Below, piece after piece: positions 1 to 64,000 of a stretch of DNA of 64,000 bases. The notes beneath the pieces are model-generated. The model was not told the origin of the DNA and ran no database searches. It saw only the letters and a list, made by a program, of their open reading frames with translations. Origin of the DNA: Branchiostoma floridae (lineage: Eukaryota > Chordata > Leptocardii > Amphioxiformes > Branchiostomatidae); NCBI RefSeq assembly GCF_000003815.2, contig NC_049980.1:948344-1012343 (forward strand). The letters run 5' to 3'. How positions within the stretch are numbered: position 1 is the first letter of the stretch; every line of letters begins with the position of its first letter. The translations under genes and the position numbers were made by a program.

Positions 1-1388
1 CATCACAAAATCTTTATGGCTACGGAAACAGAAAGGAAAAACCTCAATGACAGGACCTCCAGCCGATTGCCGGTTTGAGTTGTCTTATGTTCACCTTGTT
101 CCTCAATCGTCGCCAGACGAGGAAGGAATGCCTAAATAACATGTCGTTTTAAATTACTCATTTGCACAATTAACGAGAAAATACTGTAATTCCATAGTCG
201 GGTTAATATCATACTTTAGACATTGCAAGGCCCACGAAATTTCAATACTATTAGACATTTCTCGTGAAAATCAGTGTCACATGTACACAATTCATGAGGA
301 ACTGCTACAACAGCCTTCTTTGCTGAGATTTTATGCTATTTTGGTAGAGAAGATTATTGCAAATGATGCAATTTATGCAAATGAGATCTTTATTTACAGA
401 ATCAAGGAGATAAAATTATCATACTTACATCAAAAATGGTACTATCATTTGGCAAAAGTGAGTGAATGAATCTTGCAATTCAGGGTTACATTCGCATAAT
501 TGAGAAAATCAATCTTTTGTTAATCAAAAATATTCAACTTGTGTTGTTTTTTAGTATAGATTTACTCAGGGTAGCCTACGCAATATTACGGTTGTTAACC
601 TCCTCTTGTTTGCCACTCTGGAATTCCCACGCTTCGCAACTCTTCTGTCCCTTCTCCGAAATGTTATTTACCCCATCCTATGCCTACTACTTACACATCC
701 ACGTAACCGATCGCACCGGTCTTGCAGTCTGCAATGTCTGTTCACTATACATACAAGCAACATTGTGAAAACCTGGTTAACTGGTTCTTGTACACCAAAC
801 AAGTTGTACATCTCTTTATCTCTCGTGGTAGAAGATAAATAATTTCCGTGTAATATAACCAGCTGCTGTCGCGCCGCGTGCCTTCGAAGCTGGTGTGTTA
901 CTCCGAAGGGCGGTTATACCGGCTATATAGATACAGATAAAGAGATAAAGATACAGAAGTAAACGTTAAAGTCTCTCATTTCTTACCTGTTTGAATTTCA
1001 ATTGACTGCACATGTATTTGGGGGGGGGGGGGGTACCCAATGGTCACCTTAGGTGAAAATCCAAAGGTGACCTTGATTGACCAAGGTTAAAGATTACATG
1101 ACTAGTACTGGGAGGGCATATTGTCCTTAAGTCAGAAACATTACAGCATGATGAAGGCACCTTGCGTGAACTGTGAACGGCGATTATGCGACCCTTACGG
1201 CCTACGTCACATTTCCTACTCGGGGTACGGCCGGGCTGTTAGCGGAAACTAAAAAAGTTTATGCTGATAGATATGAAATACGTACACTAGGGCATGCTGT
1301 TGAATTACTTTTGTCCGCTTTGCGTTTTTGTATTGTCTGTTATATCGTGCTTTTCGTTTTCAAAACAAATGTCTTCTTTTGTTCACAG
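1..1388. other. Upstream region of the fusion gene
   Basis: No coding exon is recognisable. It contains a 14-base G run (about 1020-1033), a short SINE-like fragment at 857-955, and presumably the promoter and 5' non-coding exon of the fusion gene, which I could not locate. Confidence 0.5.
857..955 (+). repeat. SINE-like fragment
   Basis: The sequence ACCAGCTGCTGTCGCGCCGC recurs in reverse orientation near 35160-35185. The following 'gaagggcggttataccggctatatagataca' type tail recurs degenerately near 29985-30045. A dispersed short interspersed repeat is the simplest reading. Confidence 0.5.
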
Positions 1389-1401
1389 TTGTTGTTCAAC
1401 A

Positions 1402-1950
1402 ATGGCACTCATTCCAAGACTGATGCAGTACAACAGTCTCCGCAAGGTGATGCTAACGGCAGGCCGATCGATAACGCCTCCTAGCGGCAGCATCGCCCAG
1501 TGCAGGGAACGGTCATCGCTAGCTTCCCCGCTCATGAGATCCATGCTGGTCCTGAAGAATTCGCCTGCATGCCTTCAACGGTTTAGCGAGGCAGAAGCCG
1601 ACTCCTACTTCTTGGATCTTGAAGATGGGATACCAAAAGACCAGCGAGACTCTGCTCTAAAGTTGTATGCCGAGACGCTAGAGAGCGGAATATTCCGCGG
1701 CCATACTGTGTACGTGCGCCTCAGTGACGTCAGTGACGAAGCCAGACTACATAGAGAAGTAGACGCCCTGTGCCACCCGGACCTGACGGGCTTTATTTTA
1801 CCTAAAATCAGTTCTTCTGATGACGTCAAGAAAACTGACGAAATCCTCGCCGAGTTGGAGAAGAAGAACGACCTGCTTCCCGGTCACTGCAAGATGATCC
1901 CCGTAATTGAGAATTTAGAGGGATTCTTTCACGCACCGACCATTGCAAAG
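1402..1950 (+). CDS. Fusion gene exon 1: presequence and first half of CitE domain
   Basis: Codes for residues 1-183. A strong acceptor (TTCTTTTGTTCACAG) ends at 1388, so the ATG at 1402 in the context AACAATGG is the likely start and a 5' non-coding exon probably lies upstream. An in-frame ATG at 1294 would fall inside that intron. The donor AAG|GTAAGG follows 1950 (phase 0). Confidence 0.85.
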
Positions 1951-3198
1951 GTAAGGCCTAGGGGAAATGTTGTCGTTTAGAGTACGGGCCTGAATGAATT
2001 AGGGTTGATAGGTAGAAATTCTCTTCTGTCGTAGCTACTTTAAATTTTAATTTCAGATTACAGCCGAAGATGTCCTACAATCATTTTGTAACACTGGTAT
2101 TTTCGACACCATACAGAAATTATATACAGATACACTAGAAAGGTCGACATTTCCTTGGGAGCAAATACGGCATATTTAAATTAAATCCATCTTCATCCCC
2201 ATGCGAAAATGTATTGTTCCATATACACCTGCGCGGATGAAGTGAGTAAGTCGTCCCGAGGTATTACATAGGGGCATGGCCAGTATTGAACCTGGGACCT
2301 ACACACCACACCGATGCATCCTCCTACGCACGGTCCCCAATGGCTAGCTAACTCCAAGCCTATTGGGGCCCTGCTATCTCATGCCCCACCAGCCGTTACT
2401 GTGATTGTCACCACAAACCAGCTGTCAGCCAATCAGAGAATAGGCATTTCTTGGGCTTTCTGTTTACGAAAGCCATCTCGCAAAGGCCGCTCGGAAGCTG
2501 TCAGCCAATCATGTTACGTCTTACATAGCACCATCCTCCTACGCCCGATCCCCAACGGCTGACTGCCCACTTTTGATATAAGGGTAAGCTCATTAATATT
2601 TATAAGCAGGGCGGCCAGGAACTGGTCTGAGTGCGTCAGATAGCAGAGGTGACCACAAGGAGTATCGACACGACTGTGGTCCCTCTGCGTAGGAGAATGC
2701 ACCGATGCCATACAGATACAACTAAATGGATAACATTTTCAGGCATCCCCGCGTTTGGCAGGACTCTGCTGTGGAAACGCGGATTTTGCTGCGTGTTTCC
2801 AGCGACCACCTGGCAGCCCGATTGAACATTCCTTAGAGCTCCGAGTTCTACAATCAGCTAAAGCGGCGGGGATAACTGCACTAAACGCAACCTCCTACCT
2901 GGACAACTTCCCCCGTCTTGAACGTGACGTCACGCGATATAAGACGCTCGGATTTGATGGTATCATACGTCATATATTTGTTACCGTCTTGAAAATGATG
3001 GTATTTTTTTTGGTGTGTCTGCTTTAATCTCCAAGCAGATCCTACAGTGGTATGAGATACTTGATACGCCAATGAGAGTATCTGATCAAGCTTGCCACCG
3101 GGGCAGCCTTCGCTCCGTTGCCAGTGTGTCAAATACTTTATGCCGCCAAAGGATCTGCTTTTAGATTATTCTTATGCTTTGGTCTTGATTTGTTTGTT

Positions 3199-3247
<49 letters not shown>

Positions 3248-6200
3248 ACGTGTGTTGGGGTGTGCGTGTGTGTGTTGGTGTGTGTGTGTGTTTGCGTGCG
3301 CGTGTGTTTGCGTGTATTTGTGCACGACTGCATTTGGTTTAATGCATATTCAATAGTTAATGTGATCATATTCTTGTCAGCCTGGCGAAATCACTCATTC
3401 TTTTCAAACCTGAAACCGTTACACTTATCCCGGTCCAGCTCCATCGATGTCTGTATTTTCACAGGGGTTATAGTGCTTCATCCGTCGCTGGTGCCGTTTG
3501 TAAACCAACTCTACACCCCTACACGGCAAGAGATAGACTGGGCCGAACAAGTCACGGCGGGAGTAAGAGTCTACCAGCGATCAGCCCAGGAATACAGACA
3601 GTTCATCGGGCCTCCTCATCTTCCCAGCGCCTCTCACATCCTGGAGACGCACGGTAAGATCAAGGTGTTGGAATCATCTGTAAGTAGAAATACCAAACCT
3701 AATGAAGATATGGGCACCGTTAAGCCATTACAGCGGAAAGGCGGACTCTCAGCAAACTCCATAAAAGGAGGAGAATGGACCCCCGGTATCGTACCCGTGA
3801 CCTTGGATTCGTCATGGCGTGCAGCCTGGAACTCGTCATTTCTCAACACTCGGAGGCTGAACAGTGATGATGTGGCGGCAAGGCAGATGGGTCTTCCGGG
3901 AATCCAACCTCCTTTCCATCTACTGAAGACCTTGGCGATGTCTTTAGCTGTGGCAAAGTAAGGCTATTATTTTAAATGCCTTTACATGGGATAACCATTA
4001 AGCGTACTGGGACTGATTAATGTTTTTTTGCTGTATCTGTTATAGTGTCTTACGATAGCCTGATTCATAAATTGTCAGGTGTTATTCAGAATGAAGCAAA
4101 ATAAAACCCTTACGATTCCGGAGACGTTTCGTTTATGAAAAGCATAATCTATATAAGGTCTATAAGAAGTCATAAAAGACATAGTCCGAATGCATATGAA
4201 ATACAAAAAAAAGTCTTACTAATAGACAGTTAACTTACAAATCTTATTTTACAATGATCCACTTAATGTACAATTTTCGTGGCAAGACTAAAATATTCTG
4301 AGTTATAAGAGCAAATGTCTGTAAGGATCAAACAATGGTGGCAAAGGTCACAAAATAGATTTGGCTCATATTTTGCACAGTGATAGTACTTGGTCCACAA
4401 CCCCTCAAAATAGCTTTCTTTTAGATCAAAACTCCTTGTTGCCATGGTAACGGGCAAACAAAGTTTTCTGGCCATTTTTCCCAATTTTCGCATCTCAAAA
4501 ACACAGAAATCAGCATATTTTACGGCACTGTCTCGGCAACACCTTTAAACCTATCATCAAAACAAAACAAATCTAAATAGACCAACATTTTGGCTTTTTA
4601 AAAATTGTTGTGAAATTTCCAAAGTCGTACATTTTCGTTCTTGGGCAGCCTGAAAACAGTGCAATGTTTCAAGCTTCAAAAAAATTTGATTTTTGGCCCA
4701 ACTTTGTAACGCTATAAGTGCCAAGCTGGTAATTTTTTTGGCTTGAAATTTGTACCATATATAGATCATTAGAATACAGTCAAACCTGTCTATAGCGGCC
4801 ACTCAAGGGACTGGTCAAAATTGGCCACTATAGAGAGGTGGCCACTATAGAGAATATGCTAATAATTAATTGACCACAAGCAATAACTTACACATGGTTT
4901 TAGTACCCACTGATCTTTATTCACATAATACAGTACTGTACATGTACTGCAATGAGTTTTACACTATATGTATTAAGAAAACAAAAGCTATAAAAAGTTT
5001 TAATTGTTCTACAGTTGATATTGTCTGAAGAGACCGGTATCGTCATATTTCTTTGATATTTCGTCTTGTATCCTTTGATACTTCACCGTCCGTGTGTTTT
5101 TTTTTTTTTTTTTTTAAATTTTTTTATTGATTTTCAAAGAAACGAAACACATACAAACACATGCATGGCACGTAAATCGTAAACAGAAAGAGACATGTGT
5201 GAACCTATAAAACTGATAAGTAAAACACAGTGAACTTAATAAGAAATGAAGTTCAAGAAATTATACCCCAATTACCGTTGCAGTAGTACATGAGACATAT
5301 CAAATTATATATAACCAATCAATTTACCCCATTTACCAATATGCTTTCTAGTTTTGTTTAGTCTTCTGGCGATGATATTTTCTAATTTAAAATAATATGA
5401 CATATATGAAATAAATGATTCTAGGCTAAGATGTCTGTTGCGGTATTTGAAAATGAAATGTTTACCTAACAAAATAACAAAATTGGACAAAGCTGGAACA
5501 CGATCACTTATAATACCAAATAACACATTAAACAAAGTAAGATGTAAATAATTCCCAGTGTGCTTAAAATACCAATCCTGTACCTGTATCCAAAATTTTG
5601 TAACAATCCTACAATCCCAAAATAAATGAATGTCTGATTCTTCCTCTTCTGTGCAATAACTGCAAAGTGATGTATCTATTACCCCCCACCTGTGCAATAT
5701 CTTATTGGTAGTTAGAAATTTAAATAGTAATTTGTATTGAAACATGCGTAGTTGGGAATCAATGGTAACTTTATAGGGTAAACTGTATACTATTTTCCAT
5801 TGTATGGGTGTGTTTAAGTATTCCCCCCACGAGTATTGGATCCGGTCAGAGATATCCCATAGCCTGGCGTCAGACATGAAAAATGAATACAAATGTTTAT
5901 TAATATTTGGAAATTGAAGCCAGTTTATGTTTCTACACGCCGGAACACAAACCCTTAACTCTGGTGACACCTGTCGTAGTAAATGTTTCCAATTGCTAGG
6001 AATTGCTGATATGATTTGATTATACTTAAACTCTGCACATGTGTCCCCAAATTTTAATAGTAAGTCTTGGAAAGTTAAAAGCTTATTTTGTGAGTCTAAA
6101 ATATCATTTACAAAGACTACCCCCCTGTTGTATAGTGACATCAAAAAGCATGGTTTTCCGGATATGCGAATGTGTGAATTTAGGCAGATAGGCTGTTGTT

Positions 6201-9200
6201 TCACTTCCTGTGCAGTCTCTGGAGGGCGTAGTTGAAACTTAAGCCACGCCTGTATTACATGCCTAAAGAATTGACTGATTTGTGCCTTTTCTTTCATAAC
6301 TATTTCGAAATCACGAAGTGTGAGTTGCGAAAAGGGAAATACATTAGTTGTAAATAAAACACTTGAGCAAAGTAGCAGTTTAGAGCAGAACCATTTATCA
6401 TTATGGTACAATTTGGGCACCCAAGAAGCCTTCAGGGTAAGATCAACAGCCTGCAAGTTCCTAAGTTTGAGACCGCCATATTCGTAGAGATTATAAACTG
6501 TTTTTCTTTTCACTCGTTCTGGTCCACCACTCCACAGAAACTTAAATATTTTTTTCTCAAACCTCTCGAAGAAAGAGGGAGGTGGAGAAGGAAGGGATTG
6601 AAACAAGAAGATAAATTGCGACACTATCAGGGAATTAATTAGAGTAACCTTACCTAGAAGAGAAAGTAGTTTTCCTTTCCAGGGATTTAAAAGCTTATCT
6701 ATCTTTGATTCTTTTCGGTCAAAATTCAAAGCAACAATATCTGATAGATACTTGGGGATATGGATTCCTAAAATGTCTACAGGGCCATCTGTCCACTGTA
6801 ATGGTAGTAAGCAAGGAATAAAGAAGTTGGTGTCTCTTAACGAACCTATTCGTACTATCATACACTTATCAAAATTTGGCACTAAACCTGACAATGTTGA
6901 GAACACTTCTATGTCTTTTACCAAGGCATACAGGGTACCAAGCTTTGGAACCAGGGGAAAATTGGAATCGTCGGCAAATTGTAAAAGTTTTGTTTCAAGA
7001 CCATATGTTGTTAAACCCTGAATTTCAATATTACTCCTAATTTTCATAGCTAGTAACTCCACACCTAAGACAAATAAGTAAGGCGAAATGGGACATCCTT
7101 GTCGGACTCCACGGTTAAGGGCAAACGACTCGGAAATATAACCATTATTGATGATTTTGCTAAAAGTGTCTTTATACAGAACTTTTATCCATGTAATAAA
7201 TGAATCACCAAAACCGAAATACTTCAAAACCTTAAAAATGAAATCATGTCGAATTTTATCGAAAGCTTTTTCAAAATCTGCACAAAATATCAAACCCGGC
7301 ATTTCATTTCGGTCATAGTATTCTATGATTTCTAAAAGTCTCCGTATAGTGTCACTAATGGATCGCCCTTTCATAAAGCCAGTCTGATCATACGAAACAA
7401 GAGATGAGATAACATTCTTCATTCGGAGGGCCAAACATTTAGACAGTATACGGTTATCACAATTTAATAAGGTCACCGGGCGCCAGTTTTTTATATGCGA
7501 AGGTTCTTTGTCTTTTCCCGTGGAATCCTGTTTAAGTAATAACGTGATGAGTCCAGTTTTCTGTGTGTCTGATAAACAACCAACCTGAAACGAATGGTTA
7601 AAGGAAGCCAACAGTGGTTGTTTTAAACTTTGAAAAAAGACCCTATAAAATTCTATGGGAAGGCCATCTAAACCGGGTGACTTACCAACAGAAAATGACT
7701 CAATAGCCTTTTTTAGTTCAACTTCTGTAATAAACCCTTCACAGCTATCGCGCTGACTATCAAATAAACTTACTGGTGGAGGTTGCGGAAAGAAAGGCAT
7801 AAAGACATCGCTGTCTAGAGACATAGGGGGGTCTTTGAAAGTGTACAGGTCGGCATAAAATTTTGTTTGTTGTCTTAAAATTTCTTCCGGATCAATTACC
7901 ACTGAACTATCTGGCTTTACAAGTTTTGTCATATTCTTTCTTACATGTCCTCTACCATTTAAATTCATAAAAAATTTCGTACACTTTTCTCCTTGTTCCA
8001 TCCACTTGGCTCTTTTGTTCATTATCAGATTATTAGATTTTGTTTGATAAACTATTTCCAACTCCTGTTTTTTACCCTGTAACTGGTCAAAAATGTCGTC
8101 ATCCGGAGATGAGTCTAGTTCTTCTTCAGCCTTTTGATCTCATCTATAAGCAATATTTCAGTATTTCTATTTTGTTTAAACTTCCAAGATGAAAACTTGA
8201 TTAGGTGACCACGCACAGTGCACTTAAAGGCTTCCCATACGATGTGTGGGTTAGCTGATCCCTCATTAAAGAGGAAAAATTCTGTAATAAATTTTGAGGT
8301 TTCTTTCACAAACAGCTGGTCACTCAACAAATCACAATTAAGTCTCCAAAAGCCAGGCCCCTTTGGTGTAGTAGATAAGAGTAAAGAGATACTAATTAAG
8401 GAATGATCCGATCTTAAGCTATCTTCAATTTTAACATTTTCTATAGAAGGGGTTAATGAAAAAGAAGTTAAAAAATAATCAATGCGACTGGCCTGAAGTC
8501 GGCGTCTCCATGTATAGCGGACGGCTGTTGGGTGGTGGTATCTGTAAATGTCGACTAAGTCAAGGTTGGCACAAAGGGAGTTGATGGCTTGAAGGCAGTT
8601 TGGATGATAATTAGAAGTTTGGTGTCCAGCTCTGTCCAGGTTAGAATTCAATGCTGTGTTGAAATCCCCCACTATTATAGTATGTAAACCAGAAGATGTT
8701 AAAGACTGTACATTGTTTTCAAGATCGACAAAGAAAGATGGATTATCAGTATTTGGGGCATAAATATTTGCTAAAGAAAAACGGAATAGGTCAATAGTTA
8801 AATCCAATAACATCCATCGTCCTGAATTATCGTTCTGAGTTTGATGGACAGTAAAGATTAAATTTTTCTTAAATAAAATAAGAACACCCCTGCTATTACT
8901 TAAACCATGGTTAAATAGAATCGGACCCCCCCCAATCTGATTTCCATCTCTCCTCATTCAAAGGTGTAGAGTGGGATTCTTGCAGGCAATATATATCATA
9001 AGACTTATCCTTTAGCCATGTAAAGATTTGGTTGCGTTTCCTGTGGTCGCCCAGACCGTTACAATTATAACTGCATACCTTAAGTTTTGGCAATACCATG
9101 AGACCTTTGAAAAGTAATATAAGTTGTCAAATATTTTGATAAAAAGGGGCGTCCACAGGATGCAAAACATAAGTTGGGCAAAGCTAATGTACACAAAGTA

Positions 9201-12200
9201 GCATAATTCTGTTGCAGGTAATTGGGGTCACTTAAACTACATAGCATAGGTAACACTTCAAAATTAGGTATAAAACACATGAAAACATAACACATCGTGC
9301 CATGTAGTAATAACGAAAATAATAAATAACAGAACATTAGAACAAAACAAAATAAAGCTCAACGGAACACAAGAGTTACAAAGCTTGGTGGCCCTTCCAT
9401 CTCGTTGGCTCCGTCAAAAGTATCGCATTTGTTAATTCCACGGAAAATTGTGAAGATAAGAAAATTGGACCAATTTTACACTTCAATATTATAGAATAGT
9501 AGCTCTGTTTCTGAAAGTGACGTTTTGTAAGCTAAATCACCTTTCTTCTGAAACTTCATTTTGAACTCACAACTATCAGTCATTAGTAAGAAAATTGGTC
9601 CACTTCTCAAATGTACATAACGAAATCACCACTTTAGTGTAAATCAAACCGAACTCATATCAACGTACCGTGATCATCGTCTTAATATAATAAAGAAAAG
9701 TAATTATGGGAATCGGTCCGATTCAAAAACTAAGAATAGCATAACATGATCACCACTTTGGCATAACTCAAGCAGAATAGGAAATCATAAACAAAATCCC
9801 ATGATCTCTGTCTTGGAGTAGAACAAAGTCAGAGCTCAAAACAAACAACATAAATATGGGAATCAGTCTGATTCAAAACTCAAAACCACATAACATAATC
9901 AACATTTTGGTAAGTGGAAACAAAAATAACATGATCATAAGTTTTCTATAATCCAACTAAGTCAGAAATCAAAATAACAGAATATAACATCTGGATATGA
10001 ATGAACACAAGTAGGAGAATCGGGCCGATTCAGAACTCAAACAATACTGTAACAAAAGAAAAGAACAGGCAGCAACGGAATACACCGGCTCGGCTGTGGG
10101 TTACGCAAGGTATGTTGACATTTCAAGTCAATTAAGTGCACGCTGATCAGCACGTGTTCAAACGAATGCTTGCACCTGTCAAGCCTGCAAGCCAATTCCA
10201 AAATTTAATGCCGCCGCATGTTTCTTACTTCCTGTGACTTACAAACAAGACAGGAAGGTATTCTGATTCCTATATACTAATACTGTCTTCACATTCATAA
10301 AAAACACACCAGTGCCTCAAAGGGATGAGATGTTCGTTTAATAATTGCAGTCACATTTTAAACAACATGTTCACCCTCATGTGTTCTTTGTAGATAGCAT
10401 AAGGTCAATCGCATCGGCGCGTTTCTTCTCTTGACCGTTCACAAGTAACACTGCGTACGTTGCCTTAGGAGGCACCCAAATCGAAACCCTAGTATCAGTA
10501 CCTTTGGCTTTTGCTGCTTCAGCGTCTCGATCGGGGACAAGGCTGGNNNNNNNNNNNNNNNNNNNNNNNNNNNNNNNNNNNNNNNNNNNNNNNNNNNNNN
10601 NNNNNNNNNNNNNNNNNNNNNNNNNNNNNNNNNNNNNNNNNNNNNNNNNNNNNNNNNNNNNNNNNNNNNNNNNNNNNNNNNNNNNNNNNNNNNNNNNNTG
10701 TAACAATTTATTTAGAAATTTTTGTGATGTAAATTAACCTTAGCGATAGTGTATTAGAACGTAACTTTAACACAATTTACCTCCGTAATATAGGTGTCGT
10801 CTATTGACCTTATATGACCTCGTTTGTCAGCGGGTATGGGTAGCACCAGTTGACGAAGTTTTGTTTCGAAAATAAGTCAAGGCGGTTTTAAATCCGGCGT
10901 AGGGTGACGATACGGCCGCTGTATATGGCCGAACGCGTGCCGAAACATAGATCAGCGGTCCGCGTGGCCGTAAACGGCAGTGTTTTTGTACCTGCGGGAC
11001 CGGAAATCGTGTGGCCGTGGCCGCGTTGGACAGGTGGCCGCTAAGCCTATTTCTTAATCATTACAAATCCAAGGGACCGACAAAAAGTGGCCACTATGGG
11101 CAGGTGGCCGTTATGCAAAGGTGGCCGCTAATACAGGTTTGACTGTATCTATCAAATGCATTGTTGCAAAGTTTGGGGTCTTGTTTGGTTGTCACGTGAC
11201 TGTCCCCTAAAGTAGGCCACTTTTTGTGTTTGGCGAAAATTGTGAACTTTAGCCATGTTCAACGCACGCTACGTGACGAAGTAAACAAGGATTCTTATTC
11301 AACTTCTGATCAAATGTACATCTATGTATTGTCTATCAAATAAATGCTTGTAGAGTTTCGGGTCATGACGTTTAGTCACGTGGTTGTCCCTGAAAGTAGG
11401 CCATTTTTTTGCATTTGACAAAAATTGTGAATTTTAGCCATGTTCAACGTACGCTACGTGACGAAGTAAACAAGGATTCTTATTTAACTTCTAGTCAAAT
11501 GTACATCTATGTATTGTCTATCATATGAATGCTTGCAAAGTTTCGGATCATGACGTTCAGTCACGTGGTTGTCCCTGAAAGTAGGCCATTATTTGCATTT
11601 GACGAAAATTGTGAATTCTAGCTTTGATCAAAGTACGCTGGGTATCAAAGTGAACAAGAATTCTTATTCAACTTCAAGTCAAATGTACATCTAGGTATTG
11701 TCTATCAGATGAATGCTTGCAGAGTTGCAGATCGTGACTTTTAGTCACGTGGTTGTCCCTGAAAGTAGGTCAAATTTTGCTTTTGGCCAGAAATCACCAT
11801 ATAGGGCTGTAGTTAAATCTGTCGAATTGGGGAACTGAAATACTTTACTGGCATGGCACTGACTCCGATCATGTGTAGCCCTTAACATTGTCTGTTGAAT
11901 GAGTGTTAGTAAGGCTTGGGGTCGTCTTTCTTTGCGGTGCAGTTGCTCCCTAAAGTAGGGCAGATAGTTAGCTAAATGCTGTTAGGAGGTTCTGTTACTT
12001 TAGAGAAGATGCCTCTTGAACAGTTTCTTTCTTTTAACATTGTCAATGTCCAATGCATATCATATTGGTACTACAATGACCGATAATGGGCATACAGTGT
12101 TAAATTAAAGCGATGACTCTGTTATAATTGTAAATATCAATTTTGATAATGTAACTAAGATGTCGTTTTAAATTCAGCTATGTTCTATAATGCGCTAAAA

Positions 12201-15200
12201 TTCACAATATTTGTTGAGCACATAAGGTGACCTGGCTTCAGGGACAACTATGTGACTAATTGTCATGACCCGAAACTCGACAAGCATTTATTCGAAGAAA
12301 GAAAATTAAGAATACAAAGATGTACATTTGACCAGAAGTTTAATCAGAATTCTTCTTAATTTCGTCACGTAGTGTAGCCTGGTATCCAGCTATATTATAG
12401 CTCCCGATCGCGAGTCTCTTCTGTCCTCTTCGCAAATGGCTCGTTCTCATTTAAATGTAAAAATGCTGTCGCCTGCTTTTGCGACTTGATTTGCAGCAAA
12501 TTTTAGACAAAATCACAGGTTCCTTCATTTTTCCACAATCCCTGGAATGTTTTCCAAAAGATTCATTTTGGTTGATGGCTTGGAAGATTATCTTAGCCAC
12601 GGGTGGAATTTCACCCCCGTAAAAAATGGTTGTCTCCTGATAACAAACGAAGAATTCAAGTAGTAGCCAAAAATGTAACAATTCAGTTCCCAGAATGATT
12701 GTTCGGTAGATGAAACCAGCTGAGCAGGCCCTTTGCCCGATAACGCCAGATCGGTACTGTCACTGATCTTGGAGGCTGTGTGAGGTGGGTTATTCCTGTT
12801 GCCAAATTCGGTAACAAACGTTACCACCACCAGTTTGATGGTTGCCAGTTGCCACTGTTATATTATCCACGTATAAGACAAGAAATGACCGTTTTTGTGA
12901 CGCTGCACAGTTTTTCTGGCTTTCTAAAGAAGCAAGGAAGGATTGTTGACTGCCATTTGTACCCCACCTAAGGCCCCCTTTCCACTTGACGGCGCTCTCA
13001 CCGCGCTCTCGCTGCGATGGAAAATTGGCCAGAGCGCCGTGAGAGCGCCGCGACGCCAGAAAAACTGCTCAAGTGGAATCACTCCGGCGACCCCAGCGCG
13101 CTCTCACCGCGCTCTTCCAAATTCGAGGTCGCAGAGAGAGCGCCGTGAGAGCGCCGTCCTAGTGGAAAGGGGGTATAACAAAATGTTGTACAGAAATGAC
13201 TGTAACGAACGTTAGCATTGTTCGAAGCTTTCTAAGCTTTCTATTTGACCTGGTGTAAAAAAGCTGCCCACTTTTTAAGTGTCCCTAGGGACATCCTCTT
13301 ATACTTAAATGATGTAGTCAATCTGGCCATTATTTTCAATTCAATGAGAACGAGTGAAATATGTATCTGCGAAGAGGACAAAAGAGACTCGGGAACTATA
13401 ATACGGCTGGATACCAGGGTACACGTAGCGTACTTTGAAAATTCACAATTTTCGTCCAATGAAAAAAGTGGCCTACTTTCAAGGACAACCGCGTGACTTT
13501 ACTTCATGATCTAATTTTCTACAAGTATTCATTTGACAGGCAATACATAGATTTACCTTTGGCAGGAAGTTGAATCAGAACTTTATTTTGCTTCGCAATC
13601 TAGCGTACGTTGAACATGGCTAAAGGTCACAATTTTTGTCAAATGCAAAAAAATGTCCTACTTTCAGGGACAACCACGTGACTTTACGTTATGATCCGAA
13701 ACTCTACAAGCATTTATATGATAGACAATACATAGATGTACATTTGATCAGAAGTTGAATAAGAATCCTTGTTTACTTCGTCACGTAGCGTACGTTGAAC
13801 ATGGCTAAAATTCACAATTTTCGTCAATTGCAAAAAAATGGCCTACTTTCAGGGACAACCACGTGACTGAACGTCATGACCCGAAACTCTACAAGCAATT
13901 ATTTGATAGGCAATACATAGATCCACATTTGATAAGAAGTTGGTTTAGAAATATATTTTACTTCTTCACGTAGCGTACTTTAAACATGGCTAAAGTTCAC
14001 AATTTTCGCCAAACACAAAAAAGTGGCCTACTTTAGGGGACAGTCACGTGACAACCAAACAAGACCCCAAACTTTGCAACAATGCATTTGATAGATATTC
14101 TAATGATCTATATATGGTACAAATTTCAAGCCAAAAAAATTACCAGCTTGGCACTTATAGCGTTACAAAGTTGGGCCAAAAATCAAATTTTTTTGAAGCT
14201 TGAAACATTGCACTGTTTTCAGGCTGCCCAAGAACGAAAATGTACGACTTTGGAAATTTCACAACAATTTTTAAAAAGCCAAAATGTTGGTCTATTTATA
14301 TCTTGTTTTGTTTTGATGATAGGTTTAAAGGTGTTGCCGAGACAGTGCCGTAAAATATGCTGATTTCTGTGTTTTTGAGATGCGAAAATTGGGAAAAATG
14401 GCCAGAAAACTTTGTTTGCCCGTTACCATGGCAACAAGGAGTTTTGATCTAAAAGAAAGCTATTTTGAGGGGTTGTGGACCAAGTACTATCACTGTGCAA
14501 AATATGAGCCAAATCTATTTTTTGACCTTTGCCACCATTGTTTGATCCTTACAGACATTTGCTCATAAGATCTTTGTATTATTGACATTGAGATGTGCAT
14601 TTTATTACATCATTTTATATCCAAGACTAAAATATCCTGAGTTATAAGATCTTTGTATTATTGACATTGAGATGTGCATTTCATTACATCATTTTATATC
14701 CAAGACATTTAAAAACAACGCATATACAATTCACACTATGGTTCCCAAAATGTTCGGAGGTGCCAATAAATGGACTAGCAGGGCTCTACGGGTTTGTATG
14801 ATACATTGAAGTCCTTTTGTCATTCCCTGACTATTTTTATCCAATAGATCTAGATAGCCTACCATACAAAGAAATGATCATAAAATTGACTACGCATTTT
14901 CCTAATCTTACATTGAGAACATTCCGATGAGCTTACGACTCCCTACAACCTCAGGTCGTCTGAAACAGCTCGATTCCATTTGGGGACTTACAACGCTGTA
15001 CAACTGAGACCGGTGGCCGAAGGAGACACCATCAGAGCTTACTTCTCTCTGGACAGCGTGGCTGAGGCAGGAAGCAGCGGCAGATACTCCGTAGTGACCA
15101 GCTCTCACGTCCTCGTCAATCAGCTTGACCAAGCCGTGTTCCGGGTGGCGAAGAAGACCATGTACCCAAGGCTGATGACTGGGGGGTTCCACTTTGCTAA

Positions 15201-18200
15201 CAAGGTAGATTTTGAATTACAGTAGAAACCTCATTTGTCAGCTTATTTCGTGCAATTATCCGGGTGGTACAAAAATGCGAAATTACCTAGCTGGACTGCA
15301 CCGGTTTGGAATGCTGGGATTTTGAATTGTTGTTCAGCTGACGAAATCAAAGCGAACTAAAATGTTTGTGTACATTTTTGAATGTATTTCTTGCGAAAAA
15401 ATGATTGACTGTACTTAGACTGTTTTTTTTTTTTTAAATTTACAGACGAATTTATCTTTCCCTTTTAAACGATCATTCTTATTGCATCTCCACAGGCAAA
15501 GACCAAGGCCCCAGCAGACTCCGAACTTCGCAGTCACATTGTTCAGAACGCAGCAGTGCTTAGAGACGGACAAATGATGGAAAGCCTGCCTTTGATGCCG
15601 ACTCAGGTGCGACTTTCTATTTTTCAAACATAATTACGCCAACTTAACCACGCATGCTGGGGCACAATTGACTTTGATAACTCACAATCATCAAATTTAC
15701 TTCAAATTTGAAAACAGCGCCCTCAAAAAAGGTCGACGTTAGGAACTCTAGGGCTGATCTTGAAAACAATGTTGACGGTTTGTGGGTGATCATTAATGTT
15801 TAGCCTTATAACCTAAAATCATCTTCTTTCACGGGCTGCTATATTTTCATTCTTAATTAGTGATAGAATTCTACAGTAATAGTTGATTTTGTAATTAGAA
15901 AATAACACCCGCTTCTGGGGTTGACTGCCAGTTCGAATGAATGCTTGACGTGTATCTATTTAATACTTTATACTTCATGCTTGGAATTCTGAGCTTGGAA
16001 TGAATGTGTTACGTATAGCTGTTTTATCATTCGTTAACCCTATCCAGATTGGGCTTTTTGGGCCTTCCCTGGACTGGGGGGGGGGGCTCATTCGGCCCCC
16101 TTCGTATTTTCAAAACAGCTTACTGTATGATCCCCAAATTTGCAATGTTTGTTGTGCTTGTCGAGTTTTATAATTCCTGAAATTTTTATATCATTATGAC
16201 GTAATATGACGTAATTATGACGTCATTAATTGATTTTTTTTGGCTGAAACTTGGAATTTCCATAATACCTAAATTTCTCACTCAAAAAGTTACCAATAAA
16301 GGTTTCTTATCAAAATTTAAGTGTTATAAGACTTCTGTTGTCAAAAGATGACGCAACGACGTCAAAATGACGTCATAGAATAACGTCATATGTAGTTTAG
16401 CTATCCGCCATCTTGGATTATCAACCTTAAATGTCCTTAAGATACCTTAAGATACAATTTTTTCAACATATAACGCTAAAACGCCATGAAAATGGATCGA
16501 AAACGTTCATATGAATGTTTTCTTTAAGAAAATACAAAGTATTGATGAAATCCGAGTGAAAATCAGCTGGTTATACTTTTCATCATGATATTGTCGGCCA
16601 TCTTGGATTTTGACCAATTACGTCATCTCATTAGCATAATTTATGAATATTGAATTATAAATGTTCAACTAAGATGTGTTAGATATTAAAGATATATGAA
16701 AAGAAGTTTAGTCTAGCAAGAAAATCTTAATATCCCATTGTTTAAACCAAAATCAGTGATTTTTGTAAAATTTGCCTTTCAGAAACCCGTTGCCATGGCA
16801 ACACGAAAAATTATAAACTTATTCCCTTTTTTGTAAATTGTTGCCAACAATATTCTAGGTTAAGTCACCAAGTTTGGTTGCTCTAACACAAGCCGTTTGG
16901 GAGCTATAGGACGTCAAAGTTGGCGCAGGCACTTCAAGACCCCCCCCCCCCTCCGTCTGGATAGGGTTAAGTGTAGCTATTTCCAGGAGTTTTGCTTCCA
17001 TTGAATTTTGATATGTTATCACACTCTCTACATAGTGGAGTTTTATACGTCTGCATCTTATTCACAGCTATACGTCCATCGAGTGGTCAAGTCATTTAGG
17101 CCGGGCGAATCCATGGGACTCTCCAACCTGATACGAGTTACCAATGCTCATCACTTTAACACAAAAAAGGTGTGTTCATATACTTCATCACGTGTAGACT
17201 AATACTATAATATTATATAAGTAATATTGTCTAGATTGATTTTGGCATCGTGGTAGCCAGTATGCTATCGTTACATTCCGACCCGAGGCCCGACCGAGCA
17301 GTTTTGGGGAACGGGAAGTATGATACAAACGACAACCAAAGTCCAAAAACGTACCAAAAAGAATAGGGCCTACGTTATGCATATTCATTAACACAATATT
17401 TCATTTTTCGTATCCGCGAATATCCGGGAGATGTGATCCTACCGTTATCAAATTTCGATTTTTTTAAAAGTCTTTCATCTTTACTGTTTTGTGCCTTTAT
17501 TAGTTCTCTTCTGAAGCAATTGTGGTGCCCGGTCCCTTCGTTCTGGCGGCAACTGTCCACAACGTAGCTGATGAGTTCGGTGACATCCTGTATGAAGAGG
17601 TGGTGGAGACTTCTAATGTCAACCCAGTGAACCAGGTAGAAAACATCTCCCGTAATGTCACTGCTGTAATTATTCAAAATAATTAGTAATATTGCAACTT
17701 CTTGTAAATCATGTATGCCTACTCCAAATCATACTTTCCAGAAATTGACTTGTTTTTACAGAACAACCTAAACATTTGTCAATTTGCCAGTTTCAGTCAA
17801 CCTTCCGAATAAATTCCGATTTTAATTTTATAACGATATCTTTCATTGTACGTTCACGTTCTATTGGGCTTGGTACAGGCATACAGATACTATTCATAGA
17901 AATTAAAACATATTCAATACGTAATAGAAAAATAGACACTTATTTTTGTCTACTTTTTTCAGTTTGACAAGAAACGTAATTATTACTTTACCTTCTGCAG
18001 GGTTTAAGCTCTGCCTGTTATATCATGCGTGTGTCGGCATCTATGCCTTAACATTGCTTCTCCTCATGCATAATACGACAATATCATTTTGTACTGATGA
18101 TGAATGACTTTATCTTCGTCTCTATTTTACAGAAGGATATGATTGGATCTGTCAGCTTTATCCACAGCGTTCAGCAACTGATAGAGAATCCCGGTACGTT

Positions 18201-20560
18201 GCTTGAATAATCATAGGTTTGGCTATCAAATACACAACATGTTTGCCCTAACTGTACCTCAGCAGCATGCCTTTGCCTTCATAAAAGGTAGACCCTTTTT
18301 GAGACCTTAAGGTGGCATCTCGCTGCACTTTGGGCACCGATGCGATACTGGGTTCGTTCACTGCGGCATGGACTGTCGTGTTATTTTCGCCGATAATAAA
18401 TAGTTAATTTTTAAAAAATATTTTAGATATTGTGTTATACCCAAAATTATCACTCAGAAGACAACAAAATACACTATACGTATTCATAAGAAAATTCGTT
18501 CTTTATGTCTAAAAATTCGTTGAGTAAGCTTTAGAACCCCGCAGTGCCGCACCGGTGCCCCAAGTGCAGTGAGATACCAACTTTAGATGCAGTGGGCTGT
18601 TGTTAACTGTATAGTGAAAGTTATTTAGCCGGCTTTTACCCCCCCCCCCCTTTGGCTCAGGTACCCATGTTTAACTAAGGCCTTAGTCATGTACATCGTA
18701 CAATTTACCGGTATGGGGATTTCAGGCGCGGTAATAACGCCGTACGTCTGGGAAAATCGGGCGCAATATTGAATTTAAGTATATCAAGCCATGGTCACAA
18801 ACAGGCGTTTCATCACATTGTTTGGGGACCTAACAATAAACGTTTATTAGTAAATCAACACTTTCTCACAAAATAATCTACAAATAATCTACAATAATCA
18901 AGTACAACAATCTTGACTAATGGTAAAAAAGTTAAAGAAAAAAAATGACAACTTCGGGTTCGAGCCGAGAAGCATCACGAATACACCTAAAGTGAGGGGG
19001 GTCTGTTATATATGTTTAGACAGTAACATAAAAGGCGACGACCGGTACCACCCGTTTATAGGAATACGAGACGGAAAGTAGCATAGATGCCATAACTTAG
19101 ATCAAGCAAAGGCGTATGCGGCTCTCCGGCCACTATGTGTGACACCCTGAGCTAGTGGCCAGTGAGCTACTCTTATGGGAACCAGTCCAGGGTAAAAGAA
19201 ACCCTGGCAGGCGGAGAACTGCCTTTATAGACTCACTCATGCTCGACATACTGAGCAGCATACCTAAACTAAGATCTCGGCCCCGGCGTTCAACATAAAA
19301 TCTGACAGGACGGCCCGGACGCTCACGATGTGTCCGCGGCCGTTTCTGACGGCAATTGACGCGTCCAGACGGTTTGAAACGCTATCAGATGATGTTCGAC
19401 GCCGACGTCCTGGCAATTTCGGACGCTTGAATTTTCACATAGGCACTGATGGTGGAGTGCAATATTCCTGCGAAGACATCTGATATTCTCGACTGACTGA
19501 CTGACTGACATTATGTTGAAATAAGAGAGTTCTGATGGGTTGTAGGGTAACGACGAAGGAAGTATGGTGTGAACGTTTCATCTCAGGCCAGTTCTTTCCT
19601 AACTATACCGTGTCCCGTATGTTTTTCTGTACCAGATCTAGAGGAGGTGACCGTACGTACCCTGGGGATCAAGAACATGGACGTCGATGAGTTGATGGAG
19701 AGAGAAGTTCCGGTTAGACTTTTCTCCGGAACCAACGTGAGAGGCGCAGACTATGAGAAGGTAAAATCTTATCTACTGTTTAAACTATGACGTGATACTT
19801 TAATAGTGCGCAATGTGCACAAGACAATTCGGCCATGTTGATTTGACGATATAGATGACAAACTCTGGGAACTCCAAAACTGTTTGTCAAAAAAGTCACA
19901 ATGAAATCTAAGTGGTCAGCATGGTTAAACAAATGACTAACCACAAAGTATCGTAAACCGCATTTTAGTTTTGACAACTTCTACTTTGACTCTGGAATTG
20001 ACTTCGGCACTGAACGTCGCAGTAGTGTCCGTTTTCCGATATTTACTTTACAATTTACGGCATATATTTGCAGCTTTTATGTGCTATTTACAGTATGGTT
20101 GAAAATATTTTCGACGAACGACTGCTGATGCTATCCATGTAAATGAAAACAAGCTATTGTGCTCTATTGATTACTTGGTAAGTGTTTTATGACTGCTGCC
20201 ACGTCACTCAAATGAAAATGAGTAGCTAACTTCTCAGAGCTTCTAACTGGAGTTCGGCTGCATGGCGGCGAGAAACAGAATTTGAATCTCTAAGAAAGAT
20301 GTTTGATAGGCATCAAAACATAAGCAGGTGAGAGGCAGTATGGTTGTGTTAAAAGAAAACTCCAATACCCTATGATCTACTAACCCAATGAATTCATTTT
20401 CGAAAGGATATATAGTTTTTCTTTTCTCTCCCAGATCTGTATGGAGGAGTTCCCCCTGCTCTACAGAAGGATTGCTGCCCAGGTTCTGTGGAAGTTTCTC
20501 CGTCTGCGGCCTTCTGCAGCCAAAGAGGTTCCTGTGGGGATTCAGCCAGAATTCTCCTGA
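1402..20560 (+). CDS. CitE/CLYBL-like lyase fused to a double hotdog (MaoC/HTD2-like) domain, 10 exons, 721 aa
   Basis: Spliced CDS: 1402-1950, 2743-2959, 3465-3957, 14955-15204, 15496-15606, 17068-17169, 17504-17635, 18133-18193, 19636-19760, 20435-20560. Every junction is GT-AG, the phases match at all nine junctions, and the sum is 2166 nt ending in TGA. Residues 1-45 are Ser/Arg-rich with almost no acidic residues and resemble a mitochondrial presequence. Residues ~46-300 are CitE/CLYBL-like: LDLED (71-75), VYVR (103-106), FILPK, VIEN (E170), GNAD (D197), GFDG then LHP (260-262). Residues ~379-503 form a first hotdog half ([12 protein letters not shown]) and ~541-690 a second ([13 protein letters not shown]). 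Known family roles: CLYBL is a mitochondrial citramalyl-CoA lyase making acetyl-CoA and pyruvate; bacterial itaconate degraders pair a CitE-type lyase with a MaoC-type itaconyl-CoA hydratase. Inferred role: bifunctional hydratase-lyase for C5 dicarboxyl-CoA. The exact substrate is not provable from sequence. Confidence 0.88.
2313..2703. mobile_element. TIR-bounded element with CCAAT and TATA-like boxes
   Basis: GCATCCTCCTACGCA at the left reappears inverted at the right as TGCGTAGGAGAATGC. Inside are GCCAATCAGAGAATAGG, a TATA-like GATATAAGG and the block CATTxATATTxATAAGCAGGGCGG. A diverged relative sits at 32325-32505. It lies in intron 1 of the fusion gene. The class is undetermined. Confidence 0.5.
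2743..2959 (+). CDS. Fusion gene exon 2: CitE domain, metal/substrate region
   Basis: Codes for residues 184-255 plus one base of codon 256. The acceptor is TTTTCAG. It carries GNAD, the position matching the family's G-G-E-D acidic site, then a helix rich in Ala ([12 protein letters not shown]) and the GFD of the conserved G-F-x-G turn. Phase 1 end. Confidence 0.85.
3195..3320 (+). repeat. (TG)n microsatellite in fusion-gene intron 2
   Basis: Long TG/TGTGCG run. It generates spurious Cys-Val open frames on + and Thr-His frames on -. Confidence 0.95.
3465..3957 (+). CDS. Fusion gene exon 3: end of CitE domain, linker, start of first hotdog
   Basis: Codes for residues 256-420. It begins with the rest of G-V-I-V-L-H-P, matching the family's IHP turn, and a typical helix ([15 protein letters not shown]). 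A linker of about 80 residues follows, then the opening helix of a hotdog ([19 protein letters not shown]). Because one exon spans both domains, the fusion is not an artefact of joining two neighbouring genes. Donor AA|GTAAGG. Confidence 0.85.
5305..9099 (-). pseudogene. LINE ORF2: AP endonuclease and reverse transcriptase, two frameshifts
   Basis: Endonuclease: SYNCNGL and CLQESH (frame 9099-8911), then [21 protein letters not shown] and SDHSL (8957-8115). The frame breaks near 8945 and again near 8115-8061. Reverse transcriptase frame 8061-5305 (918 codons): [31 protein letters not shown], the FADD box (LQFADDS), and a C-terminal CSYC..H..C knuckle near the end. Both domains read as L1/Tx1 clade. 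The two frameshifts mean this copy is dead. The reverse transcriptase frame itself is long and open, so the insertion is not very old. Confidence 0.92.
9360..10080 (-). repeat. Degenerate tandem repeat in LINE 5' leader
   Basis: About five diverged units of roughly 120-150 bp share 'ggaatcggtccgattcaaaact' and 'cataacatgatcaccactttgg'. This is typical of LINE 5' regulatory leaders built from monomers. Confidence 0.55.
10384..10546 (-). pseudogene. Open remnant beside the N gap, possibly of the pogo-like element
   Basis: On - the stretch stays open and reads [18 protein letters not shown] and then [12 protein letters not shown]. It runs into the N gap on one side and the LINE on the other. 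It may be a remnant of the host element's protein. I do not recognise a family. Confidence 0.25.
10547..10698. other. Assembly gap
   Basis: 152 N. Any frame drawn across it is meaningless. Confidence 1.
11148..11830 (+). repeat. ~190-bp tandem subrepeats of the foldback arm
   Basis: Four or more units carry TCACGTG(G), 'gtccctgaaagtaggccatt', 'gccatgttcaacgtacgctacgtgac' and 'tgtacatctatgtattgtctatca'. The same units occur inverted at 13430-14095 and 12230-12370. Confidence 0.8.
12375..13421. mobile_element. 9-bp-TSD element with TA(G/C)CCTGGTATCCAGC ends
   Basis: Left TAGCCTGGTATCCAGC and right (reverse complement) TACCCTGGTATCCAGCC. The inverted arms continue about 70 bp ('gaactataatacggctgg', 'cctcttcgca', 'ctcgttctcat'). 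Flanks are CACGTAGTG (12366-12374) and CACGTAGCG (13422-13430), a 9-bp duplication. It sits inside the foldback element. 9-bp duplications are typical of Mutator-like elements, but no transposase is present to confirm that. Confidence 0.7.
12970..13181. mobile_element. GC-rich inverted-repeat miniature element
   Basis: CCCCCTTTCCACTTGACGGC at the left pairs with the reverse complement of the right end (CCCCCTTTCCACTAGGACGGC). The interior is a string of GAGCGCCGTGAGAGCGCCG-type repeats in both orientations. It is nested inside the 12375-13421 element. No clear target duplication. Confidence 0.6.
14955..15204 (+). CDS. Fusion gene exon 4: first hotdog half
   Basis: Codes for residues 420-503. 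It supplies the G completing the split AAG codon left by exon 3, eleven kilobases upstream. The pattern [12 protein letters not shown], then S-V-V-T-x-x-H-x-x-x-N-Q, then V-F-R-V-A is the strand arrangement of MaoC/HTD2 proteins. Confidence 0.82.
15496..15606 (+). CDS. Fusion gene exon 5: inter-hotdog linker
   Basis: Codes for residues 504-540, polar and probably a linker between the two hotdog halves. Acceptor CTCCACAG, donor CAG|GTGCGA, phase 0 on both sides. Confidence 0.75.
16038..16966. mobile_element. TTAA-flanked element with CCCTATCCAGA ends, fusion-gene intron 5
   Basis: Left CCCTATCCAGATTGGGC and right (reverse complement) CCCTATCCAGACGGAG are flanked by TTAA at 16034-16037 and 16967-16970. 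A G run near the left end mirrors a C run near the right. TTAA targets occur in piggyBac and Kolobok groups. The interior has several TGACGTCA-like sites and no coding capacity. Confidence 0.65.
17068..17169 (+). CDS. Fusion gene exon 6: start of second hotdog
   Basis: Codes for residues 541-574. It includes [11 protein letters not shown], which sits where MaoC hydratases carry G-D-x-N-P-x-H-x-D. Here Asn and His positions survive but the preceding Asp is not visible. Acceptor TTCACAG, donor AAG|GTGTGT. Confidence 0.8.
17504..17635 (+). CDS. Fusion gene exon 7: second hotdog central helix
   Basis: Codes for residues 575-618. [19 protein letters not shown] is the long hotdog helix, followed by strand [15 protein letters not shown]. 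This is the best family match in the hotdog part. Confidence 0.85.
18133..18193 (+). CDS. Fusion gene exon 8: second hotdog strand
   Basis: Codes for residues 619-638 plus one base. [10 protein letters not shown] continues the V-x-x-G-D-x-I-x-x-x-S-x-I strand typical of the fold. Donor CCCG|GTACGT, phase 1. Confidence 0.78.
18309..18584. mobile_element. Miniature inverted-repeat element, copy 1
   Basis: Ends are aaggtggcatctcgctgcac and the reverse complement of gtgcagtgagataccaactt. Subterminal 'ggcaccggtgcggcactgcgggg' blocks occur at both ends. A second copy with the same layout is at 53065-53314. It lies in fusion-gene intron 8. Confidence 0.65.
19636..19760 (+). CDS. Fusion gene exon 9
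   Basis: Codes for residues 639-680: a strand ([12 protein letters not shown]) then an acidic/basic stretch ending in DYEK. Acceptor CTGTACCAG, donor AAG|GTAAAA. Confidence 0.78.
20435..20560 (+). CDS. Fusion gene exon 10: C terminus
   Basis: Codes for residues 681-721 and the TGA stop. Basic, helix-forming C terminus ([15 protein letters not shown]). It ends in EFS, so no peroxisomal SKL-type signal is present, which fits a mitochondrial rather than peroxisomal location. Acceptor TTTTCTCTCCCAG. Confidence 0.8.
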   Translation: MCMEEFPLLYRRIAAQVLWKFLRLRPSAAKEVPVGIQPEFS

Positions 20561-20644
20561 GCCAGGTGTTAAACTTAAAGCGTGTACCGGTATATCACTG
20601 GGCCGCACCTGTTAGTGCACATTCGCCTTTGATATCTAATTGCT

Positions 20645-20955
20645 AAAGCTAAGGGCACAACCCGCCGTACGTGCAAATGCGTGCTGCATACGTGCCAAAA
20701 CGTGGGCAATCTTTTGGGATCCGTAAGTGGTAAATGTCGCCTCCGTACGAACTCGTAGGGAATCTGAAGGATTTTGGATCATGAGACACGCCGTAGAACT
20801 TTACGTGCAGGCAAATATTAAACTTTATCTGCTATCGGGCTGCTGATTCACCACCCGTACGTGCCAGTACAAGCGACGCGCCTACCCTGTACAGCCTGAA
20901 CGTTTTCAGAAATACGTGGCGGACGTGGCCTCCCGTGTGCCGCAATTCAGTCTGT
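20645..20955 (+). mobile_element. Truncated relative of the TTAA miniature element at 55570
   Basis: Shares GCTAAGGGCAC, 'cccgccgtacgtgcaaatgcgtg', 'cgcctccgtacgaactcgtaggga' and 'cacgccgtagaactttacgtgcag' with the inverted complement of 55570-55868. The right terminal repeat is missing. It lies just downstream of the fusion-gene stop codon. Confidence 0.6.
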
Positions 20956-23900
20956 CCGCAAGGGAAAATTCGCAATAATTGTATGCAAAGGGCAAAAATT
21001 TTAATTTGTTGTTATGTGGCAAAGTCGTTACAAGCGGTAGAGTAAAGAACTTCTAACCCATATTTCATAATAAGCATTATAAGGTGCACGTTTGAGGTGA
21101 TGCTTCTTGTAGTAAAATGTATTTTTGTATGTATTATAATGATTACAATATTTGCAAGAGTTCTAGGGTTGACCATAATAGAGCATGTGGTAGAGACATA
21201 GAAAACAGACTTGTGACAAGGGCAGTTATTGAAATTGTCGTAACAAGAAACTAATTCAAATATTAGTGTTGTACATTGGAATGTATCCTTTATATTATTA
21301 GATGATATTAGTATAAATAATAGATACATTATACAAGTTGCATCAAGAGATATGGATGTTGAAGTGGTGATATTCAATTGCAAACACGACGATGAAACTT
21401 TATACCAGTTGATAAGTATTGAAGGGAGAAAGACACTAGAATTTTCTCAATTATGCACATGACCCTGACATCCAAAATTCATTTACTCATACCGATACCT
21501 TTGCCAAATGATATTATCATTTTTGATGGGAGTATAATACGTGTTTCTCATTGAATCTGTAATTAAAGTCCTCATTTGCATGAATTGTCTCAGTTGATCA
21601 TCTTCTCTACCCAAATAGCACCAAAGTATGGACATCTTATCTTAGTAAAAAGGCTGTTGTAGCAGCTTTACATAAATTATGTACATGTGACCCTGACTTT
21701 CATGAGATATGCCTAATAATTTTCACCTTTAGTAAGCTTCGAAGTGCCTAAATTATGGTATTCCCGTCATTTACAACTGTGGAATTACAGTATTCTTTCG
21801 TTAATTATGCAAATGAGTAATTTGTAGCTATGGACATTCCTCTGTTACATACATGATAAGTCCTATCATTGACAGCAGTTCGTTGATGAGCTTTCCTCAT
21901 CAACTATGCAAATAAGCGGATGATTTACATAATTATCATGTGCATCATCACTTAGGATATTTATATACCAAAAAACATTTACGAGATGTCAACACGTTCT
22001 TGAGCTATATTTTTACCGTCTATTCCCCCCCCCCCCCCCCAAAAAAAATGGGACAATGTATGTGTTAGAATGCCAGATTCTATTCCAAGGTCAAAGAAAG
22101 AAGATCTGAAGATCCTTCTTGCCAAAAACTTTATCTTAATTCCATACTAAAAACATGTGAACATTAAGAACATATCATAGCTTCAAGAAAAAAATCGATT
22201 ATCATTTGAAAAAGTGGGAGAATTTCCTTCACGCTCTTCGTGTATTTATATAATTGAGTTATCATTGTAAAATTATTTCTGTTACTATGATTCTATTTAT
22301 ATGTTAACATGATTTTCCTGGTTTTGATAATCGGCAACTTTTTTATCTATTGTTCTTTATATATTTATTGTTTCTTTTCTTGCTTTAGTTTCATTGATTC
22401 TTTTGGATCAAATATCTAATTTCAGTCAGGATCCCGTGATATCCGTGGTTTTTCTTTTTCTTTGTATGTATTCTTTTTTTCTTGTGTTGCACGAAAAAAA
22501 GAAAGAAAAAGAAAAAAAAAACTAGAAAGGCCGACATTTGCTTGGGTGCAAATACAGCATATTTCAGCCATACCAATTCCCACGAAACATTGGACTGTTC
22601 CAAGTCACCCCTGCGCAAAAATGCAATATTTTAACTGTAAGTTATCCCCGAAGGAGAACTAATATTGTGAATTGATTCCAGGTCAAAACAGAGCTTGTCC
22701 AATATGCCCCGGGCCCATATGGAAGAATACAATCTTCCACAGGAGCGCCTATGCATAACTGATTTTTTTTTTAGAATTGCGGCAGCTCCTATTTTTCCGA
22801 GAGTGAAAAAAAACGCATCTTCCATTCAGAAGATTTTCATCATAAAATTACATGACGCCATTCAACAATTTCCACTTCGATAACTGGGTCTAAGTACCGT
22901 CATAATCTCCTTGTGATGTGGGTACATTTATTATTGCAGTGAACTTTTTTTAATCAAGTAGGGCATACGTTTTAATAATTGTCAAGCAGGTGCGGGTACT
23001 GTGTAGTAGGAGTGTTGTTGTTTTTTTTTCAAGCTAAAAATCTTCCTCTTGTTTTGTATGAGCCATTACATAAACGGAGACGTCTCGAATTTTTACTAGA
23101 ATTTTACCACCTTGTCGCTTCAATTCTTTTCTGAAAAATCCCAGGACTAACAAGTTTACTTGATTTGGCTTTATCTATATATTTCATTTTCCTTCGAATT
23201 GTTTGTTAAGTATATGTCCCTTGCATACCACTGTTAAATTGTTTTACTTTGTATACAATCAGCCATCGGACGTAATCTTGTCTGAGTGTGATAATTTCCT
23301 GCTCGTAGCGTGCGAGACCCGGAGGATAGGAGTTTCTACCTTGTTCGGGGGTTTCTTTTCGGAGGTCAGTGGTGATGATACTCTGGTACTGAGAGTGTTT
23401 TATTGGGCTCAAACTCTGGCAGTTTAAAGTTACTTACAATTTGAATGTATAAAGTTTACGTCAAAAAAGAACAACAACAACACTAGAAGTACCTACATTT
23501 GTTCGGGAAAAGATTACATGCATTCTCGCCACTGTCAAAATTACGTATCAAAACTGAACGCAAACTGTCCAATTTTCCCGCGTTTTCTGCCAAGTAACAT
23601 TTTCTAGATTGTCTCAACTAACCCCAAAAGTCAAATCTGCCGAAAATGATTGATAGTGTCATGCGGAATGTTGGTAAATTCATCGACACAGACTTGTATT
23701 CTAACGTTCAATGCACGCGTACCGTCCGCTACCGCTCAAATGACCCTATCTGAACGCCAAATCCTCGCAAACAACAATTTCAAACCGGGCACAGGGTGAC
23801 TTATGGACACTGTAAGGCTGTAATATGCATCTGTTTGTGTATATACGGTATAGCAAGGCCCCGCTTATGAATATTAACTAGCATTCGCCTTTCTCGTCGC

Positions 23901-24762
23901 TGATTGGCTGGCTCTTTAAATTCAATCAACTCTCGCTCTCCCCAGACCGCTGGCACCTGGCACGTGTGGGCTCTGGGGTCACGGGAGTTCACGGGAAAAG
24001 GCCGGAAGAAAACCAATTTCCCCTCAGAAAAGTGCAGAAATTAATAATTTAAAATTGATTTATGCCAAAAATTTTACATGGATCATTTTACCAACTATCT
24101 AATGCCTATCTACACCAAATTTAAGGTCATTCTATTGTAATACAAGGGTACAGGGGGCCAAAATATACCGTTTTGGTCAAAACATGACCTTTAAACTTCA
24201 ATAAAATCATTTTAGAGGAAGATATGGAAAAAAAAGTGAAAAACACACCTGGGTATTGACCCACTCTACCCTTGTGCCAAATTTCAGGTCATTCTGTCCC
24301 GGAACGACGGAGATGATTCGATTTGAAGATTTGACAGGAGAAAGAAAGAAACATTACGAATATAATATATTTCACCATACCATATATGGTATGGCTGAAA
24401 TATACACCATACTCTGTGTTCATTCATTTGTTAAACCTTTCTGACCACTTTGAATTTCATAGCCCTACAACTTTTGATTTGGCCACTGCAAGTACATTTT
24501 ATGGATGACATCCTCCGCAGACTGCAAACATACTGAGATACGAAAAAACAAGTTGGGTTAGAAAAGATAGCTAAATTTTCCAAATAAACACCATAAACGT
24601 TGTAGCATACTAACAAGAATTAGCGTGACAAAACATGCTTCCAAAGCCAATAAATCAATCATTCAGAGACGACTAAGTTTTATTTATTATTAGTTTCTTC
24701 AAGCTTTCTAGTTCTCGTAATTTTTTTTTTTGGGGGGGGGGTAATGTTTTACACGTAAAATG
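20956..24762. other. Intergenic, AT-rich, no gene recognised
   Basis: Contains homopolymer tracts (C run at 22025, T runs), a short relative of a repeat also seen at 2140 (ggCCGACATTTGCTTGGG type) and scattered short frames without codon bias or domain likeness. I see no gene. Confidence 0.5.
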
Positions 24763-24871
24763 TACTATTTGAGGTGCACAATGATTGGCCCGAAAAGTAT
24801 GACGTCACTCCCCCTATAAATAAGAGATGCGCGCAGGAATATATCATTCTTCTGTGTGTTGGCCCTCCGGC
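24763..24871 (+). promoter_or_regulatory. CRE/TATA promoter-like module, copy 1
   Basis: A 109-bp stretch identical to 30171-30279. It has a CCAAT-like ATTGG, a full CRE palindrome TGACGTCA (24800-24807), then TATAAATA (24815-24822), with an expected start about 30 bp later. Downstream, 24970-25070 holds an ATG-started open stretch ending in a consensus donor (ACCAC|GTAAGG). That is what a first exon would look like, but no protein family is recognisable. Confidence 0.5.
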
Positions 24872-25509
24872 TCGTCTGAAGCCAGCAGCGTGCGTCCTTC
24901 ATCGCCCCAGCGCAGAAAACTTGCCGGGAAAAAGGCCACGTCGTTGCCGGAAAAAGGCCAGGAGAATGCCGGCGGGAGACTCGCTACTACACGATACGGT
25001 GCCGCAGCTCAAGCTCGTGACGGCAGCTCGTACTCTCCCGGGTATTGTATCAGAGGTACACGGTACCACGTAAGGTTTGGTTGTACACATGAAAGTTTTA
25101 TCTGAGCCCGGTCTGGACATTTACTTGCTCGTTTTGTGGTATGGTGTTGTGTTGAGACATGTTTGATATCTGTAGTCTAGGCCTGTTGCAGGGCTTGCAG
25201 AGTCATGCTTCTGCCGTACGGAAGGACTTCACGTTTTTGCAAATTTTTTCCGGTTGACTGTCACATAGTTTCATTTTCACGTTTTGTCTGTTGCCTGTTT
25301 GCTGAGTGTTTTGTGAACGCTTTGTAAACGTTGTATGTAGGTCCGACGGGAGAGAGCTACCTTTAATATTTAGAATGTTTCTTTTCAGTTTTAGTATATA
25401 CGCTCGCATCCTCTGTCGAATTTTGCTGTGGCCACCTTTTGACGACGCTGATTAGTGGTGCTGTTTAGGAGTTTGCTATTTGTGTGTTTTTCTCGTTTTG
25501 TGAAAGTGT

Positions 25510-26050
25510 TAACAGGATGCTAGAGCTGTCGCTGTCGAGGAGATGCAACATGGCTACCCTCTGAGTCACTAGGTGGGATAATAGAATCCGTTGCCATCCT
25601 CTACCTTGGAAGGCAAGGGAGGCTTTTGTCTGTTTTTGAGGAGAGTTACAGACCGAGATATTCACCATTTTCTTGTCATTTTCTGATTTTTGTGTATATT
25701 CTAGTGATACGCAGACACGTGGTTTGAAACCCCGGACAAAGAGGCAAGATGGATACTCTCACAGTATCGCCGTGACTGAAATCACAATCTGCATCCATCC
25801 TCTACCAGGGAATTCTACGAACGCCTCCCTACAGTGTGGAGGTCCTTTACAGATCTAGAGCTTCGCCATTTTCTTGTCATTTTCTTTAAATCTTTATATT
25901 TATTTCGTATGTATGGTTTTATGCAGGATTTTAGGATAGCACTGTCATGGCATCGGGACTCACTATGGCTACCATTTTCGGAGTTCTTTTCAGGAATTAA
26001 AACCCGCCGCCATCCTCCTCGTGGGCGATGTAGTAATGCAGACTGCCAGC
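25510..26050 (+). repeat. Three degenerate ~200-bp modules
   Basis: Each module runs 'atggctacc' or similar, 'gactcac/gagtcac', 'ccatcctc(t/c)', then in two cases 'ccattttcttgtcattttct'. They begin near 25514, 25745 and 25925. They may be relics of a tandem duplication. Confidence 0.35.
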
Positions 26051-26589
26051 GTTTCTAGAGCGTGGTTTTTGTTACGTACATGTTATTGTTATACGTTTTC
26101 GTTTGTCAAGTTTAACTTTTTGGATTGCGTGGGTGTTGCCCGTACGTAAGGTGATTGTCGTGTGCGTGGCCTATTTTTACCAAGCTTAGCGTTTGGTTGT
26201 TGAGCATGTATGTACGGGGAGTACGCATGGCCTAGGACTGTTCATGTTATCGTGGCTTGCCCACCTTTGAGCGCTAGGCGGGGGGATGTCGAGTGCGTAT
26301 GGTGTGGATATTGTTACGGCTGGATTTTGTGTGTAATTTCGTCAGCGGTATCGATAATTGTGTTTTGTTTTCCGCATAGTTCTCAGGAACCGGGACGTGC
26401 TGGTTCACGCGTGGCGTTCTCCCCCACCCGTAACGACCCTTGTAAGAAGTTTCGGACTTCAGGGATCTTCAGATGCGGCAGGTACGACAAAAGATGTAGC
26501 AGCGAGTGGTGGCGCAAGAACAGCAGCCTGTCAGCCTCTCTTAGGCCCCCTCACCCTCCTCGCCATTCCGGACACTTAAGTGCCACAAG

Positions 26590-27225
26590 GAAAGGACAGC
26601 TCATGAAGACGGTACAGCCCGGGCAGGCACCGGCGAGTGCCGCGGGTAGAGCTCACGAAGATGGTAAGGCCCGGGCAGGCACCGGCGAGTGTCGCGGGTA
26701 GAGCTCACGAACGACGAAGATGGTAAGGCCCGGGCAGGCACCGGCGAGTGTCGCGGGTAGAGCTCACGAACGACGAAGATGGTAAGGCCCGGGCAGGCAC
26801 CGGCGAGTGTCGCGGGTAGAGCTCACGAAGATGGTAAGACCCGGGCAGGCACCGGCGAGTGTCGCGGGTAGAGCTCACGAAGATGGCCATGGTAAGACCC
26901 GGGCAGGCACCGGCGAGTGTCGCGGGTAGGGCTCACGAAGATGGTAAGACCCGGGCAGGCACCGGCGAGTGTCGCGGGTAGAGCTCACGAAGATGGTAAG
27001 ACCCGGGCAGGCACCGGCGAGTGTCGAGGGTAGAGCTCACGAAGATGGTAAGACCCGGGCAGGCACCGGCGAGTGTCGCGGGTAGAGCTCGCGAAGATGG
27101 TAAGACCCGGGCAGGCACCGGCGAGTGTCGCGGGTAGAGCTCGCGAAGATGGTAAGACCCGGGCAGGCACCGGCGAGTGTCGCGGGTAGAGCTCACGAAA
27201 ATTGGAAGGCTCGGGCAGGCACAGA
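26590..27225 (+). repeat. ~52-bp GC-rich minisatellite
   Basis: About 11-12 copies. The unit includes 'cccgggcaggcaccggcgag', 'tgtcgcgggtagagctc' and 'acgaagatggtaaga'. Most spacings are 52 bp, with a few at 58-60 from an inserted GAACGAC. Because 52 is not a multiple of 3, the apparent repeated proteins on either strand are by-products. Every unit carries a good splice-donor-like string (GATGGTAAGA). Confidence 0.9.
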
Positions 27226-27857
27226 GGGGTGCAGCGGGAAGATATTGATCTCAGTTCAGTTCCGTTAATACTCAGAGAAGTGGCACCAGCGTCTTCACAT
27301 TGAACTCAACCAAATTTAACCCCCCCCCCCCCCCCCCTGAGCTTACGAAGATTGAAATACCCCGGCAGGCACAGGGAAGTGCCGCAGAAGAATATGGAGC
27401 TCACGGTGGATGTTTTAGGGAGGAAAACGTACTCGTACTTTGCCGGAAACGTTTTGAAGACCGAAAGCCAGAAATGATATCGACATGAGATCGAGAAGGC
27501 ATTGAATTCACAAAATTGTGTTGTTGTATAAGGACGGTCGCACTAAATAGGTACCAAGGGCAAGGCATATTACACTGGAAGTGCGAATTTTCTAGGCAGT
27601 ACGCAAGACACACATTTCGTAACCACGTGTGGGACAATATTCTTAAGAAGTAAAAAAAAAAAAAACAACGTTACATCAATTCATCGTTAATTGATAACTG
27701 GTTGTGTTATGGATGTATTACACTTCTTTACGTTTGGGACCGCATTGTAAATATGTGCATCAGAGTTGTCTGTACATATGCAAATACTTTTCGTTTTGTG
27801 ACCGCATCTGAACTGTGAGCAGCAACACCTGTCCTGCAGTACAATGTGAACCAGTCA

Positions 27858-27906
27858 GAATTGCCCTGAAGAAGGTGACAGACGGTCACCGAAACGTCGG
27901 TGAGAA
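27858..27906 (+). ncRNA. Hammerhead-ribozyme-like motif A
   Basis: CTGAAGA (27866-27872; position 7 of the core tolerates any base), stem II GGTGAC/GTCACC, then GAAACGTC (27891-27898). Stem I is weak (5 bp with two wobbles). AATAAAG follows. The upstream 'aaccagtcagaattgccct' is shared with the decayed copy at 45490. Confidence 0.45.
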
Positions 27907-30107
27907 TAAAGCATCGGTTGTGTAAAAAGAGTCTCTTTATTCACATTTCGTAACCAGTTTGGCATAACTGAATAAAAGTGTTTTAAAACTGGAGATATGC
28001 GGGTCCAGATGTCTTACTGAGAGATGACTGTGGTGTGATAGATGGCGGTTGGCTGAGGAATGAGTCCACCCTGCTCTGTACTTTATTTTCGTCCCAGCCC
28101 GAGACTTTGCATAATGACGCTACATTTTCAGCGGCAATATTCAGCAAATTGCAGTTCTCGACAAGTGAGCTTGAAGTCGCATGTAAGAAAAGGGGCTCGA
28201 AAAGGAAATGCCGCAAGTGAAAAGTCATCTCGGGTAAATAGTTCAAGAAATCTTTTCCATAGAGGTTACAATGGTTGTGAAAATCTGAGTTTGTTTTCCT
28301 CGGAAGTGTTATACATAGCATAGCATTTGGTAGACTAAGAAATCCAGTGTGGAACCGCAAGGATATCAGTAGATGTTGTGATATCCGTCATTGCCAGGTA
28401 CGTATACTCCCTATCGCCACATATGCTTGTGTGACAGGGACCCTGGAGTGGTCACATGAGCTCCTTCTGTTAGCTTTCGATTTCAGACACCTAGGGGCGT
28501 TTCTCTGTATTGCATTCCAAGATCGTGTACCACAATTGAAGCATCAAAGCTAGACATGGATTAGAACACTCTTTTGGTTGATACAATTTTGGTAATAAGA
28601 CTAAGGTGGTTCAGACTGGTATTAAAGAGACCCCCAGTCACATTAGTCCCATAAGCCTACTACCAGGAGTTTCAAAAAATGATTTTACAAAATTACAAAA
28701 GACACGGGACTGGGTCTCAAGTTTGCGGAAACAGGTGCTAAGGACCATACAACTTGAACAGCCCTGACGTAGAGAGGCGAGGGGCCAGTCTCTGGCCTTA
28801 GCACGTGGGTAGGGCAGGCAAGCAGGTAACACTTTGCTTCTTGGCCCGGGCAGAGCGAGGTATCAAAGATTGTGTCCTTTGATAACAAAGGACACAAACG
28901 AAGCTTTGATAAGCTTGAAAATGTTTTGATCGGTTTGGGGAAATGTTTAGCTCTGTTAAAAGCCCTATATCCCAGGGTACACTGAGAAGTATCTTGCAGA
29001 AGTTAGGGAGAACTGTTCTAGGTCGGAAATCTTGTAAGAAATCGTAGGCTGGATTACCGTAACGTGTTAGTTCGCTATTGTATTAGACGGATTTATCATC
29101 TCTAGTTGAATCACCCGACACAAGTACCCTTACAGACTTTTACACCGGATCCCAACATCGAAGCTGTGATGTGGAACACTATTTTTGTCTTTTGTTTCCA
29201 TCTTGGGCTTACCGCTATCTCTATTGAGGAAAAAAAAATCGTCTTTGAACTGTTGAGAGGTCGTCCGGACTCAGAATATTACTTTTGGGCATTATGCATC
29301 TCCCAGGTCGCGGTGAGCGTTTGGAACAGTTTTGCACTGCACTTGTGCAAGCCTGGTGTCTTTCCATATTGTTGTGTCGGTAAGTCGAGTTCTATTAAGC
29401 AGGAAGAGTGGCAAATATGAGCATCTCCGTCCTCTGAAAGGTTGGGAATCAGCATCGTCAAGCGGATCCTTGAAAGTTGAGGTTGGATAAGGCTCGGGGT
29501 CGTTGGGCATAGAGACAGTCGAGGCTCAAGACAAATCGTCCTGCGATGCGAGGGAAAAATAGTTTTCTTTTACCTCTAACGCGGATAATTCAGACCTAGG
29601 CTTGGCCGTCTCCATATCGATCTTCCTTCAAGTGACCGTAGAGGAACGGTTTTGAGATAACAATTTTGCGATGCTTCCTCCATTTTGTTTGTCGTACAGC
29701 AAAAGATGAGAGTGGGCCATAAATGAGTGTTGGGTTGTTTGAGAGTGGGTACCGTACAAGGGAGAGGCAGCGTGAGAGGTAAGATGAGAAAGGAGTTACA
29801 TGAGAGAAGGGAGTTGAGAGAGGGGAAATGAGAGATGGGGAGTTGAGAGAGAATAATGAGAAAGGGTGTGATGAAAGAGGTAAAGAGGGAGCGGATGACA
29901 AGTGTTCTTCCAAAGGAATGTTACATTAACCAGATAGATCCAGATACGAACGCATTGATCTATACAGACACAGACACGTTGATGCATTACGCTGAAGGGC
30001 GGTTACGTTAGCTAGATATCTATACTAATTATAGATACTGATACAGGTACAAAGTTAAGGGGTTCAAAGGGAAAAGGAAGGGCTCAATAGCCAGAGATGG
30101 CAAAGGC

Positions 30108-30461
30108 GGAAGACGACGATTTCCGCATCACTCATACTGGAGGGCCAATAATTACGCACCTCAAAAAGGATACTATTTGAGGTGCACAATGATTGGCCCG
30201 AAAAGTATGACGTCACTCCCCCTATAAATAAGAGATGCGCGCAGGAATATATCATTCTTCTGTGTGTTGGCCCTCCGGCAAAGTCTGGAGCCTGAAGCGT
30301 CCCACCCACCCGCCCATCGACAAGTTTTCTGCTTTATGTGGAATTAGGCATCTGCTTCAGGATGGTCGCTTTAGCACATAGGTGACTTTAGGCTCCAGAC
30401 GACGATTTCCGCATCACTCATACTGGAGGGCCAATAATTACGCACCTCAAAAAGGATACTG
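30108..30461. repeat. Partial inverted and direct duplications around promoter module copy 2
   Basis: 'gacgacgatttccgcatcactcatactggagggccaataatt' occurs at about 30112-30165 and again at 30399-30455. Its end (GGGCCAATAATTACGCACCTCAA) is an imperfect inverted complement of the start of the module (TTGAGGTGCACAATGATTGGCCC), so the module sits between inverted copies of its own 5' edge. Confidence 0.6.
30171..30279 (+). promoter_or_regulatory. CRE/TATA promoter-like module, copy 2
   Basis: Identical over 109 bp to 24763-24871, with TGACGTCA at 30208-30215 and TATAAATA at 30223-30230. Sequence downstream is unrelated to that after copy 1. A second TGACGTCA lies at about 30503. A consensus donor (GGAG|GTGAGT) occurs near 30692. 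Confidence 0.5.
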
Positions 30462-31567
30462 TTCGTTCTTCGCCATGTTTGAATCTGCCGGTTATCGTAT
30501 TGACGTCACTTTCTACCTTGTTTGCACCGCTGCCATGTCAACGTACGTTACCAAGGCAACACCTTCGACCTGTCGGACGTACAGAGTCCCACGCATGCTC
30601 TTTGCGCTGTGGCAAATTATATCTAGCCAAGGAGCGATTGATACAAGGTCTTGGAGGTGTCTGATATTAAGAAAACGTCATTCGATAGGAGGTGAGTCTA
30701 TTTTTGCATTGTTTTGTTCAATGTAATCGTACAAAACATCGTTGTGGCCCCGACCACTTACTTTGCCCCCCTTTAGTTAATGTTTAGCGCACTGAACGTG
30801 GTTTCAGGAATAGAAAAATACGAGCAATTTCTACGTAATTAGCTACTAACCATGCGTAATACTGGTATTGTATTCGCGTACGCTGCATTAGAATTTACAT
30901 TGATAAAGGTGGGGTCACACATGCGTATAAATTCAAGTCCGTTTGAGGTGCGTAAGAAGCTCTTAGTCACTACCAGGCTCCACAGGTCGAGGGGAAAATA
31001 GCACAAATTGGACAAATATAGATACATAACATGCCAGATGAGTTAGCTGACCGAGAAGTATGGTTAGCGACACAGCTAACTCGTCTGACATGTAACCTGT
31101 TTACGTTTGTCCAATTTCTATTATTTTTCCAACAACCTGTGGGGCCTAGTGGAGGTAAATACTCCCATGCGCGCCTCATACGGACTGAAATATGTGTGAC
31201 CCCACCTTTATGGACGAATGGTGTTCAGTGAACATCCTGCGTATACCACTTGTACGTTTTGTTACATTTCTTCGAAGCCGCGGTTGTATACAGATCTGTT
31301 CAAAGGCAAACTGTATAGCTCCGTGTTATGTAGAATGGCATGTTGAGGTAGAGAGTCGTTTAATAATTAACCGGGCAAACAAAGACTTTGTCACAGGAAA
31401 AGCTCTATGTATAGACTGGACAGTCCGCGGGCTAAGCCATAGATAAATTTGTATACTGACCAAACACAGGCTATAAGGTATAACATTACGGTTCATTTAT
31501 AAGTAAAATTTAGATTCTTCAAACGGTGAAATATAACCTGTCAGGTCTTCACAACCTCTTTTTATTC

Positions 31568-31614
31568 TTCTGCAGACGTTTCGGTGACTGTCTGTCACCT
31601 TCATCGGTGCAAAA
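31568..31614 (-). ncRNA. Hammerhead-ribozyme-like motif B
   Basis: On -: TTTTGCA, CCGATGA (one change from CTGATGA), stem II GGTGAC/GTCACC, GAAACGTC, TGCAGAA. TTTTGCA and TGCAGAA pair over 7 bp with one G-U, giving stem I. Confidence 0.45.
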
Positions 31615-31817
31615 TGAGCAGTAATGAATAGAGACGAAGGGGGGTATAAACTTAGCCATGTTTGGGACCGCATCCTTGCCACTACGTCACAAAGTGGCAA
31701 GGATGATTAACGTATCACGTTCGAGAACATTCCATGTCAAGTAATTACGTCACAATAGGTTTAGTTCGATTTGCACTGTATAGGTCATATCGCACCGAGT
31801 AACGTTAGTATATTTCA

Positions 31818-31860
31818 TTTTGCACTGATGAAGGTGACAGTCACCGAAGCGTCTGCAGAA
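31818..31860 (+). ncRNA. Hammerhead-ribozyme-like motif C
   Basis: TTTTGCA (31818-31824), the exact core CTGATGA (31825-31831), a perfect stem II GGTGAC/GTCACC, GAAGCGTC with the GTC cleavage triplet at 31851-31853, then TGCAGAA pairing with TTTTGCA for stem I. Stem III would be only 2 bp in a monomer. The intact copies read ACGT there, which is self-complementary, so two strands could share a 4-bp stem III. GAAGC instead of GAAAC is a likely weakening change. Confidence 0.5.
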
Positions 31861-32002
31861 GAATAAAAAGAGGTTGTGAAACGAAGAAGACTGTTCGATC
31901 ATACATTTTAGACTGACGTCATAGTTTTACAAGAATGACCAACGCTTGCAACGATGTTTTTTGTAGTTTCTCTCGTTTCACCGACACAACGTGAAGCTAG
32001 CA

Positions 32003-32198
32003 ATGACTTCTGATCGATCATCCCAAGAGCGAGAGAAGTGTAAGATTGTCACGTGGGTCTGGGTCTCCGTGTCGCTGGCAATCTGTTGTCTGGTGGCCCT
32101 TATTGTTCTGGGAGTCGTCATCGTCCAACCAGTGGTAGAGACGGACTCACTGTCGTTCCAGGAGGCCAACTGCACAACCGTGAAAAATTACTTCACCG
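32003..32198 (+). CDS. KCNMB-like exon 1: N terminus and TM1
   Basis: Residues 1-65. Cytoplasmic MTSDRSSQEREK, then one long hydrophobic helix. Donor ACCG|GTATGT, phase 1. Confidence 0.85.
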
Positions 32199-35100
32199 GT
32201 ATGTCATCATGTTTTCTGCTCTTATACCCTCGTAATAAGCAGGGACATTCAACAGCGAAACCGTCTGTCTGGATGTACCCTGCTTTCTCAACCGTTACTA
32301 TTGGTTCCTGCGGACGTCCCCCCAAACCAGCTGTCAGCCAATCAGAGAATAGGCTTTTCAATTTTCAAAAAGGGTCTAGCATATATAAGGATTAGCTCAT
32401 TCATATTCATAAGCAGGGCGGTCAGGAACTAAGGGTGACGGTTGAGAAAGCAGGGTACATCCAGACAGGCGGTTTCGCTGTCGGATGCCTCTGCGTAGGA
32501 GGATGCCTCTTCTTTGTATGCTGCTTATTATATAAGGTCAAAGTTTTCTCACTGTTGTCACCGCTGTGTTAAAAGCAACCAAACCTTATTCAAAGTTGAC
32601 CTTTTGACCCCTTGTTGTTGGCTACAGTTCGTCAGCGTAATATCCGTCTCTTGTCCGTCTACATTTCCCGCTATCTCTCTCCCTCGGTCACTTTTTTTAT
32701 TCTCTCTCTCTATTCTCCTTTATCTCTCTCTTTCACCTTCCTTTCTATTTTCTCCTCTCTCCTGATTGCCTATTTCTCTTCTTTTTTTGCTGTCTATTCC
32801 CCTCTCTCTGTATTTCCCTTTCCTACTTCGCCTATCTCTCTGTATTTCTCCTATTTCTATTTCCCTCTATGTCTATTTCTCTCTTTCTCTCTTTTCTTCC
32901 CTTTTCTCGCCTAACGATAGGAGTGCTAAAGGTATGAACGTTTTCTATCGCCAGGAGAGAAGCCATCTTGCAGCTGTGGTAAGTACTGCCAGTCGTGGTA
33001 CCCGTGTGTGCGGTACCTGGTGGACTACGTGCCGGCGTCGGGAGGGAACGGGACCGCGCGGCGGGCAGTCATGTTCGACACCGAGGCCGGTCTGAACAAT
33101 GGACGCTATAGGGGAGAGGTCTGTGAATTTGTTTGTATATGTGTTTGTGTGTTTCGCATAAGGTTTGACAGTATATCAATGACCAAGGGGGCCTTATATA
33201 CAGGTTAGGTTCTATACTAATTCCCATGTAGTCCTTGTTTAGAGGTGGCCCTAGTACAGGTATCAATAACCAGGTATTACTCGTGCGGGTTTGATTGCGT
33301 ATCGATAGTCAGGTGGTCCTTATGTACAGGTTAGTCTTTATATTATTTGACAGATGGTCCTTTGGTAAAGGTGGCCCTAGTACAGATTCAACTGTATATC
33401 AATGGCCAGGTAGTTCTTGTACGAGTTTGATTGTATATCAATGACCAGGAGGTCCTTATGTACAGGTTAGACCATATTTCAATCGCCTGATGGTCCTTAT
33501 GTACAGGTGGTCACTGGTACAGGTTTGACAATTCACATTTATCCGGGCGTAACCTATATTCGTTGTAATTGTATTTGTTGAAAGCAGTGTATTTAGGGAT
33601 ATCAAATCGACTGACGGTATGTAGCTTCAAATTGCAATATATCCAAATCCTGCTGATTAAAACCACCGTCCTTCGTCTAGATATCTTCTCACCCTTCTCA
33701 CCCTGACGCCTCTAGGCCTAAGGGCCTGTGAGTTGTTAGCCTCAGGATTTCCTTAAATATCCTGTTTAAAGCAACAACGACGTATATAGGTTACCCCGCG
33801 GATAAAGGTGAACTAGCGTTATATCAATGGACAGGTCGTCCTCATGTAGAGTGGTACAGGTTTGACGTATGCATTAGCATACAGCTATAGAGAATCGTGG
33901 GACCGTGTTGCGCAGCGGCAGCGTTTTACCTCAGGACCGAGAGGTCTCAGGTTCAAATCCGGCTGCCGTGTCGCCCTTGTATTTCCTCACTTCCATCTAC
34001 CCAGAAGGGAGTGGGTGGACCTGAACAGAGCAAGGTCCGGAGTAGGTAGGACCAGAGACAACCTACTGAAATGGGGACGGGTGAACTCAGCTGAGTGTCG
34101 TTGTGGCCACCCAACCCAAACCATGGGACACATTACGAAGGACTGTGTATTAGGCCCCAGCATCTCCAACCAGGACCTACTAGAAGCTAACGAGAAGGCC
34201 GTGGCCTGGCTGCAGTACTGGCACGGAACGCTATGATGATGACTTCACTCTTGTGAAAATGAGTATCTAGTTTCTGCTTGGGCCGTCTCTCGGATAGGAC
34301 GTTAAATCCCGGGCATGGGAAGAGACACACCCCATGCACGTTAAAGAATCCCCACACGTGCGATGGTGCGGTGTGCGTTGGAACAAACCATTCTGTCTGG
34401 AGTTGATTCGCTCCAAATCACCCTAACGTAGGTCGTATCAGTTATACGGTGATTTTCATCATTCACCGTGCCCCGGAGAGGAGATAGGCGCCGCCAGGGG
34501 ACTAAAAGCCTGTTGATACAGCATAACACGTTGTGCTGCCCCTACGGCTGATTATTCAGCTATGGGATGATGATGATGATGATAGAGAATCGTACGGGAT
34601 TGTAACTTTACTTTATTTCCTTCCTAGGACCGTCAGTGCGCTACAAGACCCTGTGGTGGAGATCGGGGAGACAAGGAGCTGACGAAGTTCAACGACACCT
34701 ACGGCGAAGGGCAAACCTACAAGTGCCTGTACAACCCGAGCGACCCTGGCGTAAGTATTACTAGTTAGTAGGCCACAGTAATAGGGCCTTCACACTGAAA
34801 ACGAATCAGCAGGAATCAAGCAGAACCAGGCGGAATGAAGTATTTGCAAAATTTGTAGCACATTCGGGGCCATTCGAGTGGGAATTCCAAATGGACCTTA
34901 TATCCCCTTCACACGAGAAGGAATGAGCCAAAATGCCGTCTAAATGAAAATTCAAAGGGTGCGCCATGACAGTGGTATCGATCAGTGGTAGACTGGTATC
35001 ACTTACCACATCGGTGCCACTTTCACTATCGCACTATTTTTACTTCTACAACTAGGGCCATGGTCGATGTTTAGAATCATAGGTAATGATTTGGGAACAT

Positions 35101-38100
35101 TTTATTGATTAATGTAGCCGGGAATAGACACCATTCGTCGTATCACTCAAGAACAGGCACGCGGCGCGACAGCAGCTGGTTTACATAAGCATGTATCACA
35201 CTGCACCGAAGGACCTGTCACAGTAACACCTAGCACAGCACGAAAACGAATATTCAAGCCTACTTTCCGAAATACTTAAATGTAGCCTAAAGGTTGGAAA
35301 ATATTTCCGCAGAGTTTACGGTATCGTAAAGACCACGGAAACCATGGTTTTACATTTCCGTAACCTTTCCGTATTCGTTAAGGCAAATTAAATACATGTG
35401 ATATCTTTACATATCCTTTAAGCATCCTTATATGTGCCGTATAGATGAAACGGGTATTGCTTATGTGCAAAAACATCTACAGGCTTTGAACCGACTAAAC
35501 GTTCACATGCAATTAGTTGAACTCTCGCCTTTTTTAATTTTTTCGTAGTTCTCTAAGGTGGAAATAACATATAGGATATAATATCTTTCCATTGCCTTTC
35601 CGTTACATTTCATCTCATCTTATGTATGTATAGGTGCAAAAATAAGATCAGAATGGTAGCGTTTATCTTTATTTTTTAGAGGAGGCATTGCTTTTGCCAA
35701 ATTAAGAGTATTTTCCGCTCAATATACCACATGCGCCTTTCACTAAAGCAGCGGCTTAAAATGATCATGAATAGCTCCTGCTGTGTTAGCGTGTTTAGTT
35801 TAAACAAGAAAAGAAAATCTCCCCCCGTGTGAAACCTACATATAACAGATACAATCTTTCCGACGTCATTCCGTTGCATTTGAGCTGACTTTACATAAAA
35901 GGGGGGAGGTTTAAGCAAACCTCCCCCTTTTATGTATAGCTGAAAAAAAGATGTCGGAAAGGTAGCGTTAATCTTTATTTGAAGAAAAGGCATTGCTTTT
36001 CCCAAATTACAAGTATTTTCTGCTCAATATACCACATGCGCCTTTCACCAAGCAGCGGCTTCAAATGAATAGCTCCTGTTGTGTTATTTTAGCGTGTTTA
36101 GTTTAAACAAGAAAAAAAGAAACTCCTCCCGTGTGAAACCTACATATAACAGATACAATCTTTCCGACGTCATTCCGTTACATTTGAGCTGACTTTACAT
36201 AAAAGGGGGGAGGTTTACGCAAACCTCCCCCCTTGAAATAAAGACGTCGGATAGGTAGCGTTAATCATTATTTGAAAAAGAGGCATTTCTTTTCCCAAAT
36301 TAAGAGTATTTTCCGCTCAATATACCACATGCGCTTTTCACTAAAGCAGCGGCTTTAAATGATCATGAATAGCTCCTGCTGTGTTAGCGTGTTTAGTTTA
36401 AACAAGAAAAGAAAATCTCCTCCCGTGTGAAACCTACATATAACAGATACAAACTTTCCGACGTCATTCCGTTACATTTGAGCTGACTTTACATAAAAGG
36501 GGGGAGGTTTAAGCAAACCTCCCCCCTTTTATCTATAGCTGAAAAAAAGATGACGGAAAGGTAGCGTTAATCTTTATTTGAAGAAAAGGCATTGCTTTTC
36601 CCAAATTACAAGTATTTTCTGCTCAATATACCACATGCGCCTTTCACCAAGCAGCGGCTTCAAATGAATAGCTCCTGTTGTGTTTTTTTAGCGTGTTTAG
36701 TTTCAACAAGAAAAGAAAATCTCCTCCCGTACCGTTTGAAACCTACATATAACAGATACAATCTTTCCGACGTCATTCCGTTACATTTGAGCTGACTTTA
36801 CATAAAAGGGGGGAGGTTTGAGCAAACCTCCCCCCTTTTATGTATAGGTGGGAAAAAAGATGCCGGAAAGGTAGCGTTCATCATTATTCCAAGAAAAGGC
36901 ATTGCTTTTCCCAAATTACGAATATTTCCCGCTCAAATATACCAAACACNNNNNNNNNNNNNNNNNNNNNNNNNNNNNNNNNNNNNNNNNNNNNNNNNNN
37001 NNNNNNNNNNNNNNNNNNNNNNNNNNNNNNNNNNNNNNNNNNNNNNNNNAAAAAAAGACAAAAGAAGCCGGGCAGACGGCAGCGTCAGCGTGTTAACCCA
37101 CCTCGATAAATAGTCTTCGGGGAGGGAGGCGTAGCCCAAAGAAACCTCCCCCCTTTTATGTATAGGTGGAAAAAAGATGTCGGAAAGGTAGCGTTCATCA
37201 TTATTCTAAGAAAAGGCATTGCTTTTCCCAAATTACGAGTATTTCCCGCTCAATATACCAAATGCGCTCCTCTATAAAGCAGCGGCCCCGCTTGAATAAC
37301 TCTTTCTGTGTTAGCGTGTTTGATGAATTCAGGAAAATCAAAATATTCTCATGGGTGAAATCATAGATACAACAGATGGTATCCTTCCGATGCTTTCCGT
37401 TACGATACCATTGAGCTCACTTTACATAAAAAGGGTCTATGTACGGTTGCAAGAAAGATGTCGAAAATGTAGCGTTTATTTTTTCCAGAAGTATCGTCAT
37501 CGTTCCGTTACCTTTGAGCTTACTTTACAGACAACTCTCTGAAATTACTTTACAGAGCTGGCGTTGAAAGCAAGGAGGTTAGATATTAACCTGCCATGTT
37601 GAAAAGAAGGAACTGTCGCCGGGAGCACTGCGTACATGCCCCCGAGGATTCGTGTTCAAAATTACGGCGTGATTCCCGTTCAGGGTAAGAGGAATAGTAC
37701 TGGGCGACCTGTCCAGTATGTCGCTCGTGGATGGCTGTGCCCTGCAGCTTGGCATCCCGACGACATAGCGTCCTCACTACCCGGTAACGTATGCATGGGA
37801 ATATAGTGATGGTCGGGTTTGCTGTTCGGAGTTCATATAATCAAGGAGGTTAAAAATCAACCTCCTTGATATAATTGACAAAAAAAAAAACTTTCTTAGC
37901 TCCTTGTCTGGAAGAACATTTTTTATCTACAAGTAATCAATGACATGTTCTCCCAGAAAGGCTAGTATTTTCTAGTGTGGTAGCAGTTGTTGTGTTTAGC
38001 TAAACCTATGCTTAACAGCGTACAAAGGGGATGGTGTTTTTTCAAATTCAAATTTATTCGCCGTCAACTATGAATAACGAACAAAGCGGCATTGAATTTC

Positions 38101-39581
38101 TAATTAGCAGCTCCCAGGAGAAGTTCACGTGTGTCATGTGATGGGGCGTTATCCAATGACAGACAAGAGTGGGATTTTTAAACCAAACGATTATGCCAGA
38201 ATTTATAGAAGAAACCAGTTTGCAGGGCGTCTGTTTCGGGACAAGTCACGAAGGAGCCTTGGACCCATTTTAACACACGGATTATCGGTGTGGTCATGCC
38301 GCATATGGATTCCGACAAAACTACAAGACGGAACGAATACTAGGACACTCACGGCTTGCTGGAAATGGAGTATGCTGGAGAGTTTTCAACGGGGCACAAC
38401 TCAGGGTGAATTCAAGAATGTGTCGTCTTGACCAGCATCCGCTGGAGGAGACTACATGGAGAGCACGGCCATCACGAAACAGTGCCCATCTTCGGGAGTC
38501 CGACAGCGGAGTTTCCTACTGTGATGACAAGATGGAACTAAATGGTGCTTGAAATGATGTCTTTCCAGTCGTATCGCCCGACACTGGACTCCAAATTGTG
38601 GACTTGAATGTAGCGGAGATTCGTGGATACTGTACACCGATTGTTCCCTCGGTCGACCAAACCAAGTCCACAATAAGAATTAAAAGATAGTTAGACGAAG
38701 AAGCCTCAGGTACTTAGTAGGTATGATTCGAACCAAATGAGACACGCATACCCAAAGCACATGGTGCGGAAAGTTAAGCCACACAAAACACATAAAGCAA
38801 AACTAAAGGTGCGGAAAGGTTTAAACTTACGCCGCCTTTACTAAAAATAAACGACAACTATAGTCCAAGAAAAGATCACGGAAAGCGTTCGGATAGGTAC
38901 GTTTCTGCACACCTTCACGTCCCTTTCAGGCTGTATGAACGACACATAAACGTGGGGGAAATCGTAACGGAAATCGAGTGTAAAGGTGGTCAAAATATCA
39001 CGGAAAAGTCTAAAGAAACGCACACTTTCCGCCCGTAAAGGATATGGAAATACTGTTATTAACGACGACTTTAATCGTCTAATAGTTGCGGAAAGGCACG
39101 TGAATAAGTGCAGAACCGTACCTATAAGTGCCAACGTAAAGGTAACATTAAAGGGGATCTTTACGTTCACGGAAAGAAGTCGTTAAGTGGCGGAAAGGGT
39201 GCAGAAACGTCGCGTTTACGTTGAGTTTAAGCTTGCTTAAATACCAGATTTCGTGCTGTGTAGCTTTAAACATAATCTAATATGTATAACCACGTATATT
39301 AACAATTATCTCCAGTGTTTCTTGAAGTTCGTTCTTGCATGATTTATTCGTTATTTTTCTTTACTTTCCAGTTCGTCATATTGACCAGACTGTTTTCCTG
39401 GGACGCCATGTTTCACTCCTTGCTGTGGCCGAGTATCGGGCTTGTTGTCTTCGCTGCTCTCACGCTGTACTGGGGTCTCCGGTGTAAGGCTTTCCAATCT
39501 TCGGTCTCTGGGATGGAATGCCACACAATCGGAAAAAATGTGGCCCCGCCACCGAATGACGGCGGCTTTATATACTCGTGA
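32003..39581 (+). CDS. BK channel beta-subunit-like protein (KCNMB family), 4 exons, 230 aa
   Basis: Spliced CDS: 32003-32198, 32955-33118, 34628-34750, 39372-39581. All junctions are GT-AG, phases match and the total is 693 nt. Residues 1-12 are cytoplasmic. TM1 is ~14-41. EANCTT (54-59) matches the EANC start of the KCNMB extracellular loop and gives an N-glycosylation site. The loop is Cys-rich (CSCGKYC, WYPCVRYLVDYV, CATRPC, YKCLYNP). TM2, ~171-196, contains FHSLLWPSIGLVVF, matching the L-F/L-W-P signature of KCNMB TM2. Length fits the family (about 190-280). Known role: auxiliary two-pass subunit tuning Ca2+ and voltage sensitivity of Slo1 at the plasma membrane. The related insect TipE-type fold is an alternative. 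The start at 32003 follows GTGAAGCTAGCA; no upstream ATG is in frame. Confidence 0.88.
32325..32505 (+). repeat. Relative of the 2313-2703 element in KCNMB-like intron 1
   Basis: Shares CAGCTGTCAGCCAATCAGAG, a TATA-like ATATATAAGG, CATATTCATAAGCAGGGCGG and the terminal CTCTGCGTAGGAGGATGC. Confidence 0.55.
32655..32912 (+). repeat. Pyrimidine-rich (CTCT/TTTC) tract
   Basis: Low-complexity polypyrimidine stretch; it produces a spurious Ser/Leu/Phe-rich frame. Confidence 0.9.
32955..33118 (+). CDS. KCNMB-like exon 2: extracellular loop
   Basis: Residues 66-120 with four cysteines and an NGT glycosylation site. Acceptor TATCGCCAG, donor GAG|GTCTGT, phase 0. Confidence 0.82.
33160..33860 (+). 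repeat. Degenerate tandem array in KCNMB-like intron 2
   Basis: Repeated 'atatcaatgaccaggaggtccttatgtacaggtt' with variants, and several 'acaggtttgac' ends. The unit resembles the end of the pogo-like family (ggtttgactgta), suggesting amplification of element termini. Confidence 0.55.
33899..34581 (+). mobile_element. tRNA-headed retroelement containing a LINE ORF fragment
   Basis: Flanked by a perfect 12-bp target duplication ATAGAGAATCGT (33887-33898 and 34582-34593). It starts with a tRNA-like Pol III head (A-box-like TTGCGCAGCGGCAGCG; B box GGTTCAAATCC near 33950). Then 34005-34236 encodes a LINE reverse-transcriptase C-terminal segment, then a SINE-type body ('ctctcggataggacgttaaa'), ending in a (GAT)n tail. 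One target duplication around all parts implies a single retroposition of a chimeric transcript. Confidence 0.75.
34005..34236 (+). pseudogene. LINE ORF2 C-terminal fragment inside the SINE-like element
   Basis: Reads LNRARSGVGRTRDNLLKWG, then AECRCGHPTQTMGHI and DCVLG, then AVAWL near the TGA at 34236. The L-N-R-x-R-x-G-x-G-R, C-x-C-G-x-x-x-Q-T-M-x-H-I and D-C patterns are the Cys/His tail of I/Jockey-type LINEs. Confidence 0.8.
34628..34750 (+). CDS. KCNMB-like exon 3: second half of loop
   Basis: Residues 121-161. CATRPC corresponds to the CSYIPPC area of vertebrate beta subunits and YKCLYNP to F-T-C-Y-F-N. Acceptor TTCCTAG, donor GGC|GTAAGT. Confidence 0.85.
35100..35190 (-). repeat. SINE-like fragment, inverse of 857-955
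   Basis: On - it contains ACCAGCTGCTGTCGCGCCGC followed by 'gtgcctgttcttgagtgatac'. Same family as the fragment near the left edge of the window. Confidence 0.5.
35590..37530 (+). repeat. ~300-bp satellite array with a hairpin in every unit (KCNMB-like intron 3)
   Basis: About six units. Each has 'aagcagcggctt', 'gcgtgtttagtttaaacaag', 'aacctacatataacagataca', 'tttccgacgtcattccgtta', then the palindrome AAAAGGGGGGAGGTTT / AAACCTCCCCCTTTT around a 4-base loop. Hairpins start at about 35897, 36201, 36495 and 36804, giving 304, 294 and 309 bp periods. An N gap interrupts the fifth unit. Confidence 0.92.
36950..37049. other. Assembly gap in the satellite
   Basis: Exactly 100 N, a placeholder length, so the true satellite array may be longer. 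Confidence 1.
39372..39581 (+). CDS. KCNMB-like exon 4: TM2 and cytoplasmic tail
   Basis: Residues 162-230 and TGA. TM2 with the LWP motif, then a short tail. Acceptor TTACTTTCCAG. Confidence 0.87.
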   Translation, partial: FVILTRLFSWDAMFHSLLWPSIGLVVFAALTLYWGLRCKAFQSSVSGMECHTIGKNVAPPPNDGGFIYS

Positions 39582-40414
39582 ACTCCGCCTCCGATCGATC
39601 AACGAACCGCAAATCGTAGAGGGCTTAGAGGGCTTATTTAGACACGTGATCCTCCCCTAGCAACTAACCGGCTGCCTTAGCAACGAGCGAAGTCGGCCAT
39701 CTTGGAGTTTAACTTTCGAATGTTGAACCTTCCCGATCACAACGTACTTCCTGTGAACTAAATCTCCTCCTATACGATATACTTGTTTTGACACTACTTG
39801 GTTGTAATCCTAGTACACCTTACTTGAACTGATTTCATGTACTGTGTAGTCGTTCCAAATATTGACAAAGACAAGATATATGAACTCCACTGTTCATGTT
39901 GCCGTATTCGTAGATTGCTAGATCAAACGTTCCCCCACTGATGAAATAGGGTCCATTGTCCATCCGATTTTTGTAGTGAAGGTCAGTAAGGTTGCAATAA
40001 GCCTGTTTACACTAGTTACCACAATTGTGCGGAGGAACTCTGGATAATATGTCTAAGTTGAAGGCCCTCAGACGTACACAGCCTCGTCTCTAGCACAAAT
40101 CGTTGTGTAACAATATCAGGAGCTTGATAGCGCCTGCCAAATGGCAGAATGTTGATTTTCTGGGGGCCTTCAACTTTGACATATTACCCTTTACCCGCGC
40201 ATGCGTGGTAACTAGTGTGAGAAGGCTTATACACATACATGGCCAGGCCAAGCCAGGACAGGCATGCCAAATTGTCCCTTACACAGTTGGGGCTCTGAGG
40301 ACGATGCTGAATTGATCCAAATTTTTCCAGTTGGAATTCCGAAAATATTCTCAACAGGTTGGTCAAATAAAAGATAAGGGAAAATTCTTTTTCACAACCA
40401 ATAAGTGCTTGCTT

Positions 40415-40510
40415 TACTTCCGTTTCGATGTCTCTCAGACACCAAAAGATGCTTTTAGAAGCTCTGAGGAAGGTGTCTGAGAGACATCGAAACGTAAGCA
40501 CAGAAAGTAC
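40415..40510. repeat. 22-bp perfect inverted repeat with hammerhead-like motif D
   Basis: GTTTCGATGTCTCTCAGACA plus CC, and its exact complement 28 bp later. The right half contains CTGAGGA (40464-40470), stem II GGTGTCT/AGACATC and GAAACGTA (40489-40496), a hammerhead-like core with a 3-bp stem I (GCT/AGC). It lies downstream of the KCNMB-like gene. Confidence 0.45.
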
Positions 40511-41496
40511 TTACTGGTGAGAAAAATTCTCCTGTATCATTTAAGTTGGAGTTTGAACTCTTACCAGGCTTGTTTCGCATAGCTATCATTCTTACTTTGA
40601 GGTTTGCTGGATACTTGAGTATGTACGAGGGGTGATCAATAAGTTCTTGGCCTCACCCAGAAATAATAAGCACAACTCCAATTTTGAGGCACAACTTCAT
40701 AGTTGGAAGCCTTTCATCAATACATTGTTGTATCCTTGAAATTTGAAATCATTGCAGTCATTACTTTCCAGGCATTCGTTTTTTGTAAATAGGAAGGTAT
40801 GTGGTGAGAAAAACAAGGGTGAATTGTGATCAGAAATGCGTGGGTTGAGTTCCCCATGCCGTAAATTCTTTGTCATTACCAAAATACATTGCCAAAATGA
40901 TTGATTATGATTCTCTTCCTATTTCAAGCAGAAAAAAAGTGGCTGTCTGACTTCCAGCAGCGCATATTGACGTGCAAATCTCAAGTCGCAGCTCAATTGT
41001 CCTCGATTTTCCTTATCTTTTACCTAACGTTACTGGGTATCGCCTGCAAAGTAATGATCACAATAATTTGAATTTTGGTACACATTCATATAAGACTTTA
41101 TACTTGACATCTATGCAATCTGAGTTGTGATCATTATTTCTTGGTGAGGCCGAGAAAGATTGATCACCCCTCGTATCGATCAATTATTGTTGTGTGAAAT
41201 TAGAGTATGACTGGTCAACACAATTCTATTTTCATAGAGTTCTCAGATTGATTTCATATGAGTAAAACAAAACACTCCCGATGAAAATTCACCAGTATTG
41301 GCAGTAGTTTGTATTGAGGTACATATTATTGTTAAGTGAAATAGTACATAAGAAAGTGAAAAAAAGTGAATAGCACGTAATAAATTGCCATGTTATAGTT
41401 GAACATGTTTGATCATTACAGTTAAACGTTACACAGCGTCACATGAATCGATGCATAATCTCTATACGAATCCGCCGATAGCTATTGTGTTGGCTT

Positions 41497-41963
41497 TTCG
41501 GGGGAGGAAGGGTTGGCGTACCGGTACAGCGTACCGGTACAAAACGGGTTTTTCTTTTTGGACCGGTCCGGAAAAACCGGACCTAAAAAAAATGATGTTT
41601 CAGCTATCAGAAAATAAACAAGAAACACAATCAGGAATTCACACGTTTTGGGGCTTATCTCTCGACGAAAATAACATGAGCGAAGCACAATAGAGTTTAT
41701 AGTCCTTTCTAAAACGTTTTACAGACAATCGTGCGGGGCAGTTAACCTTGCAGGATTTTATAAGCCAGTGGAAGTCAAGTACTCCACAAAACATACTTCT
41801 TTGTAGCGAAATGGACTGTTGTTTTGGGTATCGTCAACAATACCGGCCATTCACAAGCTTTCACATACTCAATCAGGTCCAGGTTCAGGTCCGGGCCTGG
41901 ACCTGATCCTTTGGACTTGAACCGGACCTGGACTTGAATTTTCTGTACCGGTACCCACCCCTA
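41497..41963 (-). mobile_element. hAT-like miniature element, copy 1
   Basis: The right end TACCGGTACCCACCCCTA is the inverted form of the 54301 element's start. Both copies share subterminal 'ggtccaggcccgg' type repeats and an interior with 'aaatggacaatt'-like sequence. The left end is decayed. Confidence 0.65.
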
Positions 41964-42486
41964 GGTCTGATTCTCCATTGTTTAATCGTCTACAAGTACA
42001 TGTACATGGCGGACAGCACATACGTCACGAAGCATAACTTCTCCATCTTATTATCTCAATGTGGACCACAATGTCCCGAAAATTCTGCCCGAATCTGTAT
42101 CAAATTCAGCCCACTCATTCTAGTCGAGTAGAGCAAAACGTCGACTTCATAGCATATTTCAGCTCCGTCGATACTTTCTTCTAACAGGCCTCATGATACC
42201 CAATGTACAATTTTAAGATTTCTTCCCTTTTCTTTAATCTCATGGTTCTCAGTCAGCGGCCCTGAAAGATTTTCACCACGACGACCAGATATTCTAGGAA
42301 CATCTCGGTTGTGTGGGTTTTCCCGCTCAGACGTTTGTGTCCTCTTCACGCTGCCCGTTCCCGGAAGGTGCTGCATCGGTCTTCTTGGTGGGCTGGAGAA
42401 CATGGAAGAATGCAGTTTTGTCATGTATCGCCAGGTGTCGCTTCTTGCACAGTTACCACAGATGACTTGAACAATACTTGGATGGA

Positions 42487-42605
42487 AGACCCTGTTGCAT
42501 CCCAAAAGTGCTTGTATCCCAAAAGCGCTTTTGGGATGGCGCGAATTTGGGATAGACATGCATCCCAGAAGTGCTTTTATCCGAAAAGCGCTTTTGGGAT
42601 ATAGC
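42487..42605. repeat. Palindromic AAGCGCTT block cluster 1
   Basis: Includes the perfect 22-bp palindrome ATCCCAAAAGCGCTTTTGGGAT (as ATCCCAAAAGC / GCTTTTGGGAT) and variants ATCCCAGAAGTGC and ATCCGAAAAGCGC. Confidence 0.85.
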
Positions 42606-43249
42606 ACATCCTCAACCCGTTTTCTGCCTATCATGTGACAGCTGTCAGACGACTTTGGCAGTGAGTTAACTTCACCATCTGCCAATCCGACATCTGCTTG
42701 GCGATTACCCATGACCCATTCAGAATCCCATCACTAGGGCCATGTTGATTTGATTATTTGGATGACACCCTCTGGGAATCCCAACACTGAAGGCGAGCGT
42801 GCGAAAGAAAAACGTCCAGCCCAAACAAAGTTGCCTTCAATATGAAATCTAAGTGGTCAAGTTAAACAAATGACTGAACACACATGTAAAAGTATGGTAT
42901 ACCAAATATTAGATTCTTCTTTTATGTTTTTTTCACATTTTCTTCTCTATCTATTACCTTGAGATGGCATTTTATGTTGTTGGTATAATTTTTTCCGATA
43001 TTCTTTTCCCAATCTACCGTTATATATTTGTTATTTTATTTTGCGGCTGATTAATACGACTTACAGCATGGTGGATCATGGATTTGTTTTGAAAAAGAAA
43101 TTTGATTCGCTCGCAGTTATCCTTATAATCATATCAACATACTTTTTTTAGCCTAATCTAAAATAATGGTGATGAAAACAGTGTAACAATATCCATTTAC
43201 GAGCTATAACTAAGGGTCACTATAGTTCATTAATGAAATAGGGGCATGT

Positions 43250-43460
43250 CAAAATAACCATACACATGTATCACATTATATATATATATCTTTTAATATT
43301 TGTTTGAAACTCTATGAAACTGAAGAAAGGGCATAATCATACATATGTATCACATTATCTTTTTTGTCTTCGTTTGCAACTATGAAAATGAAGAAAAGAG
43401 CGTGTCAAAATAATCATACACATGTATCACATTATCTTTTTGTCTTTGTTTGAAACTATA
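43250..43460 (+). repeat. Three-copy ~95-bp tandem repeat
   Basis: Units share 'atcatacacatgtatcacat', 'tatctttttgtctttgtttg' and 'aactatatgaaaatgaag'. Confidence 0.75.
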
Positions 43461-43584
43461 TGAAAATCGATCAGCATCAAAGAAGCCGCACTTGCCATCA
43501 GCTGAGACACCTGAAGGCTTTAAAAAGTTACCTTAGACGTGCGCTTATCCAATTTCACTTCGATTCCCATGATGCACAGCGCCA

Positions 43585-43684
43585 NNNNNNNNNNNNNNNN
43601 NNNNNNNNNNNNNNNNNNNNNNNNNNNNNNNNNNNNNNNNNNNNNNNNNNNNNNNNNNNNNNNNNNNNNNNNNNNNNNNNNNNN
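43585..43684. other. Assembly gap
   Basis: 100 N placeholder; it lies just 3' of the last visible glutamate-receptor exon. Confidence 1.
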
Positions 43685-43977
43685 CGAGAGCCTGTAGAAT
43701 GGCCAGGCTCCCTGTTGATTGTGGGAAACCATTCTAACGGGTAGGTCACGGCGTCTATGTGTCGCCGGGTCCAGGATTTATTTCAACTCAAAGTTGCTGT
43801 GTTTTTTTAACGGGGCCCGGCAGGGTCCAAATATAGCCCGGTAGCCGCAGACCCAAGAGACCACGTAGGGGACACGCCCGAAAATGCCAATACACACCAG
43901 CCCATGGCAGCCCATTTGGTTTTTCTATTGTGACCTAAGCATAACTGGGATACAGGGAAAAGTCCCACCACACTTAC

Positions 43978-44721
43978 AATCCATTTCTGGACGAGAGTGA
44001 ACAGCCTGCCGCCTTCCCTCAGCTGCAAGATGGCGTTGTTGAGCGGCTCCTTGAGCGGGGAGCCCGGCCGTAGTCCGACGGCCTGGGGCCTTGCCGTGAA
44101 CCTGTTGCCGTCGTGGATGGACAGCAGATCGCACGGCTTCTTGCTGCTGTAGAATCGGGTCATCGCCGACTCCGTGATGAAGGCGACCTTACCCTCGCGG
44201 GCGAGCCTTACCCCCTCTATCGTAGAATTCACCAAGAGCGCCTTCTGATGGATACGGTTGTACGGTACGAAGGGAGAGGTCTTGAACATGTACTCGGTTA
44301 TTCCACCGCCGAAAAGGGCCGGACGGATCTCGTCGTTTTCCGCCAGATCTTCGAACGACTGGACGGGGACCATGGGGGAAGCGGCCGGGCCGGAGATAAA
44401 GATGCCCACGATGGCGCCCGTGCACAGGATGAGCGTCCAGACGATGAAGTTGAACCAGAAGACGACGAGAAACCGTCCGGAGAAGGAGCGGGGCGAGTAG
44501 TCCACCCCCTGCCAGCTCATCGCGCTGAAGCAGATCCACAGGCTGTGCCCGAAGGTCGACAGTCGGCTCGCCTCGCCGACCTCTGCCGAGTACGCCCGAC
44601 TCTCGTACGGACTGACCCGAATGATGACGAACAGGACGATGCCGGTGATGAGAAACGACGCCATGACCATAAACCATACAGGCATAGTAATGACGGCTCT
44701 CCACCATTCCCTGCCTACGAT
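43978..44721 (-). CDS. Glutamate receptor exon: M1, pore loop, M3 and S2
   Basis: 248 codons, acceptor TTTTTTTTCAG, donor ATT|GTAAGT, phase 0 at both ends. High GC compared with flanking introns, as expected for coding sequence. It ends LREGGRLFTLVQKWI just before the usual linker to M4. The opposite-strand frame over the same span is a shadow. Confidence 0.9.
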
Positions 44722-47700
44722 CTGAAAAAAAAATATCATTTTACCTTTGATTATTTTTCGCAAATTAAACTATGTGTCATTGATCGTCTGTTAGCTTCCC
44801 CAGGGCAATTCTGACTGGTTCGCATTGCTGCATGCTGCCAAAGGTGTCACTGCTAACAGATCTATATGCAGACCCGAAAGTAAAATGTTTACAGATATAC
44901 AATACATTAAAAGCCGCTTAATTACACGACCCATTTGCCAGTGCATTCCGTGCAATTGTCCGAATGGTGCAACAATGCGAAGATATTAAGCTGGACTGCA
45001 CCACCACGGGATTTTGGGATTTCGTGCAATTAACAGAAGTGTGCAATTGTCCGTTGTGCAATTAACTGGCTTCCATTGTACAGTAGAAGCCGCTTAATTG
45101 CATACTCAATTCGCCAGTGCATTTCGTACAATTGTCCGAATGGTGCAACAAAGCGAAGCTGCTAAGCTGGACTGCACCACCACGGGATTTGGGGATTTCG
45201 TGCAATTAACAGAAGTGTGCAATCAACACTGCAAAGTATGCCTACTACGCCAGGACAATTCCTGAATGGAACGGCCTCTCCGCCCACATTGTCGACAGCC
45301 CCTCACTGGACACATTCAAGAACAGGTTGCTGTCATCGCATACGTAGTCCAGCCGCTGCGCCTCCTCCATCCGCGTGATATTCCTACCAGGAAGTTTGCG
45401 GATTTCGAACTAGAACTAGAACTAGAACTGGCTTCCACTATAGTAGTTAACGTGGCGTTAACAATGTAGCTACAGCTATAGCTGGGCAACATGAACCAGT
45501 CAGAATTGCCCTACACAGACGTTTACCGAAACGTCTGTTGAATAAAACACTGGGATTTAGTTATTCAGTGACTGATCAACCTGATAGAACTATTCACGGA
45601 TACTCTGTTTTCAGAATAAAGTTGAACTGTAATTTCCAACACAATTCTTTCTCGAAAAATGGACAATCCACTGCTTCCGTGACGTCACGTCATGTAGATA
45701 GCGAGCGTAACTCCGTGTAAGGCCATCGTCACATTTTCATTTCCGGCCGGGATGTTTACGGAAACTAAAAATTAAAGTTTAAAACTAAAATGAATATGAA
45801 CAAGGCATGCTATTAGTCCAATTTCTTGTGTAGGAAATTACAGTTCAACTTTAATCGGAAATTTATTCGGAAATGTCTTCTACCAACACGGAGGAACTTT
45901 CAAGTCGAGACACTCTTTTTCATATATCTTAGCTTGGATCATACAACCAACCTGTCTTCCAGCTACATGATTCTTGGTCCAAACGTGAAGTATTAACCGA
46001 TATACATTGGTAGTTAATGTGTAGCTACACCTATAACTGTTGGGCACTGTGAAACAATCAGGAAGGAGGAAGGTGACAGACAGTCACCGAACGTAGGTTA
46101 TATAAAACACTTCATTATCTACAAAGACTTCGGTTAGTACGTGTTATGACACCCTGATGTGACTATTTACGGATATTCTGTTTTTTGTACGTGTTAGCCA
46201 TGAAACTTATATCAGACCTCTCCTCCAGGTTTCTTGACCATTATCTCCAGACGTTCGTCCAACACGACGTTACTGAAGTCGATGACCGTTTCCCTCACGG
46301 AGGCGATGGTCAGCCCAAGAGCCATGTCCATGTCCTGTGAAAACAGAGGTCATGCTAAGGTCATAATTTGCAAAGGAGCCCTTGGTCTATCCTAGATGTA
46401 CCCCATCCCAGGAGCGCTTCAGGGATAGGTCTGCATCCCGGATGTGCATCTATCTATCCCAAAAGTGCTTCTGGGATATCCAGAACACGTCGCAAGCGAA
46501 GGAGTGCGTTCTTGATGTCAAAGATGCCCTCTGATCGGGGCACACTCTTGATAAACATATCCAGTATATGCTCTTGTGACCTGCGATGTGTTTTGGATGG
46601 AGCAAATGCTTATTCATTCAGGATATCCAAAACGTGCTCCTTCGATTGCGACGTGTTCTGAATATCCCAGAAGCGCGTTTGGGATAGAAGCACATCTGGG
46701 ATGCAAACCTATCCCAGATGTGCTTCTATCCCAGAAGCGCTTCTACGATACAGGACTATCTGGGATATAACAGCCCCGCTGAGAAGTTGTTGCATCCTAG
46801 ACTGTCGTCTATCCTAAAAGCGCTTCTAGGATAGAAGCGCTTTTAGGATAGACCGGCATCCAAAATGTGATTCTATCCTAAAAGCGCTTCTAGGATATCC
46901 AGAACACGTTGCAAGCGAGGAGCGCATTCTGGATATCCTGAATGCGCTTTAGTTGGAGCGCATTCAGGATAAGCCGGCGTGTTTATCCAGAACGTGCACT
47001 TGTGGGAGGAGCTTAGTGTCTTAGGAGGCGGAGACTATCTTGTACGTGATTTTTCTTAGTCAAAAGGCCGCCATCTTTGTTCTCCGAACGCAGTCACTTT
47101 TGGATTTGATTGTGATAGAAGATCGCATATACTTACACCAAATCAACGTAGTTGGGGGGACTACGTGGGCCGGTCTAACCCTCACATAATCAGGCAAAAT
47201 CTAGGTTCAGCGGTTGCTTTATAAACTGCGGATTTCGATCACGTAGATTACGGCAGGTGTCGCGAGGTCGAAGCAAGGACGTTATATCACGTCATTGGTC
47301 GAAGTAAATATGACTTTGGTGTAAACAATCACCGGAAGTGACCGCTGCCATTTTCTCGCGACGTGTTGACTGCATGGACCCCACACACCGAGGTAGTATC
47401 GATATCTCCGGTTCGATAGTTCGAAACAAAACCAGAAACTGAAATTCAGCAAACCATTAACAAAGTCACCCTGCACAGGAGAAAGCAGATGTCGGCCTCC
47501 TTCGACAGGAGCGCATTCAGGATATCCAGAATGCGCTCCTTCGCTTGCGACGTGATCTGGATATCCTAGAAGCGCTTTTAGGATAGAAGCACATTTTGGA
47601 TGCAGATCTATCCCAAATATGCTTCTATCCCCAAAGCACTTCTAGGATATCCAGAATGCGCTCCTTCGCTTGCAACGTGTTCTGGATATCCCAGAAGCGC

Positions 47701-50700
47701 TTTTAGGATATAGAGGCATATTTTATCGCAGAAGCGCTTTTTAGGATAGAGTAAGACGACAATCTACTATTCTTGTAAGACGAACATCAGCTTCTATCCC
47801 AGAAGCGTTTTTGCGATAGAATACAACCTGGGAACTGAATGGCTTGGGGAATTGATCAATAAGCAGCTGGACGTTTTCATTGACTGTCATCATGTTTTAT
47901 GGTACATTTTGTAGTACATCTTGGGATGCACTATTGAGAAGTGCTTTCTGTGTCTTCCATGCACAATTAGATGGATAAAAATCATGTAGTGGGAATCAAA
48001 AGGACAAAATAGTGTTTAATCTGAATGGAATTAAGTTTGATAAATTTCCCATTATCTGTGTACACTGTATACATATTGTATTCAGCAGTGTGTAATTACC
48101 TCTGTGCATTAACTTGCAACAAAGACAACTTTTATTATTAGATTTGTCATCTTTTCTTTGCCTAATGAATATATTTATCCATGAAGGAGAAATAAAAGTT
48201 ACTATACAGTACGACAGGGCTTTGAGAATTTTTTTCACTAACTAAAAGGACTGTTGCAGATAAATATATAATCTCATTCAGTGCCTCCATACTTCTATTT
48301 CAGAAACAAGATGTCTTGGATAAATGACTGGGCCAATATCATTTCAAAAGTTCAATAAATCTTCAAAACAGTATGTTTAGGTTCAGCCAGATAGTTGAAC
48401 ATTTGTCAACAAGACAATTGTACAACATACTTTCAACATACCCGAAGTAAAAGTTTAACTCTACTCTACGCTGAAAATGCTCTGAACACAAGGGCGCGAG
48501 GACGTGTCGTGATCGCGAGGTCGAACCAAATATGGAAACCTGGGCGTAAACAATCGCCGCTTGCGGTCCTGTCAATCACCATGATTGACGGCGACAAAGA
48601 AGCGCGTCTGGGATATCCAGGATGCGCTCTGGTTTAGAGCGCTTTTAGAATAGAAGCACATTTAGGATGCAGGCCTATCCCAGAAGTGCTTCTATCCTAA
48701 AAGCGCTTTTAGGATAGAGCGTATCTGGGATAGTACAGAAGTTTGCCGGGGCTGGCTTTTGTCACTTTCGCGTACATGACGCCAATGTGGCTCCGTGGGT
48801 TCAGGCCTCAAGATTTTTTTTTAACTCGCAATTAATGTCAATCCGGAACTCGACGACAAATAAACACCGTAACCTAATAGTGAAACCACCAAGGGTATCA
48901 GTTTCTTTACAATGATCATAGGTTTGGAACCGGTTGTGTTTTGACGTGTTTTTTTGCGCCTAAAACCACGTCAGAAACATCCAGAGCCGAACCTCTGCTT
49001 GCTTGAGTACCCACGCATTGTTCACCGGTGTCCACCGGCGGCGTTGTACAGTCAAACCTGCCCAAGCGACCACCTCTTCTTAACGACCACCTGGCCATTA
49101 CGACCGTCTTTTCTCGATCCCGAAAATTTTCCCCATTGACGTAAGCATAAAGCGACCTCTTCACAACTTGGTCAACACGACCGCGACCAAAAAAAATTGG
49201 GACCGCACAGGACCAAATTCACTGCGCCCATAATAATGACCGTGTCATTTTCAACCTTGAAGTGTCCTCAGTATTGTTAAGACAGGTTTTGACCACCTTG
49301 GCTAATTAACTGACCTGGAAACTTTCTGGTGTAATAAATGTTTACCTGGTGGTAATATCATAAAATCTTCAATTACTGGCCATGTATCATGTCCATAAGA
49401 TTTAGTCTGACTTCATTGGTTTCACATAAATATAATTGATATTAAATTATATGAATAATAAGCACTGCTGCATTTTATCGCTTTTAGGCTCTTGGTGCAT
49501 CGCTAAGGTATATCTAATTGAAGTAAATTTGGTATGTATGTATTCATCAATAAGTACTCTATAACAATCAGGGGGGTACATGCTTGCTGATCCAATAATA
49601 ACAAGGATATTCTTTAATATGTTAAAAATATTGACAAAAATGGCATATTGGCAATATTCATGAAGGTCTTGTTAAGTCCTAGTGACTTTACAATGTACAT
49701 TCCCACTTGGATGTTGTAGCACCACATGTCTACTTTCTAAAAATGTCTTTTATGACCGCAAAATATATTGCATATGGTTGCACCTTCTGAAATAGAAAAA
49801 AATTACAAATATTCAAGTTTTGGCTCCTCCATGGGTGAAATTTGATATCTTTGTTTGGACAAGTGGACAATAAGGGCAATTAACTTGTTTACTTAGGGCA
49901 CTGACAGCAGGGTAGCTGAGCACCTGAGGAAAACAATTGCCAGGTGTTCACACCTTTGCTTGAAAGTGGCATAGGTGGCAGACAGCTTGGCTTGGGTTAT
50001 ATCAACAAAACACAAACATGGCTGTAATTTAGTGTAAACAAGGAATATGTTACAAGAATTGTTATGAAGCATGGATTTCAAAATACAATATGTACACAGA
50101 AGACATAACTGTCTATCAAAGATATGTTTGCAATCAGAACAAAATTCTCCTTGAAACAAATGGAAGATGCTCATGTACACTGAAGTTACTTGAATCAAAC
50201 TGTTAAAAGCTCCTTGCTTGAATGTTGCAAGAGGCCTTATGAGGGCATTTGGCATGAAGGGATTCAAGTGACTTATGTAACAAATTTGGTAAAACAATTG
50301 TGTACATAAAGGGAATTCTTAGGCAGCTGGTTATTGACAGAGTGACCGAAAGTTCAAAATTAGAGAGTAAGACGTAGTTAATAACAGCATGTTATAGCTT
50401 TACTGCCATTTATAGCTTAAACAAATATAGAATGATACAAATATAGTGTCAACATTCAACTATGTCAGTGCACAACAGGTAAAAAGCTGCATCTGTTCAG
50501 GGCCAGCCCGGGACAGGCAACAAAAACCTTTGAATGTGGGCTCTGGAGCTGTCAGAGCTGGCCTGTGTGGCCCTGAAATTACAGTCTGGCGACAGCTTAA
50601 GCATGTATTAAAGGAGCAGCAAAATGTGTAACTTAGAGTGGTGCAATACTCTTTTTAACAAGTTAATTACACTCCCAGACTGAAACTATCCAGGTTATTG

Positions 50701-53700
50701 CCTGTTGTTCCTTGACACACGAGGATTAGACGTGCTTACACTGAGACTTTGATTACAATACAATCCGTTATCTCTTTATCTCTATCAAAAGAGTGTTTTC
50801 TCAACTATAACGTCCTTGCTCTTGTGTAAAAAAGTGTGTGTGTGGTAGGTGACGTAACCGTAGTATATCAAAACAGACTATTTGTACAACAGTTTTCATC
50901 TGAGCGTTGTTTTCTATCAAATACCTTGTTTTGGAATAAAAATCGATTATCAAAACAAACAAAGCCGGCATCAGATCCAGGAAAGAACATGGGGAATTAT
51001 CAAACTATTGGTCAGCTTAATTGGTCAGATTACACCCTGGTTGAATTTGGTTATCTTTATAAGATTCTGTCGGGCTATTTGTAATTAAAGTGGTCAAATT
51101 TGATGAAACCGTGAATCAATCAGTGTGTAAGTTATTAGAAATACTCCTAAACCCAGGAAATCCTTTGTCAATCATAATACACATCCAGCACCAATCCCAG
51201 ACAGTCTGATATTTCACACTCCACAGGAGGACAGGTATCACCCCACTTGGTCCACTGGCACCCTCCCTGCATTGTTATCACACTGGGCGGGGAGGGGGTA
51301 ATTATCGAACAATAGGGGAAATGAGGAAAATTCAGGGTCAAAGGTTGTATCTATGTGTTGCTAGGGCAGCCAACGCCCGCTTTGCTGGGGGTCTTGAGAT
51401 ATGTCTTAGTCGCACTGAGTCATCGATTTTCGATGATAACTAGCGCGATTGTGTACCGAAATCGGCCAGTTTGCGTCGGATTTTGACTGCCATTACGATG
51501 TTATGTTCAAAATAAAGATGGCGGATGCACGTGGGTGGGTCAATGGGGCAGTCTACTTTAATATGAGAGGAAATTTCGTTGTATAGTGTTTTCCTTACCC
51601 CTCTGATGATCTCGCCGACCATTCCAACCCAGTTCCCATCGGCACCCTTGTAGCCGTACTTCCTGTCAGCCGGCTCCTTGATAACGAAGTCGTACCCGAT
51701 GATGTCCATCAGCTCCGTCAAGAGGTCCTTGTGAACCCCCTCGTACGTGCCATCCTCTTTCTTATACAGGAAGCCGGGGTACTGAAGGGAGAAAACACTA
51801 ATAAGGAGATCAAAGTTGTCTTGTCTGTAGTTGACAGAATTTTCATCAAACAGTGACTACTTTTTAAACACACGTATGTACCTTTCGATGGCTATCAGTC
51901 CATCGTGGGCAGAAGATCCACGCAAGCCTCGACCTAGTTCTCACAACTCTCGCGAGAACTAGGTCACTCTGTGAACAAGAAGGACTGATAGCCATTGAAA
52001 ATTTGGAGATACGTGTGTTTACCTTTAAAACAGTAGTCACTGCTTGATGAAAATTCATACGTGACTAATGAATGTCTTCAGGTCTAGGCTGTAGTTTCAG
52101 GTCACTAAAACATTGTCTCCAATGGTGATGACAAGATCGACAGTCGCTATGTAATGCTACGGTCACGATTGAAAAACGGGTCCCGACCGGACAGTTTACG
52201 GGTTGTTTTCTGCACTTTCGGGCGTGGCCCCTTGGGATATCCTGTAATAACCTGGCTATTTTGGGGCACGGCAGGACCCCGGATTTTTTTTTTAAGTCTG
52301 ACTTAAAATCCGCCCGGGACCCGGTAAAAAAATTTTGGAAGCCGTGACCTACCCGTGAAAACACCGAGAGTTACCCACACGGTATCCGACAGTCTACCGG
52401 GACAAATCTATGGCTTCAGAGCCCGGTCGGGGCTACATTCCCAATGCAATTGTGACCTTAGCATTAAGTATGACAGCCATTCTTTTAAAAAAGACGTTAT
52501 TGAGACCTTTTAAGATAACGAACGCCATGAACAGCTGAATGTTTGAAGGACGTATCCAACGGGGGTAATTTATAATATAACTGTTGCTACTTTAGCGGAT
52601 ATTGTTTAAGCTGGCCTTTTTTCACAGTGGCGATATTAGATACCCGACGGAGTATACTAGTTCTAAACGTTTTCGCTACAAAACAAGGTGGGTTTCGGCT
52701 ATAGAACACTATAAAAGTCCGTCAAGAGCTGAAATGAGATGGAGAAACATTTTGGAATCATATAGAACAGATACTTATCAGTATACAGGAAATAAAGGAA
52801 AACGGTACCTGCATTACGCCGACAACAAGAGCTCTGGAACCGATGTTACCTGGAACGGAAGGGTGAAAACAGGGGATCACCAACGTATACGTAGCAGTTA
52901 CTCAAGTAACCTTTGGACCTGGACCGTACCTGTACCTGAAATTTCTGTACCGGTACCCACCCATAGTGTTAATTGTTTTTCCCTTCGTCGTGGGTGACAA
53001 ACTGTAGAGGAACTGTGACCATCTGGAATTGATAAGCTGAGACCAAGTTCCGAGTTGTCAACCTAAAGGTGGACTCTCACTGCACTTGGGGCACCGGTGC
53101 GGCACTGCGGGGTTCGTTCACTGCGGCACTGTTGTGTTATTTTCACGATTTTCAATCATTCAGATATTGTGTAATACGTAAAAGCATGACTTAGAAGACA
53201 ACAAAAATATACACAAAATGTAAGAGAATTTCGTTCTTTATCTCTGAAATTCGTTGAGTATATTTCAAACCCCGCAGTGCCGCCCCGGTGCCCCAAGTGC
53301 AGTGAGAGTCTACCGACTGTCACCGGCGTTTTCGTATGATGGACACCTGGACTCTAGTTTGATGGCTTAATTAACGTTAGTTACGGATAGTAGTCCCTTT
53401 TTTTTACCTTTGTATAATATATGATGACTGTTCAGTAGTTACAGGGTTTATCTTCACAATTACTAGTAGCTTGTTATGGTTGACATCGTAATGACGTAAT
53501 CTACTGAAGTTGTGATATAAAAATTGTAAAAGCCTCCAATGATTGTAAGAAACTTATCCCATACTACAACTCCTGTATTAGTTAGATAAGCCCTAAGTTA
53601 AGTTATAGCACTGTAGTTATGTAGATGCCATACTTTGTACCTCGTACAATTGTTGTGCAATAAAGTTATATCATATAAAAATGGATTTCTATCAAGGCAA

Positions 53701-56700
53701 AGGGGGATATGTGATGGGGTCACTGATAAGGATTTAGAAGTGCCCACAAGTGACCCAGATACAAAGGCACCTCTTGGAAAAGGCCAAATGCTAGAAGGCG
53801 TTCAAAACAACAGGTGCTAAAGAATCATTGGCATTCCTCCAGACTCCCTGTCGACGATGTCGTCCAGACGTGACAAATCTAGCTTACGCACTTTTCAGAG
53901 TGTCTTAAATGATGAAACAAATCCCCTGAACAGTTTCTTGTCAGTTTGCAAGTCACACAGTGGCTATGATATCCGCCGTGATAGACGTGATTATGACTTC
54001 ACGTAGTGAACAAAGAGACACGAGCTGTCATTTATGCCTGGAGCTCTGAAGTTGTACAATACGAAATTATCTACTTCCTGAACGCAGCATGGTGTACATA
54101 GCGTAAAACTGACTCCTATACAACTGAGTTAATTAAGGGCTAATGACCCGCCCCGAGGTGTATATGGCATCATAACGCCTGGGCCTTTGCTATCACCACC
54201 GAATAAAACCACCGATGTGATTTCAATCATGAATCTGAACTCGTGGGGAGTCCATGCCCTGTGTTAGCAGTAGTTTTAGGTTGATTAAAAGAGTTGAAAG
54301 TAGGGGTGGGTACCGGTACAGAAACTTCAGGTCCAGGCCCGGTTCAGGTCCAGAGGATCAGGTCTTGGTCCGGACCTGAACCTGGACCTGATTCAGTATA
54401 TAAAAACTTGTGAATGGACAATAAATGTTCCATTTAAAACAATTGTCCATTTCGCTACAAATAAATCTGCTTTGTGTAGTATTCGACTCCCACTGACGTT
54501 TTGAAACCCTACAAAGCTAACTGCCTCCGTACAATTGACTGTAAAACTTGGCGACTATAGACTCTACTCTATTTCGCCCTTGTTATTTTCCTCGACCGGT
54601 AAGCCCCAAAAATGTGTGAATGTCTGTTCATATAATCTGTTCATTTTCCAATAGGTCCAACATCCGGTCCATCGAATTTTTTCAGGTCCGATTTTTTTTG
54701 ACCGGTCTAATACGAAAAACCGGTTTTGTACCGGTACACCGTACCAGGACCAGTGCCCACCCCTAGTTGAAAGCATACTTCTGCAAGACTCCGCCTCCTG
54801 ACCTGAAGGGCATCACTATTATAAAAGGTATTGGCCTTCAGATTATTGATACATTTATTGTCATGTTCTCTGACATTGAATGATATGTATTGCTGATGTG
54901 TTACTTACAGACCATAGATAGAGAACTGATTTTCAGATTTGCCCTCACATAGTAAATTACATTTCTGCAGAAGATGTCGCTCACAGATATTATATTCCAA
55001 CACTATCAATTATTCCATACTCACGGTGAAACTTATCGAAAAAACCTTACCGATGAACGGAGTAGAGGGTACCGAATATCTGCACTGGACAGAATTACAG
55101 TTACAGTCTAACCTGCCCAAGCGACCACCTCTTCTTAGCGACCACCTGGCCATTACGACCGTTTTTTCTCGGTCCCGAAAATTTTCCCCATTGACGTAAG
55201 CATTAAGCGACCTCTTTACAACGATTATCTGACCAACGCGAACGCCAAAAATTGGGACCAAATCCCTGCCATAACGACCGCGCCATTTTCAGATATTGAG
55301 GAGTAAGCGAAGTTCAATGATAACTAGCGCGATTTTGTGCCGAACTCTGCATCGGGCATGTTGTGAGTCGATACTCTTCTAACCGACCACCTGACCAAAT
55401 CTTTTGGTCGTCTCAGGCAGGTTTGACTGTACATAGTTATGTCTTTATCTATAACAATCCATCTGGAGTATTATTTCCAGCCAGTGGGTTCTCAATTTTG
55501 AGTGAGATTATGAGGCCGATTACATGTTCGAGGCATCTCCTCGGACACAAGACCCCGGGCCCGCTTTAAGCTAAGGACACCACCCGCCGTCCGTGCAATT
55601 TGCCCGTACGTTTTTGGGGAGGCCACGTCCGCCACGTATTTCTGAAAACGTGGGGAACGACTGGCAAGAGCAGGGAGGGAGTGCGTCAACACGGCGACGC
55701 CTGCACGTAAAGTTCTACGGCGTGTCTGCATGCGTGCTCCAAAATCCGTCGGATTCCCTACGTGTTCGTACGGAGGCGGTACTTACCACTTACGGATCCC
55801 AAAAGATTGCCTACGCTTTGGCACGTACACAGCACGTATTTGCACGTACGGCGGGTGGTGCCCTAAGCTTAACGTCCATTCCGAAAGACAACTTCCATTC
55901 CTTACAACATGTCCGAGCCGAGCCGACCCTGGGATCAAACTCAGACCCACTGATCCATGGAATTGGATGCAGATGGCCAAGCAGCGGGGTTGCTTACTAG
56001 GAAAACAGCTCGGCCACGGAGGATTGAGCATGTAAGTTCACAAGAAATTGAACTAATGATGAGGAGGGAAATACACAGCCACTGCACAGCTCACCAAATC
56101 CGCAAAATGTAGATCATCCATGCAGAGGATTCGGTCACCACACACCCCTTGGGAAGGGTACGACTTTCTTGCATACCTTCTTCAATCCTAGTCTGGATAT
56201 CAGACCCCAGCCCGATCTCTTAAATTTCTATCTTTCTTCTTCTTCTTCTTCTTTCTTTCTATCGTGTGGAGTTATTAAATAGATATTCTTCTAGATCGGA
56301 CTGGGGTCTGGTATCCTGGCTACCTTTACTGAGGGTCTGCATGGGGGGTCCTGACAACGCTTTACGCTAAATTCGGGACGGTCGACAACGCTTTACGTTA
56401 AATTCACGAAGGCAGGCAACGTTTTACGCTAAATTCAGATAGGCTGACAACGGTTTACGCTAAATTCTGGAAGGCTGGCAGCACTCGACAGAGGCGGGGT
56501 CGTGCTCCGCAAGAAAGATTGAAATTTTGACTCTCTGAAACACTATTCCCTGCATTTTGAAGGGAAATTTTCGCTGGCAAACAAAGCTAAGTTAAATGGC
56601 ATTTCTAATTAAAGAGTCCCAGGGGTTCAGCGTAAGCTTATGAGGGTGACGCCAGCCAACTTATTTTTGCCACGTCGAGCGCCGAAGGAAAGTCCGGGAA

Positions 56701-58088
56701 AATTTTGAAATCCTGCCCCCCTGAAACGCCAGTTTTTTTGGCTATTATAGAAAACTAAGTGAAATTACATTTCTATCAGTAAAAAATGTGTTTGAGGTTG
56801 ACACGTCACATCCCCCAGCCATGATGCATATTTTTTACGAAGTCGATGACCGAAGGTGAATAGAGTGGCAAAGGAGATCCGGCTAAATTTTGAAATCTTG
56901 ACCCTCTATAAAACGATATTTTGTGCATTTTGATGGGCAAATTTCTATTAGCAAAACAGATCTTTGAGGTTGACACACATCCCCAACATATTTTCAGAAT
57001 TTCGAGTTCCAAAGGCGCGAGGCGGCACAAGGAGGACCATGGAAATTTTGAAATCTTGACCCTCTAAAATGATATTTCCTGCATTCTGATGGGCAAATTT
57101 TGCTGGCAGACTAAGCTAACTTCAATGACATTTCTATTTGCAAAAAAAAGAAGATTTTTGAGGGTATATACCATATTTTTACCATGTCGATGACCGAAGG
57201 TGAAAGGAGTCGCAAGTGAGGTCCGGCGAAATTTTGAAATCTTGATCCTCTGAAACGCAATTTCCTGTGTTTTGAAGGACTAAATTTGCTGGTAGACTAA
57301 GTTTCGACTTACGAAATTTGGGAGGCCAGCTACGATTTACGGGTAATTTTTAGGCTTAATTACGCTTTACGTGAAATTTTTAGGCTAGATTACGCCTTAC
57401 GTGAAATACACTGGCTACGCTTTACGGTAAATTTTCCATCCTCACTACGAATTACGTGAAATAAAATAGCTTACCCTACGAATTACGGGAATTAAAAAGG
57501 CCTGCCTACGCCTTACGGAAAAGAGCATGCAGACCCTCTTTACTTGGAGGTAAAAGACGGTGAATCCCCAGCCTCCACTATATAATAATAATCATCTGGT
57601 GTATTTTGCCAGCCAGTAGGTACCCCAAGTATGAGTAATGAGGCTGTTTAACGTGGTCGAGGCACCTCCTCGAGCACGGGACCCCCGTTTTACGTCCCTC
57701 CCGGAAGACGATTTCGTGGAAAACTTCGTGAGGCTACAGCAATCCGGACGTCCTTGGTTGGTCCCCCATCCATGCACTATCCGGACCGCGCGTTGCTTAA
57801 CTTCCGAGATCGAGGGATCGGGTGTACCAACGCGCCACGCGGCCGTAGCTTATATATGTACTAAACCAGATTGATAACGGTCCACTGGTTCACTCACCGT
57901 ACGGCCTACCAGCGTTGTCCTGATGTTTGTCGACATACTGGTCATCCCAATGTGAACATAATGTACAAAGAATGTTTTCATTCAACCAATAGGGCAAACG
58001 GCTTACCTGTGTCGTTTGTCTGTTGCGCAGTGACGGTAGAGGTAGCCCCGAGAACGGTGCCGACAAGGAGAAACATCGCCCAAGCCAT
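43978..58088 (-). CDS. Ionotropic glutamate receptor subunit, partial model (4 exons visible)
   Basis: Exons on -: 58088-58007 (signal peptide), 51781-51599 (S1), 46334-46218 (S1 end), 44721-43978 (M1, pore, M3, S2). S1 has YEGVHKDLLTELMDIIGYDF and GNWVGMVGEIIRG, then LTIASVRETVIDFS, where the Arg that binds the ligand carboxylate is kept. M1 is VWFMVMASFLITGIVLFVII. The pore is SLWICFSAMSWQGVDYSPRS. S2 keeps the acidic ligand contact (VAFITESAM) and KPCD. Odd: the near-invariant SYTANLAAF gating motif at the end of M3 is replaced by LCTGAIVGIF, and Trp sits where most subunits have Gln/Arg/Asn. No amino-terminal domain exon was seen. One S1 exon (phase 1 to 0) and the M4/C-terminal exon are missing from the model. 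Lancelet-expanded iGluR classes are a likely home. Confidence 0.82.
44903..45235. mobile_element. Two adjacent pogo-like miniature elements
   Basis: 'aagccgcttaattgca', 'gccagtgcattccgtgcaattgtccgaatggtgca' and 'agctggactgcaccaccacgggat' repeat twice in tandem. The internal junction reads ggcttccattgTACAGTAGAAGCC, i.e. inverted ends meeting at a TA. Relatives are at 15225-15345 and 63745-63870. Confidence 0.6.
45242..45432 (+). pseudogene. LINE C-terminal remnant with (GAACTA)n tail
   Basis: Reads TIPEWNGLSAHIVDSPSLDT then FKNRL, matching the end of L2/CR1-type reverse transcriptase ORFs (W-N-x-L-P-x-x-V-x-x-A-x-S-x-x-x-F-K). It ends in a GAACTA microsatellite, as such LINEs do. Confidence 0.7.
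45490..45545 (+). repeat. Decayed copy of hammerhead-like repeat
   Basis: Shares 'aaccagtcagaattgccct', ACCGAAACGTCTG and AATAAAAC with the 27858 copy, but the CTGANGA core and stem II are destroyed. Another decayed copy is at 46050-46110. Confidence 0.5.
46218..46334 (-). CDS. Glutamate receptor exon: end of S1
   Basis: 39 codons, acceptor TTTTCACAG, donor GAG|GTCTGA. DMALGLTIASVRETVIDFSN carries the ligand-binding Arg; it ends EIMVKKPGGE just before M1. Confidence 0.88.
46376..47000. repeat. Palindromic AAGCGCTT block cluster 2
   Basis: At least ten blocks of the form TATCC(C/T)A(A/G)AAGCGCTT(C/T)T(A/G)GGATA, mixed with GGATATCCAGAACACGT..AAGCGAAGGAGCGCATTC-type blocks. It lies 5' of the S1-end exon on the receptor strand. 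Confidence 0.85.
47455..47830. repeat. Palindromic AAGCGCTT block cluster 3
   Basis: Same two block types as cluster 2, in new combinations, e.g. GGATATCCTAGAAGCGCTTT followed by TAGGATAGAAGCACATTTTGG. Confidence 0.85.
48600..48737. repeat. Palindromic AAGCGCTT block cluster 4
   Basis: Blocks TATCCTAAAAGCGCTTTT/AGGATA and TATCCCAGAAGTGCTTCT in the same glutamate-receptor intron. Confidence 0.85.
49049..49300 (+). mobile_element. pogo-like miniature element, one clear end
   Basis: Starts TA|CAGTCAAACCTGCCCAAGCG and shares 'gaccacctggccattacgaccg' and 'cccgaaaattttccccattgacgtaagca' with 55104-55429. The right terminal repeat is not evident. Confidence 0.55.
49301..51598. other. Receptor intron, no further feature
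   Basis: AT-rich intron sequence without recognisable exons or strong repeats. A 51-bp segment near 51420 ('gataactagcgcgat') recurs near 55318. Confidence 0.45.
51599..51781 (-). CDS. Glutamate receptor exon: S1 ligand-binding lobe
   Basis: 61 codons, phase 0 at both ends, acceptor CCCTTCAG, donor GGG|GTAAGG. Encodes YPGFLYKKEDGTYEGVHKDL through GNWVGMVGEIIRG, the classic S1 segment. Confidence 0.88.
51860..52060. repeat. Foldback hairpin
   Basis: 'cagtgactactttttaaacacacgtatgtacctttcgatggctatcagtcc' and its near-exact inverted complement ending 'cagtagtcactg' surround a ~70-bp centre with GTTCTCACAACTCTCGCGAGAAC. A young miniature foldback. Confidence 0.75.
52910..52972 (+). mobile_element. 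hAT-like element end fragment
   Basis: 'ctttggacctggaccgtacc' and TACCGGTACCCACCCATAG match the end of the 41497 and 54301 elements. Confidence 0.55.
53065..53314. mobile_element. Miniature inverted-repeat element, copy 2
   Basis: Terminal 'ggtggactctcactgcacttggggcaccggtgcggcactgcgggg' is mirrored by 'ccccgcagtgccgccccggtgccccaagtgcagtgagagtctacc'. Same family as 18309-18584. Confidence 0.75.
54301..54765 (+). mobile_element. hAT-like miniature element, copy 2, with 8-bp target duplication
   Basis: TIRs TAGGGGTGGGTACCGGTAC and (reverse complement of right) TAGGGGTGGGCACTGGTCC, flanked by GTTGAAAG at 54293-54300 and 54766-54773. 8-bp duplications and (T/C)AGGGGTGGG termini are hAT hallmarks. 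Non-autonomous. Confidence 0.85.
55104..55429. mobile_element. pogo-like miniature element with TA duplication
   Basis: Ends CAGTCTAACCTGCCCAAGCG and (reverse complement) CAGTCAAACCTGCCTGAGAC, flanked by TA at 55102-55103 and 55430-55431. 326 bp, no coding capacity. Same terminal family as 4777-11145. Confidence 0.8.
55455..56020 (+). repeat. Dispersed ~260-bp repeat, copy 1, interrupted by a TTAA element
   Basis: 'gccagtgggttctcaattttgagtgagattatgaggc', 'tcgaggcatctcctcgga' and 'cgtccattccgaaagacaactt' match the uninterrupted copy at 57594-57860. The interruption is exactly 55570-55868. Confidence 0.7.
55570..55868. mobile_element. 299-bp TTAA miniature element
   Basis: TIRs GCTAAGGACACCACCCGCCG and (reverse complement) GCTTAGGGCACCACCCGCCG, flanked by TTAA at 55566-55569 and 55869-55872. 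The empty site in the related repeat at 57690 reads cgttttacgtcc. piggyBac- or Kolobok-type by target site. Confidence 0.82.
56189..56322. mobile_element. Small element with TAGTCTGGATATCAGACCCC ends
   Basis: Left TAGTCTGGATATCAGACCCC pairs with right (reverse complement) TAGCCAGGATACCAGACCCC. 'agcccgatct' is mirrored by 'agatcggact'. No clear flanking duplication. Confidence 0.6.
56331..57538. mobile_element. 1.2-kb element with 13-bp TIRs, 6-bp TSD and subterminal repeats
   Basis: Perfect TIR GAGGGTCTGCATG / CATGCAGACCCTC, flanked by TTTACT at 56325-56330 and 57539-57544. Each end carries an array of short repeats (AACGCTTTACGCTAAATT at the left; inverted TACGCTTTACGTGAAATTTT at the right). 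The core has ~165-bp repeats with 'aaattttgaaatcttgaccctct'. A relic with the same AAGCGTTA-type motifs is at 60455-60650. Superfamily not recognised. Confidence 0.75.
57594..57860 (+). repeat. Dispersed ~260-bp repeat, copy 2 (uninterrupted)
   Basis: Parallel to 55455-56020 without the TTAA element: 'gccagccagtaggtaccccaagtatgag', 'gaggcacctcctcgagcacgggacc', 'cgtccctcccggaagacgatt'. Confidence 0.7.
58007..58088 (-). CDS. Glutamate receptor exon: initiator Met and signal peptide
   Basis: MAWAMFLLVGTVLGATSTVT followed by AQQTNDT, then donor ACAG|GTAAGC (phase 1). A textbook signal peptide with likely cleavage after the TVTA region. Linked to the receptor by strand, position and character; the exon between it and S1 was not found, so the link is inferred. 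Confidence 0.6.
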
Positions 58089-58372
58089 GTTGTCCGTTGA
58101 GCACTGTCTCAAATTCTCTTTCTATCCGCTGTGTCTCTCTGTCAGTACGTGCCACACCTCAGGCACACCTCAAGGACAAGGGTGACCTGGATTCCTGGAG
58201 TCAATAAGAGGGCAGTACCAAAAACAGTGCCTCAAAGATAGGGGTGTTTTGGTGAACGGAGCCTTTCTATTTTCCGATGTCATAAGCTTTGAAAAGACTT
58301 TGTATTTTCCCTTTTCCCTTAGCATTGGAAGGTAGCGAAAACTCTGCTTTAAATTTCTTACCAGGAATTTAT

Positions 58373-58450
58373 TAGCCTGGTTACCAAACCCCAGCCCGAT
58401 CTCAAGTATCCCAACACGAAAGATATATCTTGAGGCCTGGAATCCAGGCT
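58373..58450. mobile_element. 78-bp miniature element with 9-10-bp target duplication
   Basis: TAGCCTGG...CCAGGCT, flanked by identical AGGAATTTAT at 58363-58372 and 58451-58460. Same termini as 12375-13421. It sits upstream of the glutamate-receptor signal-peptide exon. Confidence 0.8.
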
Positions 58451-58719
58451 AGGAATTTATGTGCTTGCTATTCATTTTCGAACCAACCTCTGTCACCCCT
58501 ACGTTTCTGTGTGGATTCTCCCCCCAAGAATCGCACTGAAAAAAACGGTAGTCTCTACCAGACTCCGGCCAGGCCTTATCGGCCAAGTTAGCAATAAAAG
58601 CCTAGTAGGAGTTAACTGGCCTAGGAGTGAACTGACCGGCCGACGACTGCAAAAGACTATTAAACCGAAATCCAATGGCAACTTTAATATAATTATTTGG
58701 CCAAATTCTTTTCTTCTTC

Positions 58720-58945
58720 TTTTATCCAGCTGACACGTCTGCTTAGTGATAGCTGCATAGACTGCAAAAGACTGAGACTGAAATCTAATGGGAACTTATT
58801 TGTCCAAATTATTCAATTTTTTCATCCAGCTGACACGTCTGCTTAGTGATAGCTGCATAGACTGCAAAAGACTGAGACTGAAATCTAGTGGCAACTTATT
58901 TGTCCAAATTATTCAATTTTTTCATCCAGCTGACACGTCTGCTTG
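58720..58945 (+). repeat. ~100-bp tandem repeat, 2.5 copies
   Basis: 'catccagctgacacgtctgcttagtgatagctgcatagactgcaaaagactgagactgaaatct' recurs at about 58727, 58825 and 58923; earlier partial at 58645. Confidence 0.85.
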
Positions 58946-59671
58946 GAGACTAGAAAGGAGTATAGGGTCTCGTTCCGGTATTACTCCGCCGGTGGGCACT
59001 CAGAAGTATTCCCTCCGAAATATGAATGGGGCCCCAAAATCGTGTGTTTATGTAGATGAGAAATTGCCTTTTATCGCTCCCATGTCATATCGAAGGATTT
59101 GAGATGAAAGTTTGTGTATTTCTGACAGGATCGGGTGGAAAAAGTTTCGGCATTCGGGCGATTCTCGGACGTGTACGTTTGTTTGTCCTGAGTAATGTGG
59201 TCAGCGGGTCACTGAAGAAAGCCCCACTTTCTGGATAGTATTTATGTGCAGTTATAGATGTTATAAAAATCGATTGTCCGGTCAGATTTTGGAAACAATT
59301 TTTTTTAATGATTACTGGATATGTGATCTTGAAATAGAAATTAAAACGTCTCCGGCCGAACTGTTTCTTTATTGGATTTTCGCCCATTAAAGTTGCATAA
59401 TTAAGCATTGTTGTAAAGGGGACGGCATAAGTCCGGTATGAGACCATAACCGGCCAAAGGGAGTCAAACGGGCACCGGACATGCCGGAGCTGGCTTTACT
59501 CCTTGGCCAGCTTTGAAACTATCTTTAAGGCACCGTAGGGTCTGCTTGGAGACGAAGAAAAAAAGCTGCAAAGCACAATTTGTAAGACATACCAGTTGTA
59601 GTGGGAGGTTCACTGGCCCTGTCAGCCCCAGCACGGGTAGCATGAGTTGAACAGAAACCAGCCGGGGCATA

Positions 59672-59878
59672 CTGTAAATGCAAAAATGTTCTCGGTGGAT
59701 TAATGTTCGCCGTTTTCGTGGTGATCACTTCACCGCGAACTTAAAACTACCGCGAACAGTTTTCATTATGGTATTAGACTGCAGCCGCCGGTGTTACCGC
59801 GAACTTGAATCCACCGCGAAAAGTCATTTTACCCGCTACCGCGAAATTTAATCCCCTCGAAACTAAATGCATTTACAG
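59672..59878. mobile_element. Tc1/mariner-type miniature element, copy 1
   Basis: CTGTAAATGCA...TGCATTTACAG ends with TA at 59670-59671 and 59879-59880. The interior has repeated 'ccaccgcgaa' and 'taccgcgaa'. Confidence 0.8.
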
Positions 59879-60454
59879 TATCACACGGGGACAGCCCGAA
59901 AGTCTTGACAAGAAAGTGAAGAGAAATGCCCGGTAGATCACTGACATCTTAAGACATTTTCCAAGATGGCCATCTAAGATAAGAACCGCTGGCTGTTATC
60001 TTCTATCCAAGATATTGCGGCTACTTCAAGTAGTTCTGTGCCTGGCCTCTCTTGGAACAAAGATTATTACGTTTGTTGTATATAGTAGTTCTTCGCAAAG
60101 CAAACATCTAAGGCCGCATATATTAAATTTTATGGATTTTATGGCATCAGCGTGCTCATTTATTTCATTTTGAAAGAAAAAAAGCACAGATGTTGAAAAA
60201 AAGATGGTGAACATGACGAGAAAGTAAAGTTTCTTGCGAAAGACGAATAAAGTCGAAACAGGTAGAATACCGTCGTCTCTGGGCTGTCCTTTTCCCAAGT
60301 TACTAATGATGACTAGAAAGTACCAAAATATGAAAATATATCGTGTTATAGCCTTGATTGTATTTGTAGCAGTAACACTAGTGAAGGACATGTAGCTATG
60401 ACCGTAGTTGTAGGAGTAGAAGTAGAACTAGTGCCAGCGAGAGATTGCGTAAAG

Positions 60455-60650
60455 AGGGCATGCATGCCTTTTTCCGTTAAGCGTTATATAATTACGAGCC
60501 ATTTTGATTCGCCGTTAATCGTTACCGACCCGCTCTAATTCAACGTTAAGCGTTATCGGTATATTCTCCGTGAAGCGTTATTGGTCGTTTTAATTCATCC
60601 CGAATTCACCGTTAAGCGTTACCAAGAAATCCTTCGTAACAAGTTACACC
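60455..60650 (+). repeat. Relic with TAAGCGTTA repeats
   Basis: Five or six 'ccgttaagcgttat'-like units behind GCATGCATGCC, resembling one end of the 56331-57538 element. Confidence 0.5.
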
Positions 60651-61244
60651 CACGAAGTCAAATGCCGGATAGAGCCCCTGAAATCTGTAAACACAGGCTA
60701 GGATGATTCTCATGACCTCTCGGTACGTGCTGATCGGTTCAAGTCGCCCTATACACGCTGGGATTGGGCGACATCTGTCGAACTTACCCGTGAATTACGG
60801 CGTCCACTGTCAACGCGATCACCCAGGGAACTGTGATGGTGTCAAGGTCGTACCAGCGGCCTGTCAATCATCGCTTTTTAATTAGCATACCCAGGTGTCC
60901 TGTCCAACCTTCTGGAAGCTCCTAATGCAAGTAGCAGAAGATCGTATCGAAAACTGGCAACTTTGGAGTATATCCGGCCTAGGAGTGTGCATTGTACGAT
61001 CACATTGTACAGAAAGGGTCATGATATGCATGCTGGCCCACTTTACGTATAGAGGATCTCTTGAAACTTCTTCTAGCATAAATTAACTGCCTCTCCACGA
61101 AGCTGTCGGTTTTCTGATCACAGATACGGCTCAACAGAAGACTCGGAAAGAGACGAAAAATGGTGTACCTTACACACGGGGCACTGACCGGTCATAAACC
61201 ATGTACGCGGATAACTTTATAGCTAAAGAGGTCGTAGTTCACGA

Positions 61245-61469
61245 GAAAGAGAATCGGAGAGATGGGGGCTGGGGGAGAGAGGCTGACTGAGAAAGAGATA
61301 GAGAGACTGAGAGAGAAAGAGAGAGAGACTGAGAGAGATTGGCCGAGATAGAGTCCCAGAAGAGAGACAGAAAGAGAGCCTGAGAGGGGGGTGAGGGGGA
61401 GAGGCTGACTGAGAGAGAGAGAAAGCGGATACTAAGGGAGAGACAGAGAAGCGGAATCGGAGAGAGGCT

Positions 61470-61502
<33 letters not shown>

Positions 61503-61505
61503 ATG
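61245..61505 (+). repeat. Purine-rich (GAGA)n tract
   Basis: Low complexity GAGAGA with GGAGAGGCTGA interruptions. Confidence 0.9.
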
Positions 61506-61904
61506 AGAGAACCAAGAGAGATAATAGACTGCCAGATAAACCAAAGAAAAGAGAGCCTGAGAGAAAGATGACGCCAACCTTTTGTAGACTACTAGCTTCC
61601 AAACAAGTCATTGTAAACTCTAGATAGCTGCATTCCACAGTTTTATATTACAAGCTTTTGACATACGTCCACGTCGATGTTTGAATTCTCTTGATTGTCG
61701 GTGTTCTAAAGTTACAATCCGCCAAAGTCGTCTCAGTCCTCCAAATTAGATAGCGAGGTTACTGAGTACCTTGGGTGTTGTCTTGATAACATCGAGAGTA
61801 ACTTTTTCAGCCTGGAATTGTAATCCTCGGTGACATGAATCTCTGTGCCACAGATATCTACGGCCTGAAACAAGTTGTTCCACATGCCACATGAGGTGAT
61901 AACC

Positions 61905-62428
61905 AACGTCTTTATTCCCGTGATGCTTTATAATGCCGGGACGTGGGGACTCACCGAGCAGCTGGCATACATGATCGACACATAGCACCGAAAACAACTC
62001 CGACGTTTCACAGGTCACTTCCACAGTTCCACCCCAACCACATTAGTAACAGTAAGCTGTACAGCAAGTGCCAAGCATCACCGTTACAAAATGCAGTCCA
62101 CCGTCGTAGATGGTTCCTCTTCGGCCACATTCTCCGTATGCCACTGGACTCGCCGCCACAAAAGATCCTAAACGTCGCGTTCAGTAAGAAGCTCCAACCA
62201 AGGCTAGGAAGGCCACGTGAAGGCCTCCTCAGTAGTCTGGTAGACGACTGTAAGCTACATCTTAACCAGAACATTAGACTTGAGACTCAGGTGTTAAGAT
62301 ATCTAAGGGAAACAGCAGCAAACAGAAGACGATGGGAAGAATTGTACAAAGATCTAGACGTACACTGATTTGGTTACCGATGACAATCTATAACTAAGAA
62401 CAGTTATTATTATTATTATTATTATTTA
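61905..62428 (+). pseudogene. Decayed LINE C terminus with (TTA)n tail
   Basis: Reads MLYNAGTWGLTEQLAYMIDT, stop, then LRRFTG, then RRRWFLFGHILRMP, LGRPRE and NRRRWEELY. The pattern Y-x-x-x-T-W-x-L-T, F-G-H-x-L-R-M, G-R-P, R-R-x-W is the tail of RTE/CR1-like reverse transcriptases. It ends with a TTA microsatellite at 62403-62428. Confidence 0.8.
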
Positions 62429-62935
62429 TTCCAATTTTACCAAATATTTCTCACATGTACACATCGAGTTCCTGTTCACATTCCTCTGAACGGGTTCATT
62501 TTCATTGTAGTTAATAGCTACAAAAAAAAACATCGGAACAAATTCTAACCACATGTGCGTAACAGGTAATCAACTGATAATGTTCTCTTTGTGGACTTCC
62601 CAGAAACCGGGCAAACAGTGTCACATGAGGACTATGTGTTGCACGAGCGCGGATGTCATCCACATAACTGAATCAACCTGGCCTTAGTTTGGGTTTCGTC
62701 ATAGCTTTGAATAGTAGTCTCTACCAGACTCTGGTTCGCTGGAAAAACCGTAGAAATGGAACAAATGGAGGAGTAAGAGAGCCGGAGGAGTGTAGCCGGT
62801 CAGGGAACAGCGCGCGTTGGCTACACTTCTCTGGTTCTCTGGCACGGCCGACTTACTCCTCTATTTGTTTAATTTCTACATTTTTTTTCCAGCGACCCGG
62901 AGTTTGGTAGAGACTATACCAAGTTTGCCGGGCCG

Positions 62936-63557
62936 AAACTTGAACCCTAAGTTACACTCGCAGTCTTAACTCACCAACCTAGCAGGTGCCGTGACAGGCG
63001 GTCTAAGTAGCTAGCGGTTGCGCCTAAACAGGGCGCGTATGCTTAAGAATATCTCGAGAAGTATGTATCCGATTAAATTGCGGTTTCCATCCTTCGATTT
63101 CTTACTATGCGACCTTTCTAACTATACCAAGTGTGCCGGGCCGGAACTTGAACCCTAAGCTACAATCGCAGTCCAAAACTCACCACCCTAGCAGGTGCCG
63201 TGACAGGCGGTCTTTGAAAAAATTAGCTAAAGGTTACGCCTAAACAGGGCGCGTATACTCAAGAATACTGTCAATGCAGAAACTTTCGCGGTGGATTAAT
63301 GGTGTGCCAGGCGGTGGCCACTTTACCGCGAATTTAAAACCACCGCGAACATTTTTCTATAACAGTAAGAGACTACAGTGCATGGTGCTACCGCGAAATT
63401 AAAACCACCGCGAAAAGTCCATTTTCCCGGCCCGCTACCGCGAAATTAAATCTCCGCGAATTTAAATGCATTTACAGTAACTCGACAAGGATGTATCCGA
63501 TTAAATTGCGGTTTCCATCCTTCGATTCCTTACTATGCGACCTTTCTAACCATTACT
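62936..63557 (-). repeat. Direct duplication of a tRNA-like SINE, second copy interrupted
   Basis: Unit 1 (62936-63122) and unit 2 (63137-63267 plus 63478-63557) share 'gccgggccgaaacttgaaccctaag', 'agcaggtgccgtgacaggcggtct', 'cgcctaaacagggcgcgtat' and 'tatccgattaaattgcggtttccatccttcgat'. On -, GGTTCAAGTTCC fits a Pol III B box. Unit 2 is split by the element 63268-63477. Confidence 0.7.
63268..63477. mobile_element. Tc1/mariner-type miniature element, copy 2
   Basis: CTGTCAATGCA...TGCATTTACAG with TA at 63266-63267 and 63478-63479. Same family as 59672-59878. Unit 1 of the surrounding duplication shows the empty site aagaaTAtctcgag. Confidence 0.82.
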
Positions 63558-63744
63558 AGAGACTAATAGCTTAGACTGTTTGGATGTATGAAAATTCTTT
63601 GAGTTGATCATAATTCTAATTCTTACTCCAAGTTCAAATGTACATCATGTAACGACGACATATGACATGTGTAAAGCATGTAACGTTAGACGTATTTCTT
63701 CTTTTTTTTCAATTTAGCGTTAAATGAAAATAAAAAAAACAGCA

Positions 63745-63870
63745 GACGCCGTTTAATTGCAATACAAGGCCTATTTGCCAGTGAATTCCGTGCAATTATC
63801 CGGCTGGTGCAATAATGCGAAGGCCGCACCGGTTTGGGATTTTGGGATTCCCTGCAGTTAACAGATTAGT
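63745..63870 (+). repeat. Relative of the 44903-45235 miniature elements
   Basis: 'gccgtttaattgcaatac', 'gccagtgaattccgtgcaattatccggctggtgca' and 'ggtttgggattttgggattccctgca' match that family. Confidence 0.6.
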
Positions 63871-64000
63871 GTGACAACGATTGATATAGTTCCGTCACAA
63901 GTTGCCACGCTTCTTTTTCGATCAGTCAAATCTGGAACGAAAGTCATTCTGCTTGCAAATTCCGTCTTTGTAATCATCCATGGTGGAAAGTCACATTTTG

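Follow-up and report, generated by a model that had tools for sequence, protein, structure and literature searches.

In the lancelet Branchiostoma floridae, a predicted gene fuses a domain of the CitE/CLYBL superfamily to a hotdog of the MaoC/Mch type, a genuine and new combination of families that are themselves known. We favour the view that its product is a repurposed CoA-thioester protein (probability about 0.5) over working bifunctional enzymes and over a full pseudoenzyme. In the window, by which we mean the whole stretch of 64,000 nucleotides analysed, a single frame of 721 residues extends between 1402 and 20560 over ten exons, whose borders are GT/AG and whose phases fit together (Table 1). 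The N-terminus encoded by exon 1 is positively charged, with the first acidic residue at aa 36, and was judged by eye to be of the mitochondrial type; the fusion protein is probably located in mitochondria.

Table 1. Features of the lancelet fusion gene, with positions in the window
Feature	Position	Strand	Content
Exon 1	1402..1950	+	aa 1-183; first half of CitE barrel; same exon in paralogue
Exon 2	2743..2959	+	aa 184-255, CitE barrel; holds Mg-ligand position Asp197
Exon 3	3465..3957	+	End of CitE barrel and lid, linker, start of hotdog 1
Gly304 codon	3608..3610	+	Lid Asp/Glu site, from alignment
Asn388 codon	3860..3862	+	His site of single MaoC hotdogs, from alignment
Intron 3	3958..14954	+	10,997 bp; minus-strand LINE-type retroelement; assembly gap 10547-10698
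Exon 4	14955..15204	+	aa 420-503; most of remaining hotdog 1
Exon 5	15496..15606	+	Connector, poorly conserved
Exon 6	17068..17169	+	C-terminal region; HHF here, HHL in paralogue
Exon 7	17504..17635	+	C-terminal region; also in paralogue
Exon 8	18133..18193	+	C-terminal region; also in paralogue
Exon 9	19636..19760	+	C-terminal region; also in paralogue
Exon 10	20435..20560	+	Carries stop codon; also in paralogue

We searched the genome sequence (513,431,437 bases in 431 contigs, with the window on contig C2) and found a complete second copy of the fusion at C2:3488129-3498147 on the minus strand, ~2.5 Mb from the window gene on the same contig. This paralogue encodes 723 residues in ten exons, its junction phases equal those of the window gene at every join, and 540 of 719 aligned positions are identical between the two proteins. 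Its intron 3 measures 377 bp, compared with 10,997 bp in the window gene, and the only gap in the sequence retrieved for this copy falls before its exon 1, outside the gene. An artefact in which the reader, or the assembly bridging the gap within the large intron 3 of the window gene, had merged two separate genes is therefore very improbable. We reject it, because the paralogue carries the complete set of ten exons, in order, in a gap-free gene with a short intron 3, and hotdog 1 itself is divided over exons 3 and 4. An earlier note, made from the sequence of the window, had described one 721-residue frame with matching phases, had placed the end of the CitE domain and the start of the hotdog together in exon 3, and had argued against two neighbouring genes. 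All three points hold: the borders were checked and the joins recur in the paralogue, the match to the Mch profile crosses exons 3 and 4, and the second copy repeats the entire architecture.

Intron 3 of the window gene also contains a LINE-type retroelement on the minus strand (5305-8957), in which one ORF of 944 aa encodes a reverse transcriptase (RVT_1 2.2e-31, zf-RVT 2.8e-8) and another of 280 aa an endonuclease; the intron of the paralogue has no room for such an element. Elsewhere in the window, stretches of the ionotropic glutamate receptor type were observed on the minus strand at 43807-44769 and 51440-51856 (Lig_chan 1.5e-20, Lig_chan-Glu_bd 4.9e-10).

Between the two copies, whole-gene dN/dS by the Nei-Gojobori method was 0.31, well under 1, and the regional values were 0.305 for the barrel, 0.32 for hotdog 1, and 0.23 for aa 541-721. 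The ratio was higher in places, reaching 1.05 for aa 1-45, 0.69 for exon 5 (35 codons), and 0.42 for exon 1, and this departure from uniformly low values counts against our favoured reading. Exon 3 had the lowest dN among the ten exons (0.059). Synonymous divergence was uneven, with dS ranging from 0.33 to 1.69 by exon and falling to 0.19 in the linker, which may reflect gene conversion of parts of the copies.

The lyase half matched Pfam HpcH_HpaI at aa 50-262 (E 1.3e-18; 67.5 bits versus a curated cut-off of 25) and the NCBIfam models citE (6.3e-30) and RipC_Ccl (1.2e-23), with both NCBIfam scores far under the equivalog cut-offs. Its relatives in the PDB include malyl-CoA lyases, Rv2498c (6aq4), and CLYBL (5vxc). 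The catalytic set given in PMC3832036 consists of Glu and Asp as Mg ligands, a Glu and an Asp that hold metal waters, an Arg, an Asp that holds this Arg, and a lid Asp that should protonate the enolate once the C-C bond is cleaved. The same paper describes the Arg and the lid Asp as conserved across the superfamily, save for Glu in malyl-CoA thioesterase relatives. The D320A form of CLYBL is described as catalytically inactive in an excerpt of PMC12724605.

We compared these positions in a 42-row alignment of 38 CitE rows, two fusion rows, and two CLYBL rows. The 38 rows, which served for both the residue count and the tree, were drawn from 104 CitE ORFs (all E < 1e-8) by taking those outside loci L034-L113 whose matched stretch reached 180 aa or more and every sixth of those inside (13 rows). 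Six catalytic residues (D72, E74, D75, R106, E170, and D197) were kept in both fusion copies. At the lid acid site, both copies have Gly304, while all 40 other rows are acidic, with Asp in 23 and Glu in 17; the CitE rows linked to Mch carry Glu there. The lid position is well aligned, because the adjoining PHL is retained and the hairpin before it is shortened. Since the lid acid is replaced by Gly in both copies, the usual cleavage step of the fusion lyase is most likely disabled or changed, as judged from the alignment.

For the other half, a domain search of the 721-residue model, which had placed HpcH_HpaI above its cut-off, left the hotdog hits of single sequences under the curated cut-offs: MC_hydratase was found at 0.043 and 0.017, and FAS1_DH_region at 0.044 and 0.0036 at best. 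For Pfam PF19315 (Mch), the score was 14.7 bits versus a cut-off of 26.5. Profile comparison gave a clearer result. The first hotdog (aa ~365-492) matched a profile of 89 bacterial Mch ORFs with an hhalign probability of 96.8 and an E of 2.8e-10. In HMM scoring, the two copies reached 40.4 and 39.1 bits against the N-terminal hotdog of Mch, scores that none of 1000 shuffles attained for either copy, and 32.3 and 38.6 bits against a single-hotdog MaoC profile (shuffles as high, 0/1000); only the Mch profile is largely independent, because the single-MaoC profile was built from hits of the lancelet profile. Against the C-terminal hotdog of Mch, the scores were 3.2 and 2.6 bits, values reached by 18 and 5 of 1000 shuffles. 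The first hotdog is thus homologous to the N-terminal hotdog of Mch, and for this first hotdog the similarity to MaoC-type families that the earlier note had proposed is borne out. Mch differs in being a separate gene in bacteria and in having a C-terminal hotdog that is unrecognisable in the lancelet protein.

Other searches with the hotdog part yielded little. The NCBIfam model of haloarchaeal 2-methylfumaryl-CoA hydratase matched the first hotdog weakly, through the C-terminal part of the model (0.055). A PDB search with one sequence gave no match. The best E obtained with the pair was 0.52, and of the chains listed, two that lie over the first hotdog at 0.59 and 0.88 look MaoC-like in the alignment. 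A tblastn search against plasmids returned seven records (best E 0.9), and a scan of the genome_contigs collection with the lancelet pair found no relative.

The double hotdog module described previously was only partly recovered, in that the CitE domain and the first hotdog were found but the second hotdog was not. Against three hotdog profiles, the last 216 residues scored like shuffles (1000 per comparison): the C-terminal part of one copy gave 0.1, -1.0, and -1.1 bits (77, 202, and 244 shuffles as high), and that of the other gave -1.3 bits (322 shuffles as high) or no score. No second-hotdog signal was seen in this part by hhalign and forced alignment either, as a reversed control scored equally high. 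Because these residues score like shuffles, what points to a second hotdog is their length and position.

The His of the NPxPLH-type motif is catalytic in MaoC single-hotdog hydratases. Both fusion copies have Asn388 at this site, where the single-hotdog rows have His (15/15) and ten Mch rows have Tyr (8) or His (2). The absence of His from the first hotdog could by itself still allow hydration, because the first hotdog of Mch mostly lacks it too. By analogy with Mch, hotdog 1 may be non-catalytic, in which case any catalytic hotdog would sit in the C-terminal part.

We then considered how the bacterial relatives of the two halves are arranged. A profile of the two lancelet hotdog copies matched 20 of 299 Pseudomonadota genomes (E up to 0.01), and at 14 of these 20 loci a CitE ORF lay in the ~1.5-kb flanks. 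None of 30 PF01575 loci in a first control had one; this control used the best place per genome, out of 60 genomes, and so favours other MaoC types. A second control took the next 40 listed PF01575 places, which come in score order rather than at random and from few genomes. Five of them were lancelet-profile hits, of which four had a CitE ORF and the fifth had none; at the remaining 35, a CitE ORF was present in three cases. Pooled, the difference was 14/20 versus 3/65 other MaoC loci (Fisher p 5e-9), and it persisted at 8/14 versus 3/65 (p 1.5e-5) when a tight clade contributing seven of the 14 loci was counted once. The relatives of both lancelet halves therefore tend to go together in bacteria, in agreement with the pairing of hydratase-type and CitE-type genes on which the earlier note had drawn.

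The Mch loci, in their Rhodobacterales neighbourhood, had a similar arrangement. A CitE ORF was found somewhere in the locus for 84 of the 89 Mch ORFs, a count that refers nearly entirely to one order, uses flanks of up to 6 kb, and includes at least three places counted twice. Among 12 Mch loci viewed, 11 had the CitE ORF upstream of Mch on the same strand, in the order seen in the fusion, and one had none. In annotated plasmid regions, a CoA ester lyase was near the MaoC gene in six of seven and absent from one; these regions were hand-picked, five having been found with an Mch query, and three more regions were unannotated. Two Rhizobium regions had acyl-CoA carboxylase genes beside the MaoC and CoA ester lyase genes. 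Operons of MaoC and CoA ester lyase, of the itaconate or leucine type, resemble the fusion in that the same two families adjoin, but they consist of separate genes; among those compared, the single hotdogs keep the His (15/15) and the lyases keep the lid acid. No prokaryotic fusion was seen among the 20 listed hits from the 299 genomes of this one phylum, whose open frames were at most 385 aa long. In locus L121 (229-2627), two consecutive single-hotdog MaoC-like ORFs precede one that was judged by eye to resemble MmgE/PrpD; the pair is possibly a separate-gene form of a double hotdog.

The same genome contains two tandem CLYBL-type genes (C12:7566000-7585800), each with a lid exon carrying Asp. 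The region also holds a further lid-like stretch with Tyr at the lid position. In the 42-row tree, the C12 CLYBL row, which represents one copy pieced together from exons and lacking a short stretch, grouped with human CLYBL at 100/100. The fusion pair did not group with animal CLYBL in this tree and formed its own branch of 2.9 changes per column, with no named subgroup adjoining and with long-branch and composition warnings. Because CLYBL-type genes are present separately, the fusion is not the CLYBL of the lancelet. It shares with CLYBL the CitE-superfamily TIM barrel by profile, a basic N-terminus, and the Mg2+-site and Arg residues, but it has no lid Asp, continues into a hotdog module, and stands apart in the tree from the CLYBL of the lancelet. 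Because the fusion sits on a long branch beside no named subgroup, the tree does not reveal its substrate. From this tree we claim neither descent from CLYBL nor horizontal transfer as the origin of its CitE domain.

In our reading, the gene encodes one protein that combines a lyase domain of the CitE superfamily with a hydratase module of the MaoC/Mch type. Their bacterial counterparts are often encoded by adjacent genes and work in succession on one short-chain acyl-CoA, first by enoyl-CoA hydration and then by aldol cleavage. In the repurposed protein, the TIM barrel would form an oligomeric acyl-CoA/Mg2+ platform with putative binding of CoA and Mg2+, and hydratase activity, if any, would require the C-terminal half, perhaps as a highly diverged second hotdog. 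Tentatively, a chordate might have fused a hydratase-lyase pair into one protein that later lost the lid acid of the lyase, with one of two outcomes: either the hotdog half would provide the missing acid from across the domain interface, making a composite active site, or the barrel would have turned into a Mg2+-dependent holder of acyl-CoA serving the hydratase. In malyl-CoA lyases, the lid acid is contributed by the neighbouring subunit. Some points weigh against a repurposed CoA-thioester protein. Both copies retain the other six catalytic residues, for which a non-catalytic barrel has no obvious need. The lid hairpin is shortened, and an acid close by, such as Glu298, or one from the hotdog half might replace the lost Asp. 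The C-terminal hotdog is assumed.

The earlier note had proposed a working enzyme in which itaconyl-CoA or mesaconyl-CoA is first hydrated and then split into acetyl-CoA and pyruvate, with the two sites coupled by the fusion, perhaps as a detoxification of itaconate that would protect B12 metabolism. The retained CitE catalytic residues and the adjoining of both families in bacteria favour this proposal, and itaconate production and activation are conceivable in the lancelet because its genome has an MmgE/PrpD-family gene on C5, perhaps itaconate-making, and CoA-transferase-III genes on C2 and C10. One-enzyme itaconate breakdown is nevertheless doubtful, because a key catalytic residue of the lyase is lost in both copies. 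In addition, sequence comparison does not detect the second hotdog, the first has Asn388 instead of His, and the genome already has CLYBL-type genes, so we consider this proposal unlikely.

A full pseudoenzyme, in which neither half is catalytic and the protein has a regulatory or structural role, would explain the residue changes in both domains and the long branch in the tree. However, the metal-site and Arg residues are kept in both copies and dN/dS in the barrel is 0.305, and we regard a complete loss of catalysis as quite unlikely.

An enzyme with both activities but another substrate seems less likely again. It could convert 3-methylglutaconyl-CoA to (R)-HMG-CoA and cleave it, as in leucine breakdown, or convert mesaconyl-CoA to beta-methylmalyl-CoA with subsequent cleavage or thioester hydrolysis. 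The mixed bacterial settings, such as the carboxylase genes in the two Rhizobium regions, would fit such an enzyme. So would Rv2498c, which according to PMC6689899 cleaves both (S)-citramalyl-CoA and (R)-HMG-CoA, and the Glu lid of the Mch-linked CitE rows, a feature tied to malyl-CoA thioesterase relatives in PMC3832036. The same residue changes count against it, as does the long branch beside no named subgroup. The title of a 2025 paper in the reference list of PMC12460153 refers to CLYBL repairing malyl-CoA.

A fusion as such is not unusual in the lancelet, because, as reported in PMC4284660, lancelets gained domain combinations at rates above any others then known among metazoans. Within the open-licence literature, we found no paper that names CLYBL together with either amphioxus or Branchiostoma, none that pairs Branchiostoma with "citrate lyase beta", and no description of a composite active site or an acyl-CoA-holder barrel for such a fusion. 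Here, an animal has joined two families that bacteria often keep adjacent for the breakdown of short acyl-CoAs. The change in the lyase active site is precise and testable, and it would show if an enzyme of the CitE type is able to function once the lid acid is gone. The fusion also adds a second CitE-type gene family to be weighed in chordate itaconate and B12 metabolism.
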